Positions 1 through 64,000 of a stretch of DNA of 64,000 nucleotides are shown in pieces. The stretch's first letter is position 1. Each line of letters begins with the position of its first letter. This DNA is from a virus: the IMG/VR virus record IMGVR_UViG_3300025889_018307, positions 1 through 64,000 of that record. One strand, 5' to 3'. The position numbers and the translations under genes are program-made. The notes beneath the pieces are model-generated. The model saw nothing but the letters and a program-made list of their open reading frames with translations, was not told where the DNA came from and ran no database searches.

Positions 1-1571
1 AACAAGGTACTATAGGTACAACAGGTTTACAAGGCACACAAGGAAGACAGGGTACTATTGGTTCACAAGGAACAATTGGCACACAAGGTACTATTGGTTC
101 ACAAGGAACAATTGGTACACAAGGTATACAAGGAACACAAGGTACTATAGGTACAACAGGTTTACAGGGTACTCAAGGAAGACAAGGTACTCAAGGAAAA
201 CAAGGTACTATAGGTACAACAGGTTTACAAGGCACACAAGGAAGACAGGGTACTATTGGTTCACAAGGAACAATTGGCACACAAGGTACTATTGGTTCAC
301 AAGGAACAATTGGTACACAAGGTATTCAAGGTAAACAAGGTACAATTGGTACAACAGGTTTACAGGGTACTCAAGGTAGACAAGGTTCACAAGGAACAAT
401 TGGTACACAAGGTACTATTGGTTCACAAGGTACTATAGGTACTCAGGGTATTCAAGGAAAACAAGGTACTATAGGTACAACAGGTTTACAGGGTACTCAA
501 GGAAGACAGGGTACTCAAGGAAGACAGGGTACTATTGGTTCACAAGGTACTATTGGTAAACAAGGTACTATTGGTTCACAAGGAACAATTGGTACACAAG
601 GTATACAAGGAACACAAGGTACTATAGGTACAACAGGTTTACAGGGTACTCAAGGAAGACAAGGTACTCAAGGAAAACAAGGTACTATAGGTACAACAGG
701 TTTACAAGGCACACAAGGAAGACAGGGTACTATTGGTTCACAAGGTACTATTGGTTCACAAGGTACTATTGGTTCACAAGGAACAATTGGTACACAAGGT
801 ACTCAAGGTACTCAAGGTATAATTGGTAAAACAGGCTTACAGGGTACTCAAGGTATAATTGGTAAAACAGGTTTACAGGGTACTCAAGGAAGACAAGGTA
901 CTCAAGGTACTCAAGGTAAAACAGGAACAGCAACTATAAATAACAATGCTGATAATAGAGTAATTACTGGTGATGCGAGTGTAGGAGTATTAAATGCAGA
1001 AGCTAATTTTACATATAATGCTTCAACTGATAAAATAAATATAGGTAGTGCTGCTGGGGATTATGAAATAAACTTTAATACACAAGATGCTACATTTAAT
1101 AGTGCAGATGAAGATTTTAATACAGTAATTAAAGGTTTAGGAGGAGCGGGTTCACTTAAAGTAGGTGAAAATTATGTTGACATTACTACAGCAGGATTAG
1201 GAGTAGGTACTACGGGTGTTTCAACAACAGGATTAATTAGAGCAACTAATGATGTAATAGCATTTTACTCATCAGATAGAAGATTAAAAACTAATATATT
1301 ACCTATACCTAATGCTTTGGATAAAGTAAGTTTATTAAATGGTGTTACTTTTGATTGGAAAGAATTTGAAGCAAATAAAGATAAAGCCATACATGCTAAT
1401 GAAGGATCAGACGTAGGTGTTATAGCTCAAGAAATAGAAGCTGTATTCCCAGATTTAGTAGAAACAAGAAGTAATGGTTATAAAGCAGTTAAATACGATA
1501 AATTAGTAGCAGTACTAATTGAAGCTGTTAAAGAACTAAAAGCTGAAGTTGATGAATTAAAGAAAAAATAG
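1..1571 (+). CDS. Collagen-like tail fibre with C-terminal S74 intramolecular chaperone (5' partial)
   Basis: The reading frame is open from the window edge (first full codon at 3) to the TAA at 1569-1571, so the N-terminus is missing. From about 6 to 930 it encodes roughly 100 uninterrupted Gly-X-Y triplets (GTI, GSQ, GTQ, GLQ, GRQ), a collagen-type triple helix used in phage fibres. A non-repetitive stretch follows. The last 100 residues match the peptidase S74 chaperone of endosialidase and fibre proteins: SDRRLK carries the Ser (1272-1274) and Lys (1287-1289) of the self-cleavage dyad, and a coiled coil ends the protein. In that family the chaperone trimerises the fibre and then cuts itself off just before the Ser. 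Host recognition is the likely role. The ORF at 256-438 is an out-of-frame shadow of the repeats. Confidence 0.9.
   Translation, partial: QGTIGTTGLQGTQGRQGTIGSQGTIGTQGTIGSQGTIGTQGIQGTQGTIGTTGLQGTQGRQGTQGKQGTIGTTGLQGTQGRQGTIGSQGTIGTQGTIGSQGTIGTQGIQGKQGTIGTTGLQGTQGRQGSQGTIGTQGTIGSQGTIGTQGIQGKQGTIGTTGLQGTQGRQGTQGRQGTIGSQGTIGKQGTIGSQGTIGTQGIQGTQGTIGTTGLQGTQGRQGTQGKQGTIGTTGLQGTQGRQGTIGSQGTIGSQGTIGSQGTIGTQGTQGTQGIIGKTGLQGTQGIIGKTGLQGTQGRQGTQGTQGKTGTATINNNADNRVITGDASVGVLNAEANFTYNASTDKINIGSAAGDYEINFNTQDATFNSADEDFNTVIKGLGGAGSLKVGENYVDITTAGLGVGTTGVSTTGLIRATNDVIAFYSSDRRLKTNILPIPNALDKVSLLNGVTFDWKEFEANKDKAIHANEGSDVGVIAQEIEAVFPDLVETRSNGYKAVKYDKLVAVLIEAVKELKAEVDELKKK
83..268 (+). repeat. Exact long direct repeat inside the collagen-like region (second copy 560-745)
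   Basis: By eye, 83-268 is identical to 560-745 (186 bp, offset 477 bp = 53 Gly-X-Y triplets). A second exact pair is 1-127 and 199-325 (offset 198 bp = 22 triplets). Both offsets are multiples of 9, so the repeats expand or contract without breaking the triplet register. Identity at the nucleotide level suggests recent duplication. Confidence 0.9.
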
Positions 1572-1577
1572 GTTATT

Positions 1578-3329
1578 ATGGCAGTAAGTTTATCAAATGT
1601 GTGGAATAATGTAATTAAATTATGGGATAATACTACATTTTATTCTCAAACTACTAATTTTTCATTGAATAATACTTTTAATACAGTAGGAGCTCAAGCA
1701 TCTCTCCCAAACTCAAATTCTACAGTAAATCCCGAATCAAATTATCAATTAAAAAATTTATTTCCTTTTCAGAGTAATTTAAATGAAAATAATTCAGGGT
1801 TTCAAAGAACAATGAAAGGAACATCTACTTTAGGTGAGTGGTGCAATACTGTGTTTATACCATACGCAACATCATATAATGTAATGGCAATGAATGATGG
1901 TACTACTACAGTTAGTAAAAATGGTACAACTGTAGCTACTATAACATCTAGAGGGGGGACTACATCATTAGCCTCTCTTAGTGTAGGGGATCAAATACAC
2001 TGTACTCAACCTTTTACTCTTTATAATACTAGTAATCCTGGATTAATAGGAACATACGCAGGGTATGCTGGATTTGCTTTTGCTACAAGAAGAGATAGAT
2101 CTACTGTTGTTTTTTATTTTCAAAATTTAGACACTTCTAGATCAGTTAATGTTCAAGTAATGTATACTGCAACAGGAGGAAGTAATGTAACTAGTATGAC
2201 TAGTGTTCATACAGCAACTTTATTATCTGCTGGAACAGGTAATGCAGGATCTGATAATTCTTATTCTACTACAACAACAGGAAATTATTACATTTTAGCA
2301 GATGGTCCTATTTTAGCTTGGAGAGGACAAGCACCATCTAATGATTGTATGCCTTTATATCCAATGGCGTTAGAAGGACCTGTGTATGGTTGGTTTTCAA
2401 CAGGGGGTCATGTATTTTCAGTAAATTCTGCAGAAGTAGGAAGAACTAATTCTGGGGGTGGAGATACTATTACAGGAAGATCTTCTGCTAATGGTACATC
2501 AACTTTATGTACACCTAGTAGTGGAAGAGACAATACATATACTAATATTGCTGGAGGACCTTCTGGAGGAAGTTATTTTTCAGGTGAATGTACTGCTGTT
2601 TATGGAACTTCACCTCAACTAACATTACTTTCAGCAGAGTCACAAGCAGATGGAAATGGAACAGAAATGACTCCTTTTACTGCAAAAGAAGCACATGGAA
2701 GGGGAACAATAGTAGGAGGATCTTGTGCATGGAATGCTTTTGTATCATCAGGTTATTCAGGATCTGCTCCTGCAGCAAGTGGGTATTCTGATGTAATTAT
2801 GAGATTTAATTCAGCAGGTACTTTTCAAGAAGCAAAAGCATTTAGTGGTCAAAATACAACTACTCCTCATTCATCAAAAGCATATTTTGGAAATGGATCA
2901 GGAACAGGAACATCAGCTAATGCAGGAGATTTTTTCTTATGTAATGTAGCAGTTCAAGGTTTTTGTGATACAGATGCAACTGATAAAGATGAAACAGTTA
3001 ATATTATGTCTAATGATATTTCTAAACCAACAGCAAATTCTCATACTTTATTAGTAGATACTTTTACATCAGGAACTCCAGGTCAAATCGAACCCTGGGA
3101 CACAACAGCTGCAGCTTGTGATGATTTAACTAGTGGTTTTGCTGAAGGTGGTACTGTATATTCACCTTCATCTACATTAGCTCTTGGATCAGTATTATTT
3201 TGGGACTCAAACTTTCTATATCCTGTTAACGGTCAAAATTTATATGTTGGTATAGGTTCAGGAAGATCATTTTTCCAATTTCAATTAGGTTATGAAGGAA
3301 TTTTAAAAACTGCTCCAACTGCTTGTTAG
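1578..3329 (+). CDS. Putative virion structural protein, unknown function
   Basis: 583 residues, starting ATG 6 nt after the fibre stop. It is rich in Ser, Thr, Gly and Asn, with few Lys and no signal peptide or membrane segment, the composition of secreted or virion beta-structured proteins. No catalytic motif was recognised. Its place between the fibre and the neck genes suggests a fibre-associated or adhesin-like virion component, but that rests only on context and composition. The next gene's ATG follows its stop directly. Confidence 0.55.
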   Translation: MAVSLSNVWNNVIKLWDNTTFYSQTTNFSLNNTFNTVGAQASLPNSNSTVNPESNYQLKNLFPFQSNLNENNSGFQRTMKGTSTLGEWCNTVFIPYATSYNVMAMNDGTTTVSKNGTTVATITSRGGTTSLASLSVGDQIHCTQPFTLYNTSNPGLIGTYAGYAGFAFATRRDRSTVVFYFQNLDTSRSVNVQVMYTATGGSNVTSMTSVHTATLLSAGTGNAGSDNSYSTTTTGNYYILADGPILAWRGQAPSNDCMPLYPMALEGPVYGWFSTGGHVFSVNSAEVGRTNSGGGDTITGRSSANGTSTLCTPSSGRDNTYTNIAGGPSGGSYFSGECTAVYGTSPQLTLLSAESQADGNGTEMTPFTAKEAHGRGTIVGGSCAWNAFVSSGYSGSAPAASGYSDVIMRFNSAGTFQEAKAFSGQNTTTPHSSKAYFGNGSGTGTSANAGDFFLCNVAVQGFCDTDATDKDETVNIMSNDISKPTANSHTLLVDTFTSGTPGQIEPWDTTAAACDDLTSGFAEGGTVYSPSSTLALGSVLFWDSNFLYPVNGQNLYVGIGSGRSFFQFQLGYEGILKTAPTAC

Positions 3330-3887
3330 ATGTATACGTTTTTAAAAGATAAAATTTTAGACGAAAACGAAAAAGAAATAATGATGGAGTGGGAAACTCC
3401 CATTATGAAAGAACATGCTAAAGTTGTAACTGAAAATGGTGGTGATATATTAGAGATAGGATTTGGTATGGGTATTTGTTCAAATTTTATACAACAACAT
3501 AATATAAAATCTCATACTATAATTGAAATTAATGATCAAGTATTTGATAGATTATTAAAATGGGCTAAAGATAAACCTAATGTTATTCCTATAAAAGGTG
3601 ATTGGTTTAGTAGCATTCCTGATAAAAAATATGATGGTATAATGCATGATACGTGGGAGGATAAAAATTTTAATAATTTATTACCTACAGTAAAAAAATA
3701 TTTAAAACCTAAAGGTATAATAACTTACTATAATCCTTTTACAAAAGAAGTAGCAGAACATACTTCTAAAATAAATAATGAAAAAGTTATTTTTAATCAT
3801 GTAAGTGTTAATCCACCTACTGAAGAAATGAAATACAAATATTTTACTAAAAAAGATTATTATTGTATTAAAATGGTTGTTGATTAA
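3330..3887 (+). CDS. Class I SAM-dependent methyltransferase
   Basis: 185 residues. EIGFGMGICSN (about residues 42-52) is the glycine-rich SAM-binding motif I. TIIEIND (about 63-69) is the acidic end of strand 2, and YDGIMHDTWED is the motif IV region. The pattern resembles the guanidinoacetate/arginine methyltransferase-like group, but the substrate cannot be read from sequence. The ATG directly abuts the stop of the preceding structural gene, implying translational coupling. It may modify a virion protein or a small molecule; neither is shown. Confidence 0.75.
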   Translation: MYTFLKDKILDENEKEIMMEWETPIMKEHAKVVTENGGDILEIGFGMGICSNFIQQHNIKSHTIIEINDQVFDRLLKWAKDKPNVIPIKGDWFSSIPDKKYDGIMHDTWEDKNFNNLLPTVKKYLKPKGIITYYNPFTKEVAEHTSKINNEKVIFNHVSVNPPTEEMKYKYFTKKDYYCIKMVVD

Positions 3888-3900
3888 ACAATTTTTTTCC

Positions 3901-3916
3901 ATATTTATAACAAAAA
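3901..3916 (+). promoter_or_regulatory. Late-promoter candidate
   Basis: ATATTTATAACAAAAA, 8 nt before the neck gene ATG. It is one of a recurring family (ATATTTATAAYAAAAT) found just upstream of virion and late genes in this window. Confidence 0.55.
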
Positions 3917-3923
3917 TAAAATT

Positions 3924-5081
3924 ATGGCTGTAATCCCTATTTATCCTGGTTCATCATCATTCTTTCCTGGAGATACACCTTTTGGATTCTATGATAATCA
4001 ATATGATTTTCAAGTAGATGCTGACAAAGTAGTAACTTATGTAGCAAGAAGATTAGGTTATCCTATAATGGATGTTGAGTTACAAGATTTAAATTTCTAC
4101 GCAGCATTTGAAGATGCAGTAACTACTTATGGTAATGAATTATATGCTTATAAAGTAAGAGAAAATTATTTATCAATTGAAGGATCACCAACAGCTTCAA
4201 ATTTAAACCATGAATTGGTAACTCCTAATTTTGCTAGTGTAGTACGTTATACAGAGCAGTATGGAGAAGAAGCAGGAACAGGAGGAACCACAACTTGGTA
4301 TTCAGGATCAATTCCTATTACAGCAGGTAAACAAGATTATGATTTAAAAACATGGGCTTCAGAATCATTAGGATTAGATAATAAAGATTTTATTGAAGTA
4401 AAGAGGGTATTTTATGAAGCAACACCTGCGATTGTAAAATTCTTTGATCCTTATGCTGGTACAGGAACTGGTATGATGAATATGATGGATACATTTGGTT
4501 GGGGTAATTATTCACCTGCAATTAATTTTATGTTGATGCCTATTAGTTTTGATTTACAAAAAATTCAAGCTATAGAATTAAATGATCAAATTAGAAAGTC
4601 ACAGTTTTCATTTGAATTAATCAATAATAATTTAAGAATATTTCCTATACCCCAAAATAGTGGAACTCTATGGATACAGTATATAAAATTATCAGATAGA
4701 AATAATCCAATATCTCAGTATCCTAAGGGACAATTTAATGTAACAAATGTTTCAAATGTTAATTATTGTAATCCTGATTATTGTGAAATTAATTCAATAG
4801 GTAGAAGTTGGATTTTTGATTATACTCTAGCATTATGTAAAGAAATACTAGGGTATATTAGAGGTAAATATACACAAGTACCCATTCCTGGAGCTGAAAC
4901 TGTATTAAATCAACAAGATTTACTTACAGCCGCAACAACAGAAAAAGAGGCATTAATTACAAGATTAAGAGAATATTTTGATGAAACATCAAGAAGTAAT
5001 TTATTAGCGGTTAAGGCAGCTGAAGCAGAATCATTACAAAAGATTGAAGCAGCAGTCCCTTACCCAATTTATATAGGATAA
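3924..5081 (+). CDS. 13: Neck protein, gp13-like
   Basis: 385 residues. The N-terminus (MAVIPIYPGSSSF, then GDTPFGFYD) and the following helical segment (ARRLGYPIMDVELQ, then FEDAVTTYGNE) resemble the gp13-type neck proteins I recall from marine T4-like phages. In T4, gp13 joins gp14 and gp15 to finish the head-to-tail connection. The order gp13, gp14, gp15, sheath, tube in this window supports the call. A late-promoter candidate lies just upstream and the next gene starts 1 nt after the stop. The family name is from memory of related phages and was not tested. Confidence 0.6.
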   Translation: MAVIPIYPGSSSFFPGDTPFGFYDNQYDFQVDADKVVTYVARRLGYPIMDVELQDLNFYAAFEDAVTTYGNELYAYKVRENYLSIEGSPTASNLNHELVTPNFASVVRYTEQYGEEAGTGGTTTWYSGSIPITAGKQDYDLKTWASESLGLDNKDFIEVKRVFYEATPAIVKFFDPYAGTGTGMMNMMDTFGWGNYSPAINFMLMPISFDLQKIQAIELNDQIRKSQFSFELINNNLRIFPIPQNSGTLWIQYIKLSDRNNPISQYPKGQFNVTNVSNVNYCNPDYCEINSIGRSWIFDYTLALCKEILGYIRGKYTQVPIPGAETVLNQQDLLTAATTEKEALITRLREYFDETSRSNLLAVKAAEAESLQKIEAAVPYPIYIG

Positions 5082-5082
5082 T

Positions 5083-5658
5083 ATGGCATTATTTGGATCA
5101 GCAAGAGATGTAAGCATGTTTAGAGGTATTAGTAGAGAACTAATGTGGGATGTTATTGTTCAAGAATGTGCACTTTATAAATTTAGATTAGAAGAAACTA
5201 ATGTTAATATTTATGGAGAAGCTGCTGAAGAAAAGTATTATGAAGCTCCAATGTTACTTAATACATTAATTGATAGACAAGATCAAAGTTCTCCTAATAC
5301 AGATTTAGGTATTGATTTTGCAGGAGGTCGTACATTTAAATTCTTAAGAGATGATTTAGCAGGAGTAAAAGCTAATGGATCTGGTAACATAGGAGTAATT
5401 GTTCCTGAAGTTGGTGATATAATATGGTATGAAAATGGATATTATGAAATTTACAATTTAATTAATAATCAATTATTTGTTGGTAAAGATCCAGATTATC
5501 CTAATAAAGATGATAATGGATATAATCCATATGGCAACTCAGATTTAGAAAACTTTGGCTATGATGTATCAATAATAGCCGAAACACATTATGTACCAGC
5601 AGACAAAGTAGCAATATCAGAAGAAAGATTAATATCAAGTATAAAACATGTCAAGTAA
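5083..5658 (+). CDS. 14: Neck protein, gp14-like
   Basis: 191 residues beginning MALFGSARDVSMFRGISREL, a start shared by the gp14-type neck proteins of marine T4-like phages. Internal features include YGEA, LIDRQDQ, FLRDDL and the block VPEVGDIIWYENGYYEI, typical of head-tail connector barrels. It follows the gp13-like gene by 1 nt and overlaps the start of the gp15-like gene by 11 nt. Expected role: part of the collar between portal and tail. Reasonably sure that it is a connector; the exact T4 equivalence is less certain. Confidence 0.6.
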   Translation: MALFGSARDVSMFRGISRELMWDVIVQECALYKFRLEETNVNIYGEAAEEKYYEAPMLLNTLIDRQDQSSPNTDLGIDFAGGRTFKFLRDDLAGVKANGSGNIGVIVPEVGDIIWYENGYYEIYNLINNQLFVGKDPDYPNKDDNGYNPYGNSDLENFGYDVSIIAETHYVPADKVAISEERLISSIKHVK

Positions 5659-6637
5659 AGGAAGAAAAGTAATACCAAAATCTCAAAAAGAGATAAGTAA
5701 AGGAATGCATCATCCTTATTCTAAGGAAGCTGGTAATCCTAATAATGCTGCTTATGAAAGAACTAACAGAAGTAATCAAGTTTCTTTTAAAGGTGATACT
5801 GTAAAACCTTTTTCAGTTGGTTTATATGATATTGATGAAACTATATTATATTATTTCAATAATGTAATTAAACCTACAGTAATTCAAAATGGTAGAAGAG
5901 AAGAAGTTCCCGTTATTTATGCTGATTCTGAAAGATGGAATCAAATTCAAAAAAATGGGTATTTTAGAGATAGAAAAGATAGAATAATGATGCCTTTAAT
6001 TACTTTTAAAAGAACTAATATTGAAAAAAATAGAAATATTACTAATAAATTAGATGCTAATTTTCCCAATAATTATAGAATGTTTGAAAAATCATATAGT
6101 AGTAATAACACCTATGATAAATTCAATATATTAAATAATAGAAGACCTACAAAAAATATGTATGCTGTTGTTGTTCCTGATTATGTAACATTAAATTATG
6201 ATTGTATTATTTCAACTTATTATATGGAACAAATGAATGGGATAATAGAAGCAATAAATTATGCTTCAGATTCATATTGGGGTAATCCTGAAAGATATCA
6301 ATTTAGAGCTAGAATTGATTCAGTAGCAACTAATGTAGAAATGCCTGCAGATCAAGATAGATTAGTTAAAAGTACTTTTAGCATAAAAATGTATGGTTAT
6401 ATAGTACCTAATATACTTCAAAAAGATCTATCTTCAATTAAAAAATACAATTCTAAAGCTTCAATTACATTTAATTCTGAAGTAGTAAGTAATATAGATG
6501 ATGTAAATCCTTCTCAAGCTAGTAGAACAGATATTGATTATACTGACAATGTTAATTATGTAGATCCTCCATCAACAAGAGTACCTTCAAATAGAATAAA
6601 TACAAACAGAATACCACCATCTCCTGCACAAGAATAG
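5648..6637 (+). CDS. 15: Tail completion / proximal tail sheath stabilisation protein, gp15-like
   Basis: 329 residues. The central segment (YDIDETILYYFNNVIKP, then EVPVIYADSERW, then MPLITFKRT, and later a helix with YYMEQMNGIIEAIN) parallels the layout of T4 gp15, the ring that caps the tail tube and sheath end and joins the neck. The C-terminal 60 residues are Pro/Asn/Ser-rich and look disordered. It overlaps the gp14-like gene and precedes the sheath gene, as gp15 does in T4-like genomes. Confidence 0.65.
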   Translation: MSSKGRKVIPKSQKEISKGMHHPYSKEAGNPNNAAYERTNRSNQVSFKGDTVKPFSVGLYDIDETILYYFNNVIKPTVIQNGRREEVPVIYADSERWNQIQKNGYFRDRKDRIMMPLITFKRTNIEKNRNITNKLDANFPNNYRMFEKSYSSNNTYDKFNILNNRRPTKNMYAVVVPDYVTLNYDCIISTYYMEQMNGIIEAINYASDSYWGNPERYQFRARIDSVATNVEMPADQDRLVKSTFSIKMYGYIVPNILQKDLSSIKKYNSKASITFNSEVVSNIDDVNPSQASRTDIDYTDNVNYVDPPSTRVPSNRINTNRIPPSPAQE

Positions 6638-6717
6638 TTAAAATAATTTAATTTTTAAATAATTTATTAATATGTATAATTGATAATAAAATTAATTATT
6701 AACCAAAAATAAAAGTA

Positions 6718-6972
6718 ATGTCAAAAATAAAAGTTTTAACTGAAGCAGAAATTGAAAATATAAAAAAAGTAAGAGAAGATTTTCAAATTTTAGTAGGTAA
6801 TGTAGGAGAAGTTGAGGTAGCTATAATAAATCTTAACAAAAAGAAAAAAGAATTAGAAAATGAATTATTATTAATTCAAGAAAAAGAAACAAAAATAGCT
6901 GTAGATTTAGAAAAAAAATATGGCAAAGGAAATATCTCATTGGAAACAGGAGAGTTTACCCCAATAGAGTAG
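6718..6972 (+). CDS. Small coiled-coil protein, unknown function
   Basis: 84 residues, strongly charged (Lys/Glu) with a predicted coiled coil over about residues 10-70. No recognised family. It sits between gp15-like and sheath genes, where some T4-like genomes carry the small terminase, but it is far shorter than that protein and shows no matching feature. A degenerate late-type motif (ATATGTATAATTGATA, near 6670) precedes it. Confidence 0.55.
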   Translation: MSKIKVLTEAEIENIKKVREDFQILVGNVGEVEVAIINLNKKKKELENELLLIQEKETKIAVDLEKKYGKGNISLETGEFTPIE

Positions 6973-6990
6973 TTTTTTAAAAAAAACACA

Positions 6991-7006
6991 ATATTTATAA
7001 TAAAAT
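6991..7006 (+). promoter_or_regulatory. Late-promoter candidate (tail sheath)
   Basis: ATATTTATAATAAAAT, 15 nt upstream of the sheath ATG, identical to the copies before the tube and tape-measure genes. Confidence 0.6.
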
Positions 7007-7021
7007 AAAACAACATAAAAA

Positions 7022-8764
7022 ATGGCAGAAGTATTAATATCACCGGGTGTTTTAGCAAGAGAAAACGACCAATCACAAATAACAGCAGGACCAGTACAAG
7101 CTGGAGCTGCAATTATTGGACCAGCCGTAAAAGGTCAACAAAATATTCCTAAACTAGTAACTAGCTATTCTGAATATTTAGCTAATTTTGGTAGTACATT
7201 TTTAAGTGGATCGAATCAATATACATATTTTACATCGATCTCAGCTTATAATTATTTTCAAAATGGTGGAACTTCATTATTAGTAACTAGAGTAACTCCA
7301 GGAGCTTTTAGTGCTGCCACATCATCATTAATACCAACAGGATCTGCTGGAACATTAACTGCAGATACATCTCCTTTTGTATTAGAAACATTAGCTCATG
7401 GTAATATAATGAATTCTGGTCCTCAAGCCGATGTTGGAACTAACGGAACATTAACATCAGGATCATCTGATAACTTTAGATGGGAAATAACAAATCCAAG
7501 TACTTCATCAGGTGTATTTTCATTATTAATAAGACAAGGTAATGATACTCAAACTTCTAAACAAGTAGTTGAAACATTTTCAAACATATCATTAGATCCA
7601 TTAGCTACAAATTATGTTTCAAAAGTAATTGGTGATCAAGTACAAACAGTAAGAGGATCAGGAACTGATGTTTATTTACAATCATCTGGATCTTATCCAA
7701 ATGCTTCAAGATATGTAAGAGTAAAAGAAGTTAATTTCCAAACTCCTAATTATTTTGATAACGCCGGAAGTCCAAAATCTATATTTACAGGATCAATACC
7801 AGCTGCATCCTCAGGATCATTTGGGGGTGGTATAGGTGACATATCAGGAAGTGGTGACCCAGCCAATTACTATCAAAACATTAATGATGTAGATTCTCAA
7901 GGTTTAGTAGGTACAGATTATACAACAGCAATTAATCTACTTGCAAATAGAGATGACTTTAGATATAATATGATCACAGCTCCAGGTTTAATATTAGCAA
8001 ATGGTACTACAGGAGCAGGTTGGACAACAATTCAATCAAATTGTGAAACTAGAGGAGATGCAATATTTGTAGGTGATTTAGTTAATTATAATGCTTCATT
8101 AACACAAGTAACAGGACAAGCAGCTTCAGTTGATTCCTCATATGTAGCTTCATATTGGCCTTGGTTACAAGTAATTGACCCAGATTCAAGAGATTTAGTT
8201 TGGGTTCCAGCTTCAACAATGATACCAGGAGTATATGCTTACAATGATAGAGCAGGTGAGCCATGGTTTGCACCAGCGGGTATTAATAGAGGAGGATTAG
8301 GAGCAGTTAATCAGGCAGAAAGAAAATTAACTAATACTAATAGAGATGATTTATATACTGGAAAAGTAAATCCTATAGCTTCATTCCCAGGACAAGGAAT
8401 TGTAGTATTTGGACAGAAAACACTTCAAACTAAAGCTTCTGCTTTAGATAGAGTAAATGTAAGAAGATTACTAATTACACTTAAAAATTATATTTCACAA
8501 ATCGCTGATACATTAGTATTCGAACAAAATACTGCAGCTACAAGAAATACATTTTTAGCTCAAGTTAATCCTTACTTAGAGTCAGTACAACAAAGACAAG
8601 GTTTATATGCATTTAAAGTAGTAATGGATAATACAAATAACACACCAGATGTAATTGACAGAAATGAATTAATTGGTGCTGTTTATTTACAACCAACTAA
8701 AACGGCTGAATTTATTTACCTAGACTTTAACATTTTACCAACTGGAGCAACTTTCCCAGCATAA
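7022..8764 (+). CDS. 18: Tail sheath protein, gp18-like
   Basis: 580 residues. The N-terminus (ISPGVLARENDQSQ, then AAIIGPAVKG) is the standard start of contractile sheath proteins. The C-terminal domain contains the helix RRLLITLKNYISQIADTLVF and then PYLESVQQRQGLYAFKVVMD, the region that in T4 gp18 and relatives interlocks neighbouring subunits around the tube. The central 350 residues, rich in Gly, Ser and Thr, are the variable surface domains. A late-promoter candidate precedes it and the tube gene follows. This gene makes the phage a myovirus. Confidence 0.95.
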   Translation: MAEVLISPGVLARENDQSQITAGPVQAGAAIIGPAVKGQQNIPKLVTSYSEYLANFGSTFLSGSNQYTYFTSISAYNYFQNGGTSLLVTRVTPGAFSAATSSLIPTGSAGTLTADTSPFVLETLAHGNIMNSGPQADVGTNGTLTSGSSDNFRWEITNPSTSSGVFSLLIRQGNDTQTSKQVVETFSNISLDPLATNYVSKVIGDQVQTVRGSGTDVYLQSSGSYPNASRYVRVKEVNFQTPNYFDNAGSPKSIFTGSIPAASSGSFGGGIGDISGSGDPANYYQNINDVDSQGLVGTDYTTAINLLANRDDFRYNMITAPGLILANGTTGAGWTTIQSNCETRGDAIFVGDLVNYNASLTQVTGQAASVDSSYVASYWPWLQVIDPDSRDLVWVPASTMIPGVYAYNDRAGEPWFAPAGINRGGLGAVNQAERKLTNTNRDDLYTGKVNPIASFPGQGIVVFGQKTLQTKASALDRVNVRRLLITLKNYISQIADTLVFEQNTAATRNTFLAQVNPYLESVQQRQGLYAFKVVMDNTNNTPDVIDRNELIGAVYLQPTKTAEFIYLDFNILPTGATFPA

Positions 8765-8779
8765 AAATGAAAAACAATA

Positions 8780-8795
8780 ATATTTATAATAAAAT
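8780..8795 (+). promoter_or_regulatory. Late-promoter candidate (tail tube)
   Basis: ATATTTATAATAAAAT, 15 nt before the tube ATG. The sheath and tube leaders are nearly identical from here to their start codons, including the shared AACATAAAAA before ATG. Confidence 0.6.
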
Positions 8796-8810
8796 AAAAT
8801 AACATAAAAA

Positions 8811-9299
8811 ATGGCAGTATTAGATCCCAACGAAATATTTTTCACCGCTTTTGAACCAAAAGTAGCTAATAGATTTGTATTGTATGTTGATGGTATACCA
8901 TCGTATATAATTAAAGGAGTTAGTGGAATGGGGTTCGCGCAAGATGAAATAGTATTAAATCATATAAACACTTATAGAAAAGTAAAAGGTAAATTAAGAT
9001 GGAATGATTTAACAATGGAATTATTTGATCCTATTACCCCTTCAGGAGCTCAAGCAGTAATGGAGTGGACAAGATTACACCATGAATCAGTTACTGGTAG
9101 AGATGGTTATTCTGATTTCTATAAAAAAGATTTAACTATTGATGTATTAGGTCCTGTAGGTGATGTAGTATCAGAATGGATTATTAAAGGTGCATTTATT
9201 AAAGATGCTGCATTTGGTGACATGAATTGGGATGATGACACCACTGTAATGAATATTTCATTAACAATAGGAATGGATTACTGCGTATTAAATTTCTAA
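8811..9299 (+). CDS. 19: Tail tube protein, gp19-like
   Basis: 162 residues, close to T4 gp19 (163). Typical tube features: PKVANRFVLYVDGIPSYIIK (first strands), HINTYRKVKGKLRWNDLTM, and a C-terminal block ending in a hydrophobic strand. The protein polymerises into hexameric rings forming the inner tube. It follows the sheath gene, has its own late-promoter candidate, and is closed by a strong intrinsic terminator at 9325-9350. Confidence 0.92.
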   Translation: MAVLDPNEIFFTAFEPKVANRFVLYVDGIPSYIIKGVSGMGFAQDEIVLNHINTYRKVKGKLRWNDLTMELFDPITPSGAQAVMEWTRLHHESVTGRDGYSDFYKKDLTIDVLGPVGDVVSEWIIKGAFIKDAAFGDMNWDDDTTVMNISLTIGMDYCVLNF

Positions 9300-9324
9300 A
9301 AGAAAATTTATATATTTTACATTT

Positions 9325-9350
9325 AAGCTTGGCTTCGGTCAAGCTTTTTT
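9325..9350 (+). terminator. Rho-independent terminator with UUCG tetraloop
   Basis: AAGCTTGGC, TTCG, GTCAAGCTT: a 9-bp stem (one G-T pair) closed by C(UUCG)G and followed directly by TTTT. It ends the sheath/tube transcripts. Confidence 0.9.
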
Positions 9351-9359
9351 GTATTATGT

Positions 9360-9375
9360 ATATGTATAATAAAAC
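9360..9375 (+). promoter_or_regulatory. Late-promoter candidate variant
   Basis: ATATGTATAATAAAAC, one or two mismatches from the late consensus. It lies just after the terminator and 24 nt before the next ATG. Confidence 0.45.
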
Positions 9376-9399
9376 ACAAGTTATTAACAAATAAAAATT

Positions 9400-10128
9400 A
9401 TGAGCGAAGAAAAATTCCAATTCCCCACAGAATTTGTTGATTTACCATCAGAAGGTAAAATTTATCCTAAAGATCATCCATTATCATCTGGAAGAGTAGA
9501 AATGAAATATATGACTGCTAAAGAAGAAGATATTTTAACTAACCAGAATTATATAGAAAAAGGAATTGTATTAGATAGATTAATAGAAGCTCTTACTATG
9601 AATAAATTTGATATTAAAGATATTCATCCTGGAGATAAAAATGCAATTTTTATATCTGCTAGAATATTAGGTTATGGTTCAGAATATAAATTTGAATATG
9701 CTGGAAAGGAATATACAATTGATTTAACAAAAGTTAAAAATAAACCATTTGATATTAAATCTTTAACAGATGAAGGTTATGGTACTTTTGAAATGCCTTC
9801 AAATGGAACTATAGTAAAATATAAATATTTAACTGAAAAAGATGTTGATAATATTACTCAAGAAGTATTAGGGATTTCTAAAATAAGTAAAGGAGCAGCT
9901 CCTGAAATTACTACAAAATTAAAACATCAAATTGTTTCGGTTAATGGGGATAGTAATAAATCTGAAATTCGTAAATATGTTGATACTTTTCTCTTAGCTC
10001 GTGATTCTAGAGCATTAAGAAATCATATTAGAGACACAGCTCCTGATGTCGATTTAAATTATGTAACTGATGATGGAACTACAATTTCAATTCCTATTAC
10101 TATAAATTTTTTCTGGCCCGATCTTTAA
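9400..10128 (+). CDS. 26: Tail assembly chaperone / baseplate hub assembly protein, gp26-like
   Basis: 242 residues. The block FVDLPSEGKIYPKDHPLSSG, then MKYMTAKEEDILTNQNYI, is characteristic of a T4-like family usually annotated as gp26 baseplate hub protein. The C-terminus (ISIPITINFFWPDL) is also conserved in the relatives I recall. Its position between the tube and tape measure, followed by a small overlapping frame, equals the G/GT tail-chaperone pair of other long-tailed phages. A slippery sequence 13 nt before the stop would send part of the ribosomes into the -1 frame, making a fusion of about 335 residues ending at 10406. Confidence 0.75.
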   Translation: MSEEKFQFPTEFVDLPSEGKIYPKDHPLSSGRVEMKYMTAKEEDILTNQNYIEKGIVLDRLIEALTMNKFDIKDIHPGDKNAIFISARILGYGSEYKFEYAGKEYTIDLTKVKNKPFDIKSLTDEGYGTFEMPSNGTIVKYKYLTEKDVDNITQEVLGISKISKGAAPEITTKLKHQIVSVNGDSNKSEIRKYVDTFLLARDSRALRNHIRDTAPDVDLNYVTDDGTTISIPITINFFWPDL

Positions 10129-10150
10129 ATGATTTCCCAAAGTATCGGGT
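10104..10150 (+). promoter_or_regulatory. Candidate programmed -1 ribosomal frameshift signal
   Basis: In the zero frame the run reads ATA AAT TTT TTC. A AAT TTT (10104-10110) fits the X XXY YYZ slippery rule. Six nt later a stem forms between CCCGAT (10117-10122) and ATCGGG (10144-10149), with an extra outer G-T pair. The zero-frame stop is 10126-10128. The -1 frame then stays open to 10406. Confidence 0.7.
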
Positions 10151-10406
10151 AAAAGTATTTCATGAAATACACGAAATAGTTTTCCATGGTGGTGGAGGTT
10201 ACGATTTCCATACTGTATATAATATGCCTCTTTGGTTACGTAGATTAACTTTTAATAAAATGAAAGAATTTTACGATGCTAGAGAAAAATCTCAAAACCC
10301 AAAAGAAGCAGGTGAAATTGATATGGCAAATCCGGATAAATCCCAACTTCCAACAAAAAGAACAGTATCTCCACCAAGTTATGTAGCTAAAAGATTAAAG
10401 AAATAG
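10110..10406 (+). CDS. Frameshift extension of the tail assembly chaperone (gp51 / GT-like)
   Basis: This -1 frame has no ATG before 10224, yet the sequence ahead of it looks coding: DFPKYRVKVFHEIHEIVFHG, then GGGYDFHTVYNMPLWLRRL and a basic tail. Small proteins of this look follow gp26-like genes in T4-like phages I recall. The likely product is a fusion made by -1 slippage near 10104-10113, adding about 98 residues. Alternatives are initiation at ATG 10224 (60 residues, losing the upstream part) or at a non-standard codon. The tape measure gene follows after 31 nt. Confidence 0.7.
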   Translation, partial: FLARSLNDFPKYRVKVFHEIHEIVFHGGGGYDFHTVYNMPLWLRRLTFNKMKEFYDAREKSQNPKEAGEIDMANPDKSQLPTKRTVSPPSYVAKRLKK

Positions 10407-10415
10407 TAGTTTTTA

Positions 10416-10431
10416 ATATTTATAATAAAAT
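10416..10431 (+). promoter_or_regulatory. Late-promoter candidate (tape measure)
   Basis: ATATTTATAATAAAAT, 6 nt before the tape measure ATG. Any transcript starting here would have almost no leader. Confidence 0.5.
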
Positions 10432-10437
10432 TGCTAT

Positions 10438-12702
10438 ATGGCTGGACTTGAAGGTTTAGGAAAAGATGACTTAAAAAGAGTACTTGATATTAGGGCTGCG
10501 GTTGCAGACGTAAAATCTGAAATAGCATCAGCAAATAAACAATTTAAAAAATTAGGAATAAATGCTGGGGATGTTAATAGTGAAATTTCTAAAATTACAG
10601 CAGCAACTAAAGGATTTGCTGATCTACAAGATGAAGCAGCAAAATCAGCAAAAGCAACAGCAGAAGCTATTAAAGGTGAAGCTAAACAATTAGCTATAGT
10701 AAGAACTCTTAATATTCAAATTAATGCTTTAACAAAAAAATCATTAACAGCTAATGAAACACAGTCAAAATTATTCCAAGCTCAGGCTGAAAGGTTATCA
10801 TCTGTAAGAGATAGTGCTCAAGATTTAGCAAATGAATTTGGAAAAATAGCAGAATCATCCTCTACATTAGATAGGAAAACAATGTGGTTTACTGCTTTTT
10901 CTGACTTTACAAAAGACATACCAGGTTTAAGAGTACTTTCAGGACCCTTCGAAGCTGCAGCTAAAGCTTCAAGAGAAACTGTAATAAATAATGCTAAAGC
11001 TTCAGATATAAAAGAAAGATTAAGTAAATTAACTACTGAAGAGCTAAAAACAGGTAAAGGACTTACAAGAGAAAGATTAAAATCTCTTAATTTAGAAGAT
11101 ATAACCCAAGGAAAATCAGGTGCTGCAGCACGTAATCTATTATCAAGTGCTAAAAAGCAAGCAAAAATCCAATCTTCGGGTATAGCTGGGATGAAAGCAG
11201 GATTTAAAGGATTAAAAGGAATAATTGGAAAAGCTTTTGCTCCTATAGCAATTATAACAACTTTTGTAAAAGCTATTCAGCTTATATTTGGAGCAATGAA
11301 AAAAGCATCAGAACAAACAGCTAAATTTTCAAATAATTTATTAGTTAGTAGGCAAGCTGCTGAAGAGCTTAGAGATGCTACTTATGAAACAGTTGCAGGA
11401 TTTAATTTAGCTTCAACAGCAGCAGGTGGTGTTGCAATAACCCAGGAAGGGTTATTAAAAACAATGGATGCTATTAATAAAAAATTAGGTTTCCAAGTAA
11501 ATATATTACAAGATTTTGGGGGAGAAATGAAAGCAAATGTAGCAGAAGCTACAATGATGTCTGAAAAATTTGGTTTAAGTGCTGATGCTTCTGCAAAATT
11601 ATTTTTAGAATCAGTTAAAACTGGTAAACCCCTTAAAGAAATGACTAAAGAGTATTTTGGTCAAGCAGGATTTTTAAGTGCACAGGAGGGACTAACAGCT
11701 GATGTAGTAGGTAATTTAGAAGAAGCAACAAAAGTATCAGGAAATTTAAGAGCTAATTTTAAAGGTAGTTCATTTGCAATTGCACAAGGTATATTTAATG
11801 CAAAAAGATTAGGTTTTGAACTAGCTCAAATGGAAGGAATATCTAGTAATTTATTAAACTTTGAAAGTTCTATAGCATCAGAAATGGAAGCTGAATTACT
11901 TACAGGTAAACAGTTAAATCTAGAAAAAGCAAGAGAAGCAGCTTTAGCAGGTAAAACTGGGGTTCTAATGGATGAAATATCAAAACAAGTAGGAACCCAA
12001 CAAGATTTTCTAAAAATGAATGTTATTCAAAGACAAGCTTTAGCTAAAGCTGTTGGGTTAGAAGCTGATGAATTAGCTGATATGTTTGATAAAAGAGCTA
12101 AAAATGATGCATTAGCAAAGGAAAATTTAAAAGTTCAAAATAGACTTAAAAAAGAAGGAATTAAGCTACAATATGATGAAAATGGTGCTATAATTAATGG
12201 GTTACAAGAAATTAGATTAGCTGCTGAAGCAGCAGGAAAATCTGAAGAAGAAATAAGAGAAATTCTAGGTGAACAAGTTTATTTAAGAAAATCAGAACAA
12301 TCAGCAACAGAAAAATTCAATAAATCATTAGCTAGGGCAAAAGATATATTTGCTTCTTTTGTAGAAGGTGGTTCTTTAGATAAGTTAGCAAACTTTGTAG
12401 AAAGTTTTGTTTCTAATCCTTTAGCGACTTTAATTAGTGGACCATCTACACCAACAGCATCTACAGTTACAACAACAGGAGGCACAGCATCAGATTTTAT
12501 TTCAAGACCAGGCCAACCAATTCAAAAATTTAGAAAAGATGATGTTATAGTTGGTGGAACTAGTTTAGGAGGAGGTAATAATGGAGAAGTTACGGCATTA
12601 TTAAAAGAATTAATAGTAGCAGTTAAAGAAGGTGGTGATGTGTTTATTGATGGAAATAAAGTAGGTAAATCATTAGCATTAGCAACCTCTAATATGGGGT
12701 AA
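10438..12702 (+). CDS. Tape measure protein
   Basis: 754 residues. The first 160 are helical and coiled-coil-like. A hydrophobic segment at about residues 270-290 (IIGKAFAPIAIITTFVKAIQ) is the membrane-prone stretch usual in tape measure proteins. The second half is a long Ala/Glu/Lys-rich helix (including SNLLNFESSIASEMEAELL and MNVIQRQALAKAVGLEADEL) followed by a Thr/Ser-rich linker and a short C-terminal domain. It sits directly after the candidate frameshift pair, the standard location. In T4 the role is taken by gp29. It should set tail length and be ejected ahead of the DNA. Confidence 0.8.
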   Translation: MAGLEGLGKDDLKRVLDIRAAVADVKSEIASANKQFKKLGINAGDVNSEISKITAATKGFADLQDEAAKSAKATAEAIKGEAKQLAIVRTLNIQINALTKKSLTANETQSKLFQAQAERLSSVRDSAQDLANEFGKIAESSSTLDRKTMWFTAFSDFTKDIPGLRVLSGPFEAAAKASRETVINNAKASDIKERLSKLTTEELKTGKGLTRERLKSLNLEDITQGKSGAAARNLLSSAKKQAKIQSSGIAGMKAGFKGLKGIIGKAFAPIAIITTFVKAIQLIFGAMKKASEQTAKFSNNLLVSRQAAEELRDATYETVAGFNLASTAAGGVAITQEGLLKTMDAINKKLGFQVNILQDFGGEMKANVAEATMMSEKFGLSADASAKLFLESVKTGKPLKEMTKEYFGQAGFLSAQEGLTADVVGNLEEATKVSGNLRANFKGSSFAIAQGIFNAKRLGFELAQMEGISSNLLNFESSIASEMEAELLTGKQLNLEKAREAALAGKTGVLMDEISKQVGTQQDFLKMNVIQRQALAKAVGLEADELADMFDKRAKNDALAKENLKVQNRLKKEGIKLQYDENGAIINGLQEIRLAAEAAGKSEEEIREILGEQVYLRKSEQSATEKFNKSLARAKDIFASFVEGGSLDKLANFVESFVSNPLATLISGPSTPTASTVTTTGGTASDFISRPGQPIQKFRKDDVIVGGTSLGGGNNGEVTALLKELIVAVKEGGDVFIDGNKVGKSLALATSNMG

Positions 12703-12717
12703 TATTTATAATAAATA
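12702..12717 (+). promoter_or_regulatory. Late-promoter candidate
   Basis: ATATTTATAATAAATA, overlapping the last base of the tape measure stop codon and 23 nt before the next ATG. Confidence 0.45.
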
Positions 12718-12740
12718 ATTAATTAATAAAAAATACAAAA

Positions 12741-12986
12741 ATGGAAAATTCATTAGTAAATAGATTAGAAAAAGATGGTTCACCTTTATCTAAAGATAAT
12801 GGTGCAACACCAACTACACCTGATTTTGCAATTTCAACATTACATAAAGAATACTCATTAGATTCTAACCCAGATAAATTATCAGTAAGACCACGTAATG
12901 GTAATCTACCTAACGCTACTACATTAGCTGTAGGTGATGGTGTTGAAAAATATAAAGATAATTTACCTGCAGGATCATCTTTCTAA
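12741..12986 (+). CDS. Small protein of the tail region, unknown function
   Basis: 81 residues, polar, rich in Asn, Pro, Asp and Ser, with no hydrophobic core obvious by eye, so possibly extended or disordered. It lies between the tape measure and a large baseplate protein, has its own late-promoter candidate, and is followed 11 nt later by the next gene. Probably a minor virion or assembly protein. Confidence 0.55.
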   Translation: MENSLVNRLEKDGSPLSKDNGATPTTPDFAISTLHKEYSLDSNPDKLSVRPRNGNLPNATTLAVGDGVEKYKDNLPAGSSF

Positions 12987-12997
12987 AGTAATATTAT

Positions 12998-14887
12998 ATG
13001 TCTAATACACTTACACCTGAGTCTAGGGGTCGTCTAATTAATTTAAAAACAAATCTAAAAAGTTTAAGATTTGGTGGGGATAGACCTGCTTCAGGTACAA
13101 GTGATCAACCATATGAAGTAACTCCAATACCAGAAGGAACAGGATATTTAAGAGATGGTATGCCTCTTCAATCAGGTCCTGATTTTATATTAAGAGATGG
13201 TTTTTTAGCTCCTTTAAAAGCACTTAAAGATGTAAGTAGATTAGCTAAAATGTTTATTGATACTAAATCTCCAAGGGGTATATTTTTTACCTTAAAAGAA
13301 AATTTATTATCAAGAACAAGTGTAAAAACCCAGGCATCATTTGGAGCAGGTTATTTAGGAGGGGCTATGAATCAAGGTGCTTATTTACCATTAGGAACTT
13401 TACTTCAAGCAGGTTTTAATTGGGCAGGAGCTCATTTAAATAAATTTGGGATTAATCCTATAGGATCATTAGGTGGTCCTGCTGGTGTAAATAGAAATGC
13501 TAGAGGTGGAGCAGGTGCATTAAATCCTTATTCTGTAGTAGTACGAAATGATCAAGAAGAAAATGCTAATAGATTAGTATTATTAGGTGATTTCGTATCA
13601 ACCGGAACAAATAATTCACAATTATCATTAGCAGCAGCTATTGACCCTATAGCAAAATATAATTATAATCCTGATGCAACTACAACAAATTCAGATACCC
13701 CTATATTATATTCATACTCAGGAGGACCAGGTTCTATATTAGGAGTTGGTAAAACAAATATATTTAAAGAACGTCCTACATACAATGCTATAAGAAATTA
13801 TAAAAATTTATCTTCAACTTATCCTAATTATAGTGGGGTTCAACCTTCGGGTCTTTCTACTTTATTACATGGTGATATATTTAGAATATATTCTCAAACA
13901 GAATTAACAACTCGTAGAGGATTATATCCTAGAAGTTTTATGAATTTTGTTATTGATTCCGAAGTAGAATTTGATGACACTACAGGAAATGTAGTATCTA
14001 AAATAATTCATAAAGCACCAAACTATGTAACCCAAAATAAAGCTGTAAGAACAGGAATGGGAGATCCTGGACAACATATAACATATGCAGTAGATGGTGT
14101 AAATAAAGAAAGAAATTTATTTGATTATAGTATATCAGCTTTTGATATGGAAGCTTTAGATAAAATAACAGCTTTAAAAATGTATGAAGCTGAAGGACCT
14201 AACCATAATTTACCTATCAATGACTTATGTAAATTTAGAATTGCAGTTATAAATAATGGACCAAGTGAAGGAAAAAAAGCAACATATTTGCATTTTAGAG
14301 CTTACATAAATGGTTTTACAGATAATTATGCTGCTACTTGGAATGACGTTCAATATGTAGGTAGAGGTAATGTATTTAAAAATTATAGTGGATTTACTAG
14401 AGATATACAAATGGGCTTTACTATAATAGCAACATCTAAAGCTGAATTAATACCTATGTTTACTAAACTTAATTTTTTAGCTTCATCATTAGCACCAGAT
14501 TATACTGAAGCAGGATTTATGAGAGGAAATATGGTTAGAATGACTGTAGGAGGTTATTTATATGAAGTGCCTGGAGTATTAACTTCATTAACATATACTA
14601 TTCCAGATGATACTACATGGGAAATAGCAATTGACACAGATGGAAAATCAGATCCTTCAGTAAAAGAATTACCTCATAGAATAGAGGTTAGTTTAGCTTT
14701 TACTCCAGTACAAGATTTCTTACCTTCACGACAAAAGTTAACTTATAACGAAAACGGTGAATTAGTAGCAGAAGAAATAGGAGAACAGCGTTTTATAAGT
14801 TTAAATAATGGAATTAATAATAATTACATAGGAGAAAATGGTTTAAGTAAATATACCCAACCTATAAAAACCCAGTCAGATGAATAG
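12998..14887 (+). CDS. Putative baseplate / tail-tube initiator protein
   Basis: 629 residues. The C-terminal third contains TWNDVQYVGRGNVFKNYSGF, then FTIIATSKAELIPMFTKLNF, MVRMTVGGYLYEVPGVLTSL and YTIPDDTTWEI, a pattern shared with tube-like baseplate proteins that nucleate the tail tube (T4 gp48/gp54 role). The middle carries a Gly/Asn-rich loop region. It overlaps the LysM-like gp53 gene by 8 nt and is close to the hub gene, which supports a baseplate role. The exact T4 equivalent is not certain. Confidence 0.55.
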   Translation: MSNTLTPESRGRLINLKTNLKSLRFGGDRPASGTSDQPYEVTPIPEGTGYLRDGMPLQSGPDFILRDGFLAPLKALKDVSRLAKMFIDTKSPRGIFFTLKENLLSRTSVKTQASFGAGYLGGAMNQGAYLPLGTLLQAGFNWAGAHLNKFGINPIGSLGGPAGVNRNARGGAGALNPYSVVVRNDQEENANRLVLLGDFVSTGTNNSQLSLAAAIDPIAKYNYNPDATTTNSDTPILYSYSGGPGSILGVGKTNIFKERPTYNAIRNYKNLSSTYPNYSGVQPSGLSTLLHGDIFRIYSQTELTTRRGLYPRSFMNFVIDSEVEFDDTTGNVVSKIIHKAPNYVTQNKAVRTGMGDPGQHITYAVDGVNKERNLFDYSISAFDMEALDKITALKMYEAEGPNHNLPINDLCKFRIAVINNGPSEGKKATYLHFRAYINGFTDNYAATWNDVQYVGRGNVFKNYSGFTRDIQMGFTIIATSKAELIPMFTKLNFLASSLAPDYTEAGFMRGNMVRMTVGGYLYEVPGVLTSLTYTIPDDTTWEIAIDTDGKSDPSVKELPHRIEVSLAFTPVQDFLPSRQKLTYNENGELVAEEIGEQRFISLNNGINNNYIGENGLSKYTQPIKTQSDE

Positions 14888-15200
14888 ATATGCTGATGTA
14901 AAATTATTTAGAACTCTTAATAATAACTTAAGAAATAAGGGACTTACTTATGGAAATTCTGCTAAATATCCTATTGTCCCTCAACAAGAAAATGATATAT
15001 ATGCTATAACTGAATGGGGAGATAGATTTGAAAGTTTAGCATTTCAGTTTTATGGTGATGTAACTTTATGGTGGGTAATAGCTATTGCTAATCCTAATAT
15101 TGTTAATTTTTCATCAATATTTCTTCCAATAGGATCACAAATTAGAATACCACAAAATATTTCTCCTATAATTGATAGTTATAATGAATTAAATAGATAA
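14880..15200 (+). CDS. 53: Baseplate wedge protein gp53-like, LysM-type fold
   Basis: 106 residues. ITEWGDRFESLAFQFYGDVT, followed by LWWVIAIANPNI and IGSQIRIP, is the compact LysM-like pattern seen in T4 gp53 and other baseplate wedge proteins (short helix, WW, NP, then a glycine turn and strand). It starts inside the end of the preceding gene (ATG at 14880) and ends 4 nt before the hub gene. Expected role: fastening wedges to the central hub. Confidence 0.7.
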   Translation: MNRYADVKLFRTLNNNLRNKGLTYGNSAKYPIVPQQENDIYAITEWGDRFESLAFQFYGDVTLWWVIAIANPNIVNFSSIFLPIGSQIRIPQNISPIIDSYNELNR

Positions 15201-15204
15201 AGTT

Positions 15205-18200
15205 ATGGGCAATATTATAGGTGATCCATTTGATGAATTTGTAAAAAAACAAGTTGAAACAAGACAAACAGCCTTAGGCCAAACTACAAATATATCTGCT
15301 GATAATTTAAAATATTATACAGTAAAAACTCCATGGTTAAGATTAGCAAGTTCAGTTAACTTAACAAGAGAAGAAGAAGGAGATAATAGTGTTTTAGATA
15401 GATTAGTTAAAGCAGGTGTACCTCTAGAATCTATACAAAATGTAAACTTAGCTAAAAATTTTATACTTCAGGGTGGTTCACTTTCACTAGAAGAAACTGT
15501 AGATGATGAAGGAAAAATAACATCTTCAACAGTAAAACTTCATAAAGGTTTAAATTATAATAATGAATTATTTAATGGAGCCTATGGTTGGGGTGGGGTA
15601 AGTGAAAGAGGATACGTCCCTATGCCTGGAATTGAGTCAGCTCAATCTACTTATTATAATAATGGAGCTTTAAGCAAAGCAACAATTAATATAAAATGTT
15701 ATAGTAAGGCTCAATTTCAATTACTAGACGCTTTATATTTAAGACCAGGATATACCCTTTTATTAGAATTCGGTTGGTCTACTTTTTTAGATAATAATGG
15801 AGATTTGCAAACATTTGATGGGTTTAAATCTACCCCTTTAGATTTTTTATTAAACCCAGGAACTTTTCCAGGTCCAAAAAATCAATTCCAAATGTTAAAT
15901 CTTATATCACAAGAAAGAGCAAAATATTCTGGTAACTATGAAGCTATTTATGGTAAGATAACTAATTTTAAATGGTCTTTTAGTACAGACGGTTCTTATA
16001 GTTGTGAAGTATCTTTAATAGGTATGGGTAATATAATAGAATCCTTAAAATTAAATGTAACAGATCCTAAAAAAGATGACCAATCTAGCAGTAGTGATGT
16101 AAAAGCTAACACTACTTTTCAACAATATATAAATGATTATGTTGGGGAAACTATAGGGGCATATATTGAAATTGCAGAAAGCGGTGAACAACCTTTAAAA
16201 GCAGGCAATATACCCCAATCATATAGAAATAAATTTCTTAAAACATTTAAAAACCCTTCAGGAGGATATGATCTTAATTTAACAGCTACTAAACAAGAAA
16301 TTTTAGATTATTTACGTCCTAAATATAATGAATTAGTAGAAGCAGAAAAAGAAGTAACAATACAAAACAATAATAATGATCCCTTAATAGCTTATAAAGA
16401 TGATACTAAATTAAATAAAACATTTTATAATATTTCCCAAAATATACAAGGTAAATATAAAGGGGAAGCTGGGGGGTTATTTTTAACTCAAAAAGGTATA
16501 ACAAATGGAGCTTTTGTATTAGATAATACCTATACAGGAAAGAAAAATTTTGGGGGAAGTGAAAAAGTTGAAAAAAGTGTTTATATAAAGTTTGCTACTT
16601 TATTAAAAATTATTGAAGAAAATTGTAATTTATTTTCTACAAAAGGAGAAGGAGGACGCACCCCCTTAGTAAAATTTGATTTTAATTATGCTAATATGGG
16701 AAATGATCAAAATTTTATGTTTATTTGTCCCCCAAATATTTCAACAAACCCCGATAAATGTCTAGTAGCTTATAATAAAATGACAATTAAAGGAATAGTT
16801 AAATATGATAATGATATCGTTACTAATTCAGAATTAAATAAAACATTAAATGCTAAACAAGATTTTTTAGTAGATAACAATCCTTATGTAGGGAGATTAG
16901 GTAATGTTTTAATTAATTTAAGATTTGCTTCTGAAGCAATTGCAACCTCACCTAAAGATCAAGATGGAGCTATATCTGTTTTAACATATGTAAAAACTAT
17001 ACTAAGAGGAATAAATGAATCTATGGGTAATTTAAATAGTTTTTTTGTTACTTTAGATGAAAATGAAGGTGTTATAAAAATTTATGATGAAACCCCAAAA
17101 CCAAATCTTGTTGAAGCAATTCCTGAAAAATTTACAAAAATTAATATTTTTGGAGTAAAACAAGATCAAGGCTCATTTATTACAAATATAGGACTAGATG
17201 CAGAAATTCCACAAAATTTTGCTACAATGATAGCAATAGGGGCTCAAGCATCTGGAAATAACCTTATGGGTAATTCTGTTTCATTTTCGAATTATAATAA
17301 AGGTTTAGTTGACAGAATTATACCCGAAAAAATAGATTATGATACTAGTGAAAAGAAAGAAGATGAACCTAGTCCCTTAGAAAAAGCAAAAACTATAAAA
17401 GTAGAAAAATTATTTAAATCTAAGGATGATGGGAATTTACCTTTAAAAGAAATGTATAAATTTGGAGGCACAAAAGAGGGGGGTAATTATGATAAATACA
17501 ACTTTTCACCAGAAGTATCAAATGATCTTAGTGAAAATTATACTACTTATATTAAATTAATACATGGAATATTAGCAGAATCAAATACAGTTCCCTCACC
17601 TTTTTTCTTACCTTTTAATTTAAATTTAGAAATGGAAGGATTATCAGGAATAAAATTATTTGAAAAATTCCAAATAACTGATGATATTTTACCCCCATCT
17701 TATGAAAAAGATAGTGTTGATATTATAGTAAAAGCTATTAATCATAACATTGATGTTCAAAAATGGTCAACTACAATTAATACTCAATCTGTACCTAGAT
17801 TTGAACCTTTAATAATTGAAGAAGCAGAACCAGAAACGAATCAACCATCAGAAAAACAAGAACAATTAGCTGCTGCTGCTGAAGAAGCACCACCAACAGA
17901 TCCTAATGAAAATCAAATTACAAGATTAAGACTAACTAGATTAGTTGATAATGGTTATCAAACTTTAGGTTTAATGGAAGTGTTAGATGAAAATGGTAAT
18001 ATCTTATATGCACTACCAATATGTGAATTGCCATGGAGTGATAATAAAAATAATGAAAGTTGTATACCTACAGGAACTTACACAATATCTTCAAGAACTT
18101 CACCTAAATATGGAAACCATTTTATTATAGCTAATCAAAGTAATAATAGAAATGAAATATTAGCAGCAGGAGGACCTATTGATGGATTTAATACCACAAA

Positions 18201-18633
18201 TAGAAAATGGGTATTAATTCATGAAGCCCCAGCAGCACAAGGAAATACAAAACCTTGGTTACTAGGTTGCATGGCCCCAGGATTTAAGTTTAATACTAAT
18301 CAAAGAGATCAATTTGGTAATCCTAGAGGAACAGGACCTCAATATGGCGGTAAATCATCTCCATCACATTTAGAGTCAATCCAGGCAAAAAATAAATTAG
18401 TAGGAACATTATTTAATACTGGTAAAGATCCAATGTTTAAATTAGAAATTAAAGCATTAGGTGGTGTCAATAAACCTATAGAAAGTAATTTTTATTCATT
18501 TGGTGTAAGTAATGAAATTAGAAAAATAGAAAACATAACAGGAGAAAAATACACATACGAAGGTGGTGGAGGTGCTAATGCACCACTAGGAACTGATAAT
18601 CCTTTTGCTCCAAATTTAAATATTACTTTTTAA
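15205..18633 (+). CDS. Large baseplate hub protein with C-terminal DUF5675 / L,D-transpeptidase-like domain
   Basis: 1142 residues. The first 850 are a structural part, including ALYLRPGYTLLLEFGWSTFL and FKWSFSTDGSYSCEVSLIGM, which look like the gp27/gpD-type hub. After a Glu/Ala/Pro linker (about 870-900) comes a separate domain at about 905-1085: RLTRL, then SCIPTGTYTISSRTSPKYG, a His in VLIHE (His1006) and a Cys in LLGCM (Cys1022). This is the layout of DUF5675, compared with the His...Cys chemistry of L,D-transpeptidase (YkuD) folds. T4 carries lysozyme at the same place in its hub (gp5), so a peptidoglycan-active role at the tail tip is inferred. A glycine-rich end overlaps the next gene by 1 nt. 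Confidence 0.75.
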   Translation: MGNIIGDPFDEFVKKQVETRQTALGQTTNISADNLKYYTVKTPWLRLASSVNLTREEEGDNSVLDRLVKAGVPLESIQNVNLAKNFILQGGSLSLEETVDDEGKITSSTVKLHKGLNYNNELFNGAYGWGGVSERGYVPMPGIESAQSTYYNNGALSKATINIKCYSKAQFQLLDALYLRPGYTLLLEFGWSTFLDNNGDLQTFDGFKSTPLDFLLNPGTFPGPKNQFQMLNLISQERAKYSGNYEAIYGKITNFKWSFSTDGSYSCEVSLIGMGNIIESLKLNVTDPKKDDQSSSSDVKANTTFQQYINDYVGETIGAYIEIAESGEQPLKAGNIPQSYRNKFLKTFKNPSGGYDLNLTATKQEILDYLRPKYNELVEAEKEVTIQNNNNDPLIAYKDDTKLNKTFYNISQNIQGKYKGEAGGLFLTQKGITNGAFVLDNTYTGKKNFGGSEKVEKSVYIKFATLLKIIEENCNLFSTKGEGGRTPLVKFDFNYANMGNDQNFMFICPPNISTNPDKCLVAYNKMTIKGIVKYDNDIVTNSELNKTLNAKQDFLVDNNPYVGRLGNVLINLRFASEAIATSPKDQDGAISVLTYVKTILRGINESMGNLNSFFVTLDENEGVIKIYDETPKPNLVEAIPEKFTKINIFGVKQDQGSFITNIGLDAEIPQNFATMIAIGAQASGNNLMGNSVSFSNYNKGLVDRIIPEKIDYDTSEKKEDEPSPLEKAKTIKVEKLFKSKDDGNLPLKEMYKFGGTKEGGNYDKYNFSPEVSNDLSENYTTYIKLIHGILAESNTVPSPFFLPFNLNLEMEGLSGIKLFEKFQITDDILPPSYEKDSVDIIVKAINHNIDVQKWSTTINTQSVPRFEPLIIEEAEPETNQPSEKQEQLAAAAEEAPPTDPNENQITRLRLTRLVDNGYQTLGLMEVLDENGNILYALPICELPWSDNKNNESCIPTGTYTISSRTSPKYGNHFIIANQSNNRNEILAAGGPIDGFNTTNRKWVLIHEAPAAQGNTKPWLLGCMAPGFKFNTNQRDQFGNPRGTGPQYGGKSSPSHLESIQAKNKLVGTLFNTGKDPMFKLEIKALGGVNKPIESNFYSFGVSNEIRKIENITGEKYTYEGGGGANAPLGTDNPFAPNLNITF

Positions 18634-19604
18634 TGGCTTATTTTCCTAAATCACAAATAAAAGAAAATCAATTTACCCCTGGGGCTGAATGGTATTATGT
18701 TAAGAATAATTCTTCCTACACAGGATTTTATTATGTATTATCTAATGGTAAAGCTTATACAGGTAAAAATCCTAATAATCCCCCAAATGAAGAAATAGTT
18801 AAAAAAGACCCAATTGTTTCTTCTGAAGTAAGAAAAAATGGAGGTATTAATGATAGTTTAAATGAAGTATCATATGCAGATAATTGGGATGGTTATACTT
18901 ACGATAATCAAACACAAAATGCTAAAGATGTAGAAATATATGGAATATTAACTGATACTGATTATAATTTAATTAGATCAAAACCTCAATATTCTCCTAC
19001 ATTTCCTACTCCTGAAGACTATGAAAAAGAAATGTTTGTAAGATATTTTGTATGTAAGATAAATCAATTAGAGTATTTAGAAATTGATAAAGAAACTTAT
19101 AATAATATTTTTACTCAAAATAAAGTATGGGTTTGGGAAGATTATATACCTTTTACTTTAAATTGGTATATAAATGGAGATATTGATAGAGTTTTTAATA
19201 ATAATAAAGGATCTATTTTTATAAAAGAAAAAGAAATAAATAAAAAAGGATTAGAAGATTATTTAGGAAAACAATATTTAGAATATTTTAAATATAAGAA
19301 AGCAAGTAATTTAAATACAAGAGGAGGAGAATTAATTACTCCTACGGGTCAAGATTACATAGGCCCTTATCATATCCATGAATTTCAAGGACCTATGGAG
19401 GGTTCTTCCCACACATCAACAGCTCATAGAAAACTATTTTATAGAAGATTCTACAGGGGTGAAATAGTTGATTCTTTAAATCAAGAGGGAGTAATTGAAA
19501 CTGGAGAAACACAAGCAGTAGAATTTACAACAAACATTTCAACAGATCCTAATTATATACCTCCATCACCTAGTGGAGGATCTTCAAGTGGAGGTGGATA
19601 TTAG
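18633..19604 (+). CDS. Putative virion/baseplate-associated protein, unknown function
   Basis: 323 residues. The N-terminus has paired aromatic motifs (WYYVKNNSSYTGFYYVLSNG, then KAYTGKNPNN), and the C-terminal part has GPYHIHEFQGPMEG followed by an RKLFYRRFYRGE block and a Gly/Ser tail. I have seen the HIHxFQGPMEG type of motif in structural proteins of marine T4-like phages but know no function. Its start overlaps the hub stop (TAATGG), making it the last gene of the structural operon. Confidence 0.55.
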   Translation: MAYFPKSQIKENQFTPGAEWYYVKNNSSYTGFYYVLSNGKAYTGKNPNNPPNEEIVKKDPIVSSEVRKNGGINDSLNEVSYADNWDGYTYDNQTQNAKDVEIYGILTDTDYNLIRSKPQYSPTFPTPEDYEKEMFVRYFVCKINQLEYLEIDKETYNNIFTQNKVWVWEDYIPFTLNWYINGDIDRVFNNNKGSIFIKEKEINKKGLEDYLGKQYLEYFKYKKASNLNTRGGELITPTGQDYIGPYHIHEFQGPMEGSSHTSTAHRKLFYRRFYRGEIVDSLNQEGVIETGETQAVEFTTNISTDPNYIPPSPSGGSSSGGGY

Positions 19605-19622
19605 ATAAATCCTTCATATATT
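19594..19622 (+). promoter_or_regulatory. Host-type promoter candidate (GTGG-N19-TATATT)
   Basis: GTG at 19594-19596, 20 nt spacer, TATATT at 19617-19622, 13 nt before the polymerase-like ATG. It overlaps the end of the structural gene and marks the switch from virion to replication genes. The -33 element is the weaker GTGG form. Confidence 0.45.
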
Positions 19623-19635
19623 AAAATAAAAAGTT

Positions 19636-20895
19636 ATGTTTTGGTTAGTTGAAAGTAAAGTTCAATTTGAACAATTTTCAAATGCTAATTGGGAAAAAGT
19701 TTTTATAGAAGTAATTCCAAATAGTTATTTAATACATCCTGCACAAAATAATATTTGTGCTTTGTATATTAGACCGTTAGTATCAACTAAAGGATTTATT
19801 GTCCCATTATCACATAGTGAAACTTTAAATATAAATATAACGGAGATAAACACGATGTTACATAAATTTAGTAGCATATATGTGCGTGATAAGAAGGAAT
19901 TTTTACATTATTTACCACTAAAAGGCCTCTTTGACATAAACCAACAAAACCCTCCGTATATACCAGAACTACTACAAACACATCATATTTTTAATAGGAG
20001 ATATCCTAATAAAAAAGATGTAAATAGAATTATACCTATAGTTAAACACTATGAGTATTGTGAAGAAATATATAATAACCTAAAAGACAAAATAAATGGA
20101 AAAATCAATGAATTCTACAATGACAAATCTTCAGTGGTTTTCAACGCCATTGAAAGAAGTGGCATACGAGTTGATAAGTCAAAATTCGAATCGCATTTTC
20201 ATGCTATCGACGGAGATTACATCTACACGCAATACAACTTTAAAACCCTCACAGGAAGACCAAGTAATAAATTCAAAGGAGTAAATTATGCCGCACTTAA
20301 CAAAGAAAACGGACAAAGAGAGTGTTTTATCCCTCGTAATGACAATTTCATTGAGTTTGACATTGGCGCTTATCATCCTACTTTGTTGGCTAAGTTGGTG
20401 GGTTATGATTTTGGTGATAAAGACGTTCATATGGCCTTTGCGGAAATGTATGGAGTGGATTATAAAAAAGCAAAAGAATTAACATTTAAGCAACTGTATG
20501 GAGGAGTGTTTGATCAATACAAGGACTTAGAATTTTTTCAAAAAGTACAAGTATATACTGATAATTTGTGGCAAGAATTTGAGGAAAAGGGCTGGATTGA
20601 ATGTCCTATTTCAAAACATCGATTTGAAAAAGATAAGCTTGGTGAAATGAAACCGCAAAAATTATTGAATTATTTACTGCAAAATTTGGAGACGTCAATG
20701 AATGTTCATATATTGTGGGAAATAATAAGGTTATTAAGAAATAAAAAAACAAAGATAGTTTTATATACTTATGATTCGTTTTTATTTGATGTTGATAAAG
20801 AAGAAGAAGATGTGTTGGGTGAGATAAAGAAACTATTTAATAAATACAAATTACAAATAAAAACATGCTATGGAAGCAACTACAATTTTAAATAA
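19636..20895 (+). CDS. Divergent family A DNA polymerase-like protein
   Basis: 419 residues, about half of a Pol I Klenow unit. Polymerase motifs: TLTGRPSN (about 204-211), motif A FDIGAYHPTLLA (Asp242 at about 241-252), a motif B remnant ELTFKQLYGG (281-290), and motif C as LYTYDSFLF in place of VHDE (Asp380). Both metal-binding Asp positions survive, but the canonical motif B basic residues and the motif C His are altered. No clear 3'-5' exonuclease motifs were seen in the first 160 residues. The window also holds a complete family B replicase, so this may be a repair, priming or regulatory polymerase, or an inactive relative. It overlaps the next gene by 26 nt. Confidence 0.7.
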   Translation: MFWLVESKVQFEQFSNANWEKVFIEVIPNSYLIHPAQNNICALYIRPLVSTKGFIVPLSHSETLNINITEINTMLHKFSSIYVRDKKEFLHYLPLKGLFDINQQNPPYIPELLQTHHIFNRRYPNKKDVNRIIPIVKHYEYCEEIYNNLKDKINGKINEFYNDKSSVVFNAIERSGIRVDKSKFESHFHAIDGDYIYTQYNFKTLTGRPSNKFKGVNYAALNKENGQRECFIPRNDNFIEFDIGAYHPTLLAKLVGYDFGDKDVHMAFAEMYGVDYKKAKELTFKQLYGGVFDQYKDLEFFQKVQVYTDNLWQEFEEKGWIECPISKHRFEKDKLGEMKPQKLLNYLLQNLETSMNVHILWEIIRLLRNKKTKIVLYTYDSFLFDVDKEEEDVLGEIKKLFNKYKLQIKTCYGSNYNFK

Positions 20896-21343
20896 AACTC
20901 CTAATATGTATACTATGGACGATTTTTCGGACATTACTAATCAAAACCTAGGAGATTTGAATAACAAGTTATTTTGTACATTTACAACCTTAGAGAATTT
21001 AGATTTACTTCTAAAATCTATTACAGACAAATACAATATAATGTATAACAAAATATTTGTTTTGTATGTAAAGGAAAATGACGAGTATGTTTGCACATAT
21101 AACATAGATCAAGGTAATATCTCTGACTTACCAGAAAATACAATTTTAGTTCATAGGAAAAAAGAAACAAACACATTGTATACTATCAATGCTTTAAATG
21201 AACTTATCAAAAAATTAAACGGAGGAGTAGTAGACACTAAGTTTCCTATAACTTGGGAACACTACAAAAACTCCGTATTATTAACTCAACATGATGAGTT
21301 AAAACAATTAAAAACAAAAATACATAAAATAATTGAACTATAG
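20870..21343 (+). CDS. Hypothetical protein of the replication block
   Basis: 157 residues, acidic and soluble, no motif recognised. The ATG at 20870 overlaps the polymerase-like gene; an internal ATG at 20906 (MYTMDDFSD) is an alternative start that would avoid the overlap. It is followed at once by the gp32 promoter, so it is probably co-transcribed with the polymerase-like gene. Confidence 0.6.
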   Translation: MEATTILNKTPNMYTMDDFSDITNQNLGDLNNKLFCTFTTLENLDLLLKSITDKYNIMYNKIFVLYVKENDEYVCTYNIDQGNISDLPENTILVHRKKETNTLYTINALNELIKKLNGGVVDTKFPITWEHYKNSVLLTQHDELKQLKTKIHKIIEL

Positions 21344-21373
21344 TTTGGTTACCCTAAGTATTTGTTGTATATT
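21344..21373 (+). promoter_or_regulatory. Host-type promoter candidate for gp32
   Basis: TTTGG with TTG at 21345-21347, 20 nt spacer, TATATT at 21368-21373, 36 nt before the gp32 ATG. Confidence 0.6.
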
Positions 21374-21408
21374 ACTCACAGTTATAAAATAAATTAAAAG
21401 TTATTATT

Positions 21409-22233
21409 ATGGATTTAAATCAAATCAAATCGAAGTTAGAGTCACTTCAATCACAAACAAACTCAAATAAAGGAACAGGAAAATCATTATTTTGGAAACC
21501 TTCTGTAGGAAAACAACAAGTTAGAGTTGTTCCTAATAAGTACAATAAGTCATTCCCTTTTACTGAAATGATGTTTTATTATGGTATTGGTCAGAGAGTA
21601 ATGGCTTCTCCCTTGAATTGGGGTGAAAAAGATCCAATTCAAGAATTTACAAAACAATTACGTGCTAGTGGAGATAAAGAAAATTGGTATTTAGCTAAAA
21701 AATTAGATGCTAAAACTCGTATTTTTGCACCTGTAATTGTAAGAGGTGAAGAAGAAGAAGGTGTTAAATTATGGCAATTTGGTAAAGAAGTTTATCAAGC
21801 ATTCTTAAATTTAGCAGCTGATGATGAAATTGGAGATTATACTGATGTATCAGGAGGAAGAGATATTAAATTAACAACTGTAGGTCCTGAAGTAACAGGA
21901 ACTCCTTACAATAAAACTACAATATCTCCATCAATGAAGCAATCACCTATTAGTGATAATGCTACTATAGTTGAAAGAGCTTTAGATACTCAACCTAACC
22001 CAAAAGAAGTATTTAAAAGACTTACTTTTGATGAAGTTAAAGCTAATTTAGAAACATTTTTAAAACCTGAAGGTGGAGAAGAAGATGATATTATCTCTGA
22101 ACCAGCAGTAGCTTTTGATGGTGAATCTAATAATTATTCACTTGAAGGTAAAGATACAACATCTAAAGAAGATAAATTTGATGCTTTATTTGATGATAAA
22201 AAGCCTGCTATTGATGATGATTTACCATTCTAA
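21409..22233 (+). CDS. 32: Single-stranded DNA-binding protein, gp32-like
   Basis: 274 residues. The OB-fold core begins KSLFWKPSVGKQQVRVVPNK, then FPFTEMMFYYGIGQRV and the basic/aromatic strands typical of gp32. There is no Cys or His in the core, so the zinc module of T4 gp32 is absent. The C-terminal 60 residues are very acidic and end DDDLPF, which mimics the DDDIPF tip of bacterial SSB rather than the T4 tail. gp32 coats ssDNA and recruits polymerase, helicase and recombination proteins through its tail. uvsX follows after 3 nt. Confidence 0.9.
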   Translation: MDLNQIKSKLESLQSQTNSNKGTGKSLFWKPSVGKQQVRVVPNKYNKSFPFTEMMFYYGIGQRVMASPLNWGEKDPIQEFTKQLRASGDKENWYLAKKLDAKTRIFAPVIVRGEEEEGVKLWQFGKEVYQAFLNLAADDEIGDYTDVSGGRDIKLTTVGPEVTGTPYNKTTISPSMKQSPISDNATIVERALDTQPNPKEVFKRLTFDEVKANLETFLKPEGGEEDDIISEPAVAFDGESNNYSLEGKDTTSKEDKFDALFDDKKPAIDDDLPF

Positions 22234-22236
22234 AAT

Positions 22237-23310
22237 ATGGCTAGAAAAAAATCACTTACAGAAGCTGCCTCTAAGGAACTTAGATCAAAATTTGATCTAG
22301 GTGCCTTTAAGGATAAAAAAGGTTTAAGACAAAATGTTAAGTTTAAAGACCAGGAATGGATCCCTTTATCTTCAGCATTTCAAGATGTTACTTCAATCCC
22401 TGGTATTCCTATGGGACATATTGTACTTCTTAGAGGTCATTCAGACACAGGTAAAACTACTGCATTATTAGAAGCAGCAGTATCCGCACAAAAAAGAAAT
22501 ATTCTACCTGTTTTTATTATTACAGAAATGAAATGGTCTTGGGATCATGCTAAAATGATGGGGATGGATGTTAATGAAGTAGTTGATAAAACTACAGGTG
22601 AAATTACTAACTATGAAGGTAATTTTATTTATGTAGATAGAGAAACTATTAATTCTATTGAAGATGTAGCAGGATTTATTTTAGATTTAATGGATGAACA
22701 GAAAAAAGGTAATTTACCCTATGATTTACTTTTCTTGTGGGATTCTATAGGATCAGTACCTTGTGAAATGTCTATTAAATCAAATAAAAATAATAATGAG
22801 TGGAATGCAGGTGCTATGTCAACTCAGTTTGGTAATAGTGTAAATCAACGTATTACATTGTCACGTAAAGAATCATCTCCATATACTAATACACTTGTAT
22901 GTATTAATAAAGTTTGGACGTTAAAAGCAGAATCCCCAATGGGTCAACCTAAATTAATGAATAAAGGAGGATATGCAATGTGGTTTGATTCTACATTTGT
23001 AGTTACCTTTGGTAACGTAATGTCTGCTGGTACCTCTAAAATAAAAGCTATTAAAGATGGTAAACAAGTTGAATTTGCTAAAAGAGTAAATATTCAAATT
23101 GATAAAAACCATATTAATGGCGTTACTACAAGAGGTAAAATTGTTATGACTCCCCATGGATTTATTAATGATAATGACAGAGAATTAAAAGATTATAAAG
23201 ATGCTAGAAAAGATGATTGGGCTGCTATATTAGGTGGTGGTGATTTCAGAGTAGTAGAAGAAGATCAATCCTACACTGATATAACATCTTTTGGAGAAGA
23301 ACCACAATAA
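22237..23310 (+). CDS. uvsX: UvsX RecA-like recombinase
   Basis: 357 residues. Walker A is GHSDTGKT (67-74), Walker B is within LLFLWDSIGS, and the RecA core also shows FIITEMKWSWD and a DNA-binding loop region after AGAMSTQFGNSVNQ. Length and layout fit T4 UvsX (391), a strand-exchange protein for recombination-dependent replication and repair. It is 3 nt downstream of gp32, its functional partner. The C-terminus is acidic. Confidence 0.92.
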   Translation: MARKKSLTEAASKELRSKFDLGAFKDKKGLRQNVKFKDQEWIPLSSAFQDVTSIPGIPMGHIVLLRGHSDTGKTTALLEAAVSAQKRNILPVFIITEMKWSWDHAKMMGMDVNEVVDKTTGEITNYEGNFIYVDRETINSIEDVAGFILDLMDEQKKGNLPYDLLFLWDSIGSVPCEMSIKSNKNNNEWNAGAMSTQFGNSVNQRITLSRKESSPYTNTLVCINKVWTLKAESPMGQPKLMNKGGYAMWFDSTFVVTFGNVMSAGTSKIKAIKDGKQVEFAKRVNIQIDKNHINGVTTRGKIVMTPHGFINDNDRELKDYKDARKDDWAAILGGGDFRVVEEDQSYTDITSFGEEPQ

Positions 23311-23312
23311 AT

Positions 23313-23346
23313 TTTGATACCCGGAATATCTTTCGTATATTCCGGG
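23313..23346 (+). promoter_or_regulatory. Host-type promoter with a perfect dyad over the -7 region
   Basis: TTG (23314-23316), 19 nt spacer, TATATT (23336-23341). The core lies in a perfect 10-bp inverted repeat, CCCGGAATAT (23320-23329) and ATATTCCGGG (23337-23346), separated by 7 nt. The dyad could be an operator or a leader hairpin. Confidence 0.6.
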
Positions 23347-23362
23347 AATAAAATCACACCAT

Positions 23363-24394
23363 ATGAAACAAAAAGAACTATTTAGTCTTCTGGACAGTAT
23401 CCAGGAGCAAGGCCCAGAGACTGAAACTCATGAAAGAATATTATTTATAGATGGTTTAAATTTATTCTTTAGAAATTTTGCTGTATTAAATATGGTAAAC
23501 CCTTTAGGTATTCATATTGGGGGTTTAGGTGGATTCTTTCGTTCTTTAGGAGCTATGATTAGACAAATAAATCCTACTCAAGTTTATGTAGTATTTGATG
23601 GTGCTGGTTCTGCTAATAATAGAAAAAATATAATGCCCGAGTATAAATCAGGTAGAGATCTTCAACGTATTACTAATTGGGATGCATTTGATGATAAAGA
23701 TGATGAGGATGATGCTAAGGTAGACCAAATGGTTAGAATCATTCAATATTTAAAGACATTACCTGTTAAAACTGTAAGTATTGATAAAGTAGAAGCTGAT
23801 GATATTATAGCATATTTAAGTAAAACAATTCCCCAACATCCTAAAGATAAAGCATTTATTGTATCTTCAGATAAAGACTTTTTACAATTAGTTAGTGATA
23901 ATATTATTGTTTACCGTCCTATGGAAAAGGAATATTACACAGCTCAAACTGTAATTGATAAATATAAAATATCTCCTCATAATTTTATTTTACACAAAAC
24001 ATTATTAGGTGATAATTCTGATAAAATTAAGGGTGTTAAAGGATTAGGTGAAAAAGGTTTATTAAAAAAATTCCCTGAATTAGTAGAAAAAGATATGAAT
24101 TGGGATGATATATTAAATATTTGTGAAAATAAAATATCTGACCATGTTGTATATGCTAGAATAATTCATGGTCAGGATGATTTAGAAAAAAATTATAAAA
24201 TAATGGATTTAAGTAATCCTATGCTTAGTAAAGAAGACAAAGAATGGTTAGATAAGGTAGTAGAATCAAACGACCTTTCGTATTATCCAGATCAATTCGT
24301 AGCAATGTATAATGAAGACCAAATGGGTGGTTTAATTAGAAATGTTGAGTTTTGGGTTAAAGATTGTTTTCAAAATTTAGTTGTAAAAAAATAG
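23363..24394 (+). CDS. rnh: 5'-3' exonuclease / RNase H of the FEN-PIN family
   Basis: 343 residues, near T4 RNase H (305). Acidic active-site motifs: LFIDGLNLFFRNF, VYVVFDGAG, KVEADDIIAYL and IVSSDKDFLQL. They are followed by the helix-hairpin-helix-like GDNSDKIKGVKGLGEKG. Such enzymes remove RNA primers and 5' flaps during lagging-strand synthesis. It has its own promoter and is followed by the helicase gene after 4 nt. Confidence 0.9.
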   Translation: MKQKELFSLLDSIQEQGPETETHERILFIDGLNLFFRNFAVLNMVNPLGIHIGGLGGFFRSLGAMIRQINPTQVYVVFDGAGSANNRKNIMPEYKSGRDLQRITNWDAFDDKDDEDDAKVDQMVRIIQYLKTLPVKTVSIDKVEADDIIAYLSKTIPQHPKDKAFIVSSDKDFLQLVSDNIIVYRPMEKEYYTAQTVIDKYKISPHNFILHKTLLGDNSDKIKGVKGLGEKGLLKKFPELVEKDMNWDDILNICENKISDHVVYARIIHGQDDLEKNYKIMDLSNPMLSKEDKEWLDKVVESNDLSYYPDQFVAMYNEDQMGGLIRNVEFWVKDCFQNLVVKK

Positions 24395-24398
24395 TTAT

Positions 24399-25772
24399 AT
24401 GACATTAACAAATTTAAATTCATATGGAACTAGCTTCCAGATTAAGGTAATTTCTTCTTTATTAACACATAAAGAATTTTTAGTAAACATTAACGATATG
24501 TTAGTTGAAGATTACTTTGATAACCAAGCTCATAAATGGATTATTAAAGAAATACTAAGGTATTATGATAAATATCATACTACACCTTCAATGGAAACAT
24601 TAGCTGTTGAATTACAAAAATGTGGAAATGAAGTTTTACAAATATCTATAAAAGAACAACTTAAGGAAGCTTATAAAAGTTCAAGTGATGATTTAAAATA
24701 TGTACAAGAAGAATTTGCTGCCTTTTGTAAAAATCAACAATTAAAAGGAGCTTTATTACAAAGTGTTGATTTATTAAAAGGTGGGGATTATGAATCTATT
24801 AGATCATTAATTAATAATGCTATTAAAGCTGGACAAGATAAAAATATAGGACATGAATATGCTAAAGACGTTGAATCAAGATATAGAGAAGATAGTAGAA
24901 CGACAATTAAAACCCCTTGGGATAAAATTAATCAATTACTTCAGGGAGGCCTCGGAAATGGAGATTTTGGCCTTATATTTGGTAATCCAGGGGGTGGTAA
25001 ATCTTGGTCGTTAGTTGCATTAGGAGGACATGCGGTTAAATTAGGATATAATGTTTTACATTATACTTTAGAATTAGGAGAACAATATGTAGGAAGAAGA
25101 TATGATGCTTTCTTTTCTAGGATAGGTGTAGATAAAATCCAAAAACATAAAGATAAAATTGAAACCTTAATGAGTGATATAAAAGGAAATTTAATAATAA
25201 AAGAATTTCCTACAGGTAAAGCAACAATTTCTACTATAGAAGCGCATATTCAAAAAGTAAAAGATATGGGAATTGAACCTGATTTAATTATAATTGATTA
25301 TGTTGATCTTCTTTCATCAAAAAGAAGGACTGTCGATCGTAAAGGTGAAATTGATGATATTTATACTAGTACAAAAGGATTAGCTCGTGAGTTAGATATC
25401 CCAGTTTGGAGTGTTTCTCAAGTAAATAGAGCTGGTGCTAAAGATAATATTGTAGAGGGAGATAAAGCAGCTGGATCATATGATAAAATTATGATAACAG
25501 ATGTTTGTATTTCTCTTTCTAGACAACGTAAAGATAAAGTAGAAGGAACGGGAAGATTCCATATTATGAAAAATCGATATGGGATGGATGGATTAACATT
25601 TGGAGTTAAAGCAGATACATCTACAGGACATTTTGAAGTATCTAATGATCTTTATAATGAAGAAGAAGATAGTACTGATAATACTCCAATCCCACAAACC
25701 AATAGTTTTAGTGGAATAGATAAATTTGATAGATCTGAGTTGCAAAAGAAATTTTTTGAATTAAATTCGTAA
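24399..25772 (+). CDS. 41: Replicative DNA helicase, DnaB/gp41 family
   Basis: 457 residues. Walker A is GNPGGGKSW (195-203), Walker B is LIIIDYVDLL, and motif H4-like VWSVSQVNRAG and the arginine-finger region SLSRQRKDK follow. The N-terminal 150 residues form the helical domain of DnaB-type enzymes. It forms the hexameric fork helicase. The gp61-type primase partner is not in this window. The C-terminal 40 residues are acidic and probably flexible. Confidence 0.9.
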   Translation: MTLTNLNSYGTSFQIKVISSLLTHKEFLVNINDMLVEDYFDNQAHKWIIKEILRYYDKYHTTPSMETLAVELQKCGNEVLQISIKEQLKEAYKSSSDDLKYVQEEFAAFCKNQQLKGALLQSVDLLKGGDYESIRSLINNAIKAGQDKNIGHEYAKDVESRYREDSRTTIKTPWDKINQLLQGGLGNGDFGLIFGNPGGGKSWSLVALGGHAVKLGYNVLHYTLELGEQYVGRRYDAFFSRIGVDKIQKHKDKIETLMSDIKGNLIIKEFPTGKATISTIEAHIQKVKDMGIEPDLIIIDYVDLLSSKRRTVDRKGEIDDIYTSTKGLARELDIPVWSVSQVNRAGAKDNIVEGDKAAGSYDKIMITDVCISLSRQRKDKVEGTGRFHIMKNRYGMDGLTFGVKADTSTGHFEVSNDLYNEEEDSTDNTPIPQTNSFSGIDKFDRSELQKKFFELNS

Positions 25773-25790
25773 CTTAATAAATAAAATAAA

Positions 25791-26777
25791 ATGGCAAGAA
25801 AAGACATAACAAAAGAAAGAATAGTATATAAACCCTTTGAATATCCAACAGCATTTGATTATTGGTTAAAACAACAACAAGCACATTGGATTCATACAGA
25901 AGTTCCAATGATGAGTGATATTAATGATTGGAAGCAAAATTTAACAGAAACCGAAAAAAATATTATAGGTTCGATTTTAAAGGGATTTGCCCAAACTGAA
26001 ACAGTAGTTAATGATTATTGGACTGGATTAGTTACAAAATGGTTTAGAAAACCAGAAATTATTGCTATGGCAACTGTATTTGGTGCTATGGAAACTATTC
26101 ATGCTGAAGCTTATAGTCTATTAAATGAAGAATTAGGTTTAGATGATTTTTCTGAGTTTTTAGAAGATGAAACCACAATGGCTAAAATTGAAACATTAAT
26201 GAATGTTAGAGATTCATTTAATGGTGAGGTAGATTGGCATGAAAGAGCTAAATCACTAGCTATATTCTCAGCATTTACAGAGGGAGTAAATTTATTTTCA
26301 TCTTTTGCTGTCTTATTATCATTTAAATTAAGAAATAAATTAAAAGGTGTGGGTCAAATTGTTGAATGGTCAATTAGAGATGAGTCAATGCATTCAGATG
26401 CTGGGTGTTGGTTATTTAGAACATTATTAGAAGAAAAACCAGAATTAAAAACACCAGAATTAGAAGCAGCAATTAATGAAGCAGCTTTACTTTCATTACA
26501 ATTAGAGTTAGATTTTATTGAAAAAGTATATGAGATGGGTGATTTAGAAGGTTGTAGTAAAGATGATTTAATTTCATTTATTAAACATAGAGTAAATACT
26601 AAAATGGGTGATTTAGGTTATAGACCTATTGTAAATGGTATTGATGTTAAAGCAGTAGAAAGAATGAAATGGTTTGATCATCTATCAGCTGGAAAACAAC
26701 ATACAGATTTCTTTGCAAATAGAGTAACAAATTATAGTAAAGGAGTACAAGATTGGGATGCGTCCGCAATATTTTAA
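25791..26777 (+). CDS. nrdB: Ribonucleotide reductase class I small subunit (NrdB)
   Basis: 328 residues. The di-iron helices are visible: AQTETVVNDYW, METIHAEAYSLLNEEL with the candidate radical Tyr in AEAY, and VEWSIRDESMHSDAG. The partner nrdA follows after 11 nt. Together they reduce ribonucleotides to deoxyribonucleotides to feed replication of this A+T-rich genome. An A-rich leader without Shine-Dalgarno precedes the ATG. Confidence 0.93.
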   Translation: MARKDITKERIVYKPFEYPTAFDYWLKQQQAHWIHTEVPMMSDINDWKQNLTETEKNIIGSILKGFAQTETVVNDYWTGLVTKWFRKPEIIAMATVFGAMETIHAEAYSLLNEELGLDDFSEFLEDETTMAKIETLMNVRDSFNGEVDWHERAKSLAIFSAFTEGVNLFSSFAVLLSFKLRNKLKGVGQIVEWSIRDESMHSDAGCWLFRTLLEEKPELKTPELEAAINEAALLSLQLELDFIEKVYEMGDLEGCSKDDLISFIKHRVNTKMGDLGYRPIVNGIDVKAVERMKWFDHLSAGKQHTDFFANRVTNYSKGVQDWDASAIF

Positions 26778-26788
26778 AAATATAAAAA

Positions 26789-28501
26789 ATGGATAATAAT
26801 AGTTTAGTAGCAGATTACTCCCAATGGGAGAAGGGTAAAGATTACCCTGAATTTATGGATGAAGTAGCTTTATCAACAATTAGCAAAGGATATTTACTAC
26901 CAGGAGAAACACCTAAAAAAGCATATAGAAGAGTTGCTCACGCAGTAGCAATTAGGTTAAATCGCCCTGATTTAGAATCAAAATTCTTTAAATATATTTG
27001 GAATGGTTGGATTGGTTTAGCATCTCCTGTACTTTCAAATACAGGTACAGATAGAGGTTTACCTATTTCTTGCTTTGGTGTTGATACACCTGATTCAATT
27101 AGAGGAATTGGTTTAACTAATGCTGAACTAATGAAATTAACAGCAGCAGGAGGTGGTGTTGGTGTTTCTGTTTCTAGAATTAGACCTAGAGGAGCTGAAA
27201 TTAGGGGTAATGGTAAATCAGAAGGTGTAGTACCTTGGTGTAAGATTTATGATTCTGCTATTATTGCTACTAATCAAGGTAATGTAAGAAGAGGAGCAGC
27301 TTCTGTTAATTTAAAAGTATCTCATCCTGATATTGAAGAGTATTTACAAATTAGAAGACCTAAAGGTGATCCTAATAGACAATGTTTAAATTTACATCAA
27401 TGTGTTGTTGTTGATGATTCATTTATGAGAAAATTAAATGATAGAGATGAAACAGCAATGAAAATATGGTTAGAAATTCTAAAATCAAGAATGGAAACAG
27501 GAGAACCATATATTATGTTTGAAGACAATGTAAATAAAGACAATCCTTTAGCTTATATGATGAATAATCTTAATGTTTCAATGACAAACATTTGCACAGA
27601 AATAACACTCTATACAGATGAGGAGCACTCATTTATATGCTGTTTATCTTCGTTAAATCTTGCAAAATATGATGAATGGAAGGACACAGATGTTATTGAA
27701 ATTGCTACATACTTTTTAGATGGTGTTATGCAAGAATTTATTGATAAAACTAATGGAAAAGAAGCAATGAAGCGTACCCATAAACATGCTAAAAAAGGTA
27801 GAGCATTAGGTTTAGGAATAATGGGTTGGCATACTTTCTTACAAAAGAAAAATCTACCTTTTAATTGTATAGCTTCTACAGCTTGGACTCACACAATAAT
27901 GTCTAAAATTAGAAGTGAAGCAGAAGCAGCATCAAGAAAATTAGCTCAAGAATATGGTGAACCTTTATGGTGTAAAGGAACAGGAATGAGAAATACTCAT
28001 GTTTTAGCTATAGCCCCTACAGTTTCAAATTCAAGAATAGGAGGATGCTCGGCTGGAATTGAACCACAACCAGCAAATGTTTATACTTTTAATGGTGCTA
28101 AAGGTACTTTTATTGTTAAAAATCCAGAACTAGAAAAATTACTAACAGAAAAAGGTAAAAATACAAGTAAAGTTTGGGATCAAATTTTAGCAGATGAAGG
28201 TTCAGTACAAAATTTACCTGCTGATATTTTAACTGAAGATGAAAAAGAAGTATTTTTAACATTTGCGGAAACAAACCAATTAGCATTAGTCCAACAAGCA
28301 GCAATTAGACAAAAATACATTGATCAAACCCAATCACTTAATTTAGCATTTTCTCCAACAGATTCCCCAAAATGGATTAATCAAGTTCATATGGAAGCCT
28401 GGAAATTAGGTGTAAAAACATTATATTATTTAAGAACTGATTCAGTAATTAAAGGAGATTTAGGATCTCGTATGGCTGATTGTGTTTCTTGCGACGGTTA
28501 G
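26789..28501 (+). CDS. nrdA: Ribonucleotide reductase class I large subunit (NrdA)
   Basis: 570 residues, shorter than the about 750 of typical NrdA because there is no N-terminal ATP-cone; overall activity control by dATP is therefore probably absent. Active-site features: LPISCFGVD (redox Cys), TNICTEITLY (catalytic Cys-X-Glu), CLSSLNLAKY, and the C-terminal thiol pair CVSCDG that is re-reduced by thioredoxin or glutaredoxin. A thioredoxin-like protein at 46544 could serve as reductant. Closes the replication/nucleotide block. Confidence 0.93.
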   Translation: MDNNSLVADYSQWEKGKDYPEFMDEVALSTISKGYLLPGETPKKAYRRVAHAVAIRLNRPDLESKFFKYIWNGWIGLASPVLSNTGTDRGLPISCFGVDTPDSIRGIGLTNAELMKLTAAGGGVGVSVSRIRPRGAEIRGNGKSEGVVPWCKIYDSAIIATNQGNVRRGAASVNLKVSHPDIEEYLQIRRPKGDPNRQCLNLHQCVVVDDSFMRKLNDRDETAMKIWLEILKSRMETGEPYIMFEDNVNKDNPLAYMMNNLNVSMTNICTEITLYTDEEHSFICCLSSLNLAKYDEWKDTDVIEIATYFLDGVMQEFIDKTNGKEAMKRTHKHAKKGRALGLGIMGWHTFLQKKNLPFNCIASTAWTHTIMSKIRSEAEAASRKLAQEYGEPLWCKGTGMRNTHVLAIAPTVSNSRIGGCSAGIEPQPANVYTFNGAKGTFIVKNPELEKLLTEKGKNTSKVWDQILADEGSVQNLPADILTEDEKEVFLTFAETNQLALVQQAAIRQKYIDQTQSLNLAFSPTDSPKWINQVHMEAWKLGVKTLYYLRTDSVIKGDLGSRMADCVSCDG

Positions 28502-28523
28502 TATACTAGTAGTTATTCCCCAT

Positions 28524-28539
28524 ATATTTATAGTAAAAC
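28524..28539 (+). promoter_or_regulatory. Late-promoter candidate
   Basis: ATATTTATAGTAAAAC, 6 nt before the next ATG. It starts the accessory block of membrane and secreted proteins and suggests that this block is expressed late. Confidence 0.5.
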
Positions 28540-28545
28540 ACTTAT

Positions 28546-28821
28546 ATGGAAAAGTTAACACAATTTTGGAATTGGCTTTTGAATAAGACAACTCTAGACG
28601 AGAAAGCTGTTGAAGTTTATGATGAAGTAAAAGATAGGGCTAAAGAAATGGCTGATGAATTTAAAGATGTAAAAAAAGCTTTAAAAAATGTAGCTACTCA
28701 ATCTAAAGATGTTGTTAATGCTTCTAAAGGTAAAAAACGAAGAGGTAGACCTAAAAAAAACAATACTACTACCTCAGAATGGGAAGCAAATAAGGGTAGA
28801 CCTGCACCTAAAAAGAAATAA
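28546..28821 (+). CDS. Small basic protein with AT-hook-like motif
   Basis: 91 residues. The N-terminal half is an amphipathic helix with mixed charge. The C-terminal half is very basic and contains KKRRGRPKK, an AT-hook core (RGRP) that binds the minor groove of A+T-rich DNA, and a second short GRP. A nucleoid-type or packaged DNA-binding role is possible. The TAATG stop-start overlap couples it to the following outer-membrane protein gene. No family was recognised. Confidence 0.6.
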   Translation: MEKLTQFWNWLLNKTTLDEKAVEVYDEVKDRAKEMADEFKDVKKALKNVATQSKDVVNASKGKKRRGRPKKNNTTTSEWEANKGRPAPKKK

Positions 28822-29909
28822 TGATGAGAAACATATTACTATTACTTTTTCTACTTTTTTCTTTAAATTCTTATTCTCAAAATGAATTAAAGAAAATATT
28901 TAAATTTTCTACATTCTATGCAGCAGTAAACGGAGGAACTTCTCTTTCTAATGTTGATGTTTATTCAGTTACAGATGGTTTAACAACAACTACAATTGAA
29001 ACCCCATTTGATTATACATTAGCATTAGGAGTTAGAAAAATAGCTAGAATGGGTTATGAACCTAAAGAAGCATTTAAAAAGGGTCAAGAAAACTCATTTT
29101 CAGATGCTGCTACTATTGGTAAAGTTAAAGGATTTGAATTTTTATTTGAGGTTGATTATAAAAGACAAGAAGGAATTGAATATTTAGATCAACATCATTT
29201 TTTAAGATATGTATCTGAATGTGGAAATGATAAATGTACTAAACCCATATGTATTAAAAATTTTACTGCTAAAATTGAATATTTACAAGATGGGTTTGCT
29301 GACATAGAATATTTTGAAGCATCAGAGCGTTATAGATACAAATATAATAATAAATTATCATTTAATCTTGGTGCAGTTCAACGTTTATCTGAACCTTATG
29401 GTTATGATCCATTAGAAGAGTGGAAATTATCAAATGGTAATTTGCACTACACATATCTAGCATTAGAAGAAGGTTATAATGTTAATTTTATTTCACATGA
29501 TATTATTCAATATCTAGACCCACAAGGAAATATAGTAGCAGAAAATAATGAAGTTTGGGAAGCAGTAGTTATCCCACAAATATTAGCTGACTATACTGAG
29601 AAAAAAAGAGACCAACAAAACAACACTATACAACATTCATTAGTTATTGGATTTGATTATTATCATTATACTAAAACATTTTGGTTACACTCATGGGGTA
29701 ATTTAATGCCGTGGCATTATGATGGTGGTAGTGAATTTTCATATCATAACTTTAATGATGGTGAACAGTGGTATGATTATTCAGGTGGTTTAATATTTGG
29801 ATACAAATACAATAAAAATTTAGGGGTATTTATAGAAGGAAAATACAATAAATACTGGAATAGAGAGTGGCATGACTTTTCTGTAGGGATGAATTATATA
29901 ATATTTTAA
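28821..29909 (+). CDS. Predicted outer-membrane beta-barrel protein with signal peptide
   Basis: 362 residues. The N-terminus (NILLLLFLLFSLNSYSQ) is a signal peptide of Bacteroidetes type, with cleavage near the Q. A Cys pair lies in ECGNDKCTKPIC. The C-terminal 100 residues show alternating aromatic strands (YDYSGGLIFGYKY, GVFIEGKYNKYW, FSVGMNYIIF) ending in Phe, the usual recognition end for outer-membrane barrel assembly. A phage gene for an exported envelope protein could alter the host surface during infection. ATG 28824 is an equally good start. Confidence 0.75.
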   Translation: MMRNILLLLFLLFSLNSYSQNELKKIFKFSTFYAAVNGGTSLSNVDVYSVTDGLTTTTIETPFDYTLALGVRKIARMGYEPKEAFKKGQENSFSDAATIGKVKGFEFLFEVDYKRQEGIEYLDQHHFLRYVSECGNDKCTKPICIKNFTAKIEYLQDGFADIEYFEASERYRYKYNNKLSFNLGAVQRLSEPYGYDPLEEWKLSNGNLHYTYLALEEGYNVNFISHDIIQYLDPQGNIVAENNEVWEAVVIPQILADYTEKKRDQQNNTIQHSLVIGFDYYHYTKTFWLHSWGNLMPWHYDGGSEFSYHNFNDGEQWYDYSGGLIFGYKYNKNLGVFIEGKYNKYWNREWHDFSVGMNYIIF

Positions 29910-29912
29910 AAA

Positions 29913-30194
29913 ATGGCAAAAGAATTAAGTGAAAACACAAGTTTTAATGTTAGTATACAAACTCTAGTAGGTATAGGATTTGCCATTACTACAGTAGTAG
30001 GTATGTGGTTTGCATTACAAGCAGATATACAAGAAGCAAAAGAATTACCTGTACCCCCACCTCCAGCTATTACTAGAATGGAATTTGATATGAAAGACCA
30101 ATTAGTAAGACAAACCATTATGGATACTCAAAAAGATGTAGAAGAAATTAAAGAAACTTTAGAAAAAATAGAGGATAAATTATACGGTAGATAA
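29913..30194 (+). CDS. Single-pass membrane protein with coiled coil
   Basis: 93 residues. Hydrophobic segment at about 18-36 (VGIGFAITTVVGMWFALQA), then a PVPPPP hinge and a coiled coil of about 40 residues. It lies 3 nt after the barrel gene and 4 nt before a gene of similar architecture. A spanin-like, holin-accessory or membrane-anchor role would fit, but nothing is decisive. Confidence 0.65.
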   Translation: MAKELSENTSFNVSIQTLVGIGFAITTVVGMWFALQADIQEAKELPVPPPPAITRMEFDMKDQLVRQTIMDTQKDVEEIKETLEKIEDKLYGR

Positions 30195-30198
30195 TTAT

Positions 30199-30504
30199 AT
30201 GAAATTTTTTAATAAAAATATTTGCTTAACATCACCTACAACTATAATGATTATAGTTGCTTTATTATTCAGTACAATAGTACTTGCTAATGTTTGGTCA
30301 AAAGAAGAAATTAAAATGATAGAAGTTAAAAGTAGTAATGAAGAGGAAATGTGGGTTCCTACTAAAGAAGATATAGCATATCAAGATAGTATGTATGTTA
30401 TAATTAAAAATACTCAAAATGATATAACAGACATTAAAAAAGATATAGTATATATTTTAGAAAGGTTAGATTACGAAGATGGTTCAAGGTGGGAAAATCG
30501 ATAA
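30199..30504 (+). CDS. Single-pass membrane protein with coiled coil (second copy of the architecture)
   Basis: 101 residues. Membrane segment at about 13-31 (TTIMIIVALLFSTIVLANV), followed by an acidic periplasmic-type region and a short coiled coil (TQNDITDIKKDIVYILERL). The C-terminal helices of this protein and of the previous one share a TQ-(N/K)D pattern, so the two may derive from one ancestor or form a pair. Function unknown. Confidence 0.65.
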   Translation: MKFFNKNICLTSPTTIMIIVALLFSTIVLANVWSKEEIKMIEVKSSNEEEMWVPTKEDIAYQDSMYVIIKNTQNDITDIKKDIVYILERLDYEDGSRWENR

Positions 30505-30521
30505 ACGTAGAAACCAATAAT

Positions 30522-30902
30522 ATGGAAAAAGATTATACATCAATAAAAATATTTGGAGGATATTTATTAATATTACTCCTTATGTTAATTTCAAACACAG
30601 CAAATGGTCAATCTCCTTGTGAAGATGAGGGTTTATGTGTAGTACAATTTAATGCTGGGTTTAATAAAGCAAATAAAGTACTTTGGATTGATGAATTAAA
30701 TGATTGTTCTAAAAAATTTATTGATATTCAAACTGATACTGAAGCAGCAAGTAAATATAAAATAGTAGTTGTTCCTACAATTGTAATATATAGTGATGGA
30801 GAAGAAGTTAGAAGATTTCAGGCAAATATTATGATGCAAATGGAAGCAACTAAAAAAGATGTACAAGAGAAGATTGATGAAATTATAATGTCAGATTTTT
30901 AA
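30522..30902 (+). CDS. Exported thioredoxin-fold protein lacking the CXXC pair
   Basis: 126 residues from ATG 30522, preferred to 30489 because it avoids the overlap and puts the signal peptide (IFGGYLLILLLMLISNTANG) near the N-terminus. The mature part follows a thioredoxin plan: CVVQFNAGFNKANKVLW, then DIQTDTEAASKYKIVVVPTI with the cis-Pro, and YSDGEEVRRF. Where thioredoxin has WCXXC this protein has FNKAN, so disulfide exchange at that site is not possible; other Cys are CEDEGLC near the N-terminus. It may be a binding or adaptor protein in the periplasm. Confidence 0.7.
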   Translation: MEKDYTSIKIFGGYLLILLLMLISNTANGQSPCEDEGLCVVQFNAGFNKANKVLWIDELNDCSKKFIDIQTDTEAASKYKIVVVPTIVIYSDGEEVRRFQANIMMQMEATKKDVQEKIDEIIMSDF

Positions 30903-30912
30903 AAATTAAATA

Positions 30913-33906
30913 ATGAAAAAACTACAGTTATTATTACTAACACTTTTAATACCTTTTTTAGGTTACACACAGGGTTCTTGGATTCACATACAATTAATGA
31001 CGGACAATTATCCGTCTGAAACAAGCTGGAATATTACACCTCCTGGTGGTTCACCCATTATTATAGAAAATGGTAGCAATATGCTACCTAATACAATGTA
31101 TGACACTATTGTTCAACTTAGTGGTACAATAATTGCTAGTATATATGATTCTTTTGGTGATGGTTTAGGTTCATCTCAATGGGGTGGAACTGATGGTTGG
31201 TTTATGATTAGTAATTCATGTCAAGATACTTTAATGTATGTTGCAGGAGATTTTGGAGACAGTTTAATACAGACTCTTACTGTTGCTCCCTGCGCCCCAC
31301 CAACAGTTGGTTGTACAGACCCATCTGCATTGAATTATGATTCAACCGCTTATATTTCAGACCCTAGCTCATGTATATTTTCCCCATGTCAGGGTCTTTT
31401 AACTTCTACAGCATCACAAAACTGTTTACCTGGTGGCCAAACACTTGTTATATTTAATTGGACTTTAGATAGTAATACAAATTGTACACCTGTAAAATTT
31501 TGGTATTCAAACGAAAATGGTGTTGGTCCTTTCCAATATGGACTTAATCCTAACGCATTAGATTTTGCAGTTTATGCTGGTAATGGTCAAATGCCACCTA
31601 ATTGGTCAGTAGAACACTATGGTCAAGTTGAATTTTTAGATGGTACTTTATCTGATACTATATTTTATACACCTACTGCTTGTATAGCTGGTTGTACTGA
31701 TCCTACACAAGTATCATACAATCCTTGGGCTACTTATGATGATGGTAGTTGTGCGGGGACAAATTGTGACACAGCAACACAATATCAAATAACAATGGAA
31801 ATTACATTGGACAATTGGCCTGGTGAAACATCATGGATAATGAATAGTTTAGGTGTAGTAGATGAAGCAACCCCGGGAACATATGATTTTAATGATATAG
31901 GTCAAACATATACTTATACTTTTTGTATAGATCAAAACGCAGGATTTGAATTAATTGTAAACGATACTTACGGTGATGGTATGGCTGGTTCTACTTCTGG
32001 TGGTTCTATGGATGGTATGATTGTTATTTATGACTGTAATGGTGATACTATTTGGTATATGGATAATCCTGGATTTGGAAATATATTATATTCAGGACAA
32101 CAATTTGGAACACCTTGTCCTACTATACCCCCAGTTTTAGGATGTACAGATGATGACTATGTAGAATTTAATCCATTAGCTAATGTAGATGATAGTTCAT
32201 GTGTTACACTACACACTTATGGTTGTATAGATTCAACTGCATTTAATTACGATCCAAATGCAACTATAATGGATTTAATACCTGACTGTAATTACTTGTT
32301 AGAAATATTTGATGCAGCAGGAGATGGTTGGGGTAATTCTTATATTGGTGTTTATCAAAATGGTCTTAACCTTGGAACATATACAATGGGTCCTGGTAAT
32401 TATGTTAATTCTTGGAATATTATTTTAGACCCAGGAATTCCAGTAGAAGTATTTTATTTTGAAGTAGGTGGACCACAACAACCACCTCAAGAAGTTCAAT
32501 TCCAAACTTGGCATAATTCATTTAAACTTACAAACGCTGATGGTTTTGTATTAATACATGAAGGTCAAAATCCTTTTGCTAATAATGGTCAAGGAGCACT
32601 ACAAAGCTTTGAAAGTCCATTTTGGACAAAATATGTAGATATACCTTTCTGTGGTAATACTTGCATACCAGTAGTTTTAGGTTGTATGGATACAAATTCA
32701 TTTAATTATGATTCATTAGCAAATGTAGATGATGGTTCATGTATGCCATTCTTATATGGATGTACTAATGTTTTTGCAATAAATTATGATCCACTAGCTA
32801 ATGTTGATGATGGTTCATGCATACCATTTATAAATGGATGTACTGACTCTACAGCAGACAATTATAATTCTCTTGCTAATACTGATGATGGTTCTTGTTA
32901 CTACATTGGTTGTATGGATATAGCTGCTTGTAATTTTGATTCAACAGCGACAGTTAATAATGGATGTCAATATCCAGTACAATATTATGATTGTAATAAT
33001 GTGTGTTTACTGGATTCAGATGGTGATGGTATTTGTGATGAATTAGAAATACCGGGTTGTACTAATCCTATTGCTTTAAACTTTGATATTACAGCAACAG
33101 ACGATGATGGAACATGTATTTTACCAATTTATGGTTGTACTGATCCTTTAGCTTTCAACTACGATCCTTTAGCTAACACAGACAACGGATCTTGCGTACC
33201 TGTAGTATATGGTTGTACTGATCCAACTCAATTTAATTATAATCCACTAGCTAATACAGACAACGGATCTTGTATACCATTTATTTACGGGTGTACTGAT
33301 GCAGCTGCTTTCAATTACGATCCTTTAGCTAATACAAATGACAATAGTTGTTGTTTAATTGCTGGTTGTACTGATCCTTTATCAGTTAACTATAACGAAT
33401 TTGCTTGTTTTGATGATAATTCATGTATAACAGCAGTTCCTGGTTGTACTGATGTTTCAGCTTACAATTACAACCCAGCAGCTAACGTTTCAGATTCAAC
33501 AGCATGTTTATATGATGCTGGTTGTTATGGAGGACCTGGAATACCATATTGGTTAAATGATGGATGTTATGCTTGGGTAATTAGTGTAGATGATTATTGT
33601 TGTACTAACGATTGGGATCCTACATGCCAATCAATGTATGATTATTGTCAATTAGGTTGGCCAACTAATATTCCTGATGTTTCGGCTTTAGGTATAGTTG
33701 TTTATCCTAACCCAACAAGAGGATTAATTCATATAGAAACTAGATTAGAAATAGAAGTTGAAATTTATGATATGACTGGTAAATTATTAATTAAATCTAA
33801 TAATGCTTCTAATAGAATTGATATAAATGATTTCCCTTCAGGTATTTATAATATGACAATAATACATGAAGATAAAAGATATAGTAAAAGAATAATTAAA
33901 AATTAA
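30913..33906 (+). CDS. Secreted multi-repeat surface protein with T9SS type A sorting domain
   Basis: 997 residues. Signal peptide at 1-19 (MKKLQLLLLTLLIPFLGYT). The body carries 14 copies of a cysteine-bearing repeat of the form GCTDPxAxNYDPLANxDDGSC plus two or three jelly-roll-like segments with Asp-rich turns (SFGDGLGSS, DTYGDGMAGS, DAAGDGWGNS) and a calcium-type LDSDGDGICDELE. The last 70 residues match the type IX secretion C-terminal sorting domain: VVYPNPTRGLIHIE, VEIYDMTGKLL, INDFPSGIYNMTII and a KRIIKN end. In Bacteroidetes such proteins cross the outer membrane by T9SS and are surface-attached or released. Finding this on a phage genome is unusual and implies use of the host's secretion machine. 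Confidence 0.92.
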   Translation: MKKLQLLLLTLLIPFLGYTQGSWIHIQLMTDNYPSETSWNITPPGGSPIIIENGSNMLPNTMYDTIVQLSGTIIASIYDSFGDGLGSSQWGGTDGWFMISNSCQDTLMYVAGDFGDSLIQTLTVAPCAPPTVGCTDPSALNYDSTAYISDPSSCIFSPCQGLLTSTASQNCLPGGQTLVIFNWTLDSNTNCTPVKFWYSNENGVGPFQYGLNPNALDFAVYAGNGQMPPNWSVEHYGQVEFLDGTLSDTIFYTPTACIAGCTDPTQVSYNPWATYDDGSCAGTNCDTATQYQITMEITLDNWPGETSWIMNSLGVVDEATPGTYDFNDIGQTYTYTFCIDQNAGFELIVNDTYGDGMAGSTSGGSMDGMIVIYDCNGDTIWYMDNPGFGNILYSGQQFGTPCPTIPPVLGCTDDDYVEFNPLANVDDSSCVTLHTYGCIDSTAFNYDPNATIMDLIPDCNYLLEIFDAAGDGWGNSYIGVYQNGLNLGTYTMGPGNYVNSWNIILDPGIPVEVFYFEVGGPQQPPQEVQFQTWHNSFKLTNADGFVLIHEGQNPFANNGQGALQSFESPFWTKYVDIPFCGNTCIPVVLGCMDTNSFNYDSLANVDDGSCMPFLYGCTNVFAINYDPLANVDDGSCIPFINGCTDSTADNYNSLANTDDGSCYYIGCMDIAACNFDSTATVNNGCQYPVQYYDCNNVCLLDSDGDGICDELEIPGCTNPIALNFDITATDDDGTCILPIYGCTDPLAFNYDPLANTDNGSCVPVVYGCTDPTQFNYNPLANTDNGSCIPFIYGCTDAAAFNYDPLANTNDNSCCLIAGCTDPLSVNYNEFACFDDNSCITAVPGCTDVSAYNYNPAANVSDSTACLYDAGCYGGPGIPYWLNDGCYAWVISVDDYCCTNDWDPTCQSMYDYCQLGWPTNIPDVSALGIVVYPNPTRGLIHIETRLEIEVEIYDMTGKLLIKSNNASNRIDINDFPSGIYNMTIIHEDKRYSKRIIKN
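31309..33512 (+). repeat. Fourteen GCTDP...DDGSC protein repeats
   Basis: Units of about 24 residues, each opening with GCxD/GCTN and closing with a Cys. Units 1-4 are interspersed with longer domains. From unit 5 onward they run nearly in tandem, with one break at the calcium-type segment. The most similar neighbours (such as the 33131-33340 stretch) also share nucleotide blocks, pointing to recent duplication. Confidence 0.85.
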
Positions 33907-33910
33907 AACT

Positions 33911-34135
33911 ATGAGTTGGAAAGAAATTTTTAAAGATGAAAATGAATATAATGAAAAATCTATAGTTGGTTTCATTGCATTCCTAATGATGGTAGTTGTA
34001 ATGGTAGCTGATTTAATAACAGGATGGATTGGAAAAGACTTAGTAATAAATGAATATATTTATGATTCATTTGTAATAGTAGTACTGGGATGTTTTGGTA
34101 TTGCTGGTTTAGAAAAATTCGCAAACAGAAAATAA
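33911..34135 (+). CDS. Small two-helix membrane protein, holin-like
   Basis: 74 residues with two hydrophobic segments (about 18-38 and 49-66) separated by a short charged loop, a charged N-terminus and a basic C-terminus. This size and topology are typical of class II holins. It lies 4 nt after the T9SS gene and less than 1 kb before an endolysin-like gene, which supports a lysis role, although other small membrane functions are possible. Confidence 0.55.
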   Translation: MSWKEIFKDENEYNEKSIVGFIAFLMMVVVMVADLITGWIGKDLVINEYIYDSFVIVVLGCFGIAGLEKFANRK

Positions 34136-34136
34136 T

Positions 34137-34976
34137 ATGAAAGAATTAAAAAACTTTAGAGCATTTCTTAATGAAGCTAATCCAGATGGAACTGTTTCCC
34201 AAGGTGAAGAAAAACAAGCACAAGCTGTAATTGATCAATTTACTAGACAATTAATGGTTGAAATGAATAAAGCTGTAAAAGCTTTAGAACAAGTAGGAGG
34301 ATCATTTAGATCACCAGGGTATAAATTAGATTTATATAAAGCTGTAGATCAAATAGTTAATCAATTTAAACCTTCATATTTAGCTGAAGGTCATAGTTTA
34401 AGTGACTCTGACATAGATTATTTAGAAGATTTTATTAATAGATCATCAAATGAAGATAATGTAATATTAAGACGTATTATTAAAAACATTATCAAAACTA
34501 ATATTAAACCTGTAAAAGAACAAAAAACAATTACAGAATTTGTTGGTAAAGAATTAGAAGATAGAAACGAACCTTTATATGATAAATTAGTACCTGGACA
34601 AGGAGATGCTGAAACTATAGAAGGTGAAATGCTAAGAGCTATTAATAGAATTGTTTATCGTTTTTATAATGATGGAGATAAATATTTTGAAGGGTATGGT
34701 ACTGAAACAGCAGGTCCTGCCCATTCATTTTTAGTTAATGCAAATCATCCTTTAAAATCAGCAATGGTTAAACTTTTTGATGAACCATCTGGAGATAATT
34801 CTTATGAAAGAATGCTTAAAGATGTATTAGATATGATTTTAGACTACATTGAATCAAGACAAGGTAAATATACTAAAAATACATTAGGTGGTATATTTGA
34901 CTATGAACCTGAATTTGAAGATGATGAAGAGGATTATGATGATTATGATTATTATGATGATGAAGACGATTATTAA
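34137..34976 (+). CDS. Putative internal capsid protein with capsid-targeting N-terminus
   Basis: 279 residues. The start MKELKNFRAFLNEANPDG resembles the T4 capsid-targeting sequence MKTYQEFIAEA, where the prohead protease cuts after (L/I)-X-E; here L-N-E is followed by A. The rest is helical and mixed-charge, and the last 28 residues are almost all Asp, Glu and Tyr. Such proteins may be packed with the DNA or act in head assembly. The family is unknown and the targeting idea is inferred from the N-terminal pattern only. Confidence 0.55.
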   Translation: MKELKNFRAFLNEANPDGTVSQGEEKQAQAVIDQFTRQLMVEMNKAVKALEQVGGSFRSPGYKLDLYKAVDQIVNQFKPSYLAEGHSLSDSDIDYLEDFINRSSNEDNVILRRIIKNIIKTNIKPVKEQKTITEFVGKELEDRNEPLYDKLVPGQGDAETIEGEMLRAINRIVYRFYNDGDKYFEGYGTETAGPAHSFLVNANHPLKSAMVKLFDEPSGDNSYERMLKDVLDMILDYIESRQGKYTKNTLGGIFDYEPEFEDDEEDYDDYDYYDDEDDY

Positions 34977-34987
34977 TATTTAAAATT

Positions 34988-35596
34988 ATGGACTGTTATA
35001 CAAGAGAACAAATAGAAAATGCTATGGCTTCAAAAGGCTATAGATATTTTAAATCAGGAGATCTTAACCTTAATATTATAGGAGTTAGAAATTCAGAAAC
35101 AAAAAATAGAGTCACAAATGCTTTTGATGATTGTATTACTTTATCTTATAAATTAGATGGTGAATGGAAATTTCATTGTTTTAAATGTACAACAGATCCA
35201 GGAACTCATTGGGTTGAAAATTTACTTAATCCTAATGGAGTAGCAATATTAAAACCAAATCAATATAGAGGTTCTCACAAAATAGGTTTACATCAAGGTA
35301 AATATGAAGCATTAAGACAACAAAAACCATTAGAAGTTTATCGTGATGATAACCAGGATGGGATTTATGATTGTTTAGAAGAAGATGTTGAAAATGGTAT
35401 TTTTGGAATTAACATTCATAGAGCAACAGCTAAAACTGGGGGCAAATCAACAAGAATAGATAAATGGTCAGCTGGTTGTCAAGTAATAGCATCAAATGAT
35501 GATTTTGCTGTGTTTATGAAAATATGTAATCAAGCAAAAGATCTTTGGGGTAATTCATTTACTTATACTCTTATTGAGTCAAAAGATATTATTTAA
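34988..35596 (+). CDS. Endolysin-like protein with L,D-transpeptidase-type His/SAGC motif
   Basis: 202 residues, no signal peptide. The C-terminal half has INIHRATAKTGGKSTRIDKW followed by SAGCQVI: His144, X16, then S-A-G-C with Cys164, close to the L,D-transpeptidase (YkuD) signature HX14-17[ST]HGC. A calcium-binding-like loop DDNQDGIYDCLE (120-131) precedes it. Proteins of this kind in phages are probably peptidoglycan hydrolases rather than cross-linking enzymes. Location beside a holin-like gene fits lysis. Substrate bond not determinable from sequence. Confidence 0.65.
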   Translation: MDCYTREQIENAMASKGYRYFKSGDLNLNIIGVRNSETKNRVTNAFDDCITLSYKLDGEWKFHCFKCTTDPGTHWVENLLNPNGVAILKPNQYRGSHKIGLHQGKYEALRQQKPLEVYRDDNQDGIYDCLEEDVENGIFGINIHRATAKTGGKSTRIDKWSAGCQVIASNDDFAVFMKICNQAKDLWGNSFTYTLIESKDII

Positions 35597-35610
35597 TTAA
35601 AATTTAAGTT

Positions 35611-36816
35611 ATGTGGAAAAATATCCAAGTAAGATTATTTCCTCTGTTAATTGCATTTTCTGCATTATCAGTTTCATTATCAGCAGCATTTTATTCAATT
35701 AGTGGTTTAAGTAAATTATTTGCAGGAGCTGCACTTGCTGTCATAATAATGGCTGCATCATTAGAAATAGCTAAATTAGTTATAGCATCTCTTTTATATC
35801 AATATAGAAAGACACTACCTAAATTATTAAAATATTATTTATCTATAGCCTGTGTAGTATTAATTTTAATCACTTCTATGGGGATTTATGGGTTTTTATC
35901 TGCAGCCTATCAAGAAACAGCTGCAAAAGCCGGAAATATAGATGCACAAATTACTTTAATAGAAACTAAAAGAGATAATATAAAAGAACAGTTAATTGTA
36001 TATAATGAAGAAAAATCAAGTATAAATAAATCCGTAACGAGCTTACGTAATGGTTTAAGTAACAATATAATACAGTATACAGACACAAGTGGTAATATAG
36101 TTACAACAACTTCATCATCAACACGTAGAGCTTTAGAAAAACAATTAGATCAAGCTATTGAAAGACAAACAATAATAAATTCTAAAGTTGATGATTTGAA
36201 CGATAAAATATTTCAATATGAAACTGAAATAGTTGAAGTAAGAACTAGTGATGCTGTTTCTAGTGAGTTAGGTCCTTTAAAATATCTATCGGGATTAACT
36301 GGAACTCCTATGGACAAAATCATTAATTGGCTACTTTTAACCATTATTTTTGTATTTGATCCCCTAGCAATTGCTTTAGTAGTAGCAGCTAATTTTGCTT
36401 TTGATCAAATTAAATCACCTAAATTTATTCCCCAACCTATAAGGATAAGACAGCCTAAAAAGGTAAAAATGTCAGTTCCTGAAGGTATGGAGTTTGATAA
36501 AGAATATCCAATACCATCTGAAGATTTAAAACAACGAGTAAAAGAAAACCAAGAAAAATTAAAAGTAGTAATCCCAATGCCTCCTAATAGATATTTTCCA
36601 GAAGAAAAAAGAATGGATGTTATAGGCCAAAACGGAAATGATGGGTTACATTATGATAAGTATGATTTAAATAAAGATGGGATAATTGATAAAGAAGAAG
36701 AAAATTATAGAAATGCTGTAGAAGCATTAAAAAAAGAAAAATCAGATGGGGGATGGGATTCTAATTGGTATGCTGAAAAACTCTCAAAAATTCCAAAACC
36801 ACCCTCAAAATCTTAA
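35611..36816 (+). CDS. Multi-pass membrane protein with coiled coil and EF-hand
   Basis: 401 residues. Membrane segments at about 9-30, 38-60, 72-95 and 237-260. A large coiled-coil loop lies between the third and fourth (about 105-210). The C-terminal tail of about 125 residues ends with a canonical EF-hand loop, DLNKDGIIDKEE (352-363). The organisation resembles membrane proteins often seen in marine T4-like phages, whose function I do not know. It could alter the inner membrane during infection. Confidence 0.7.
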   Translation: MWKNIQVRLFPLLIAFSALSVSLSAAFYSISGLSKLFAGAALAVIIMAASLEIAKLVIASLLYQYRKTLPKLLKYYLSIACVVLILITSMGIYGFLSAAYQETAAKAGNIDAQITLIETKRDNIKEQLIVYNEEKSSINKSVTSLRNGLSNNIIQYTDTSGNIVTTTSSSTRRALEKQLDQAIERQTIINSKVDDLNDKIFQYETEIVEVRTSDAVSSELGPLKYLSGLTGTPMDKIINWLLLTIIFVFDPLAIALVVAANFAFDQIKSPKFIPQPIRIRQPKKVKMSVPEGMEFDKEYPIPSEDLKQRVKENQEKLKVVIPMPPNRYFPEEKRMDVIGQNGNDGLHYDKYDLNKDGIIDKEEENYRNAVEALKKEKSDGGWDSNWYAEKLSKIPKPPSKS

Positions 36817-36819
36817 TAA

Positions 36820-37011
36820 GTGAAAGAATTTATTAAATTTGTACTAATTTGGATTAGTCAACAATTAGCTATTCCATTTTGGATAGTAGGTCATATTCAT
36901 TTATCATTAAATACTTATGGAGATATTAAAGAAATAATTGCATCTTTGGGTATGAATATATTAGTTGCTATAGGATTTTGGTTAGATTGGTTGAAGACTT
37001 CCCGTAAATGA
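36820..37011 (+). CDS. Small membrane protein, GTG start
   Basis: 63 residues, with two hydrophobic stretches (FIKFVLIWISQQLAIPFWIV and MNILVAIGFWLDWL). The only in-frame start near the previous stop is GTG at 36820. A TAATAAGTG spacing places it in the same transcript as the preceding membrane protein. Function unknown. Confidence 0.55.
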   Translation: MKEFIKFVLIWISQQLAIPFWIVGHIHLSLNTYGDIKEIIASLGMNILVAIGFWLDWLKTSRK

Positions 37012-37041
37012 TTTGGAAAAGCAAGATATCTTTCGTATATT
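37012..37041 (+). promoter_or_regulatory. Host-type promoter candidate
   Basis: TTTGG with TTG at 37013-37015, 20 nt spacer, TATATT at 37036-37041. The spacer ends ATATCTTTCG, shared with the sites at 23313 and 39945. Confidence 0.6.
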
Positions 37042-37062
37042 TATCCTATAAATAAAAATAAT

Positions 37063-37476
37063 ATGAGTAGAGGTAGACCATCAGAAAATATAGTTCACAA
37101 AACTAAATATAAATTAGAATTTTTAGAATATCCTTCAAAACCAGAATTGGGTAGTAAATCTATTTGGCATTTTGATGATAAAAAATCTAAAAATGGTGCT
37201 TATAAAGTAGAACAATTTCCCCCTAAAGGAGAACGAACAGAAAAAATTAAAATAGAAAAAGGTAAGGCATATGGAAAAATGCCTGTTGTTATGGCTTTTA
37301 AAACATCAAATCGTTCTAATGCTAAAACTAAAATAAAAGTATGGAATAATGAAAATATTGATTATATTTTAACAGCTAAAAAACTACCAGGTGTTCCTGA
37401 AAAAGCAATTATATTAGATATTGGTGTAGGTTCATCATTTGTTGAGGAATATAGTAAAAAATATAATCTAGCTTAA
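37063..37476 (+). CDS. Hypothetical basic protein
   Basis: 137 residues, Lys-rich (pI high), beginning MSRGRPSENI; the SRGRP start is AT-hook-like. No catalytic motif or membrane segment was recognised. It has its own host-type promoter, so it is probably made earlier than its late neighbours. Confidence 0.55.
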   Translation: MSRGRPSENIVHKTKYKLEFLEYPSKPELGSKSIWHFDDKKSKNGAYKVEQFPPKGERTEKIKIEKGKAYGKMPVVMAFKTSNRSNAKTKIKVWNNENIDYILTAKKLPGVPEKAIILDIGVGSSFVEEYSKKYNLA

Positions 37477-37483
37477 TTTTCAC

Positions 37484-37499
37484 ATATTTATAACAAAAT
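37484..37499 (+). promoter_or_regulatory. Late-promoter candidate
   Basis: ATATTTATAACAAAAT, 8 nt before the next ATG. It is nearly identical to the site upstream of the gp13-like gene. Confidence 0.55.
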
Positions 37500-37507
37500 A
37501 TAAAAAC

Positions 37508-38227
37508 ATGGATAATTTTGATCTTAAAAAGTTTGTTAGCGAAAAAACGTTATTAAACGAAAATGCACCTGGATTCTATGATAGAAAAACAGGTGAACCA
37601 TTACCAACATTAGAAAGTGTACAAGCTGCTTATGAAGCTAAAAAAGCTGAGGAAGTAGTTGATGATAAAGATGTTGCGAAAAAAGTAGAAAAAGTACTAA
37701 AAGATGAAGGTGGAGCAGCAGGAAAAGATCCATTTGAAGATTTAGCAGATGAATTAGGTATATCAAAGTTAAAAATGATGAAAATCATTGATGCAATGTC
37801 TAAAGTTAAAAAACACAAATCTGGAGATTATATATTAACTCCAATTACTGAAGGTGTTATTAATGAAGGTAAAAAATCTGAATTAGATAAAAAATTAGCT
37901 GAAATAGATAAAGCAGGAGCTATTACTACTTTAGAAGCTAAAATTGCAGCTATTGATGAAGCTATTGAGGCTAAAAATAGTAGAATCAATATGGTTCAAG
38001 AAGATGAAAATTTATCAGAATTAATAGATAAGAAAAGAGTTAAAGAAATGCAAAAAGAAATTAAACTCTTAGAAAGATCTAAAAAATTATATGAGAAACA
38101 ATTAGATAAGGTTAATGGTAAGAAAAAAGCCAAGAAAGAAATTGTTGATGAGTATAATGTAGAACCACATGATGCACCAGATAATTCAATGAATTCTACA
38201 ATGGATGAAAGAGAATATAAATACTAA
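37508..38227 (+). CDS. Putative late/internal virion protein with prohead-protease-type sites
   Basis: 239 residues. N-terminus FDLKKFVSEKTLLNENAPG contains L-N-E followed by N, and the middle contains I-T-E and I-N-E (LTPITEGVINEGKK), all matching the (L/I)-X-E rule of T4 prohead protease sites. The central part is Glu/Lys/Ala-rich helix and coiled coil. The late-promoter candidate just upstream supports a virion role. No family was recognised. Confidence 0.5.
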   Translation: MDNFDLKKFVSEKTLLNENAPGFYDRKTGEPLPTLESVQAAYEAKKAEEVVDDKDVAKKVEKVLKDEGGAAGKDPFEDLADELGISKLKMMKIIDAMSKVKKHKSGDYILTPITEGVINEGKKSELDKKLAEIDKAGAITTLEAKIAAIDEAIEAKNSRINMVQEDENLSELIDKKRVKEMQKEIKLLERSKKLYEKQLDKVNGKKKAKKEIVDEYNVEPHDAPDNSMNSTMDEREYKY

Positions 38228-38233
38228 AATAAT

Positions 38234-38998
38234 ATGGCAACAAGAGCACTTATAGGATATTTTGATGATGATAGAGTATTAACTACTACTTATAATCATT
38301 ATGATGGTTATCCTGATCATTTAGGAAAAATGCTAGACAAATATTTTAGTAATGAAGAATTAGCTAAAAAAATAGCAGGTACTGGTTATATTTCATATAT
38401 AGATGATGATGGTAATATAGAAGCCAATAATAAAAGAAATCCTGATAAAACAGAACTTGGTAGAGATTTAGATTGGGAAGATGCGTTACTTGAAATGGCT
38501 AAAGAAATTGATAATTATGGTGCCGATTATGCTTATATTTGGTATGAAGGAGATGGAGATTGGTCTGAAATAAAAAATACAGGAATTAGAAGTATGGTAG
38601 ATCAATTAGCTAATCAATTAGCATCTGCAGCTACAATGTATGGTCCTGTTGATGAAAACAAAGAATTAAAAGAAGAAAATATGAATATAATATTAGACAA
38701 AGTTAAAGAAATAAAACCATTATTTCCAGGAATGGATGATAAAATCTTAGTTGATTTTGTTAAAACTCATATAGAAGATATTAGAGGTGCTTCTGATGAA
38801 GATATTAAAGATGAATTTGAAGAATTCTTCTCAGTTAACTATGAAACAGGAGCTGATTATATGGAAGAAAAGCTTTACACTGCAAATGAAATGGGTGATA
38901 AAGCTGTTGAAGATGAGTCAGCATCAGGGGCATTTGAAGAAGCAGTAAATTGGAGAGGTGAAACTCTTAAAGAACAATTTAAAAGATTATCAAAATAA
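38234..38998 (+). CDS. Conserved hypothetical protein
   Basis: 254 residues. The opening MATRALIGYFDDDRVLTTTY, then NHYDGYPDHLG, is a pattern I recall from hypothetical proteins of marine phages and bacteria; function unknown. The rest is acidic and helical. It follows the previous late gene by 6 nt and is probably in the same transcript. A hairpin at 39013 follows its stop. Confidence 0.6.
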   Translation: MATRALIGYFDDDRVLTTTYNHYDGYPDHLGKMLDKYFSNEELAKKIAGTGYISYIDDDGNIEANNKRNPDKTELGRDLDWEDALLEMAKEIDNYGADYAYIWYEGDGDWSEIKNTGIRSMVDQLANQLASAATMYGPVDENKELKEENMNIILDKVKEIKPLFPGMDDKILVDFVKTHIEDIRGASDEDIKDEFEEFFSVNYETGADYMEEKLYTANEMGDKAVEDESASGAFEEAVNWRGETLKEQFKRLSK

Positions 38999-39012
38999 AA
39001 ATAATTATGAAC

Positions 39013-39035
39013 CACGCATTGTTCATAGATGCGTG
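39013..39035 (+). other. Inverted repeat / hairpin
   Basis: CACGCAT (39013-39019) and ATGCGTG (39029-39035) with a 9-nt loop. No U-run follows, so it is a weak terminator candidate or a processing/regulatory hairpin at the end of the upstream transcript. Confidence 0.5.
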
Positions 39036-39051
39036 AGTTTCTCAACTTAGT

Positions 39052-39080
39052 GTGGCTATGCGAATTTAAATTCGTATATT
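39052..39080 (+). promoter_or_regulatory. Host-type promoter candidate (GTGG form)
   Basis: GTG (39052-39054), 20 nt spacer, TATATT (39075-39080), including the shared TTCG before TATATT. It would start a transcript near 39087, just ahead of the structured region. Confidence 0.5.
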
Positions 39081-39091
39081 GCATAAATACA

Positions 39092-39186
39092 TTTTGGAAA
39101 AAATGTTAAAGGATGCCACACGAAAAGTGGCATTCGCTACGTTTTTCCAAAAAGTATAAAAGTATATATGGGACGGTCCCATATAT
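39092..39186 (+). ncRNA. Candidate structured non-coding RNA or leader
   Basis: Two nested stems and one adjacent dyad lie here. Outer stem: TTTTGGAAAAA (39092-39102) with TTTTTCCAAAA (39142-39152), 11 bp perfect. Inner hairpin: ATGCCAC (39113-39119) with GTGGCAT (39127-39133), 7-nt loop. A third perfect 11-bp dyad, ATATATGGGAC (39164-39174) with GTCCCATATAT (39176-39186), is followed by a T-rich stretch. No ORF fits well here. It may be a small RNA, or a leader controlling the following outer-membrane protein gene. Confidence 0.5.
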
Positions 39187-39212
39187 TTATTTGTTTAATT
39201 AAAATCAAAAAA

Positions 39213-39623
39213 ATGAAAAGAATGATTTTATGTTTAACTTTAGGGCTAGGTTTAGCTTTTGGAGTGAACGCACAGGAGAAAGGTGACTGGTACATTGGTA
39301 CAGGTGACATTTCTAGCAAAGCATGGACTGAGTGGTCCGTAAATCCAACAGTTGGATATGGAGTAACTGATAACCTTATGATAGGTGTTAACATTTCTCA
39401 AGCTGATTCAACTGCTGATCAAGTTATTGACGCGCATGCAAGATACTTCGTAAGAGGTTACTTTGTATATGCATCAGCACCAAACTTAGATACAGATATG
39501 CTAAGTATAGGTCTTGGTAAAATGTTTACAGTACACAAAGGAGTCTTTGTAGATCCTAAAGTTGTTTACAACACAGGTGAGAAAACGACTAATTTACAAT
39601 TAGGCGTAGGTCTTAAATTTTAA
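39213..39623 (+). CDS. Small outer-membrane beta-barrel protein with signal peptide
   Basis: 136 residues from ATG 39213. The longer frame from 39168 would overlap the dyad and bury the signal peptide. Signal peptide MKRMILCLTLGLGLAFGVNA, mature start Q. Mature part consists of alternating strands (WSVNPTVGYGVTDNLMIGVN, ARYFVRGYFVYASAP, MLSIGLGKMF, LQLGVGLKF) ending in Phe, like small OmpW/OmpA-type barrels. It could change host surface properties, for example superinfection exclusion, but this is inference. Confidence 0.75.
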   Translation: MKRMILCLTLGLGLAFGVNAQEKGDWYIGTGDISSKAWTEWSVNPTVGYGVTDNLMIGVNISQADSTADQVIDAHARYFVRGYFVYASAPNLDTDMLSIGLGKMFTVHKGVFVDPKVVYNTGEKTTNLQLGVGLKF

Positions 39624-39650
39624 ACTAATTATTAACCAAAAACTAAAAAA

Positions 39651-39881
39651 ATGGAAAAGGTATTTTCGTATTTAAATGGATTTTTAGGTGGATTAGGGTC
39701 ATTATTCTTGGCTTTAGTTCCTGTAACAATCCTATGGTTCGTCTTAACAGGTGGATCGGTTTTCGGGATGGATGTAGTAGCTAATATTACTGCTCTTGTA
39801 AGTGCACTAGGTAATGGTGGATTTGTAGGATTAGTAGTACTAGTAATTCTTGCATCTTTTTTCGTAGGAAACAAAAAATAA
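39651..39881 (+). CDS. Small hydrophobic membrane protein
   Basis: 76 residues with two long hydrophobic segments (about 14-36 and 42-71), rich in Gly and Val, and a short basic tail (NKK). Follows the barrel gene by 27 nt and is closed by a strong terminator, so the two form a short transcription unit. Holin-like size, but no lysis neighbour is present. Confidence 0.6.
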   Translation: MEKVFSYLNGFLGGLGSLFLALVPVTILWFVLTGGSVFGMDVVANITALVSALGNGGFVGLVVLVILASFFVGNKK

Positions 39882-39903
39882 GTTTAAAATAACATATTTT
39901 GGG

Positions 39904-39933
39904 AAAGGGCGCTATTAAGCGCCTTTTCTTTTT
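39904..39933 (+). terminator. Rho-independent terminator
   Basis: AAAGGGCGCT, loop ATTA, AGCGCCTTTT: a 10-bp stem (one G-T pair) followed by CTTTTT. It ends the two-gene membrane unit 12 nt before the next promoter. Confidence 0.9.
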
Positions 39934-39944
39934 CTATGAAAGCA

Positions 39945-39974
39945 TTTGGCTACCTGAAATATCTTTCGTATATT
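39945..39974 (+). promoter_or_regulatory. Host-type promoter candidate
   Basis: TTTGG with TTG at 39946-39948, 20 nt spacer, TATATT at 39969-39974. It shares an extended segment (TATATTTACCCTGTAAAT) with the site at 43043. Confidence 0.65.
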
Positions 39975-40007
39975 TACCCTGTAAATAATGATAAAAAAAT
40001 AAAGGTT

Positions 40008-40223
40008 ATGATAAGAAAAAAAATTGAGCAAGAGTTCGATATTATTGATTTAACAGGTTCAGATGGTAATGCTTTTTACTTACTAGGTAGAGCAAAAAGT
40101 TATGCTAAAAGATTAGGTTTAGATGAAAGTAAAATATTAAATGAAATGATGGAAGGAGATTATGAACATCTAGTAGAAACATTTGATAAGTATTTTGGTG
40201 CATTTGTAATTTTAGAAAGATAA
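40008..40223 (+). CDS. Hypothetical small protein
   Basis: 71 residues from ATG 40008. A longer frame opens at 39936, but its first 24 codons run through the promoter at 39945-39974, so 40008 (preceded by AAATAAAGGTT) is preferred. Acidic helical protein (SDGNAFYLLGRAKSYAKRLG, then SKILNEMMEGDYEHLVETFD). No known family. It is 4 nt ahead of the DNA ligase gene. Confidence 0.6.
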   Translation: MIRKKIEQEFDIIDLTGSDGNAFYLLGRAKSYAKRLGLDESKILNEMMEGDYEHLVETFDKYFGAFVILER

Positions 40224-40227
40224 ATAT

Positions 40228-41511
40228 ATGAAAGAATTAAAAGAATTTGTAGAACAAATGAGGGATACCTCAAGTAGCTTAGATAAAGTAGAAATACTAA
40301 AACAACAATCAGAATTCATACAAAAAGTACTTGAGTACACTTATAACCCTTACAAACAGTATTACGTTACTAGTAAAACATGTAAGAAAAACAGTGGACT
40401 ATTTAAGTACAACACACATGAAACTATATTTAGTTTATTAGATGATTTAACTAACAGAAAATATACAGGTCATGATGCCATAGCACAAATAAATGGTTTC
40501 ATTACTGCTAATCCAGGTTATGAAGATTTAATTTATAATGTAATTGATAAAGATCTTAAAACCAGAACAGGTGCTAAGGTAATCAATAAAGCATTTCCAA
40601 ATTTAATTCCTGAATTCAATGTAGCATTAGCTCAAACATATGAACCTAAATTAGCTTCGTTTGGTGAAGATACAGATGAAGTATGGTATGCTAGTAGAAA
40701 ATTAGATGGTGTACGTTGTTTAGCAGTTGTAGATGAAATGGGTAAATGTACATTGTATAGTAGAATGGGTAAAGAATTCACCACATTGAATAAAATTAAA
40801 TACGCTATTGAAGCTACAGGTATTATCAATTATGTGTTTGATGGTGAAATATGTTTATTGGATAAAGATGGTAATGAAGATTTTCAAGGTGTAATGAAAG
40901 AACTTAGACGTAAAGATCATCAAATTGAAAATCCTACGTTTATGATATTTGATATGATTCATAAAACTGAATTTGATAAAGGTAAATCAACAGATATACT
41001 ATCAGAAAGATTACACACATTAAGAACATGGTTGGGTCCTAGATATGACACTAAAGAAACATTACGTTATTTAGATCAAGCAGTTATTACTGATGAAAGA
41101 CATTTTGATATGTGGAACCAAATGGCAAGTGATAATAATTGGGAAGGATTTATGTTACGTAAAGATACATTTTATGAAGGTAAACGTAGTAAAAATTTAC
41201 TTAAAGTAAAATCATTTCATGATGCTGAATATGAAGTATTAGGTTGGGATATTGATACACATGAAGTAGTTAGAGATGGTAAATCAGAGTCAATGACAAT
41301 GTTATCACAAGTATGGATTAATCATAAGGGTTATATAGTAAAGGTTGGTAGTGGGTTTACTCAAGAACAACGTTTACAATACATGGATGGATCTATTCTT
41401 GGAAAAATAATTACGGTTCAGTATTTTGAAGAAACTAAAAATGATAAGGGTGGTATTAGTTTAAGATTCCCAACTGTAAAAATAATTCATGGTGAAAAAA
41501 GAGAATTATAA
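40228..41511 (+). CDS. 30: ATP-dependent DNA ligase
   Basis: 427 residues, near T4 gp30 (487). Nucleotidyltransferase motif I is SRKLDGVRC with Lys158 as the AMP-accepting residue. Motif III is FDGEICLL, motif IV is WEGFMLR, and motif V is LLKVKSF; an OB-fold follows. It seals nicks and Okazaki fragments using ATP. The stop overlaps the ATG of the next gene (TAATG). Confidence 0.92.
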   Translation: MKELKEFVEQMRDTSSSLDKVEILKQQSEFIQKVLEYTYNPYKQYYVTSKTCKKNSGLFKYNTHETIFSLLDDLTNRKYTGHDAIAQINGFITANPGYEDLIYNVIDKDLKTRTGAKVINKAFPNLIPEFNVALAQTYEPKLASFGEDTDEVWYASRKLDGVRCLAVVDEMGKCTLYSRMGKEFTTLNKIKYAIEATGIINYVFDGEICLLDKDGNEDFQGVMKELRRKDHQIENPTFMIFDMIHKTEFDKGKSTDILSERLHTLRTWLGPRYDTKETLRYLDQAVITDERHFDMWNQMASDNNWEGFMLRKDTFYEGKRSKNLLKVKSFHDAEYEVLGWDIDTHEVVRDGKSESMTMLSQVWINHKGYIVKVGSGFTQEQRLQYMDGSILGKIITVQYFEETKNDKGGISLRFPTVKIIHGEKREL

Positions 41512-41948
41512 TGAGAATACCTAAAAAACCAAGTGGTAGAAGAGCATTACCCTTTTATTGGTGGAGACGATTTAGAACACATAAAAATCTCCCTTATAAA
41601 GCATCTTTAATTGATAAAATTAGAAATGGTGATTTTGAATGTTCTCCTTTTTTCGAACAAGCTAAATGGGAATTACATTGGATGAAAGAAGAACAAGAAG
41701 AATTCATTAAAAATTATCATGGTAAAGATTATGAACATGATAATCTATATACAGACATTGAAATTAGAGCAAGAAAACGCTATAATAAATTGTATGAAGA
41801 TGGGATGAAAGATGAATTTGATAGAATGGAAAGATTAGTAAATGGTTTAAGTAAACATTTTAAAATTAAAAAAGACGATATTAAAAATATAATGGAAGAA
41901 TTTGAAGGAACTACAATTGAATTGTTTGAATATTTAAGATATGAATAA
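41511..41948 (+). CDS. Hypothetical protein
   Basis: 145 residues. Basic, Trp-rich N-terminus (LPFYWWRRFRTHKNLPYK) followed by acidic helices. No recognised family; an adaptor or membrane-proximal role could fit the basic aromatic start. Coupled by short overlaps to ligase upstream and the sulfotransferase-like gene downstream. Confidence 0.6.
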   Translation: MRIPKKPSGRRALPFYWWRRFRTHKNLPYKASLIDKIRNGDFECSPFFEQAKWELHWMKEEQEEFIKNYHGKDYEHDNLYTDIEIRARKRYNKLYEDGMKDEFDRMERLVNGLSKHFKIKKDDIKNIMEEFEGTTIELFEYLRYE

Positions 41949-42669
41949 AAAAGAAATAGATTTTGATAATATTAATATTATTACTGTAGCTAAAGTAGCA
42001 TCAGCTAATTTTTTAAGATGTAATTATAAAAATAAAATAAATGAAAAACATCATGGACATAGCTTGTTACATTTAAAAAATGTTTTAGAAAAAAGTAAAA
42101 ACAGTTTAATAATAGTAGGAATTAGAAACCCAATTGATAGGAATTTATCATATTTATTCCAAACTAAAGGTAATGATTTATTTAATGATGTAAAAACAAA
42201 AAATAATAATTATAAAGGAGAATATTGCTATATCCCTGAAATTAAACCTAATACCTCTTATAAAGAAATTATTAAATTATATTTTAAACAAAATTATCAT
42301 AATACCTTTAATGAATGGTTCCGTGAGTTTTTGGAAATAACAAAAATCAATTCTTTTAATAGAAAAAAAGGATTAGATTTTTACAATTTTCCTAATAATA
42401 ATACAATAATGATTTACACGTTAGAAAAATTAAATGAAAATGAAAATGAAATATGTAATTTATTAGGTATAACAAATTTTCAAAATACAAATAATTCAAA
42501 TAATAGAGAATACAAAAACCAATATAAGGAAGTAAAGGATAACATAATATATAAAAAACAATACTTAGATAATTTATTAAATACAGAAATAATTCGTTTA
42601 TTTTATAATAACTCTGATATTGAAAAATTTTATTTAAAATATAAAACATTTGATGAAAAAAATACCTGA
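41941..42669 (+). CDS. Sulfotransferase-like protein
   Basis: 242 residues. The N-terminal INIITVAKVASANFLRC resembles the PAPS 5'-phosphosulfate loop, and VGIRNPIDRNLSYLFQ matches the 3'-phosphate loop pattern (RxPxxRxxS) of sulfotransferases and of related capsule-synthesis proteins. Lower similarity elsewhere. The gene is even more A+T-rich (long Asn/Lys runs) than its neighbours, hinting at separate origin. It could sulfate a surface glycan or small molecule. Confidence 0.55.
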   Translation: MNKKEIDFDNINIITVAKVASANFLRCNYKNKINEKHHGHSLLHLKNVLEKSKNSLIIVGIRNPIDRNLSYLFQTKGNDLFNDVKTKNNNYKGEYCYIPEIKPNTSYKEIIKLYFKQNYHNTFNEWFREFLEITKINSFNRKKGLDFYNFPNNNTIMIYTLEKLNENENEICNLLGITNFQNTNNSNNREYKNQYKEVKDNIIYKKQYLDNLLNTEIIRLFYNNSDIEKFYLKYKTFDEKNT

Positions 42670-43039
42670 TAATGTAGTTTTTAATGATGGTAAATTTGAT
42701 GCTAATACCAAAAAATATCCTACTACCATAGGCTCTCCTTCATTTGCTCCCATAAATGTAGATAAAAGTGATAGTATTAAAGCAAATAAATACTTTAATT
42801 CGAAATTAAATGAATTAAAATCTGAGTATGAAAATTTAGTAAATGAATACAAATGGACTAATATCATTTATAATGCTTCATACAATTTTCAGCCAATATT
42901 AGGTGAGCCTTATTACTTATATTTAAATAAAAATAAAGAATATTTTTTAAGTATAATAGAACCAAGTGAATGGAATCAAACATATGTTGGTACTTTTAAA
43001 TTATTAAATAGTGGAAAATGGGAAAAGATAAATGCATAA
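42653..43039 (+). CDS. DUF2452-family protein
   Basis: 128 residues from ATG 42653. Pattern NVVFNDGKFDANTKKYPTTI, GSPSFAPINVDK, then GEPYYLYLNKNKEYFLSII and EPSEWNQTYVGTFKLLNSGKW matches what I recall of DUF2452, common in Bacteroidetes and of unknown function. It overlaps the previous gene by 17 nt. Supports a Bacteroidetes host or gene source. Confidence 0.65.
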   Translation: MKKIPDNVVFNDGKFDANTKKYPTTIGSPSFAPINVDKSDSIKANKYFNSKLNELKSEYENLVNEYKWTNIIYNASYNFQPILGEPYYLYLNKNKEYFLSIIEPSEWNQTYVGTFKLLNSGKWEKINA

Positions 43040-43042
43040 AGA

Positions 43043-43072
43043 CTTGGATACCTGAGATATTTTTCGTATATT
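43043..43072 (+). promoter_or_regulatory. Host-type promoter candidate
   Basis: TTGG with TTG at 43044-43046, 20 nt spacer, TATATT at 43067-43072. Downstream TTTACCCTGTAAAT is identical to the site at 39945. Confidence 0.65.
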
Positions 43073-43112
43073 TACCCTGTAAATGAGTTACAAACAATCA
43101 AATAAAGGTTAT

Positions 43113-43376
43113 ATGAATATTAGAGAAAAATTGCAAAAAGGTAATGTTGAATTTTATATTAAAGGTGTTGTTGATTATCGTGAAGGTGATGATGGTGAAT
43201 GGGGGGATCATCCACAAATATTTAAGGTAAGTAAAGATGCAGGTGCAATTCATTCTGGATTTAGAGGAATGAATGTTACTAAATGGGGTCCTACCTGTGT
43301 TACATTATATTCATTTGATATGTTAGGTAAAAAAACAATAGGTAAAATAAATTATAAAAATATTATATTAAAATAA
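43113..43376 (+). CDS. Hypothetical small protein
   Basis: 87 residues from ATG 43113. An in-frame ATG at 43083 lies only about 10 nt past the promoter element, whereas 43113 follows the usual AAATAAAGGTTAT leader. Contains EFYIKGVVDYREGDDGEWG and a C-terminal strand-rich half. Function unknown. Confidence 0.55.
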   Translation: MNIREKLQKGNVEFYIKGVVDYREGDDGEWGDHPQIFKVSKDAGAIHSGFRGMNVTKWGPTCVTLYSFDMLGKKTIGKINYKNIILK

Positions 43377-43381
43377 AAGTT

Positions 43382-43573
43382 ATGAGATTACAATTAGAAA
43401 TTTTAGCAAAATGGTTAAAAAACCATAAAGAATCATTTGATGAAAGAGATGGAGCTTTAGAATCAGCAATTAAACGTAGTAAAGAAGATACTATGTTTCA
43501 AATAGGTGATTTACTAGATGAAATCCTACAAATGGATCCTGATCAAATTGATAACGAAAGACGAGATAAATGA
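43382..43573 (+). CDS. Hypothetical small acidic protein
   Basis: 63 residues, helical and highly charged (Glu/Asp/Lys). No motif was recognised. It overlaps the ATG of the UV endonuclease gene by 4 nt (ATGA-type), so it is translationally coupled to a repair enzyme and may be an accessory to it. Confidence 0.5.
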   Translation: MRLQLEILAKWLKNHKESFDERDGALESAIKRSKEDTMFQIGDLLDEILQMDPDQIDNERRDK

Positions 43574-44466
43574 ATTTAGGTTACGCGTGTATTAACACAG
43601 CATTAAAATCGGGTGGTATTTTTACAAATAGAACTATGCGTAGAAAAACATTTGAATCAAAGGGTTTAGATTATGTATCTGAATTAGCACTCCAAAATGT
43701 TAAAGATTTAGAAACACACATTCATTGGAATAATGAACATGGTATTAAATTATTTAGATTATCATCTCAAATATTTCCTTGGATGGAAGAATATGAATGG
43801 TCAGATCTAAAGGATTGGGATGAGATTTCAAGTAGAATGTTAAATATAGGTAAATTAGCTACAGAATCAGGTCAACGTCTTACTATGCATCCTGGTCCTT
43901 TTCATTGTTTAGCATCACCAACTCCTAAGGTTGTAGAAAGAACAATTAAAGGACTTAATAAACATGCTGAACAATTTGATATGATGGGTTTTGAACCTAG
44001 TAATTACAATAAAATTAATATTCATGTAGGTGGTGCTTATGGTGATAAAAAAGCAGCACTAAAAAGATTTTGTGAAAATTTTGAATTATTAGGTGATAGT
44101 ACTAAAAAACGACTTGTAATTGAAAATGATGATTCTCCTAATGAATTTTCAGTAAAAGATTTATTTGATGGTATTTATCAAGTAATTGGTATTCCAATTA
44201 CATTTGATTATTTCCATCATAAATTTAATACTGGAGGTATGACTGAAGAAGAAGCATTAAAAATGGCTGCAATTACTTGGCCTAAGGGAATTACACAATG
44301 CTGTCATTACTCAGAAAGTCGTAGAAAAGAAAAATTAGATGAGTCAATACGTCCTCAAGCTCACTCTGATATTATTTATGAAAAAATACAAACATATGGT
44401 CTTGAACCAGATATTGTAATTGAGGCAAAATTAAAAGAACAAGCAATTTTTAAAAGAGTAATATGA
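43570..44466 (+). CDS. uvsE: UV damage endonuclease (UvdE/UVDE family)
   Basis: 298 residues. NLGYACINTAL at the start, TIM-barrel motifs IKLFRLSSQIFPW, LTMHPGPFH, KINIHVGGAYGDK, LVIENDD and ITFDYFHH carry the metal-binding His/Glu/Asp residues of UVDE. The enzyme nicks DNA 5' of pyrimidine dimers and other UV photoproducts. Phage copies fit life in sunlit water, where A+T-rich (T-rich) DNA forms many dimers. ATGA overlap with a small membrane ORF downstream. Confidence 0.9.
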   Translation: MNLGYACINTALKSGGIFTNRTMRRKTFESKGLDYVSELALQNVKDLETHIHWNNEHGIKLFRLSSQIFPWMEEYEWSDLKDWDEISSRMLNIGKLATESGQRLTMHPGPFHCLASPTPKVVERTIKGLNKHAEQFDMMGFEPSNYNKINIHVGGAYGDKKAALKRFCENFELLGDSTKKRLVIENDDSPNEFSVKDLFDGIYQVIGIPITFDYFHHKFNTGGMTEEEALKMAAITWPKGITQCCHYSESRRKEKLDESIRPQAHSDIIYEKIQTYGLEPDIVIEAKLKEQAIFKRVI

Positions 44467-44606
44467 TAGAATTTATTAAACATGCACTTGGACTTTGTGG
44501 TGAACACTGGCACCCAAATATTTGGACTCTCCTTTTAGGTGGGTTTGGATTACAACAATCATTTTCATATATTAAATATAAAGTAAAAAATTATGGTAAA
44601 GACTAG
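44463..44606 (+). CDS. Tiny membrane-associated ORF
   Basis: 47 residues. The ATG at 44463 overlaps the previous stop as ATGA. Sequence has one hydrophobic stretch (PNIWTLLLGGFGLQQSF) and a basic end. It overlaps the next gene by 14 nt. The gap it fills (126 nt) would otherwise be the largest non-coding stretch in this block, which favours it being real. Confidence 0.45.
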   Translation: MIEFIKHALGLCGEHWHPNIWTLLLGGFGLQQSFSYIKYKVKNYGKD

Positions 44607-45384
44607 TCACGAACTTCCTATAAGTATGCTTTCTAGAAGTTATGATATTAATGATTATGAATATTGTCTTCCTCATTTATTAGATCAAAATGAAGTTTAT
44701 AAAAATCATTTTTATAAAGCTAAAGAAGATGGTAGATATATTATAATGGATAATTCACTCCATGAATTAGGTGAAGCATATGATTCTGATAGATTAATGT
44801 ATTGGATTAATGAATTAGAACCAAATGAATTTGTTGTACCTGATGTTTGGCAAGATAAAACAGCAACATTAGTTAATGCTAAAAGGTGGCAATCTATAAA
44901 ACTACCAAAAAGTGTAACTAAAGTAGCAGTAGTTCAAGCCCAAAATTATGAAGAGGCATTTGAATGTTACAATATATTAAAAATGCAAGGTTATAAAAAA
45001 ATAGCATTTAGTTATGGGGCTGAATGGTATGCTGAAGCATTTCCTCATCCTAATCCTTTAGTTGGAAAAATGATGGGTCGTATAATGATGATATCAAGAA
45101 TGTATAAATCAGGATTGATTGAAAAATCAGATAGGGTTCATTTATTAGGATGTGCATTACCACAAGAATTTGCTTATTATAAAGATTTTCCTTTTATTGA
45201 ATCAATAGATACATCAAATCCTATTATTCATGGATTAGAAGGAGTAAAATATAGTACAAATGGGTTATTTACTAAATCATCAACTAAAATTGATACTATT
45301 GGTTTAACACCTATGACCCAAGAAATATTATATAATATTAACCACAATTTAACACAATTTAAAAAATTTAAAGAATGCAATTAA
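44593..45384 (+). CDS. dpdA: DpdA-like DNA-guanine transglycosylase (TGT superfamily)
   Basis: 263 residues. Plan of the tRNA-guanine transglycosylase TIM barrel: IIMDNSLHELGE (Asp53, equivalent to the DSGGFQ substrate Asp), VPDVWQDK, VAVVQAQNYEE, HLLGCALPQEF and ESIDTSNP (Asp206, equivalent to the nucleophile). It lacks the TGT zinc site and is shorter, like the DpdA group of phages, which swaps guanine in DNA for a 7-deazaguanine base. QueC, QueD, QueE and FolE are encoded in the next 5 kb. Overlaps queC by 10 nt. Confidence 0.75.
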   Translation: MVKTSHELPISMLSRSYDINDYEYCLPHLLDQNEVYKNHFYKAKEDGRYIIMDNSLHELGEAYDSDRLMYWINELEPNEFVVPDVWQDKTATLVNAKRWQSIKLPKSVTKVAVVQAQNYEEAFECYNILKMQGYKKIAFSYGAEWYAEAFPHPNPLVGKMMGRIMMISRMYKSGLIEKSDRVHLLGCALPQEFAYYKDFPFIESIDTSNPIIHGLEGVKYSTNGLFTKSSTKIDTIGLTPMTQEILYNINHNLTQFKKFKECN

Positions 45385-46229
45385 AATTAGATTTACAAAA
45401 ACAAGCAGTATTGTCTCTATCAGGTGGAATGGATTCAAGTACAGTATTATTACACTTATTAGCTAATGATTATGAAGTTACAGCAGTTGCTTTTGACTAT
45501 GGTCAAAAACATAAAGTAGAATTAGAACGAGCTCAAGAATTAGTAGATTACATTAATTCTAGTGATGCTTATCAAGGACATAATGTAAATTTTAGAGTAA
45601 TTAAGTTAGATGGTTTAGTTGATTTACTAAATTCAAATCTAGTTGAAGGTGGAGAAGATGTCCCAGAAGGACACTATGAAGAAGAAAACATGAAGGAAAC
45701 AGTTGTACCTAATAGGAACAAAATGTTTTCATCAATTATACAAGCTGTGGCATTATCCATTGCTAATGAAAAAGATTGTCCTGTAAAAATTGCTATGGGT
45801 ATTCATGCTGGGGATCATGCAATTTATCCTGATTGTAGGCAAGAATTTAGAGATGCTGATTATGAAGCATTTAAACAAGGTAATTGGGATGCTGATAAAA
45901 TAACATATTATACACCTTATTTAAATGGGGATAAGTTTGATATATTAAAAGATGGTGAAGTATGTTGTGAAAAATTAGGATTAGATTTTGATGAAGTTTA
46001 TAAAAGAACTAATACATCATATAAACCTATTAAACATTATTACAGACCAGAAACTAATGCTTGGAAATGGTACTCAGATTATAAGTCAGCATCATCTGTA
46101 GAAAGAATTGAAGCTTTTATTAAATTAGGAAGACCTGATCCTGTAGAGTATGCTAATGAAAAAGGACCTGTTAAATATGATATAGCTAAATCCCATGTTG
46201 AAGAATTATTAACACAACACTCAGCTTAA
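45375..46229 (+). CDS. queC: QueC-like preQ0 synthase (PP-loop), zinc cysteines absent
   Basis: 284 residues. ATP-pyrophosphatase loop SGGMDSS (16-22), AVAFDYGQKHKVEL, VVPNRNKMF and MGIHAGDHAIYPDCR are QueC features; QueC makes 7-cyano-7-deazaguanine (preQ0). In typical QueC a C-terminal Cys cluster (SCY...CGxCxxC..R) binds zinc. Here the matching region reads TNTSYKP (212-218) and YKSASSVERIEAF (236-248), with every Cys replaced. Either zinc is not needed or the fold is stabilised otherwise. Confidence 0.85.
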   Translation: MQLKLDLQKQAVLSLSGGMDSSTVLLHLLANDYEVTAVAFDYGQKHKVELERAQELVDYINSSDAYQGHNVNFRVIKLDGLVDLLNSNLVEGGEDVPEGHYEEENMKETVVPNRNKMFSSIIQAVALSIANEKDCPVKIAMGIHAGDHAIYPDCRQEFRDADYEAFKQGNWDADKITYYTPYLNGDKFDILKDGEVCCEKLGLDFDEVYKRTNTSYKPIKHYYRPETNAWKWYSDYKSASSVERIEAFIKLGRPDPVEYANEKGPVKYDIAKSHVEELLTQHSA

Positions 46230-46236
46230 TATAAAT

Positions 46237-46308
46237 GTCCTTTGGTGTAATTGGCAGCACGTCTGGTTTTGGTCCAGGAGATTGAGGTTCGAACCCTCGA
46301 GGGACAAC
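46237..46308 (+). tRNA. tRNA-Gln (anticodon UUG)
   Basis: 72-nt cloverleaf: acceptor TGTCCTT/AGGGACA (one G-T pair), D arm GTG...CAC, anticodon stem TCTGG/CCAGG around loop TTTTGGT giving UUG, T stem TGAGG/CCTCG with loop TTCGAAC. No CCA is encoded. It reads CAA, a codon heavily used in this phage, notably in the collagen-like fibre. Confidence 0.93.
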
Positions 46309-46321
46309 AAAATAAAAAATT

Positions 46322-46528
46322 ATGAAAGAAAAAATGAAGAAAGAAAGATGGGATTATCCCGACACTAAAATAGATAAAATCCCAGATCCAAAACTACACC
46401 AACAAATTAGTTTTGTAAAATCAGGTGTTAGAATAGTAGGTTATGCAGCTATTCCATTTAGCTTGTTTTGGGCAGTTACTTTTCTTATCTTAAGTGAAGT
46501 AATAGGTATAATAGAAGAATTAGTATAA
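46322..46528 (+). CDS. Small membrane protein
   Basis: 68 residues: a basic, charged N-terminal 35 residues, then a single hydrophobic segment (about 40-62, VGYAAIPFSLFWAVTFLIL) and an acidic end. Lies between tRNA-Gln and a thioredoxin gene in the deazaguanine block. Function unknown. Confidence 0.55.
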   Translation: MKEKMKKERWDYPDTKIDKIPDPKLHQQISFVKSGVRIVGYAAIPFSLFWAVTFLILSEVIGIIEELV

Positions 46529-46543
46529 ATTAAAACAAAAATT

Positions 46544-46801
46544 ATGAATAAAGGAATTTTATTTTTTAATGCTCCATGGTGCCAACCTTGTCAAGTATTA
46601 AAACCCGTAATAGAACAATTAGGAAGAGATGGTATTAATGTGAAAAGTATCAATACAGAGTATGATGCTATGAACTCAGAAAGATATCAAGTTAAAAGTA
46701 TCCCAACATTAATTCTAACAGATTTAAATGGAAATGAAATTAAAAGAACTCAAGCTGGTGGGTGGACTAAAGAGCAAGTATTAAATTGGTTTAATAGTTA
46801 A
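46544..46801 (+). CDS. Thioredoxin-like protein
   Basis: 85 residues, with active site PWCQPC (Cys13, Cys16), the cis-Pro in SIPTLIL, and a compact thioredoxin/glutaredoxin length similar to T4 NrdC. A likely electron donor for the phage ribonucleotide reductase, whose large subunit ends in a CXXC pair. It is 2 nt before queD. Confidence 0.85.
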   Translation: MNKGILFFNAPWCQPCQVLKPVIEQLGRDGINVKSINTEYDAMNSERYQVKSIPTLILTDLNGNEIKRTQAGGWTKEQVLNWFNS

Positions 46802-46803
46802 GT

Positions 46804-47292
46804 ATGTTTACAAGCACAAAGGTTTTTGATGGTTTTAGTACTGTATTTCGTCAATGGAAAGCAGAAAATACACATTGTAGATTTTTACATGGGTATGGTG
46901 TTTCATTTAAAGTATGGTTTGAAGGTGAATTAGATCATAGAAATTGGGTTTGGGATTTTGGTGGAATGAAAAGAGCTAAAACTAAAATTGATGGTAAATC
47001 ACCTAAAGAATGGATGGATTATATGTTTGATCATACTGTAATTATTGCTGAAGATGATCCTTTATTACCTGAATTTGAAATGTTAGATAATCTCCCTAAA
47101 TTTGGTGGTACCCAAAATAAAGGAGCTATACAATTAAGGATAATCCCAGCTACTGGTGCAGAAAAATTTGCTGAATATATTTATAATAAGCTTAATGATT
47201 TTGTAAAAACTGAAACTAATAATAGGGTTAAAGTAAAACAAGTAGAGTTTAGAGAACACGGAAAAAATTCAGCAATTTACTCAGAAAAATAA
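46804..47292 (+). CDS. queD: QueD-like 6-carboxytetrahydropterin synthase
   Basis: 162 residues. FSTVFRQWKAENTHCRFLHG with catalytic Cys25, VWDFGGMK and MFDHTVIIAEDDP match the phage QueD / 6-pyruvoyl-tetrahydropterin synthase family. Two usual zinc ligands appear changed: the early FxxxH His is not visible and HGH reads HGY (29-31). QueD converts dihydroneopterin triphosphate, the FolE product, to carboxytetrahydropterin. Confidence 0.85.
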   Translation: MFTSTKVFDGFSTVFRQWKAENTHCRFLHGYGVSFKVWFEGELDHRNWVWDFGGMKRAKTKIDGKSPKEWMDYMFDHTVIIAEDDPLLPEFEMLDNLPKFGGTQNKGAIQLRIIPATGAEKFAEYIYNKLNDFVKTETNNRVKVKQVEFREHGKNSAIYSEK

Positions 47293-47334
47293 GTTATTAA
47301 TAGTGAATGAAAAACCACTTTAAAAAATTTACAC

Positions 47335-48108
47335 ATGCGAAAAAGAATAGAGGATTATAACAAAACACTACCCGTATTAGAAGTTTATAGAGCAGTACAA
47401 TCTGAAGGTAGTAGATTTGGGAGACCAACAATTGTTATTAGAACAACAGGTTGTACACATAGATGTTATTTTGGAGAAGGAGGATGGTGTGACAGTTGGT
47501 ATACATCTATCCACCCAGAAAAGGGAATATTTACATTCCAAGACATAATAGATATTTATGATCAGAATCCACAAGTAAAAGAAATGATGTTGACTGGTGG
47601 TTCACCAACAATGCATCCAGCATTAGTAAATGAGTTAACACACTTTGCAAATGAAAGAGATATTATTATTACTATTGAAACTGAAGGATCAGCTTTTGTT
47701 GAAACCGATTATCCTATTGGTCTTATTTCTCTTAGCCCTAAGTTTAGTAATTCCGTTCCTGTTGTTGGGGCTGTTACTCCAGCTGGGAGAGTGGTTGACG
47801 AAAAATTCATAAAAATACATAATAGAAAAAGACTTAATACTACAGCTATTAAGCAAATGATGGAATTCCATACAGATTATCATTATAAACCAGTTTGGGA
47901 TGGTACACCTAAAAATTTAGAAGAAATTGAAGCTTACAGAGTAGAGCTTAATATTCCTAAAAATAAAACATGGGTAATGCCTGCTGGTGATACTAGAGAA
48001 CAATTAATTAAAATGTATCCTCTTGTATTTGAAATGGTAGCTGAACATGGATATAATATGACAGGGAGAGATCACATAATTGCGTATAACACAGAAAGAG
48101 GAGTATAA
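47335..48108 (+). CDS. queE: QueE-like 7-carboxy-7-deazaguanine synthase (radical SAM)
   Basis: 257 residues. VYRAVQSEGSRFGRPTIVIR, then the iron-sulfur motif GCTHRCYFGEGGWCDSW: Cys40, Cys44 and Cys52, that is CX3CX7C rather than the usual CX3CX2C. MMLTGGSPTMHP and ETEGSAF match the SAM-binding and substrate regions. The enzyme makes CDG, the substrate of QueC. The last base is shared with the next gene's ATG (TAATG). Confidence 0.88.
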   Translation: MRKRIEDYNKTLPVLEVYRAVQSEGSRFGRPTIVIRTTGCTHRCYFGEGGWCDSWYTSIHPEKGIFTFQDIIDIYDQNPQVKEMMLTGGSPTMHPALVNELTHFANERDIIITIETEGSAFVETDYPIGLISLSPKFSNSVPVVGAVTPAGRVVDEKFIKIHNRKRLNTTAIKQMMEFHTDYHYKPVWDGTPKNLEEIEAYRVELNIPKNKTWVMPAGDTREQLIKMYPLVFEMVAEHGYNMTGRDHIIAYNTERGV

Positions 48109-48500
48109 TGGAAAAATATATTTACAGAGCAAAATTAGACAGAGTAGTAGATGGCGATACAGTAGATGCCTTAATAGATGTTGGTTTTGATATTTGGTTT
48201 AAAAAACGAATTCGTTTCGTAGGAGTAGACACTTGGGAATCAAGAACAAGAGATCTTGAAGAAAAGAAAAAAGGTAAATTAGCAGCAGAACGTACAAGAC
48301 AACTATTAGAAGAAGTATCATCTAAACCAGGATATTTTAGAATTAAATCACATGGTTTAGGAAAATATGGTAGAGTATTAGGTGAATTATTTGTAATGGA
48401 TAAAGATGGTAAGCAGTGGAATATTAATGAAACTTTAATTACTGAGGGTCATGCCTATGTTTATGATGGGGGTAAAAAAAAATTATTTAAAAATGAATAA
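48108..48500 (+). CDS. Staphylococcal-nuclease-like (SNase/TNase) protein
   Basis: 130 residues. DRVVDGDTVDALIDVGF, RIRFVGVDTWESRTRD and GKYGRVLGELF are the conserved strands of thermonuclease, carrying the Asp, Arg, Glu and Arg active-site positions; INETLITEGHAYVY closes the fold. No signal peptide, so it acts inside the cell, perhaps degrading host nucleic acid that lacks the phage base modification. That last point is inference from its position in the modification block. Confidence 0.8.
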   Translation: MEKYIYRAKLDRVVDGDTVDALIDVGFDIWFKKRIRFVGVDTWESRTRDLEEKKKGKLAAERTRQLLEEVSSKPGYFRIKSHGLGKYGRVLGELFVMDKDGKQWNINETLITEGHAYVYDGGKKKLFKNE

Positions 48501-48885
48501 TAAAATCTATGTAGGGTGGAATGAAATTGAAGAATTAGTTGACAATTTATGTTATCAAATTCGTCAAAAACACCCAGAAATTAAATATGTACATGGTTTA
48601 AAAAGGGGAGGATTAATTCCTGCTATTATGGTTTCTCATACTTTAGGGTTAGAGTATGTAGATACACCCCAACATTATGATAATTGTTTGATTGTTGATG
48701 ACATATGTGATAGTGGAGTAACTTTAAAAAAATGGAATGACTATGTTACTGCTGTTTTACATTATAAACCTCATACATCATGTGTAGAACCTACTATACA
48801 TGCTTTTGCACATGAAGGAGATGAATGGATAATATATCCTTGGGAGAGAGATGATAGCGAAACTATTCAAGATTATTTAAAATAG
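48493..48885 (+). CDS. Phosphoribosyltransferase-family protein
   Basis: 130 residues from ATG 48493 (a longer frame to 48451 is unlikely, being fully inside the nuclease gene). YVHGLKRGGLIPAIMVSH and the PRPP-binding motif NCLIVDDICDSGVTL are typical of purine-type phosphoribosyltransferases. Located between QueE and FolE, it may act in guanine or deazaguanine salvage; the substrate is not known. Starts within the ATGAATAA overlap. Confidence 0.75.
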   Translation: MNNKIYVGWNEIEELVDNLCYQIRQKHPEIKYVHGLKRGGLIPAIMVSHTLGLEYVDTPQHYDNCLIVDDICDSGVTLKKWNDYVTAVLHYKPHTSCVEPTIHAFAHEGDEWIIYPWERDDSETIQDYLK

Positions 48886-48915
48886 TTTGGCTTTTTAAGT
48901 TAAATTTATTATATT
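48886..48915 (+). promoter_or_regulatory. Host-type promoter candidate for folE
   Basis: TTTGG with TTG at 48887-48889, 20 nt spacer, TATATT at 48910-48915, 21 nt before the folE ATG. Confidence 0.6.
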
Positions 48916-48936
48916 ACAACAAATAAAGAGTTATAA

Positions 48937-49626
48937 ATGGCAGAAAATAAGAAAAAATACGATATAGAAGTAGTACAAGAAGGATTTGCTAATGGTGTTG
49001 CACCTGGTTTTCCTTTAAATGATCAAGAAAAATCAGATATGATTGAAGAAGCAACTGAAGCTTATGGTAAGTTTTTAGATGCATTAAAATGTGATTGGAG
49101 AAATGATCCAAATTCAAATGATACCCCAAGACGTGTAGCTAAAGCTTATGTACATGATTTATGGGCTGGTAGATACACTGAAATGACCCCTATTACTTCC
49201 TTTCCCTCGGATGGTTATGATGGAATCGTTATTGAAAGAAACATCCCTCTAACCTCAATGTGTTCACACCACCACCAAACAATAGGTGGGGTGGTTCATA
49301 TTGGTTATATTACATCAGAAAAAGGAGCAGTTGTAGGTTTAAGTAAATTAAATAGAATTGTAGAACACTTTGGTAGAAGAGGTGCTATACAAGAACAATT
49401 AACATCTGCAATACATAATGCAGTAAACAAAATTTGTGAGGATAACTTAGGTGTTATTATTACAATAGTAGCAACACATAATTGTGTAAGCTGCCGAGGT
49501 GTTAAACATAAAGGAGCTGCAATGGTTACAACAAAAGCTTCAGGTGTGTTTAGACACAATGGAAATGACGCAAGACAAGAGTTTTTTAACTCATTAAAAA
49601 TTAATAACGGAGGACATCAAATTTAA
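48937..49626 (+). CDS. folE: GTP cyclohydrolase I (FolE)
   Basis: 229 residues. Zinc and active-site motifs: SMCSHHHQTIGG, GLSKLNRIVEHFGRR and ATHNCVSCRGVKHKGA. It converts GTP to dihydroneopterin triphosphate, the first step toward both folate and preQ0; with QueD, QueE and QueC the route to preQ0 is complete in this window. It has its own promoter, suggesting separate timing from queC-queE. Confidence 0.93.
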   Translation: MAENKKKYDIEVVQEGFANGVAPGFPLNDQEKSDMIEEATEAYGKFLDALKCDWRNDPNSNDTPRRVAKAYVHDLWAGRYTEMTPITSFPSDGYDGIVIERNIPLTSMCSHHHQTIGGVVHIGYITSEKGAVVGLSKLNRIVEHFGRRGAIQEQLTSAIHNAVNKICEDNLGVIITIVATHNCVSCRGVKHKGAAMVTTKASGVFRHNGNDARQEFFNSLKINNGGHQI

Positions 49627-49631
49627 TAGTT

Positions 49632-50156
49632 ATGAGTGATAAAAAAGAAAAATTAGGAAACAAATATTGGAATGTACCTTTTGTAAATGAGGTAGAAGAA
49701 TTCAATGAAACATTTGGTAAACCAAATAATTATGAACCAACAATCCCTGAAAAAAAAGAATGGATGTTTGTTTATGATTTTATCCAAGAAGAACTAGCTG
49801 AATATAAAGAAGCTTGTGAGAAAGGTGATATTGTAGAAGTTTTAGATGCATTGTGTGATATTGCTTATGTTTCATTAGGTAATGGAACTATGTTACATGG
49901 TTTAAAAGGTCATATTTGGAAAGCATACCAAGAAGTTCAGGCATCAAATATGTCAAAATCTTGTGTTGATGAAGCTGAAGCTGAATTGACTGTAACTCAA
50001 CGAGCTAAAGAACAAGGTGAAGATTGTCATTGGGAAAAAATAGGTAATCGTTATGTTGTTTATAGAACCCGTGATAGAAAAGTAATGAAATCAGTAAATT
50101 ACTTCAAACCAGACTTACAACAATTTTTCTCAAAATCAGATTTAGATAATGTATAA
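49632..50156 (+). CDS. mazG: MazG-like NTP pyrophosphatase
   Basis: 174 residues. ETFGKP, then DFIQEELAEYKEACEKGDIV and EVLDALCDIAYV carry the EExxE...ExxD metal-binding helices of the all-alpha NTP-pyrophosphatase superfamily, and HGLKGHIWKAYQEVQASNMS is the extended phage-type form. A C-terminal domain (WEKIGNRYVVYRTRDRKVMK) follows. Such enzymes hydrolyse (d)NTPs, possibly clearing unmodified or host nucleotides, or ppGpp-like signals. Overlaps the polymerase gene by 8 nt. Confidence 0.8.
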   Translation: MSDKKEKLGNKYWNVPFVNEVEEFNETFGKPNNYEPTIPEKKEWMFVYDFIQEELAEYKEACEKGDIVEVLDALCDIAYVSLGNGTMLHGLKGHIWKAYQEVQASNMSKSCVDEAEAELTVTQRAKEQGEDCHWEKIGNRYVVYRTRDRKVMKSVNYFKPDLQQFFSKSDLDNV

Positions 50157-51825
50157 AAAAGCATTTGCAAGAAAGCTTAAAGACAACAAATACTTAATAC
50201 ATTTATGGGAAGATGAAGGCTACAGTAAAGTAGAATGGGATAATCAAGCTTACATTGAATGTGATGAAAGTGAAGCTCAATATACAGGCCTAAATGGAGA
50301 ACCATTAAAAAAAGTAAGAAATTGGAGATCTGATGATTCAAGACTTCATTTTCATGATATGCCTCCTTATCAAAAGTTTCTAGTTGAAAAATATGGTATT
50401 AATGATGAACCATCTACTACTCATAGAGAAATATTTTTTGATATTGAGTGTGAAATGGGAGATGCTTTAACACCAGAATATATTCAATCTGCACCTAAAA
50501 GGATTACTTCAATTGCTTGGTATGATAAACAAGTAGACCAATGGGGAATTGTTATCTTAGATGATGATGGGCAATTAAAACGTACTAAAGCTAAAAATAA
50601 AGAGATTATTCCCTGTAGAACTGAAGAGGAATTATTAGCTAAATTTTTAGAAAGATTTAGGGATATGGATCCTGATATTATAGTAGGATGGAATAGTGAT
50701 TATTTTGATATTCCTTATTTATATTATAGAATGTGTAATGTATTGGGAAGTGATTTTGCTAGACATTTATCTCCTATAGGTTATGTAAGAGAAACACCAT
50801 GGTTTAAAGATCAATACATTCAAATAGCAGGTGTTGAATCTCTTGATTATATGCGTTTACATAAAAAATATAGTTGGGCTGATGAACCATCTATGAGATT
50901 AGATGCTATTGGTGAAAAGTATGTTGGAATGAATAAAATTGAATATGAAGGTAATTTAGATCAATTATTTAAAGATGATATTCAAAAGTTTATTAGGTAT
51001 AATTTTGTTGATGTTGAAATATTAAAATTATTAGATGAAAAATTAGATTATTTAGCATTAACTAAAAACTTATCCCATAAAGGAAAACATAATTATAGTG
51101 AAGTATATGCTAATACTAAAACACAAGATGGTGCTATTTCAGCTTATTTATTAAGTAAAAAAATTATTCCACCTGCTAAAGAACGTAATCCTATATCTAA
51201 AAAAGGATATGCTGGTGGTTATTTATTTTGTCCTCAAGCTGGATTATACAATTATATGTTTGATGAAGATTTAACATCTCTATATCCTTCAATTATTATG
51301 ACTGTTAATATTGGTAAAGAAACAATGGTAGCTAGAATTATTGATGCTGATGATAGAAATAATAGATTAGGACTAAATGATTTAAAATCTAAGGATCCTG
51401 AAGAGGAAATATTAATTGAAAATGTTAAACGTAAACGTACTAAAGTTACTATTGGGGATTTAATAGGATTTATTGAAAAAAATAATTGGGCTATATCAGC
51501 AAATGGTGTTATGTTTAGTACAAATCGTGAATCAGTATTATCAACTATATTAAATAAATGGTTTGATGAAAGAGTATTGTATAAAAATAAAATGAAAAAA
51601 GCATACAAATCAGGTGATAATGAATTAGGAGCTGCTTACCATATGAAACAATATACAATGAAGATTTTATTAAATAGTTTATATGGTGCTACTGCTTTAG
51701 GTTCGTTTAGATATGGTAATGTAGTGTTATCTGAAGCAATTACATTAAGTGGTCAACGCATTATCCAAGAAAGTGCTTTATGCGCTAATAGACACATGAA
51801 TAAAGTAATTAAAGGAAACATATGA
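50149..51825 (+). CDS. 43A: Family B DNA polymerase, N-terminal part (gp43A)
   Basis: 558 residues: N-terminal domain, 3'-5' exonuclease (FFDIECEMGD, VGWNSDYFDIPYL, YNFVDVEIL), and the polymerase palm with motif A DLTSLYPSI (Asp at 374) and motif B KILLNSLYGA (from 505). It stops before motif C, which is encoded by the next gene. The stop TGA overlaps that gene's ATG as ATGA. Together the two parts are 867 residues, close to T4 gp43 (898), so this is a split replicase and not a truncated one. Confidence 0.92.
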   Translation: MYKKAFARKLKDNKYLIHLWEDEGYSKVEWDNQAYIECDESEAQYTGLNGEPLKKVRNWRSDDSRLHFHDMPPYQKFLVEKYGINDEPSTTHREIFFDIECEMGDALTPEYIQSAPKRITSIAWYDKQVDQWGIVILDDDGQLKRTKAKNKEIIPCRTEEELLAKFLERFRDMDPDIIVGWNSDYFDIPYLYYRMCNVLGSDFARHLSPIGYVRETPWFKDQYIQIAGVESLDYMRLHKKYSWADEPSMRLDAIGEKYVGMNKIEYEGNLDQLFKDDIQKFIRYNFVDVEILKLLDEKLDYLALTKNLSHKGKHNYSEVYANTKTQDGAISAYLLSKKIIPPAKERNPISKKGYAGGYLFCPQAGLYNYMFDEDLTSLYPSIIMTVNIGKETMVARIIDADDRNNRLGLNDLKSKDPEEEILIENVKRKRTKVTIGDLIGFIEKNNWAISANGVMFSTNRESVLSTILNKWFDERVLYKNKMKKAYKSGDNELGAAYHMKQYTMKILLNSLYGATALGSFRYGNVVLSEAITLSGQRIIQESALCANRHMNKVIKGNI

Positions 51826-52751
51826 AACATTTAGAAGATACTCCATGGTGGATTTGTGATCCAGGTGACACAAATTATTGTGCTTATGTTGATACAGATT
51901 CTAATTACTTTAATGCAGAACCTCTATTAAGACATTTATATCCTAATTTTGATGAAATGTCTGAAAAAGAAAAAGATGATGTTTTAGAAAAGGAAGCACT
52001 TAAATATCAAGACATTATTACTGAAGATTATGATAGGTTAGCTAAAGATTGTTTTAATGTTACTAATCATAGATTAGAAATGAAAACTGAATGTGTAATT
52101 AGATCAGCTTATTTCAGAGCTACAAGGCGTTACGCACAGTGGATTACTAAACAAGAAGGAATTGAAAAAGAATCATTAGATGTTAAAGGATTAGAATTTA
52201 AAAAAGCCAATTTCCCTCCAGTATTTGGTAAGTTTTTTAAAAGTTGTTTAGAACAAGTACTTAAGGGGGTACCCAAACATGAAATTGATTCTCAATTATT
52301 GGAATTTAGAAAACAAATATTAAGTGGAGAAATACCTATTGAGAAAATTGGTAACCCACAAGCAGTAAAAAAACTAAATAAATTCACTGAACGTAAAGCT
52401 AGAGCTGGAGAAATGTTTTCTTCAATAGGTAAAGGAGCTCCTGCAGCTGTTAAAGCAGCTATAATTTATAATGATTTACTAAGATTTTGGAAATTAGATA
52501 AAAAATATAATTATATTACACAAGGGGAGAAAATTAAATGGATTTATTTAAAAAATAATCCTTATAGAATTGAAGCAATTGCTTTCCTAGATTATGATAT
52601 ACCAAAAGAAATTCGTACATTTATCGAGAAATATGCTGATAGGCAAAAAGTATTCGATAGTATACTATTAAATAAGTTAGAAGGATTTTATAATGATCTA
52701 GGATGGGCATTAAGTTTAAATCCTCATAGAAATAAATTTTTTAATTTTTAA
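51822..52751 (+). CDS. 43B: Family B DNA polymerase, C-terminal part (gp43B)
   Basis: 309 residues. Motif C YVDTDSN (Asp24, Asp26) is near the N-terminus, followed by the rest of the palm (MKTECVIRSAYFRATRRYA, KGLEFKKANFPP) and the thumb, ending with the clamp-binding-type hydrophobic tail NPHRNKFFNF. It must pair with gp43A to form an active polymerase. It starts in a different frame, so the split is not a simple stop codon. The sliding clamp gene follows after 2 nt. Confidence 0.92.
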   Translation: MKHLEDTPWWICDPGDTNYCAYVDTDSNYFNAEPLLRHLYPNFDEMSEKEKDDVLEKEALKYQDIITEDYDRLAKDCFNVTNHRLEMKTECVIRSAYFRATRRYAQWITKQEGIEKESLDVKGLEFKKANFPPVFGKFFKSCLEQVLKGVPKHEIDSQLLEFRKQILSGEIPIEKIGNPQAVKKLNKFTERKARAGEMFSSIGKGAPAAVKAAIIYNDLLRFWKLDKKYNYITQGEKIKWIYLKNNPYRIEAIAFLDYDIPKEIRTFIEKYADRQKVFDSILLNKLEGFYNDLGWALSLNPHRNKFFNF

Positions 52752-52753
52752 TT

Positions 52754-53500
52754 ATGATAAATAAATCAAAGTTACAATCAATAATATCTAAATATTATCT
52801 AAATGGATTAGTACAATCTGTAAGATGGGAAACTAAAGAAAATAAATTAAGTATTAGCTTTACATCAGAAAATAAAGATATAGCAGGAGATTTAATGTGT
52901 GAAAATTCTCCGGTTGAGGATAGTGAAATAGCAATATTTGACACAGCACAATTAAATAAATTAATATCAGTTACTAATGGAGAATTATTACTTACTTTAG
53001 AAAAAGAACACAAAGTATTTTCTAAATTACATATTCAAGATAATTCATTTAATGTAGCTTATTCTTTAGCAGATTCATTATTAGTACCAAAAAGAGGAAC
53101 TATTAATTTTCCAACTAAATATGATGTTACAATAGAATTAACACCTGAAATTGTAAGTAATTTTATTAAAGCTAAAAGTGCATTAACTGATATAAGTGAT
53201 GTAATGATTAGTACTGAAGAAGATCCTGATAGAGGAACTATAGTACAATTTGCATTCGGAGATTTAAATAACTTTTCAAATAAAATCAAATATATTGTAG
53301 ATGAAAATATAACAATAAATAAAGAATTAAAATTACCTTTTAATTCAGATTCATTTAAAAATATATTAGCAGCAAATAAAGATTTAGAAAGTGGTAAACT
53401 TTCATTAACTGAAGAAGGATTTATGAAATTAGAATTCCAATCAGAAGATATAAAGACTTTATACTATATGGTAAGAAAAGAAGATGCCACATATGTATAA
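52754..53500 (+). CDS. 45: Sliding clamp, gp45-like
   Basis: 248 residues, close to T4 gp45 (228). Two similar alpha/beta halves, an acidic surface and the C-terminal strand LEFQSEDIKTLYYMVRKED. Family assignment rests on length, composition and position next to the polymerase genes, as in T4-like genomes. It forms the ring that holds the polymerase on DNA and, in T4, also activates late transcription. Confidence 0.8.
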   Translation: MINKSKLQSIISKYYLNGLVQSVRWETKENKLSISFTSENKDIAGDLMCENSPVEDSEIAIFDTAQLNKLISVTNGELLLTLEKEHKVFSKLHIQDNSFNVAYSLADSLLVPKRGTINFPTKYDVTIELTPEIVSNFIKAKSALTDISDVMISTEEDPDRGTIVQFAFGDLNNFSNKIKYIVDENITINKELKLPFNSDSFKNILAANKDLESGKLSLTEEGFMKLEFQSEDIKTLYYMVRKEDATYV

Positions 53501-53576
53501 TAAATTGACCTAAGGGCGCAAGTTTTAAATTATTTATTAACCGCTGATCTTAATGACAGCATAAAAACAAAGTGAT

Positions 53577-53999
53577 ATGAGTACACATTTTTTAGAAAGA
53601 TCATTCCATCCGTTTGATCTATTATTTCGAAATTTATTCGAAGCAAACACCCAATTCGTTCCGGCTATAGAAGCCAAACAACAATACCCAATTAATATTT
53701 ACGAAGATGATTCAGGTTTAACTTTTGAGTTAGCTTGCACTGGCATTCCTAAAGATGCTATTGAAGTTAAATTAGAGGGAGATATGATTATCTTCAATTA
53801 TGATAAGGAGAAAACACCAGAAACTCCTAACCGAAATTATATTCATAGAGGAATTGCAAAACGTTCTTTTAATTTAGGATATAAAGTAGGAACTAAGTTC
53901 GACCTTAAAAAGGCAAAAGCAAATTTTAATGATGGTTTATTAATTGTGACTATTCCATTTGCTGAAGAAGCTAAGCCAAAAGTTTTGAAAATTAACTAA
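53577..53999 (+). CDS. Small heat shock protein, Hsp20 / alpha-crystallin family
   Basis: 140 residues. The alpha-crystallin domain spans about 35-130: YPINIYEDDSGLTFELACTG, EVKLEGDMIIF and the GLLIVTIPF strand with the (V/I)P element, after the N-terminal FHPFDLLFRNLF. Hsp20 proteins hold unfolding proteins and are known from T4-like marine phages. The gene is bracketed by an imperfect inverted repeat (53509-53519 and 54006-54017). Confidence 0.9.
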   Translation: MSTHFLERSFHPFDLLFRNLFEANTQFVPAIEAKQQYPINIYEDDSGLTFELACTGIPKDAIEVKLEGDMIIFNYDKEKTPETPNRNYIHRGIAKRSFNLGYKVGTKFDLKKAKANFNDGLLIVTIPFAEEAKPKVLKIN

Positions 54000-54016
54000 C
54001 CAAACGCGCCCTTTAG

Positions 54017-54046
54017 GTTGGTTTATCAGAATTTCTTTCGTATATT
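54017..54046 (+). promoter_or_regulatory. Host-type promoter candidate for the groES-groEL unit
   Basis: GTTGG with TTG at 54018-54020, 20 nt spacer ending TTTCTTTCG, TATATT at 54041-54046, 24 nt before the next ATG. Confidence 0.6.
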
Positions 54047-54070
54047 ACACCATAATTAAAAAAAAGTTAT

Positions 54071-54367
54071 ATGACTATTATTAGAGATGAGTTGCTAGAG
54101 CCTTATTTTATAGGCAAAGATGCGTATTGTTATACAGCATATGAAGTTATCACCCCACAGAAAAAATATTTAGCTAAAGGTAGTAAAGGTAAAAATTATG
54201 AAAAACCAATTGGTCATTATGCTGATTTTGGAAATGCCTTATTAGCTATTATGAAACATCAATTAAACGAAAAAAACAAAGAATATTCATCTATCCAAGA
54301 ATATTTGGATAAATGGGATAACATTAAATTAAATTTAAATAACATTAAAGAAAAAATTGGAATATGA
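54071..54367 (+). CDS. Conserved hypothetical phage protein
   Basis: 98 residues. MTIIRDELLEPYFIGKDAYC and YADFGNALLAIMKHQL recall a small conserved protein of marine T4-like phages with no known function. First gene after the promoter and overlapping groES by 4 nt (ATGA), so it is co-translated with the chaperonin genes. Confidence 0.6.
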   Translation: MTIIRDELLEPYFIGKDAYCYTAYEVITPQKKYLAKGSKGKNYEKPIGHYADFGNALLAIMKHQLNEKNKEYSSIQEYLDKWDNIKLNLNNIKEKIGI

Positions 54368-54702
54368 ATTTAGAAGCACTATTTAACGCTGTTATAGTTA
54401 AACCAATTGAGGCAGAAGAAACTAAGTATGGCTCAATTGTAGTTCCCGATATGGGAAAAGACGTAAATGAACATGGAGAGATAATAGCAGTAGGACCTGG
54501 CCAACATACAATTTCAGGTACATTTATTGAAACTATAAGTAAAGTTGGAGATATAGTAATATTACCAACTCAAGGATTTACAAAATTACAACATGATGGA
54601 GAGGATTATTATGTTGGTCCTGAAAATCAAATCTTAGCAAGGGTAAAAAAAGAAGTAGATTTAGAAAAAATATTAGAAGAAACTGAACCATTAAACGAAT
54701 AA
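54364..54702 (+). CDS. groES: GroES-like co-chaperonin
   Basis: 112 residues. NAVIVKPIEAEETKYGSIVV (first strand and mobile-loop entry), GEIIAVGPGQ, VGDIVILP and GEDYYVGPENQILARV are GroES features; a C-terminal acidic extension of about 15 residues is added. It works as the lid of GroEL, as gp31 does in T4. Two nt before groEL. Confidence 0.85.
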   Translation: MNLEALFNAVIVKPIEAEETKYGSIVVPDMGKDVNEHGEIIAVGPGQHTISGTFIETISKVGDIVILPTQGFTKLQHDGEDYYVGPENQILARVKKEVDLEKILEETEPLNE

Positions 54703-54704
54703 AA

Positions 54705-56339
54705 ATGAGTAAAATTATAGAATTTGGCCCTGAGGGTAGAGATAAATTAGTAAAAGGAATTGACACATTAGCCAATGCTGTAGTATCAACATTAGGTCCT
54801 AATGGAAGAAATGTAGTAGTAGAAAGAACTAACCAATCACCGATTTCAACAAAAGATGGAGTTACAGTAGCTAAACATATAGCTGTAAGTGATCCAGTAG
54901 AAAATCTAGGTATAAATTTAGTTAGAGAAGCATCAATTAAAACTGCTGATAAAGCAGGTGATGGTACAACTACCTCAACACTTTTAGCAAGAGAAATGAT
55001 TAAGGATGGCTTACAACATTTGGCTAATGGAGCTAATGCTGTTGAAATTAAAAGAGGAATTGATAAAGCTGTAAAAGAAGTTGTTAATAGTTTAAGAGAA
55101 AACATATCAGAAGACATTTCAGATGAAAATCAGCTAGAACAAATTGCAACTATTTCTGCTAATAATGATCCTGAAGTAGGTAAATTAATAGCTACTGCAA
55201 TGGATAAAGTAGGAGTTGAGGGAGTAGTACACATTGAAGAATCTAAAACAGGTGATACTTATTTAGAAACTGTTGAAGGAATGCAGTTTGATAGAGGATA
55301 TTTATCACATTACTTTGTTACTAACAATAGTACAATGACCTGTACTTTAGAAGATCCTTATATTTTAGTACTTAATCAAAAATTATCCCAAGTTAAAGAT
55401 TTATTACCTATGTTAGAAGCAGTTTCTAATACTAATAAATCATTACTTATTATAGCTGAAGATGTTGATAGTGAAGCTTTAGCAACACTTATTGTAAATA
55501 AAGCTAGAGGTACTATTAAAGTAGCAGCTGTAAAAGCTCCAGATTTTGGTGAAAGAAGAAAATTAATCTTAGAAGATATAGCATCAGTAACTGGTGGTGT
55601 AGTATTTGATAAAGATAAAGGAATGAAACTTGATAAATTTTCTTGGGAGTGGTTTGGTGAAGCTCGTACTGTAACTATTTCAAAAGAAAAAACAACAATT
55701 ATTGATGGTAAAGGTAAAGAAGAAGATGTTAAACAAAGATTAGAAGAACTTACTACTCAAATTGATAAAGCTCAATCTAATTTTGAAATAGAAAAACTAC
55801 AAGAAAGATTAGCTAAAATGGCTGGTGGTGTTTCTATTATTCATGTAGGTGGTTATACTGAAACTGAAATGAATGAAAAGAAAGATAGAGTTGATGATGC
55901 ATTACATGCAACTAAAGCAGCAATTGAAGAAGGTATTGTACCAGGAGGAGGAGCAGCTCTATTATATGCTAGAGAAGCTCTAAATACTAAATGTAAAAAA
56001 TGTATAGGTAAAAATATTGTTTACAAAGCTTGTGGTAAACCATTTGAACAAATATTAGTTAATGCTGGTAAAGATTCAGTTGATGCTCAAATGATAGGTA
56101 AATATAATCTAATAGATTCAGGTAATGATACTTGGGCTGGGTATAATATTAAAAAAGATACTGTTGAAGATATGAAAAAAGCAGGTATTATTGATCCTAC
56201 TAAAGTAACAAGAACAGCTCTTGAGAATGCTGCTGCTGTTGCTGGAACTGTATTACTTACAGAATGTATAGTTGTAGATGAACCAAAAGAAGAAAATTCA
56301 CAACCACAAATGGATCCATCAATGATGATGGGGATGTAA
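54705..56339 (+). CDS. groEL: GroEL chaperonin
   Basis: 544 residues, the full length of bacterial GroEL. ATP-binding and hydrolysis motifs: VVSTLGPNGRNVV, STKDGVTVAK, AGDGTTTSTLLA and VPGGGAALLYA; equatorial, intermediate and apical domains are all present. The C-terminus ends with a Met-rich tail (MDPSMMMGM) instead of the GGM repeats. A phage-encoded complete GroES/GroEL pair could fold its own virion proteins, such as the major capsid protein, independently of the host. Confidence 0.95.
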   Translation: MSKIIEFGPEGRDKLVKGIDTLANAVVSTLGPNGRNVVVERTNQSPISTKDGVTVAKHIAVSDPVENLGINLVREASIKTADKAGDGTTTSTLLAREMIKDGLQHLANGANAVEIKRGIDKAVKEVVNSLRENISEDISDENQLEQIATISANNDPEVGKLIATAMDKVGVEGVVHIEESKTGDTYLETVEGMQFDRGYLSHYFVTNNSTMTCTLEDPYILVLNQKLSQVKDLLPMLEAVSNTNKSLLIIAEDVDSEALATLIVNKARGTIKVAAVKAPDFGERRKLILEDIASVTGGVVFDKDKGMKLDKFSWEWFGEARTVTISKEKTTIIDGKGKEEDVKQRLEELTTQIDKAQSNFEIEKLQERLAKMAGGVSIIHVGGYTETEMNEKKDRVDDALHATKAAIEEGIVPGGGAALLYAREALNTKCKKCIGKNIVYKACGKPFEQILVNAGKDSVDAQMIGKYNLIDSGNDTWAGYNIKKDTVEDMKKAGIIDPTKVTRTALENAAAVAGTVLLTECIVVDEPKEENSQPQMDPSMMMGM

Positions 56340-56340
56340 T

Positions 56341-56613
56341 ATGGAAACAAAAGTAATAGAACATAATAAGCTTATTGCTACTAGAGTACCACCTGGAGAC
56401 AAGTGGACTTTAGTAGATGATAAGAAAAAAGTAGTACATGAATCTTTAACTGATGCTTTAGAAGCATATTTTAAATCAACAGGCACACCTAGTGAATTTA
56501 GATTAGCTCCTTTAGATAGCAAATTATATGCTATAGTAACTCACGAGGAAGAAATAATTCCAGATGAACCAAAGGAATTTAGTATGTATGGAGAGTTTAG
56601 ACAAGGAGCTTAA
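56341..56613 (+). CDS. Hypothetical protein
   Basis: 90 residues, mixed charge, beginning METKVIEHNKLIATRVPPGD and ending FSMYGEFRQGA. No family recognised. It starts 1 nt after the groEL stop and is followed by the promoter of the clamp-loader unit, so it is the last gene of the chaperonin unit. Confidence 0.55.
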   Translation: METKVIEHNKLIATRVPPGDKWTLVDDKKKVVHESLTDALEAYFKSTGTPSEFRLAPLDSKLYAIVTHEEEIIPDEPKEFSMYGEFRQGA

Positions 56614-56643
56614 TTTGGGGATTTAAATAAAAGTTATTATATT
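56614..56643 (+). promoter_or_regulatory. Host-type promoter candidate for the clamp-loader unit
   Basis: TTTGG with TTG at 56615-56617, 20 nt spacer, TATATT at 56638-56643. The gp44 ATG is at 56650, so a transcript from here would be almost leaderless. Confidence 0.55.
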
Positions 56644-56649
56644 CATAAT

Positions 56650-57573
56650 ATGAAAGAGCATAGTTTACTAGTTGAAAAATATAGACCTACTAATATAAAC
56701 AATTATGTAGGAAATGAAAGTATCAAAAATACTATTAAGGGTTATATTAACCAAAATGATATTCAAAATTTATTATTTTATGGCCCCGCAGGAACAGGAA
56801 AAACAACTTTAGCTAAATTAATTACTAAAAATATTGATTGTGATGTTTTATATATTAATGCATCAGATGAAAGAGGTATTGAAACTATTAGAGACAAAGT
56901 ATCTGGATTTGCAAGTACTATGTCTTTTAAACCTCTAAAAGTAGTTATTTTAGATGAAGCAGATTTTCTGACTATAATGGCTCAAGCATCATTAAGAAAT
57001 GTAATTGAAACATTTTCTCGTTCAACTAGATTTATATTAACTTGTAATTATTTAGAAAGAATAATTGATCCCCTACAATCAAGATGTCAAACATTAAAAA
57101 TAATCCCGCCAGATAAATTAGATATTATTAATCATCTAATGAAAATTACAAATAAGGAAAGTATTAAACATAGTGTAAGTGATTTAGAAACTATTGTAAA
57201 TAACAACTACCCTGATGTGCGTAAAATGCTTAATACTATACAAATATCTACCGTAAATAACACATTAAAATTAGACGAGTCTACATTAGTAGAAAGTAAT
57301 TATATGGATAAGATATTTATTGAACTAAAAAATAAAAAACCTAATTGGAGAACAATTAGGCAAATTATTGCTGATTCAAATGTAAACGACTTTGAAGGAT
57401 TTTATCGTTACCTTTATGATAAAAGTAGTGAATATGCTCCTGGAAAGGAAGGTATGATAGCATATTATATAAATGAATATTCATATCAATCAAATTTTAG
57501 AATAGACAAAGAAGTAAATTGTATGGCTTTAATGTCTAAAATTATAGAAACAATTAAACCAAATATTATTTAA
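56650..57573 (+). CDS. 44: Clamp loader large subunit, gp44-like AAA+ ATPase
   Basis: 307 residues, near T4 gp44 (319). LLVEKYRPTNINNYVG, Walker A GPAGTGKT (45-52), Walker B VVILDEADFL, and SRCQ (the arginine-finger SRC motif). It opens the gp45 clamp and loads it at primer ends, together with gp62. Confidence 0.93.
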   Translation: MKEHSLLVEKYRPTNINNYVGNESIKNTIKGYINQNDIQNLLFYGPAGTGKTTLAKLITKNIDCDVLYINASDERGIETIRDKVSGFASTMSFKPLKVVILDEADFLTIMAQASLRNVIETFSRSTRFILTCNYLERIIDPLQSRCQTLKIIPPDKLDIINHLMKITNKESIKHSVSDLETIVNNNYPDVRKMLNTIQISTVNNTLKLDESTLVESNYMDKIFIELKNKKPNWRTIRQIIADSNVNDFEGFYRYLYDKSSEYAPGKEGMIAYYINEYSYQSNFRIDKEVNCMALMSKIIETIKPNII

Positions 57574-57584
57574 AATTATTAATT

Positions 57585-57827
57585 ATGCAAGCGCAACAAC
57601 CAAACATTGATTTAAAAAACACATCAGCTATAGAAACTGAAGGTGGAGGTAGAATTTGGCAACAAGGAGCTTTATTAAGAAAAGTATCTAAATTTGTAAC
57701 AGGAACAGATTCTGATGCTGTTATGCCAATTCCAGTATTTTATGATCCTGAAACAGGTAAAATTTTAGAGGACTCACTTCCTAAAGAATTAAGAGAAGAG
57801 TATAAGGATGTCCTTATTAAATCCTAA
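57585..57827 (+). CDS. Hypothetical protein between clamp loader subunits
   Basis: 80 residues. GGGRIWQQGALLRKVSKFVT and IPVFYDPETGKILEDSLPKE suggest a small conserved phage protein; no function is known. It overlaps gp62 by 20 nt. Similar-sized genes occur at this site in marine T4-like phages as I recall. Confidence 0.6.
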   Translation: MQAQQPNIDLKNTSAIETEGGGRIWQQGALLRKVSKFVTGTDSDAVMPIPVFYDPETGKILEDSLPKELREEYKDVLIKS

Positions 57828-58242
57828 AAATATATTTGAATGGCTAGAACATTTAACTTATAAAAAATCTAGCTATAATAGTTTTGAGGAAAAATCTTGG
57901 GAGAACTTTAATGCTTATATGGTTCATAGATTTGTATCCATGTATGAGGGGTATATTGATATTGCTAATATAGCACAAAGGTTCCACCCTACAGATAAAA
58001 GGGGAATTTATAATTTTTATTGTGAAATGTTACCTAAAAAGAAAATGTTTTTAAGGTATATTAAATCAAAAATAAAAACATCCCCCAAAGAAATAAAACA
58101 ATATATTTCTAATTACTATAAATGTAGTTTGGCTGAGGCAAATGAATATATTATATTATTAAATAAGAGTGATATCAAAATAATTTTTGATAAATTAGGA
58201 GTGGAGATTAAAGAACAAAAACAATTACTTAAAAAATTATAA
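57808..58242 (+). CDS. 62: Clamp loader small subunit, gp62-like
   Basis: 144 residues against 187 for T4 gp62. NIFEWLEHLTYKKSSYNSFE, then FNAYMVHRFVSMYEGYIDIA and YNFYCEMLPKKKMFLRYIKS follow the gp62 pattern. Location after gp44 supports it. Forms the 4:1 loader complex with gp44. Confidence 0.8.
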   Translation: MSLLNPKNIFEWLEHLTYKKSSYNSFEEKSWENFNAYMVHRFVSMYEGYIDIANIAQRFHPTDKRGIYNFYCEMLPKKKMFLRYIKSKIKTSPKEIKQYISNYYKCSLAEANEYIILLNKSDIKIIFDKLGVEIKEQKQLLKKL

Positions 58243-58244
58243 AA

Positions 58245-58463
58245 ATGGCACAATACAGAGTTATAACAATGCTTGAAAAAACTTTTGAAGCCCAAAGAGA
58301 AAGAGCATTATTAACACTTGAATTATTAACAGAAAACCCTGCAGGTATAGGTGATCATTCAACAAGTGATTTCTATAATAATGCAGAGGAAGCAGCAAGA
58401 GCATTAGCTGAAGCTGAAGACGTTTTAGAAACATTAAAAAGACATTATGGGGACAATGAGTAA
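58245..58463 (+). CDS. Hypothetical small helical protein
   Basis: 72 residues, nearly all helix (Ala/Glu/Leu-rich), including FEAQRERALLTLELL and EEAARALAEAEDVLETLKRH. No known function. Overlaps the next gene by 8 nt. Confidence 0.55.
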   Translation: MAQYRVITMLEKTFEAQRERALLTLELLTENPAGIGDHSTSDFYNNAEEAARALAEAEDVLETLKRHYGDNE

Positions 58464-58803
58464 AGAAGAGATAGTAGAACTATTTGAAACAGAATATCCA
58501 GAATTATCCGAAGAGTATAAAAAGATAGGAATGGAAATGTATACTATGTTTGCTGCTAAACATATGGATTATGGGTTAAATAATATAGCTTTAGGAGGAG
58601 ATATTTTACATGATGATAATGATAAAAAATTCTCATTAACAGGTTTAGCTATTAGGTTAACTGATAAAATAAGTAGATTAAAAAACTTATTATTGAATGG
58701 TAAAAACTTTGTTCAAGGTGAAGGAATGGAAGATACTTTTATGGATATAGCTAATTATGGCATTATTGGATTATTGGTAGGAAGGAATAAGTGGAAAAAA
58801 TAA
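58456..58803 (+). CDS. Nucleotide-modification-associated domain 1 (DUF1599-like) protein
   Basis: 115 residues from ATG 58456 (58447 is an upstream alternative). AAKHMDYGLNNIALGGDI, then LAIRLTDKISRLKNLLLNG and EDTFMDIANYGIIGLLVGR match the Nmad1/DUF1599 pattern described among DNA-modification systems of phages. It may act on modified nucleotides. Its presence alongside the deazaguanine block agrees with modified DNA, though the gene is 10 kb away. Confidence 0.7.
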   Translation: MSKEEIVELFETEYPELSEEYKKIGMEMYTMFAAKHMDYGLNNIALGGDILHDDNDKKFSLTGLAIRLTDKISRLKNLLLNGKNFVQGEGMEDTFMDIANYGIIGLLVGRNKWKK

Positions 58804-58807
58804 TGTT

Positions 58808-59758
58808 TTGGCTAAAAAAATACCCCCAATTGTAAAAATAATAAGAAATTATAAACCTGAACCAATTAATTTTGGCTATCAGAAAAACATTTCTTACTCT
58901 CAACTTTCGATGTTTAGAAGTTGTCCCCAAAAATGGGCTCTTCAGTATAAAGAAGGACATAAAAGGCAAACCCCTAGTATTCATACTGTATTTGGAACTG
59001 CGTTTCATGAAGTAGTACAATATTATTTAGATGTAATGTATGAAAAAAGTGGAGCCGCTGCTGATAGAGAAGATCTTGAGGAATTATTAGAAGAAAAATT
59101 AAGGGAAGAATATCTTACTCAGTATAAAAAGAATAAAAATCAACATTTTAGTTCTTCAGAAGAAATTAGGGAATTTTATGATGATGGGGTTCAAATATTA
59201 AGATATCTTAAAAAACACAAAGGTAAATATTTTAGTAAAAAGGGATGGTTTTTAGTTGGTTGTGAGATACCCATATCAATTACGCCTAATAACGCGTATA
59301 AAAACGTTATATACAACGGTTTCTTAGATGTTGTGTTATACCATGAACCAACAGATACATTCCAAATAATCGATATTAAAACAAGTACTAAAGGGTGGAA
59401 TTCATATGCTAAAAAAGATGAAGATAAACATTTTCAATTAGTATTATATAAAAAATTCTTTGCAGAACAATTTGGATTAGCAGAAAAGAGTATTGATATT
59501 GAATTCCTAATTGTTAGAAGAAAAGTATACGAAGGTGGAGAATATCCTCAAAAACGAATACAAACATTCTCCCCAGCTTCTGGAAAGAATAAAACTAATA
59601 AAGCAACTAGAATTTTAAATGAATTTATAAATGAAGCATTTGACTATACAGGATACAAAGAAACACTTCACATTCCAAGACCGTCGAAATGGAACTGCAC
59701 CTTTTGCCCTTTTAAAGAAGATGACGAATTATGTAACGTCATTGGTAAAAACTCATAA
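58808..59758 (+). CDS. PD-(D/E)XK nuclease, Cas4/RecB-like
   Basis: 316 residues with TTG as the likely start (58808); no ATG precedes the conserved SYSQLSMFRSCPQKW. Active-site residues: FGTAFHEVV, YNGFLDVVLYHE, then QIIDIKTSTKGW (D...DIK) and the Gln in HFQLVLYKK. C-terminal CTFCPF...C, with the N-terminal Cys, could hold the iron-sulfur cluster of Cas4-type enzymes. Probable role in DNA processing or recombination. The next ORF lies 43 nt downstream. Confidence 0.82.
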   Translation: MAKKIPPIVKIIRNYKPEPINFGYQKNISYSQLSMFRSCPQKWALQYKEGHKRQTPSIHTVFGTAFHEVVQYYLDVMYEKSGAAADREDLEELLEEKLREEYLTQYKKNKNQHFSSSEEIREFYDDGVQILRYLKKHKGKYFSKKGWFLVGCEIPISITPNNAYKNVIYNGFLDVVLYHEPTDTFQIIDIKTSTKGWNSYAKKDEDKHFQLVLYKKFFAEQFGLAEKSIDIEFLIVRRKVYEGGEYPQKRIQTFSPASGKNKTNKATRILNEFINEAFDYTGYKETLHIPRPSKWNCTFCPFKEDDELCNVIGKNS

Positions 59759-59801
59759 TCCGCATATACGTATAGACAAATATAAACCAATAATTAAAAC
59801 T

Positions 59802-59996
59802 ATGGCTGAAAAGAAAAACATGACACTTACAAGTGTTAAAGTAAAAAGTGATTTATTTGAAAATTTTAAAATTGAATGTGTAAGACGTAAATTCTCATTT
59901 CAGAAACTATCTGATAGAGCTATTCACTTATACCTTACAGATGAAGATTTTAGGAAAAAAATACACAGTCACAATAATTTAGAAATTAATCAATAA
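59802..59996 (+). CDS. Ribbon-helix-helix-type small regulator
   Basis: 64 residues from ATG 59802; a longer frame from 59631 is inside the nuclease gene. TSVKVKSDLFENFKIECVRR and FSFQKLSDRAIHLYLTDEDF follow the strand-helix-helix plan of Arc/CopG-type DNA-binding proteins. Possible transcription regulator of the phage, perhaps of the host-type promoters; not shown. Confidence 0.6.
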   Translation: MAEKKNMTLTSVKVKSDLFENFKIECVRRKFSFQKLSDRAIHLYLTDEDFRKKIHSHNNLEINQ

Positions 59997-60002
59997 ATAA
60001 AA

Positions 60003-61433
60003 ATGAAAGAAGGTTATATTAAAAAAGAAGATAGAAAAAAAATACTTCTTATAACAGATGATATTAGAGTTCATTCTGGAGTTGCCCAGATAGGTAGAGA
60101 AATTGTTTTAAATTCAAGTCATCGCTATAATTGGACTTGCATAGCAGGAGCAGTTGAACATCCTGAGGAAGGTAAAGTTATAGATATTTCACAAGAATTA
60201 AATAATTCTAATGGATTAGAAGATTCCCATTGCCTTTTATACCCAGCTAAAGGTTATGGTAATATGGATTTAGTAAGAGTAATAATACATAGAGAAAAAC
60301 CAGATGCGATTTTATTAATTACTGATCCTAGATATTTTTCTTGGTTATTCCATAATGAAGACCAAATTAGAAAAGAAATACCAATTGGCTATCTTAATAT
60401 TTGGGACAACTACCCAGCTCCAATGTATAACAAAGAATTTTATGAATCTTGTGATTTACTAATGGGTATATCAAAACAAACAGTTAATATTAATAAGTTA
60501 GTTTTGGGTGATAAAGGTAAAAATAAAATATTTAAATATGTTCCCCATGGGTTAAATAATAACAAATTTAACATATTAGAAGATGATGATATTGAATTAA
60601 CTTCTTTTAATAAGAATATAGGATTATCTGAAGATAACAAATTTCATTTATTATTTAATTCAAGAAATATTAGAAGAAAACAAGTATCTAATATTATAAT
60701 GGCTTGGAAATTATTTATAGATAAATTATCTCCTGAAGAGGCTAAAAAATGTCAACTTACATTAAAAACCGAAGCTATATTTGAACACGGAACAGATTTA
60801 AATGCTGTTATAGAATATTTTTGCGATCCTGAAATTTGTAGAGTAGGAATTTTACAACATAAATTAACAACAGAGGAAATGAACTTATTATATAATTCTG
60901 CTGATGGTGTAATTCAAATATCAAATGCTGAAGGTTGGGGATTATCTTTAACTGAAGCTATGTTAACAGGTACACCTTTCATTGCTGCTGTTACTGGGGG
61001 TATGCAAGACCAAATGCGTTTTGAAGATGAAAAAGGTAATTGGATTGAATTTAATGGTGAATTTCCTTCTAACCATCATGGTAAATATAAAAAACATGGT
61101 GAGTGGGCATTACCTGTTTACACAGCAGCAAGTACGTTAGTAGGATCCCCTCCAACACCATACATATATGATGATCATCATAATCTTAATGATGTAGTTG
61201 ATCAGATAATGAAGTTGTATAAAATGAGTGATAAAGAAAGAAAATCAATTGGTAAAAAAGGATATGAATGGGCTACAAGTGATGAAGCTGGGTTTACTTC
61301 TGAAAAAATGACTGAAAAAGTTATTGATGGGTTTGAAGAATTATTTCAAACCTGGAAACCAAGAGAAAAATATAATTTCTTAAAAGATACAGATTACGAA
61401 AAAAGAGTTTTACCACATAAATTAGTTTATTAA
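60003..61433 (+). CDS. Glycosyltransferase, GT-B fold (GT4-like)
   Basis: 476 residues. N-terminal Rossmann half starting ILLITDDIRVHSGVAQIG; C-terminal nucleotide-sugar half with FNSRNIRRKQVSNIIMAW, the acidic ISNAEGWGLSLTEAMLTGTP motif (EGxGLxxxEA) and a GGMQDQ loop. Substrate unknown: host glycan, virion glycoprotein or DNA. First of three glycosyltransferases in tandem. Confidence 0.85.
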   Translation: MKEGYIKKEDRKKILLITDDIRVHSGVAQIGREIVLNSSHRYNWTCIAGAVEHPEEGKVIDISQELNNSNGLEDSHCLLYPAKGYGNMDLVRVIIHREKPDAILLITDPRYFSWLFHNEDQIRKEIPIGYLNIWDNYPAPMYNKEFYESCDLLMGISKQTVNINKLVLGDKGKNKIFKYVPHGLNNNKFNILEDDDIELTSFNKNIGLSEDNKFHLLFNSRNIRRKQVSNIIMAWKLFIDKLSPEEAKKCQLTLKTEAIFEHGTDLNAVIEYFCDPEICRVGILQHKLTTEEMNLLYNSADGVIQISNAEGWGLSLTEAMLTGTPFIAAVTGGMQDQMRFEDEKGNWIEFNGEFPSNHHGKYKKHGEWALPVYTAASTLVGSPPTPYIYDDHHNLNDVVDQIMKLYKMSDKERKSIGKKGYEWATSDEAGFTSEKMTEKVIDGFEELFQTWKPREKYNFLKDTDYEKRVLPHKLVY

Positions 61434-61435
61434 AT

Positions 61436-62761
61436 ATGAAAAATACATTTATTATAAGTTGCCCAATTGACACATATAGTGGATATGGAGCAAGATCAAG
61501 AGATTTAGTTAAATCTATTATAGAATTAGATAAATATGATGTTAAAATTTTAAGCCAAAGGTGGGGGCAAACTCCTTTTGGATTTGTCAATGATCATCCT
61601 GAATGGCATTTTTTAAAAAATCATATGATTAATAGTCTTAACCAAAAACCAGATATCTGGGCTCAAATTACAGTTCCTAATGAATTCCAGGCTATAGGGA
61701 AATTTAATATAGGGTTTACAGCAGGAATAGAAACTACATTATGTGCCGCTCCATGGATTGAAGGTATGAACAGAATGGATTTAAATATAGTTTCATCAGA
61801 ACATTCAAAACAAGTATTTTTGAATTCTAAATTTAATAAAGTAGACCCAAAAACTAATCAAAATATAGGTGTTGTAGAAATGCAAAAACCTATAGAAGTA
61901 TTATTAGAAGGTGCTAATTTAAACATATATAAGCCTATTGAAGAAGATGAAATTACAGAATTAAATTTACTAAAGGATATTAATTCAATTCCTGAGGATT
62001 TTGCCTTTTTATCTGTTGGACATTGGATGCAAGGGAGTATGGGTGAAGATAGGAAAAATATAGGAGTTACTCTTAAATCTTTTTATGAAACATTTAAAAA
62101 TAAAAAGAAACAACCAGCATTAATTTTAAAAACATCTTCAGTTAATTCTTCATATATGGATAGAAGAGAAATTATGAAAAGAGTAAATGCAGTTCGCAGT
62201 AGTTGTGAGGGAAAATTACCTAATGTTTATATATTACACGGTAATTTTACTAATGAAGAAATGAATGAATTGTATAATCATCCTAAAATTAAAGCAATGG
62301 TATCTCATACTAGAGGAGAAGGATTTGGAAGACCTTTATTAGAATTTAGTTTAGTAAATAAACCTATTATATGTTCAGGATGGTCTGGACAATTAGATTT
62401 TTTACAAAATGATTTTACATTATTATTACAAGGAGCTTTAACTAATGTTCATCCTTCTGCCCAACAGAAAGATATGATACTTGCAGAATCTCAATGGTTT
62501 CAACCTAACCCTCAAGAAATACATAGAGCTTATAAAGAAATATTTGATAATTATAAAACTTGGGTAATTAAAGCAAAAAGACAAGGATATTATAGTAGAA
62601 CTTATTTTGCTTTTGAAAATATGAAAGCTAAAATTATAGAAATTTTAGACAAGAATGTTAAAATTGTAGAAGAAGTTGCTTTAAATTTACCAAAACTTAA
62701 AAAAATAGAAAATAAACAAAAATTACCTAAATTAAAACTACCTAAATTAAGCAAAATATAA
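61436..62761 (+). CDS. Glycosyltransferase, GT-B fold (second)
   Basis: 441 residues. DTYSGYGARSRDLVKSIIEL, then SHTRGEGFGRPLLEFSLVN (the EGFG...E nucleotide-sugar motif) and GWSGQLDFL. The last 30 residues are a Lys/Leu/Pro repeat (LPKLKK...LPKLKLPKLSKI), a low-complexity tail perhaps for membrane or partner contact. Starts 2 nt after the preceding glycosyltransferase and overlaps the next gene by 1 nt. Confidence 0.85.
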   Translation: MKNTFIISCPIDTYSGYGARSRDLVKSIIELDKYDVKILSQRWGQTPFGFVNDHPEWHFLKNHMINSLNQKPDIWAQITVPNEFQAIGKFNIGFTAGIETTLCAAPWIEGMNRMDLNIVSSEHSKQVFLNSKFNKVDPKTNQNIGVVEMQKPIEVLLEGANLNIYKPIEEDEITELNLLKDINSIPEDFAFLSVGHWMQGSMGEDRKNIGVTLKSFYETFKNKKKQPALILKTSSVNSSYMDRREIMKRVNAVRSSCEGKLPNVYILHGNFTNEEMNELYNHPKIKAMVSHTRGEGFGRPLLEFSLVNKPIICSGWSGQLDFLQNDFTLLLQGALTNVHPSAQQKDMILAESQWFQPNPQEIHRAYKEIFDNYKTWVIKAKRQGYYSRTYFAFENMKAKIIEILDKNVKIVEEVALNLPKLKKIENKQKLPKLKLPKLSKI

Positions 62762-63219
62762 TGGATGAATTAATACTATGCCCTAAATGTGGTTCTGATG
62801 CTTGTTACAAACAAGAAGTAAATGAAAAAATTACTAATTATATGTGTTATGGTTGTGGTTTTATTTCAAATACTTTAATGAAAGATGGTGAAGAATATTG
62901 GGAACAACAATTAATGTCACTTCCTGAGTTATACAAAGATTTAATATATAAAGATAAAAATGACCAATATTGGATTCCTAATACTGTAAACCAACCAGAA
63001 TTAGGAATGGTGTTTGTTAATGGTTCAGATAAAGATAATTGGTCTTGGGCTGCTGTAAAAGCAATTGAAGTTGAGGAAAAAGATAAAATAAAATACCCAA
63101 TTCCTGGAAAATCCGGTGAATATTATAAACATAGAATGGATATGGAAAATTTAAAATCTTTCGACCCAGAACGTGGTTATATGGATGCACTTTCGTATAT
63201 TGGGGTATTACCTGAATAA
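62761..63219 (+). CDS. Zinc-ribbon protein, unknown function
   Basis: 152 residues. N-terminal zinc ribbon CPKCGSDAC...CYGCG, then a WEQQLMSLPELYKDLIYKD segment and a C-terminal domain. Placed among glycosyltransferases; role unknown. A host-type promoter candidate is embedded in its 3' end (63173-63201). Confidence 0.65.
   Translation: MDELILCPKCGSDACYKQEVNEKITNYMCYGCGFISNTLMKDGEEYWEQQLMSLPELYKDLIYKDKNDQYWIPNTVNQPELGMVFVNGSDKDNWSWAAVKAIEVEEKDKIKYPIPGKSGEYYKHRMDMENLKSFDPERGYMDALSYIGVLPE
63173..63201 (+). promoter_or_regulatory. Host-type promoter candidate inside a coding sequence
   Basis: GTG (63173-63175), 20 nt spacer ending CTTTCG, TATATT at 63196-63201, 26 nt before the next ATG. Because it is coding sequence, chance is possible. 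Confidence 0.35.
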
Positions 63220-63227
63220 ATAATAAT

Positions 63228-63860
63228 ATGAAAATAAGTTATGCTATTCCTGTTTGTAATGAAATAAATGAATTACAAAGATTAGTTGATTTTTTATTAA
63301 AACATAAACGTGAAGAAGATGAAATTGTTATTTTATTTGATTCACAAAATGGTTCTAAAGTAGTTGAAGAATATTTAAGAGCTAAAACAATAAATACTAA
63401 ATCACCATTTGTATGGTATTCTAACTCTTTAAATAATAATTTTGCTAATCAAAAAAATTATCTTGGTAAGATGTGTAATGGAGATTGGATATTTTTAATT
63501 GATGCAGATGAATACCCAGATGAATACCTTTGTACAGCATTGCCTTGGATGATAGAAAATAATCCAGAGGTGGAAGCATATGCGATTTCTAGAATAAACA
63601 CAGTTTCAGGATTAACAACAGAACATGTACAAAAATGGGGATGGGGTATTAATGATAGAGGTTGGGTTAATTTCCCTGATAAGCAAATGAGAATTTATAA
63701 AAATGATCCTGATAGAATTAAATGGATAAATCCAGTACATGAACAACTTACAGGTTTTAATAAATTTTCACATTTACCTAGTAATGAAGAATATTGCCTA
63801 TATCACCCCAAAGACATAGAAAGACAAGAAAGACAAAATAATTTTTATGAAACACTCTAA
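63228..63860 (+). CDS. Glycosyltransferase, GT-A fold (GT2-like)
   Basis: 210 residues. ISYAIPVCNEINELQRLVDF is the GT2 nucleotide-binding start and WIFLIDADEYPDEYL carries the DxD-type metal motif. Similar in plan to WaaE/KdtX-type LPS core enzymes. Its end overlaps the next gene by 14 nt. Confidence 0.82.
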   Translation: MKISYAIPVCNEINELQRLVDFLLKHKREEDEIVILFDSQNGSKVVEEYLRAKTINTKSPFVWYSNSLNNNFANQKNYLGKMCNGDWIFLIDADEYPDEYLCTALPWMIENNPEVEAYAISRINTVSGLTTEHVQKWGWGINDRGWVNFPDKQMRIYKNDPDRIKWINPVHEQLTGFNKFSHLPSNEEYCLYHPKDIERQERQNNFYETL

Positions 63861-64000
63861 AATAGGATTTACTTGTAGTACATTTGATCTTCTACACCCA
63901 GGACATATTTTAATGTTAAAAGATTGCAAAAATCATTGTGATTATTTAATAGTGGGGTTACAAACAGACCCTACTATAGATAGAAAGGATAAAAATAATC
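63847..64000 (+). CDS. Cytidylyltransferase-like protein (3' partial)
   Basis: At least 51 residues before the window edge. IGFTCSTFDLLHPGH is the nucleotidyltransferase HxGH motif, followed by YLIVGLQTDPTIDRKDKN, as in glycerol-3-phosphate cytidylyltransferase (TagD) and RfaE/HldE-like enzymes. It would supply an activated sugar or alcohol to the adjacent glycosyltransferases. Overlaps the preceding gene. Confidence 0.85.
   Translation, partial: MKHSKIGFTCSTFDLLHPGHILMLKDCKNHCDYLIVGLQTDPTIDRKDKNN

Follow-up and report, generated by a model that had tools for sequence, protein, structure and literature searches.

A single start codon would serve two tail assembly chaperones (TACs) in the phage analysed here. 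In a 64,000-nucleotide (nt) stretch of DNA (the window), which is contained in an 84,310-base virus record, we find that the end of the open reading frame (ORF) at 9400–10128 is very probably best explained by a programmed -1 frameshift that makes a short and a long form of the tail chaperone. Most ribosomes are predicted to terminate at the TAA at 10126, giving a short chaperone of 242 amino acids (aa), and a minority would step back one base at A_AAU_UUU or at the overlapping U_UUU_UUC, with a hairpin 6 nt further 3′ assisting. The slipped ribosomes, for which we infer a modest rate, would continue in the -1 frame for a further 97 codons and yield a fusion protein of roughly 335 aa. By analogy with G and GT of phage lambda, the short form would coat the tape-measure protein and the extension would recruit tail-tube subunits. 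Among homologous junctions, the -1 clade to which the window belongs appears, from sequence comparison, to be a derived exception among relatives whose version of this extension lies in the +1 frame.

A chaperone gene in a T4-like tail module

The phage is T4-like, and its hosts are probably Bacteroidota. Its T4-like tail module spans about 7–19 kb of the window, in the order sheath (phrog_23), tube, ORF 9400–10128 and a 754-aa ORF; all features of the junction and its neighbours lie on the + strand. The upstream neighbour, at 8811–9299, is the tail tube protein gene, which matches phrog_4542 (E=8.9e-23) and, below the Pfam curated cut-off, Phage_T4_gp19 (E=7.8e-5). The downstream neighbour, at 10438–12702, is assigned as the tape-measure protein gene by its position, its 754-aa length and synteny with phage immuto, in which the corresponding gene is annotated "tail tape measure protein"; PHROG and Pfam searches gave it no family match of its own. 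With these assignments, the order of tube, chaperone, extension and tape measure that an earlier note on this DNA had claimed holds.

On sequence evidence, the product of ORF 9400–10128, the zero-frame protein, is a member of the T4 gp26/gp51 family and represents the short chaperone (TAC-N). It matches phrog_150 (E=4.1e-8), as do T4 gp26 (6.7e-71) and T4 gp51 (2.6e-84). Both T4 proteins also belong to PF12322, with gp51 carrying an additional C-terminal region, and the zero-frame protein fails to reach PF12322 in a Pfam search. Its AF2 model (pLDDT 88.5) has 51 matches in BFVD at E<=0.001, the best at E 1.4e-19, and several of these are named as T4-like baseplate hub assembly proteins or subunits. 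A Foldseek comparison of the model with the PDB returned HK97 gp13 (2ob9) at a level that is not significant (E 2.6, target TM 0.44, probability 0.20). Solved structures searched by sequence gave no match, and an Rfam scan of 9300–10600 found no family.

Several other features of the window were recorded. The string ATTTATAATAAAA recurs on the + strand shortly 5′ of late structural genes, at 6993–7005, 8782–8794 and 10418–10430, the last copy standing after the frameshift ORF and before the tape-measure gene, and variants occur at 3903, 6679, 9362, 12704, 28526 and 37486; with 9 matches against 3.7 expected, it is a candidate late promoter. The hub-region protein encoded at 15205–18633 (1142 aa) has a DUF5675 domain embedded at residues 910–1034 (E 1.8e-9), and positions 2–1000 hold long collagen-like GTQG/GTIG repeats, probably of a fibre, in an ORF that runs off the window start. 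A 997-aa Cys-rich repeat protein (30913–33906) ends in a C-terminal Por_Secre_tail (PF18962, E 2.8e-13), the sorting signal for type IX secretion in Bacteroidota, so that this phage gene seems to borrow the secretion system of its host. The family B DNA polymerase is split between ORFs 50149–51825 and 51822–52751, which overlap by four bases (ATGA); the first holds the exonuclease and part of the polymerase domain, the second the rest. By eye, 45375–49626 resembles a queuosine/deazapurine cluster (QueC-, QueD-, QueE- and FolE-like), which a tRNA-Gln gene at 46236–46308 adjoins.

A slip site and an open -1 frame at the end of the gene

The 3′ end of the zero-frame ORF reads ATA AAT TTT TTC TGG CCC GAT CTT TAA, with the stop codon at 10126–10128. 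It contains the slippery heptamer A_AAT_TTT at 10104–10110 in the phase A|AAT|TTT and, overlapping it, T_TTT_TTC at 10107–10113; slippage at either would give one and the same fusion peptide, N-F-F-L-A-R. The 6-nt spacer TTCTGG (10111–10116) separates A_AAT_TTT from a stem with arms CCCGAT (10117–10122) and ATCGGG (10144–10149), whereas in the subclade of the window T_TTT_TTC would leave a spacer of only about 3 nt. The heptamer and its phase, the spacer, the stem and the placement of all these just before the zero-frame stop are thus as the earlier note had described them. A heptamer by itself is weak evidence, because X_XXY_YYZ heptamers are common in this AT-rich genome, with 190 in frame in the surveyed coding sequences (CDS).

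Beyond the slip site, 97 open codons and a stop follow in the -1 frame (10113–10406); they begin LARSLNDFPKYRVKVFHEIHEIVFHGGGGYDFHTVYNMPLWLRRLTF and would encode the C-terminal portion of the long form (TAC-NC), including the conserved EIHEIVFHGGGGYDFHTVYNMPLWLRRLTF. As claimed earlier, this frame is protein-like and lacks an upstream ATG: no ATG, GTG or TTG precedes the conserved EIHEIVFHGGGGYDFHTVYN block in the window, and the first such codon, the ATG at 10224, comes after the block. Across the initial 62 codons of the extension, dN/dS is 0.06–0.6 at a dS of 0.2–0.7, and six residues (G26, G28, G29, Y36, P39 and R43) are invariant over 27 homologues of both directions. PHROG and Pfam searches with the extension returned nothing significant. 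A profile of the extension aligned by hhalign with the expected C-terminal part of T4 gp51 (213–245) at E 0.4, which is not significant, and its AF2 model is of low confidence (pLDDT 71), with three helices.

Most relatives reach the extension in the +1 frame

Protein-guided scans, two DNA-pattern scans and isolate genomes yielded 375 loci at which the gp26-like ORF is complete, 284 of them distinct. The DNA-pattern scans served only to find members and are excluded from base statistics, because the pattern fixes the bases concerned; we assigned RM378 (L133) to no class. Of the 284 distinct junctions, 240 place the C-terminal domain in the +1 frame and 20 in the -1 frame; in 24 the HMM did not detect it. 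All 20 of the -1 members have an open and homologous -1 frame. Among the +1 users are Flavobacterium phage immuto, Microcystis phage Mel-JY01, Bacillus phage SP-15, Streptococcus phage GXN1 and Listeria phage LIS04, and +1 is therefore widespread. The -1 direction proposed in the earlier note is thus right for the window and has to be corrected for the family, in which most sampled T4-like relatives reach the same extension in +1.

These junctions also bear on whether the frame break is real. T runs are error-prone on some sequencing platforms, and an assembly or sequencing error in the homopolymer could hide a single in-frame ORF; against this, the independent assemblies L001–L003 share identical junctions, lengths are consistent among the distinct junctions (20 of them -1, 240 of them +1), isolate genomes show the same split, and an in-frame fusion of the two parts occurs in none of the 375 loci. 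We consider such an error extremely unlikely.

Another possibility is that the extension is a separate small protein with an unusual start of its own or with translational coupling. It follows and overlaps the zero-frame ORF, and public records do annotate a small separate CDS at this place: those of immuto (L047 3851–3961) and Mel-JY01 (L048 3746–3982) list the extension as a separate small hypothetical protein. Possible weak start codons are also found in some relatives, with a TTG at the slip site in the L058 subclade and some ATG, GTG or TTG upstream in 61 of the 112 +1 members scanned. However, no such codon precedes the conserved block anywhere in the subclade of the window, in L158 or in L239, and the point at which the open region begins is not conserved whereas the slip site is. 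The position of the extension also matches that of the C-terminal part of T4 gp51, in which a gp26-like part and a C-terminal part form one chain (the C-terminal alignment being weak). We therefore regard a separate gene as very unlikely. Relatives with a start codon of their own for the downstream ORF and no slippery run were looked for, and the relatives showed instead two parts in different frames wherever both are present, with a T-run slip site in nearly all.

Slip sites differ with direction

The usual +1 site is C/G-TTT-TTT-TGG, and several +1 members read TTT CTT TGG. In nearly all +1 members YUU_U would occupy the P site; exceptions such as L049 (CTA) have TTT_C one codon earlier. A CUU followed by U can re-pair on UUU after a shift of one base forward, as happens at the prfB site. 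We considered a -2 reading of the +1 relatives and rejected it, since a P-site CTT has no way to re-pair after moving two bases back.

The -1 members have sites of two forms. Twelve, including the window, carry A_AAT_TTT followed by TTC, and the A before the Asn codon is kept in all 12 of the distinct -1 members in which AAT precedes the T run, compared with only 25 of 143 +1 members. The conservation of the slippery site across related phages that had been put forward as a check thus bears out the claim for AAT-type -1 relatives. The other eight read GGT TTT TTT TGG, which contains T_TTT_TTT. The more general T_TTT_TT[C/T] is present in 20 of 20 distinct -1 members; T_TTT_TTC also occurs in cyanophage-type +1 members, so the slip string alone does not set the direction.

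In the set free of pattern-found members, the T run is preceded by C or G in 190 of 206 +1 members and by T in 13 of 13 -1 members, against a background at third codon positions of 41% T, 43% A, 9% C and 7% G. The avoidance of T in +1 users (for example, L015 and L055) fits suppression of -1 slippage. A is likewise avoided before the T7 run of +1 members, despite an A+T share of about 84% at third positions.

A hairpin downstream of the -1 slip site

The stem-loop CCCGAT[CTTT]...[AAAG]TATCGGG at 10116–10150 encloses the zero-frame stop and is a likely -1 stimulator. The six-base-pair (bp) core is extended by CTTT/AAAG pairing and a G10116–U10150 pair, with a minimum free energy (MFE) of -11.7 kcal/mol. 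Compared with dinucleotide shuffles, 3 of 200 of which were equally stable, its z is -2.39; other -1 members gave -2.80 (L010), -2.03 (L013) and -2.13 (L058), and tested +1 relatives gave +0.57 to -0.56. The 6-bp core is invariant across the 10 members of the window subclade, and because it never varies, covariation cannot be shown for this stem. The Arg codon CGG occurs at the 3′ arm of the stem in 10 of 10 window-subclade members and at none of the 565 Arg codons among the 17,006 codons of surveyed window CDS; the other -1 members encode the same Arg with AGA, and most +1 members with AGA or AGG. This codon is the strongest hint in the sequence of selection on the RNA.

Sister -1 subclades employ different stems. 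The L058 subclade forms GGATCTCT AAA AGAGATCC, with G-U variants, and L158 and L239 share a third, different pairing. A hairpin stands at ribosomal spacing in 19 of the 20 distinct -1 members, 6 nt 3′ of the slip site in the A_AAT_TTT form and 5 nt 3′ in the T_TTT_TTT form. In the remaining one, L493 (GGT TTT TTT TGG CCG GAT), no stable downstream hairpin was found (MFE about -0.1 kcal/mol), and the hairpin may therefore be dispensable with U8.

These features also help to tell ribosomal slippage from slippage of RNA polymerase on the T run, which would yield a frame-altered fraction of the mRNA. Many members have six to eight consecutive T, and bacteria are known to show transcriptional slippage on homopolymers. 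The run in the window, however, is only six T long and is ended by C, and several +1 relatives break the run (TTT CTT TGG) yet keep ribosomal +1 pairing. Retention of the full A_AAT_TTT in AAT-type members and of a hairpin at ribosomal spacing likewise argues for the ribosome, and we judge polymerase slippage to be unlikely. The evidence of slip site, extension, conservation and gene order together supports the claim of the earlier note that this is a -1 frameshift equivalent to that of the G/GT tail chaperones.

A one-base change accounts for a probable switch of direction

FastTree groups the -1 members into one clade (0.918) when given 150 zero-frame proteins; with 281 zero-frame sequences, a single +1 sequence, L564, falls within the -1 group at weak support. 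IQ-TREE analysis of the fused proteins recovered the -1 members as monophyletic (UFboot 98) and nested in +1 users, with L564 as the sister of the -1 clade (UFboot 100). Measured from the slip site, starting at its first Phe codon, the I of IHEI lies 59 nt away in 20 of 20 -1 members, and either 58 nt (122) or 46 nt (88) away in 210 of 212 +1 members. Given 59 nt in the -1 members and 58 nt in the sister class, one extra base past the zero-frame stop explains the change of frame, and because that base lies after the stop, the short protein is unaltered.

We propose that the frameshift probably flipped from +1 to -1 once, by a net one-base insertion past the stop and a rebuilding of the slip site, possibly through a U8 intermediate, with hairpins arising separately by subclade. 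The ancestral state would have been +1 slippage at YUU_UGG reaching the same extension; in one ancestor, a net 1-nt insertion 3′ of the zero-frame stop would have put the extension into the -1 frame. The slip site would have come to match, with a T added before the T run and A_AAT_TTT or T_TTT_TTT formed. For the order of these changes, we infer that either the T addition or the one-base insertion came first, that the site was then rebuilt and that the hairpin was subsequently gained in most members. The U8 form GGU_UUU_UUU_UGG, present in eight -1 members, could slip either way and is a plausible intermediate. In the literature searched, we found no description of a change of direction between homologous TAC genes.

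Discussion

Tail-chaperone frameshifting is among the most conserved recoding events known. Frameshifts of -1, -2 and +1 in TAC genes of different phages are already known, and so is chaperone frameshifting in T4-like phages.

As in the window, lambda gpG/gpGT is a small ORF between the tail tube (shaft) and tape-measure genes, with a -1 slip near its end and a C-terminal extension that has no start of its own, and unequal amounts of the two products are expected (PMC5009743). The two systems differ in that they have no detectable sequence homology and use different heptamers; the tail in the present case is T4-like and contractile, and direction varies among close relatives of the window. T4 gp26 and gp51 were identified as T4-like TACs by Vladimirov et al. 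2022, as cited in PMC10885494 and PMC12846349. The former describes, on that authority, one short and one long TAC gene in T4-like phages instead of a frameshift; the latter, also citing Vladimirov et al. 2022, mentions that TAC-N genes of T4-like phages are known to contain poly-T slippery sequences. The short gp26 and the long gp51, with its extra C terminus, share phrog_150 with the window protein, but in T4 they are separate genes on opposite strands, whereas the window has one gene and a frameshift. The earlier note was right to call them separate genes in T4, where they are short and long paralogues of one family.

The TAC of phage Adele and the Vandenendeviridae resembles that of the window in its poly-T -1 slip at the TAC-N end (GTTTTT) and in an extension formerly annotated as separate or intergenic; unlike in the window family, -1 is reported throughout the group, with no +1/-1 split (PMC12846349). 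TAC frameshifts of +1 occur in the haloviruses HSTV-2 (PMC5009743) and the HF1 group, at TTT-CGC (PMC7230728), and one of -2 in phage Mu (PMC5009743). The UUU slip codon of the haloviruses resembles that of the +1 relatives of the window. Haloviruses and Mu are unrelated phages that differ in direction, whereas the window family has both directions at one homologous site.

For that site, the order of events on the tree, a one-base cause and matching changes of the slip site can be set out together. Many T4-like phages keep a frameshift form of gp26/gp51, the extension of which annotators miss. The family lets one ask what selection keeps, which may be the fusion and its ratio to the short form and not the mechanism, and whether a U8 site is ambidextrous.
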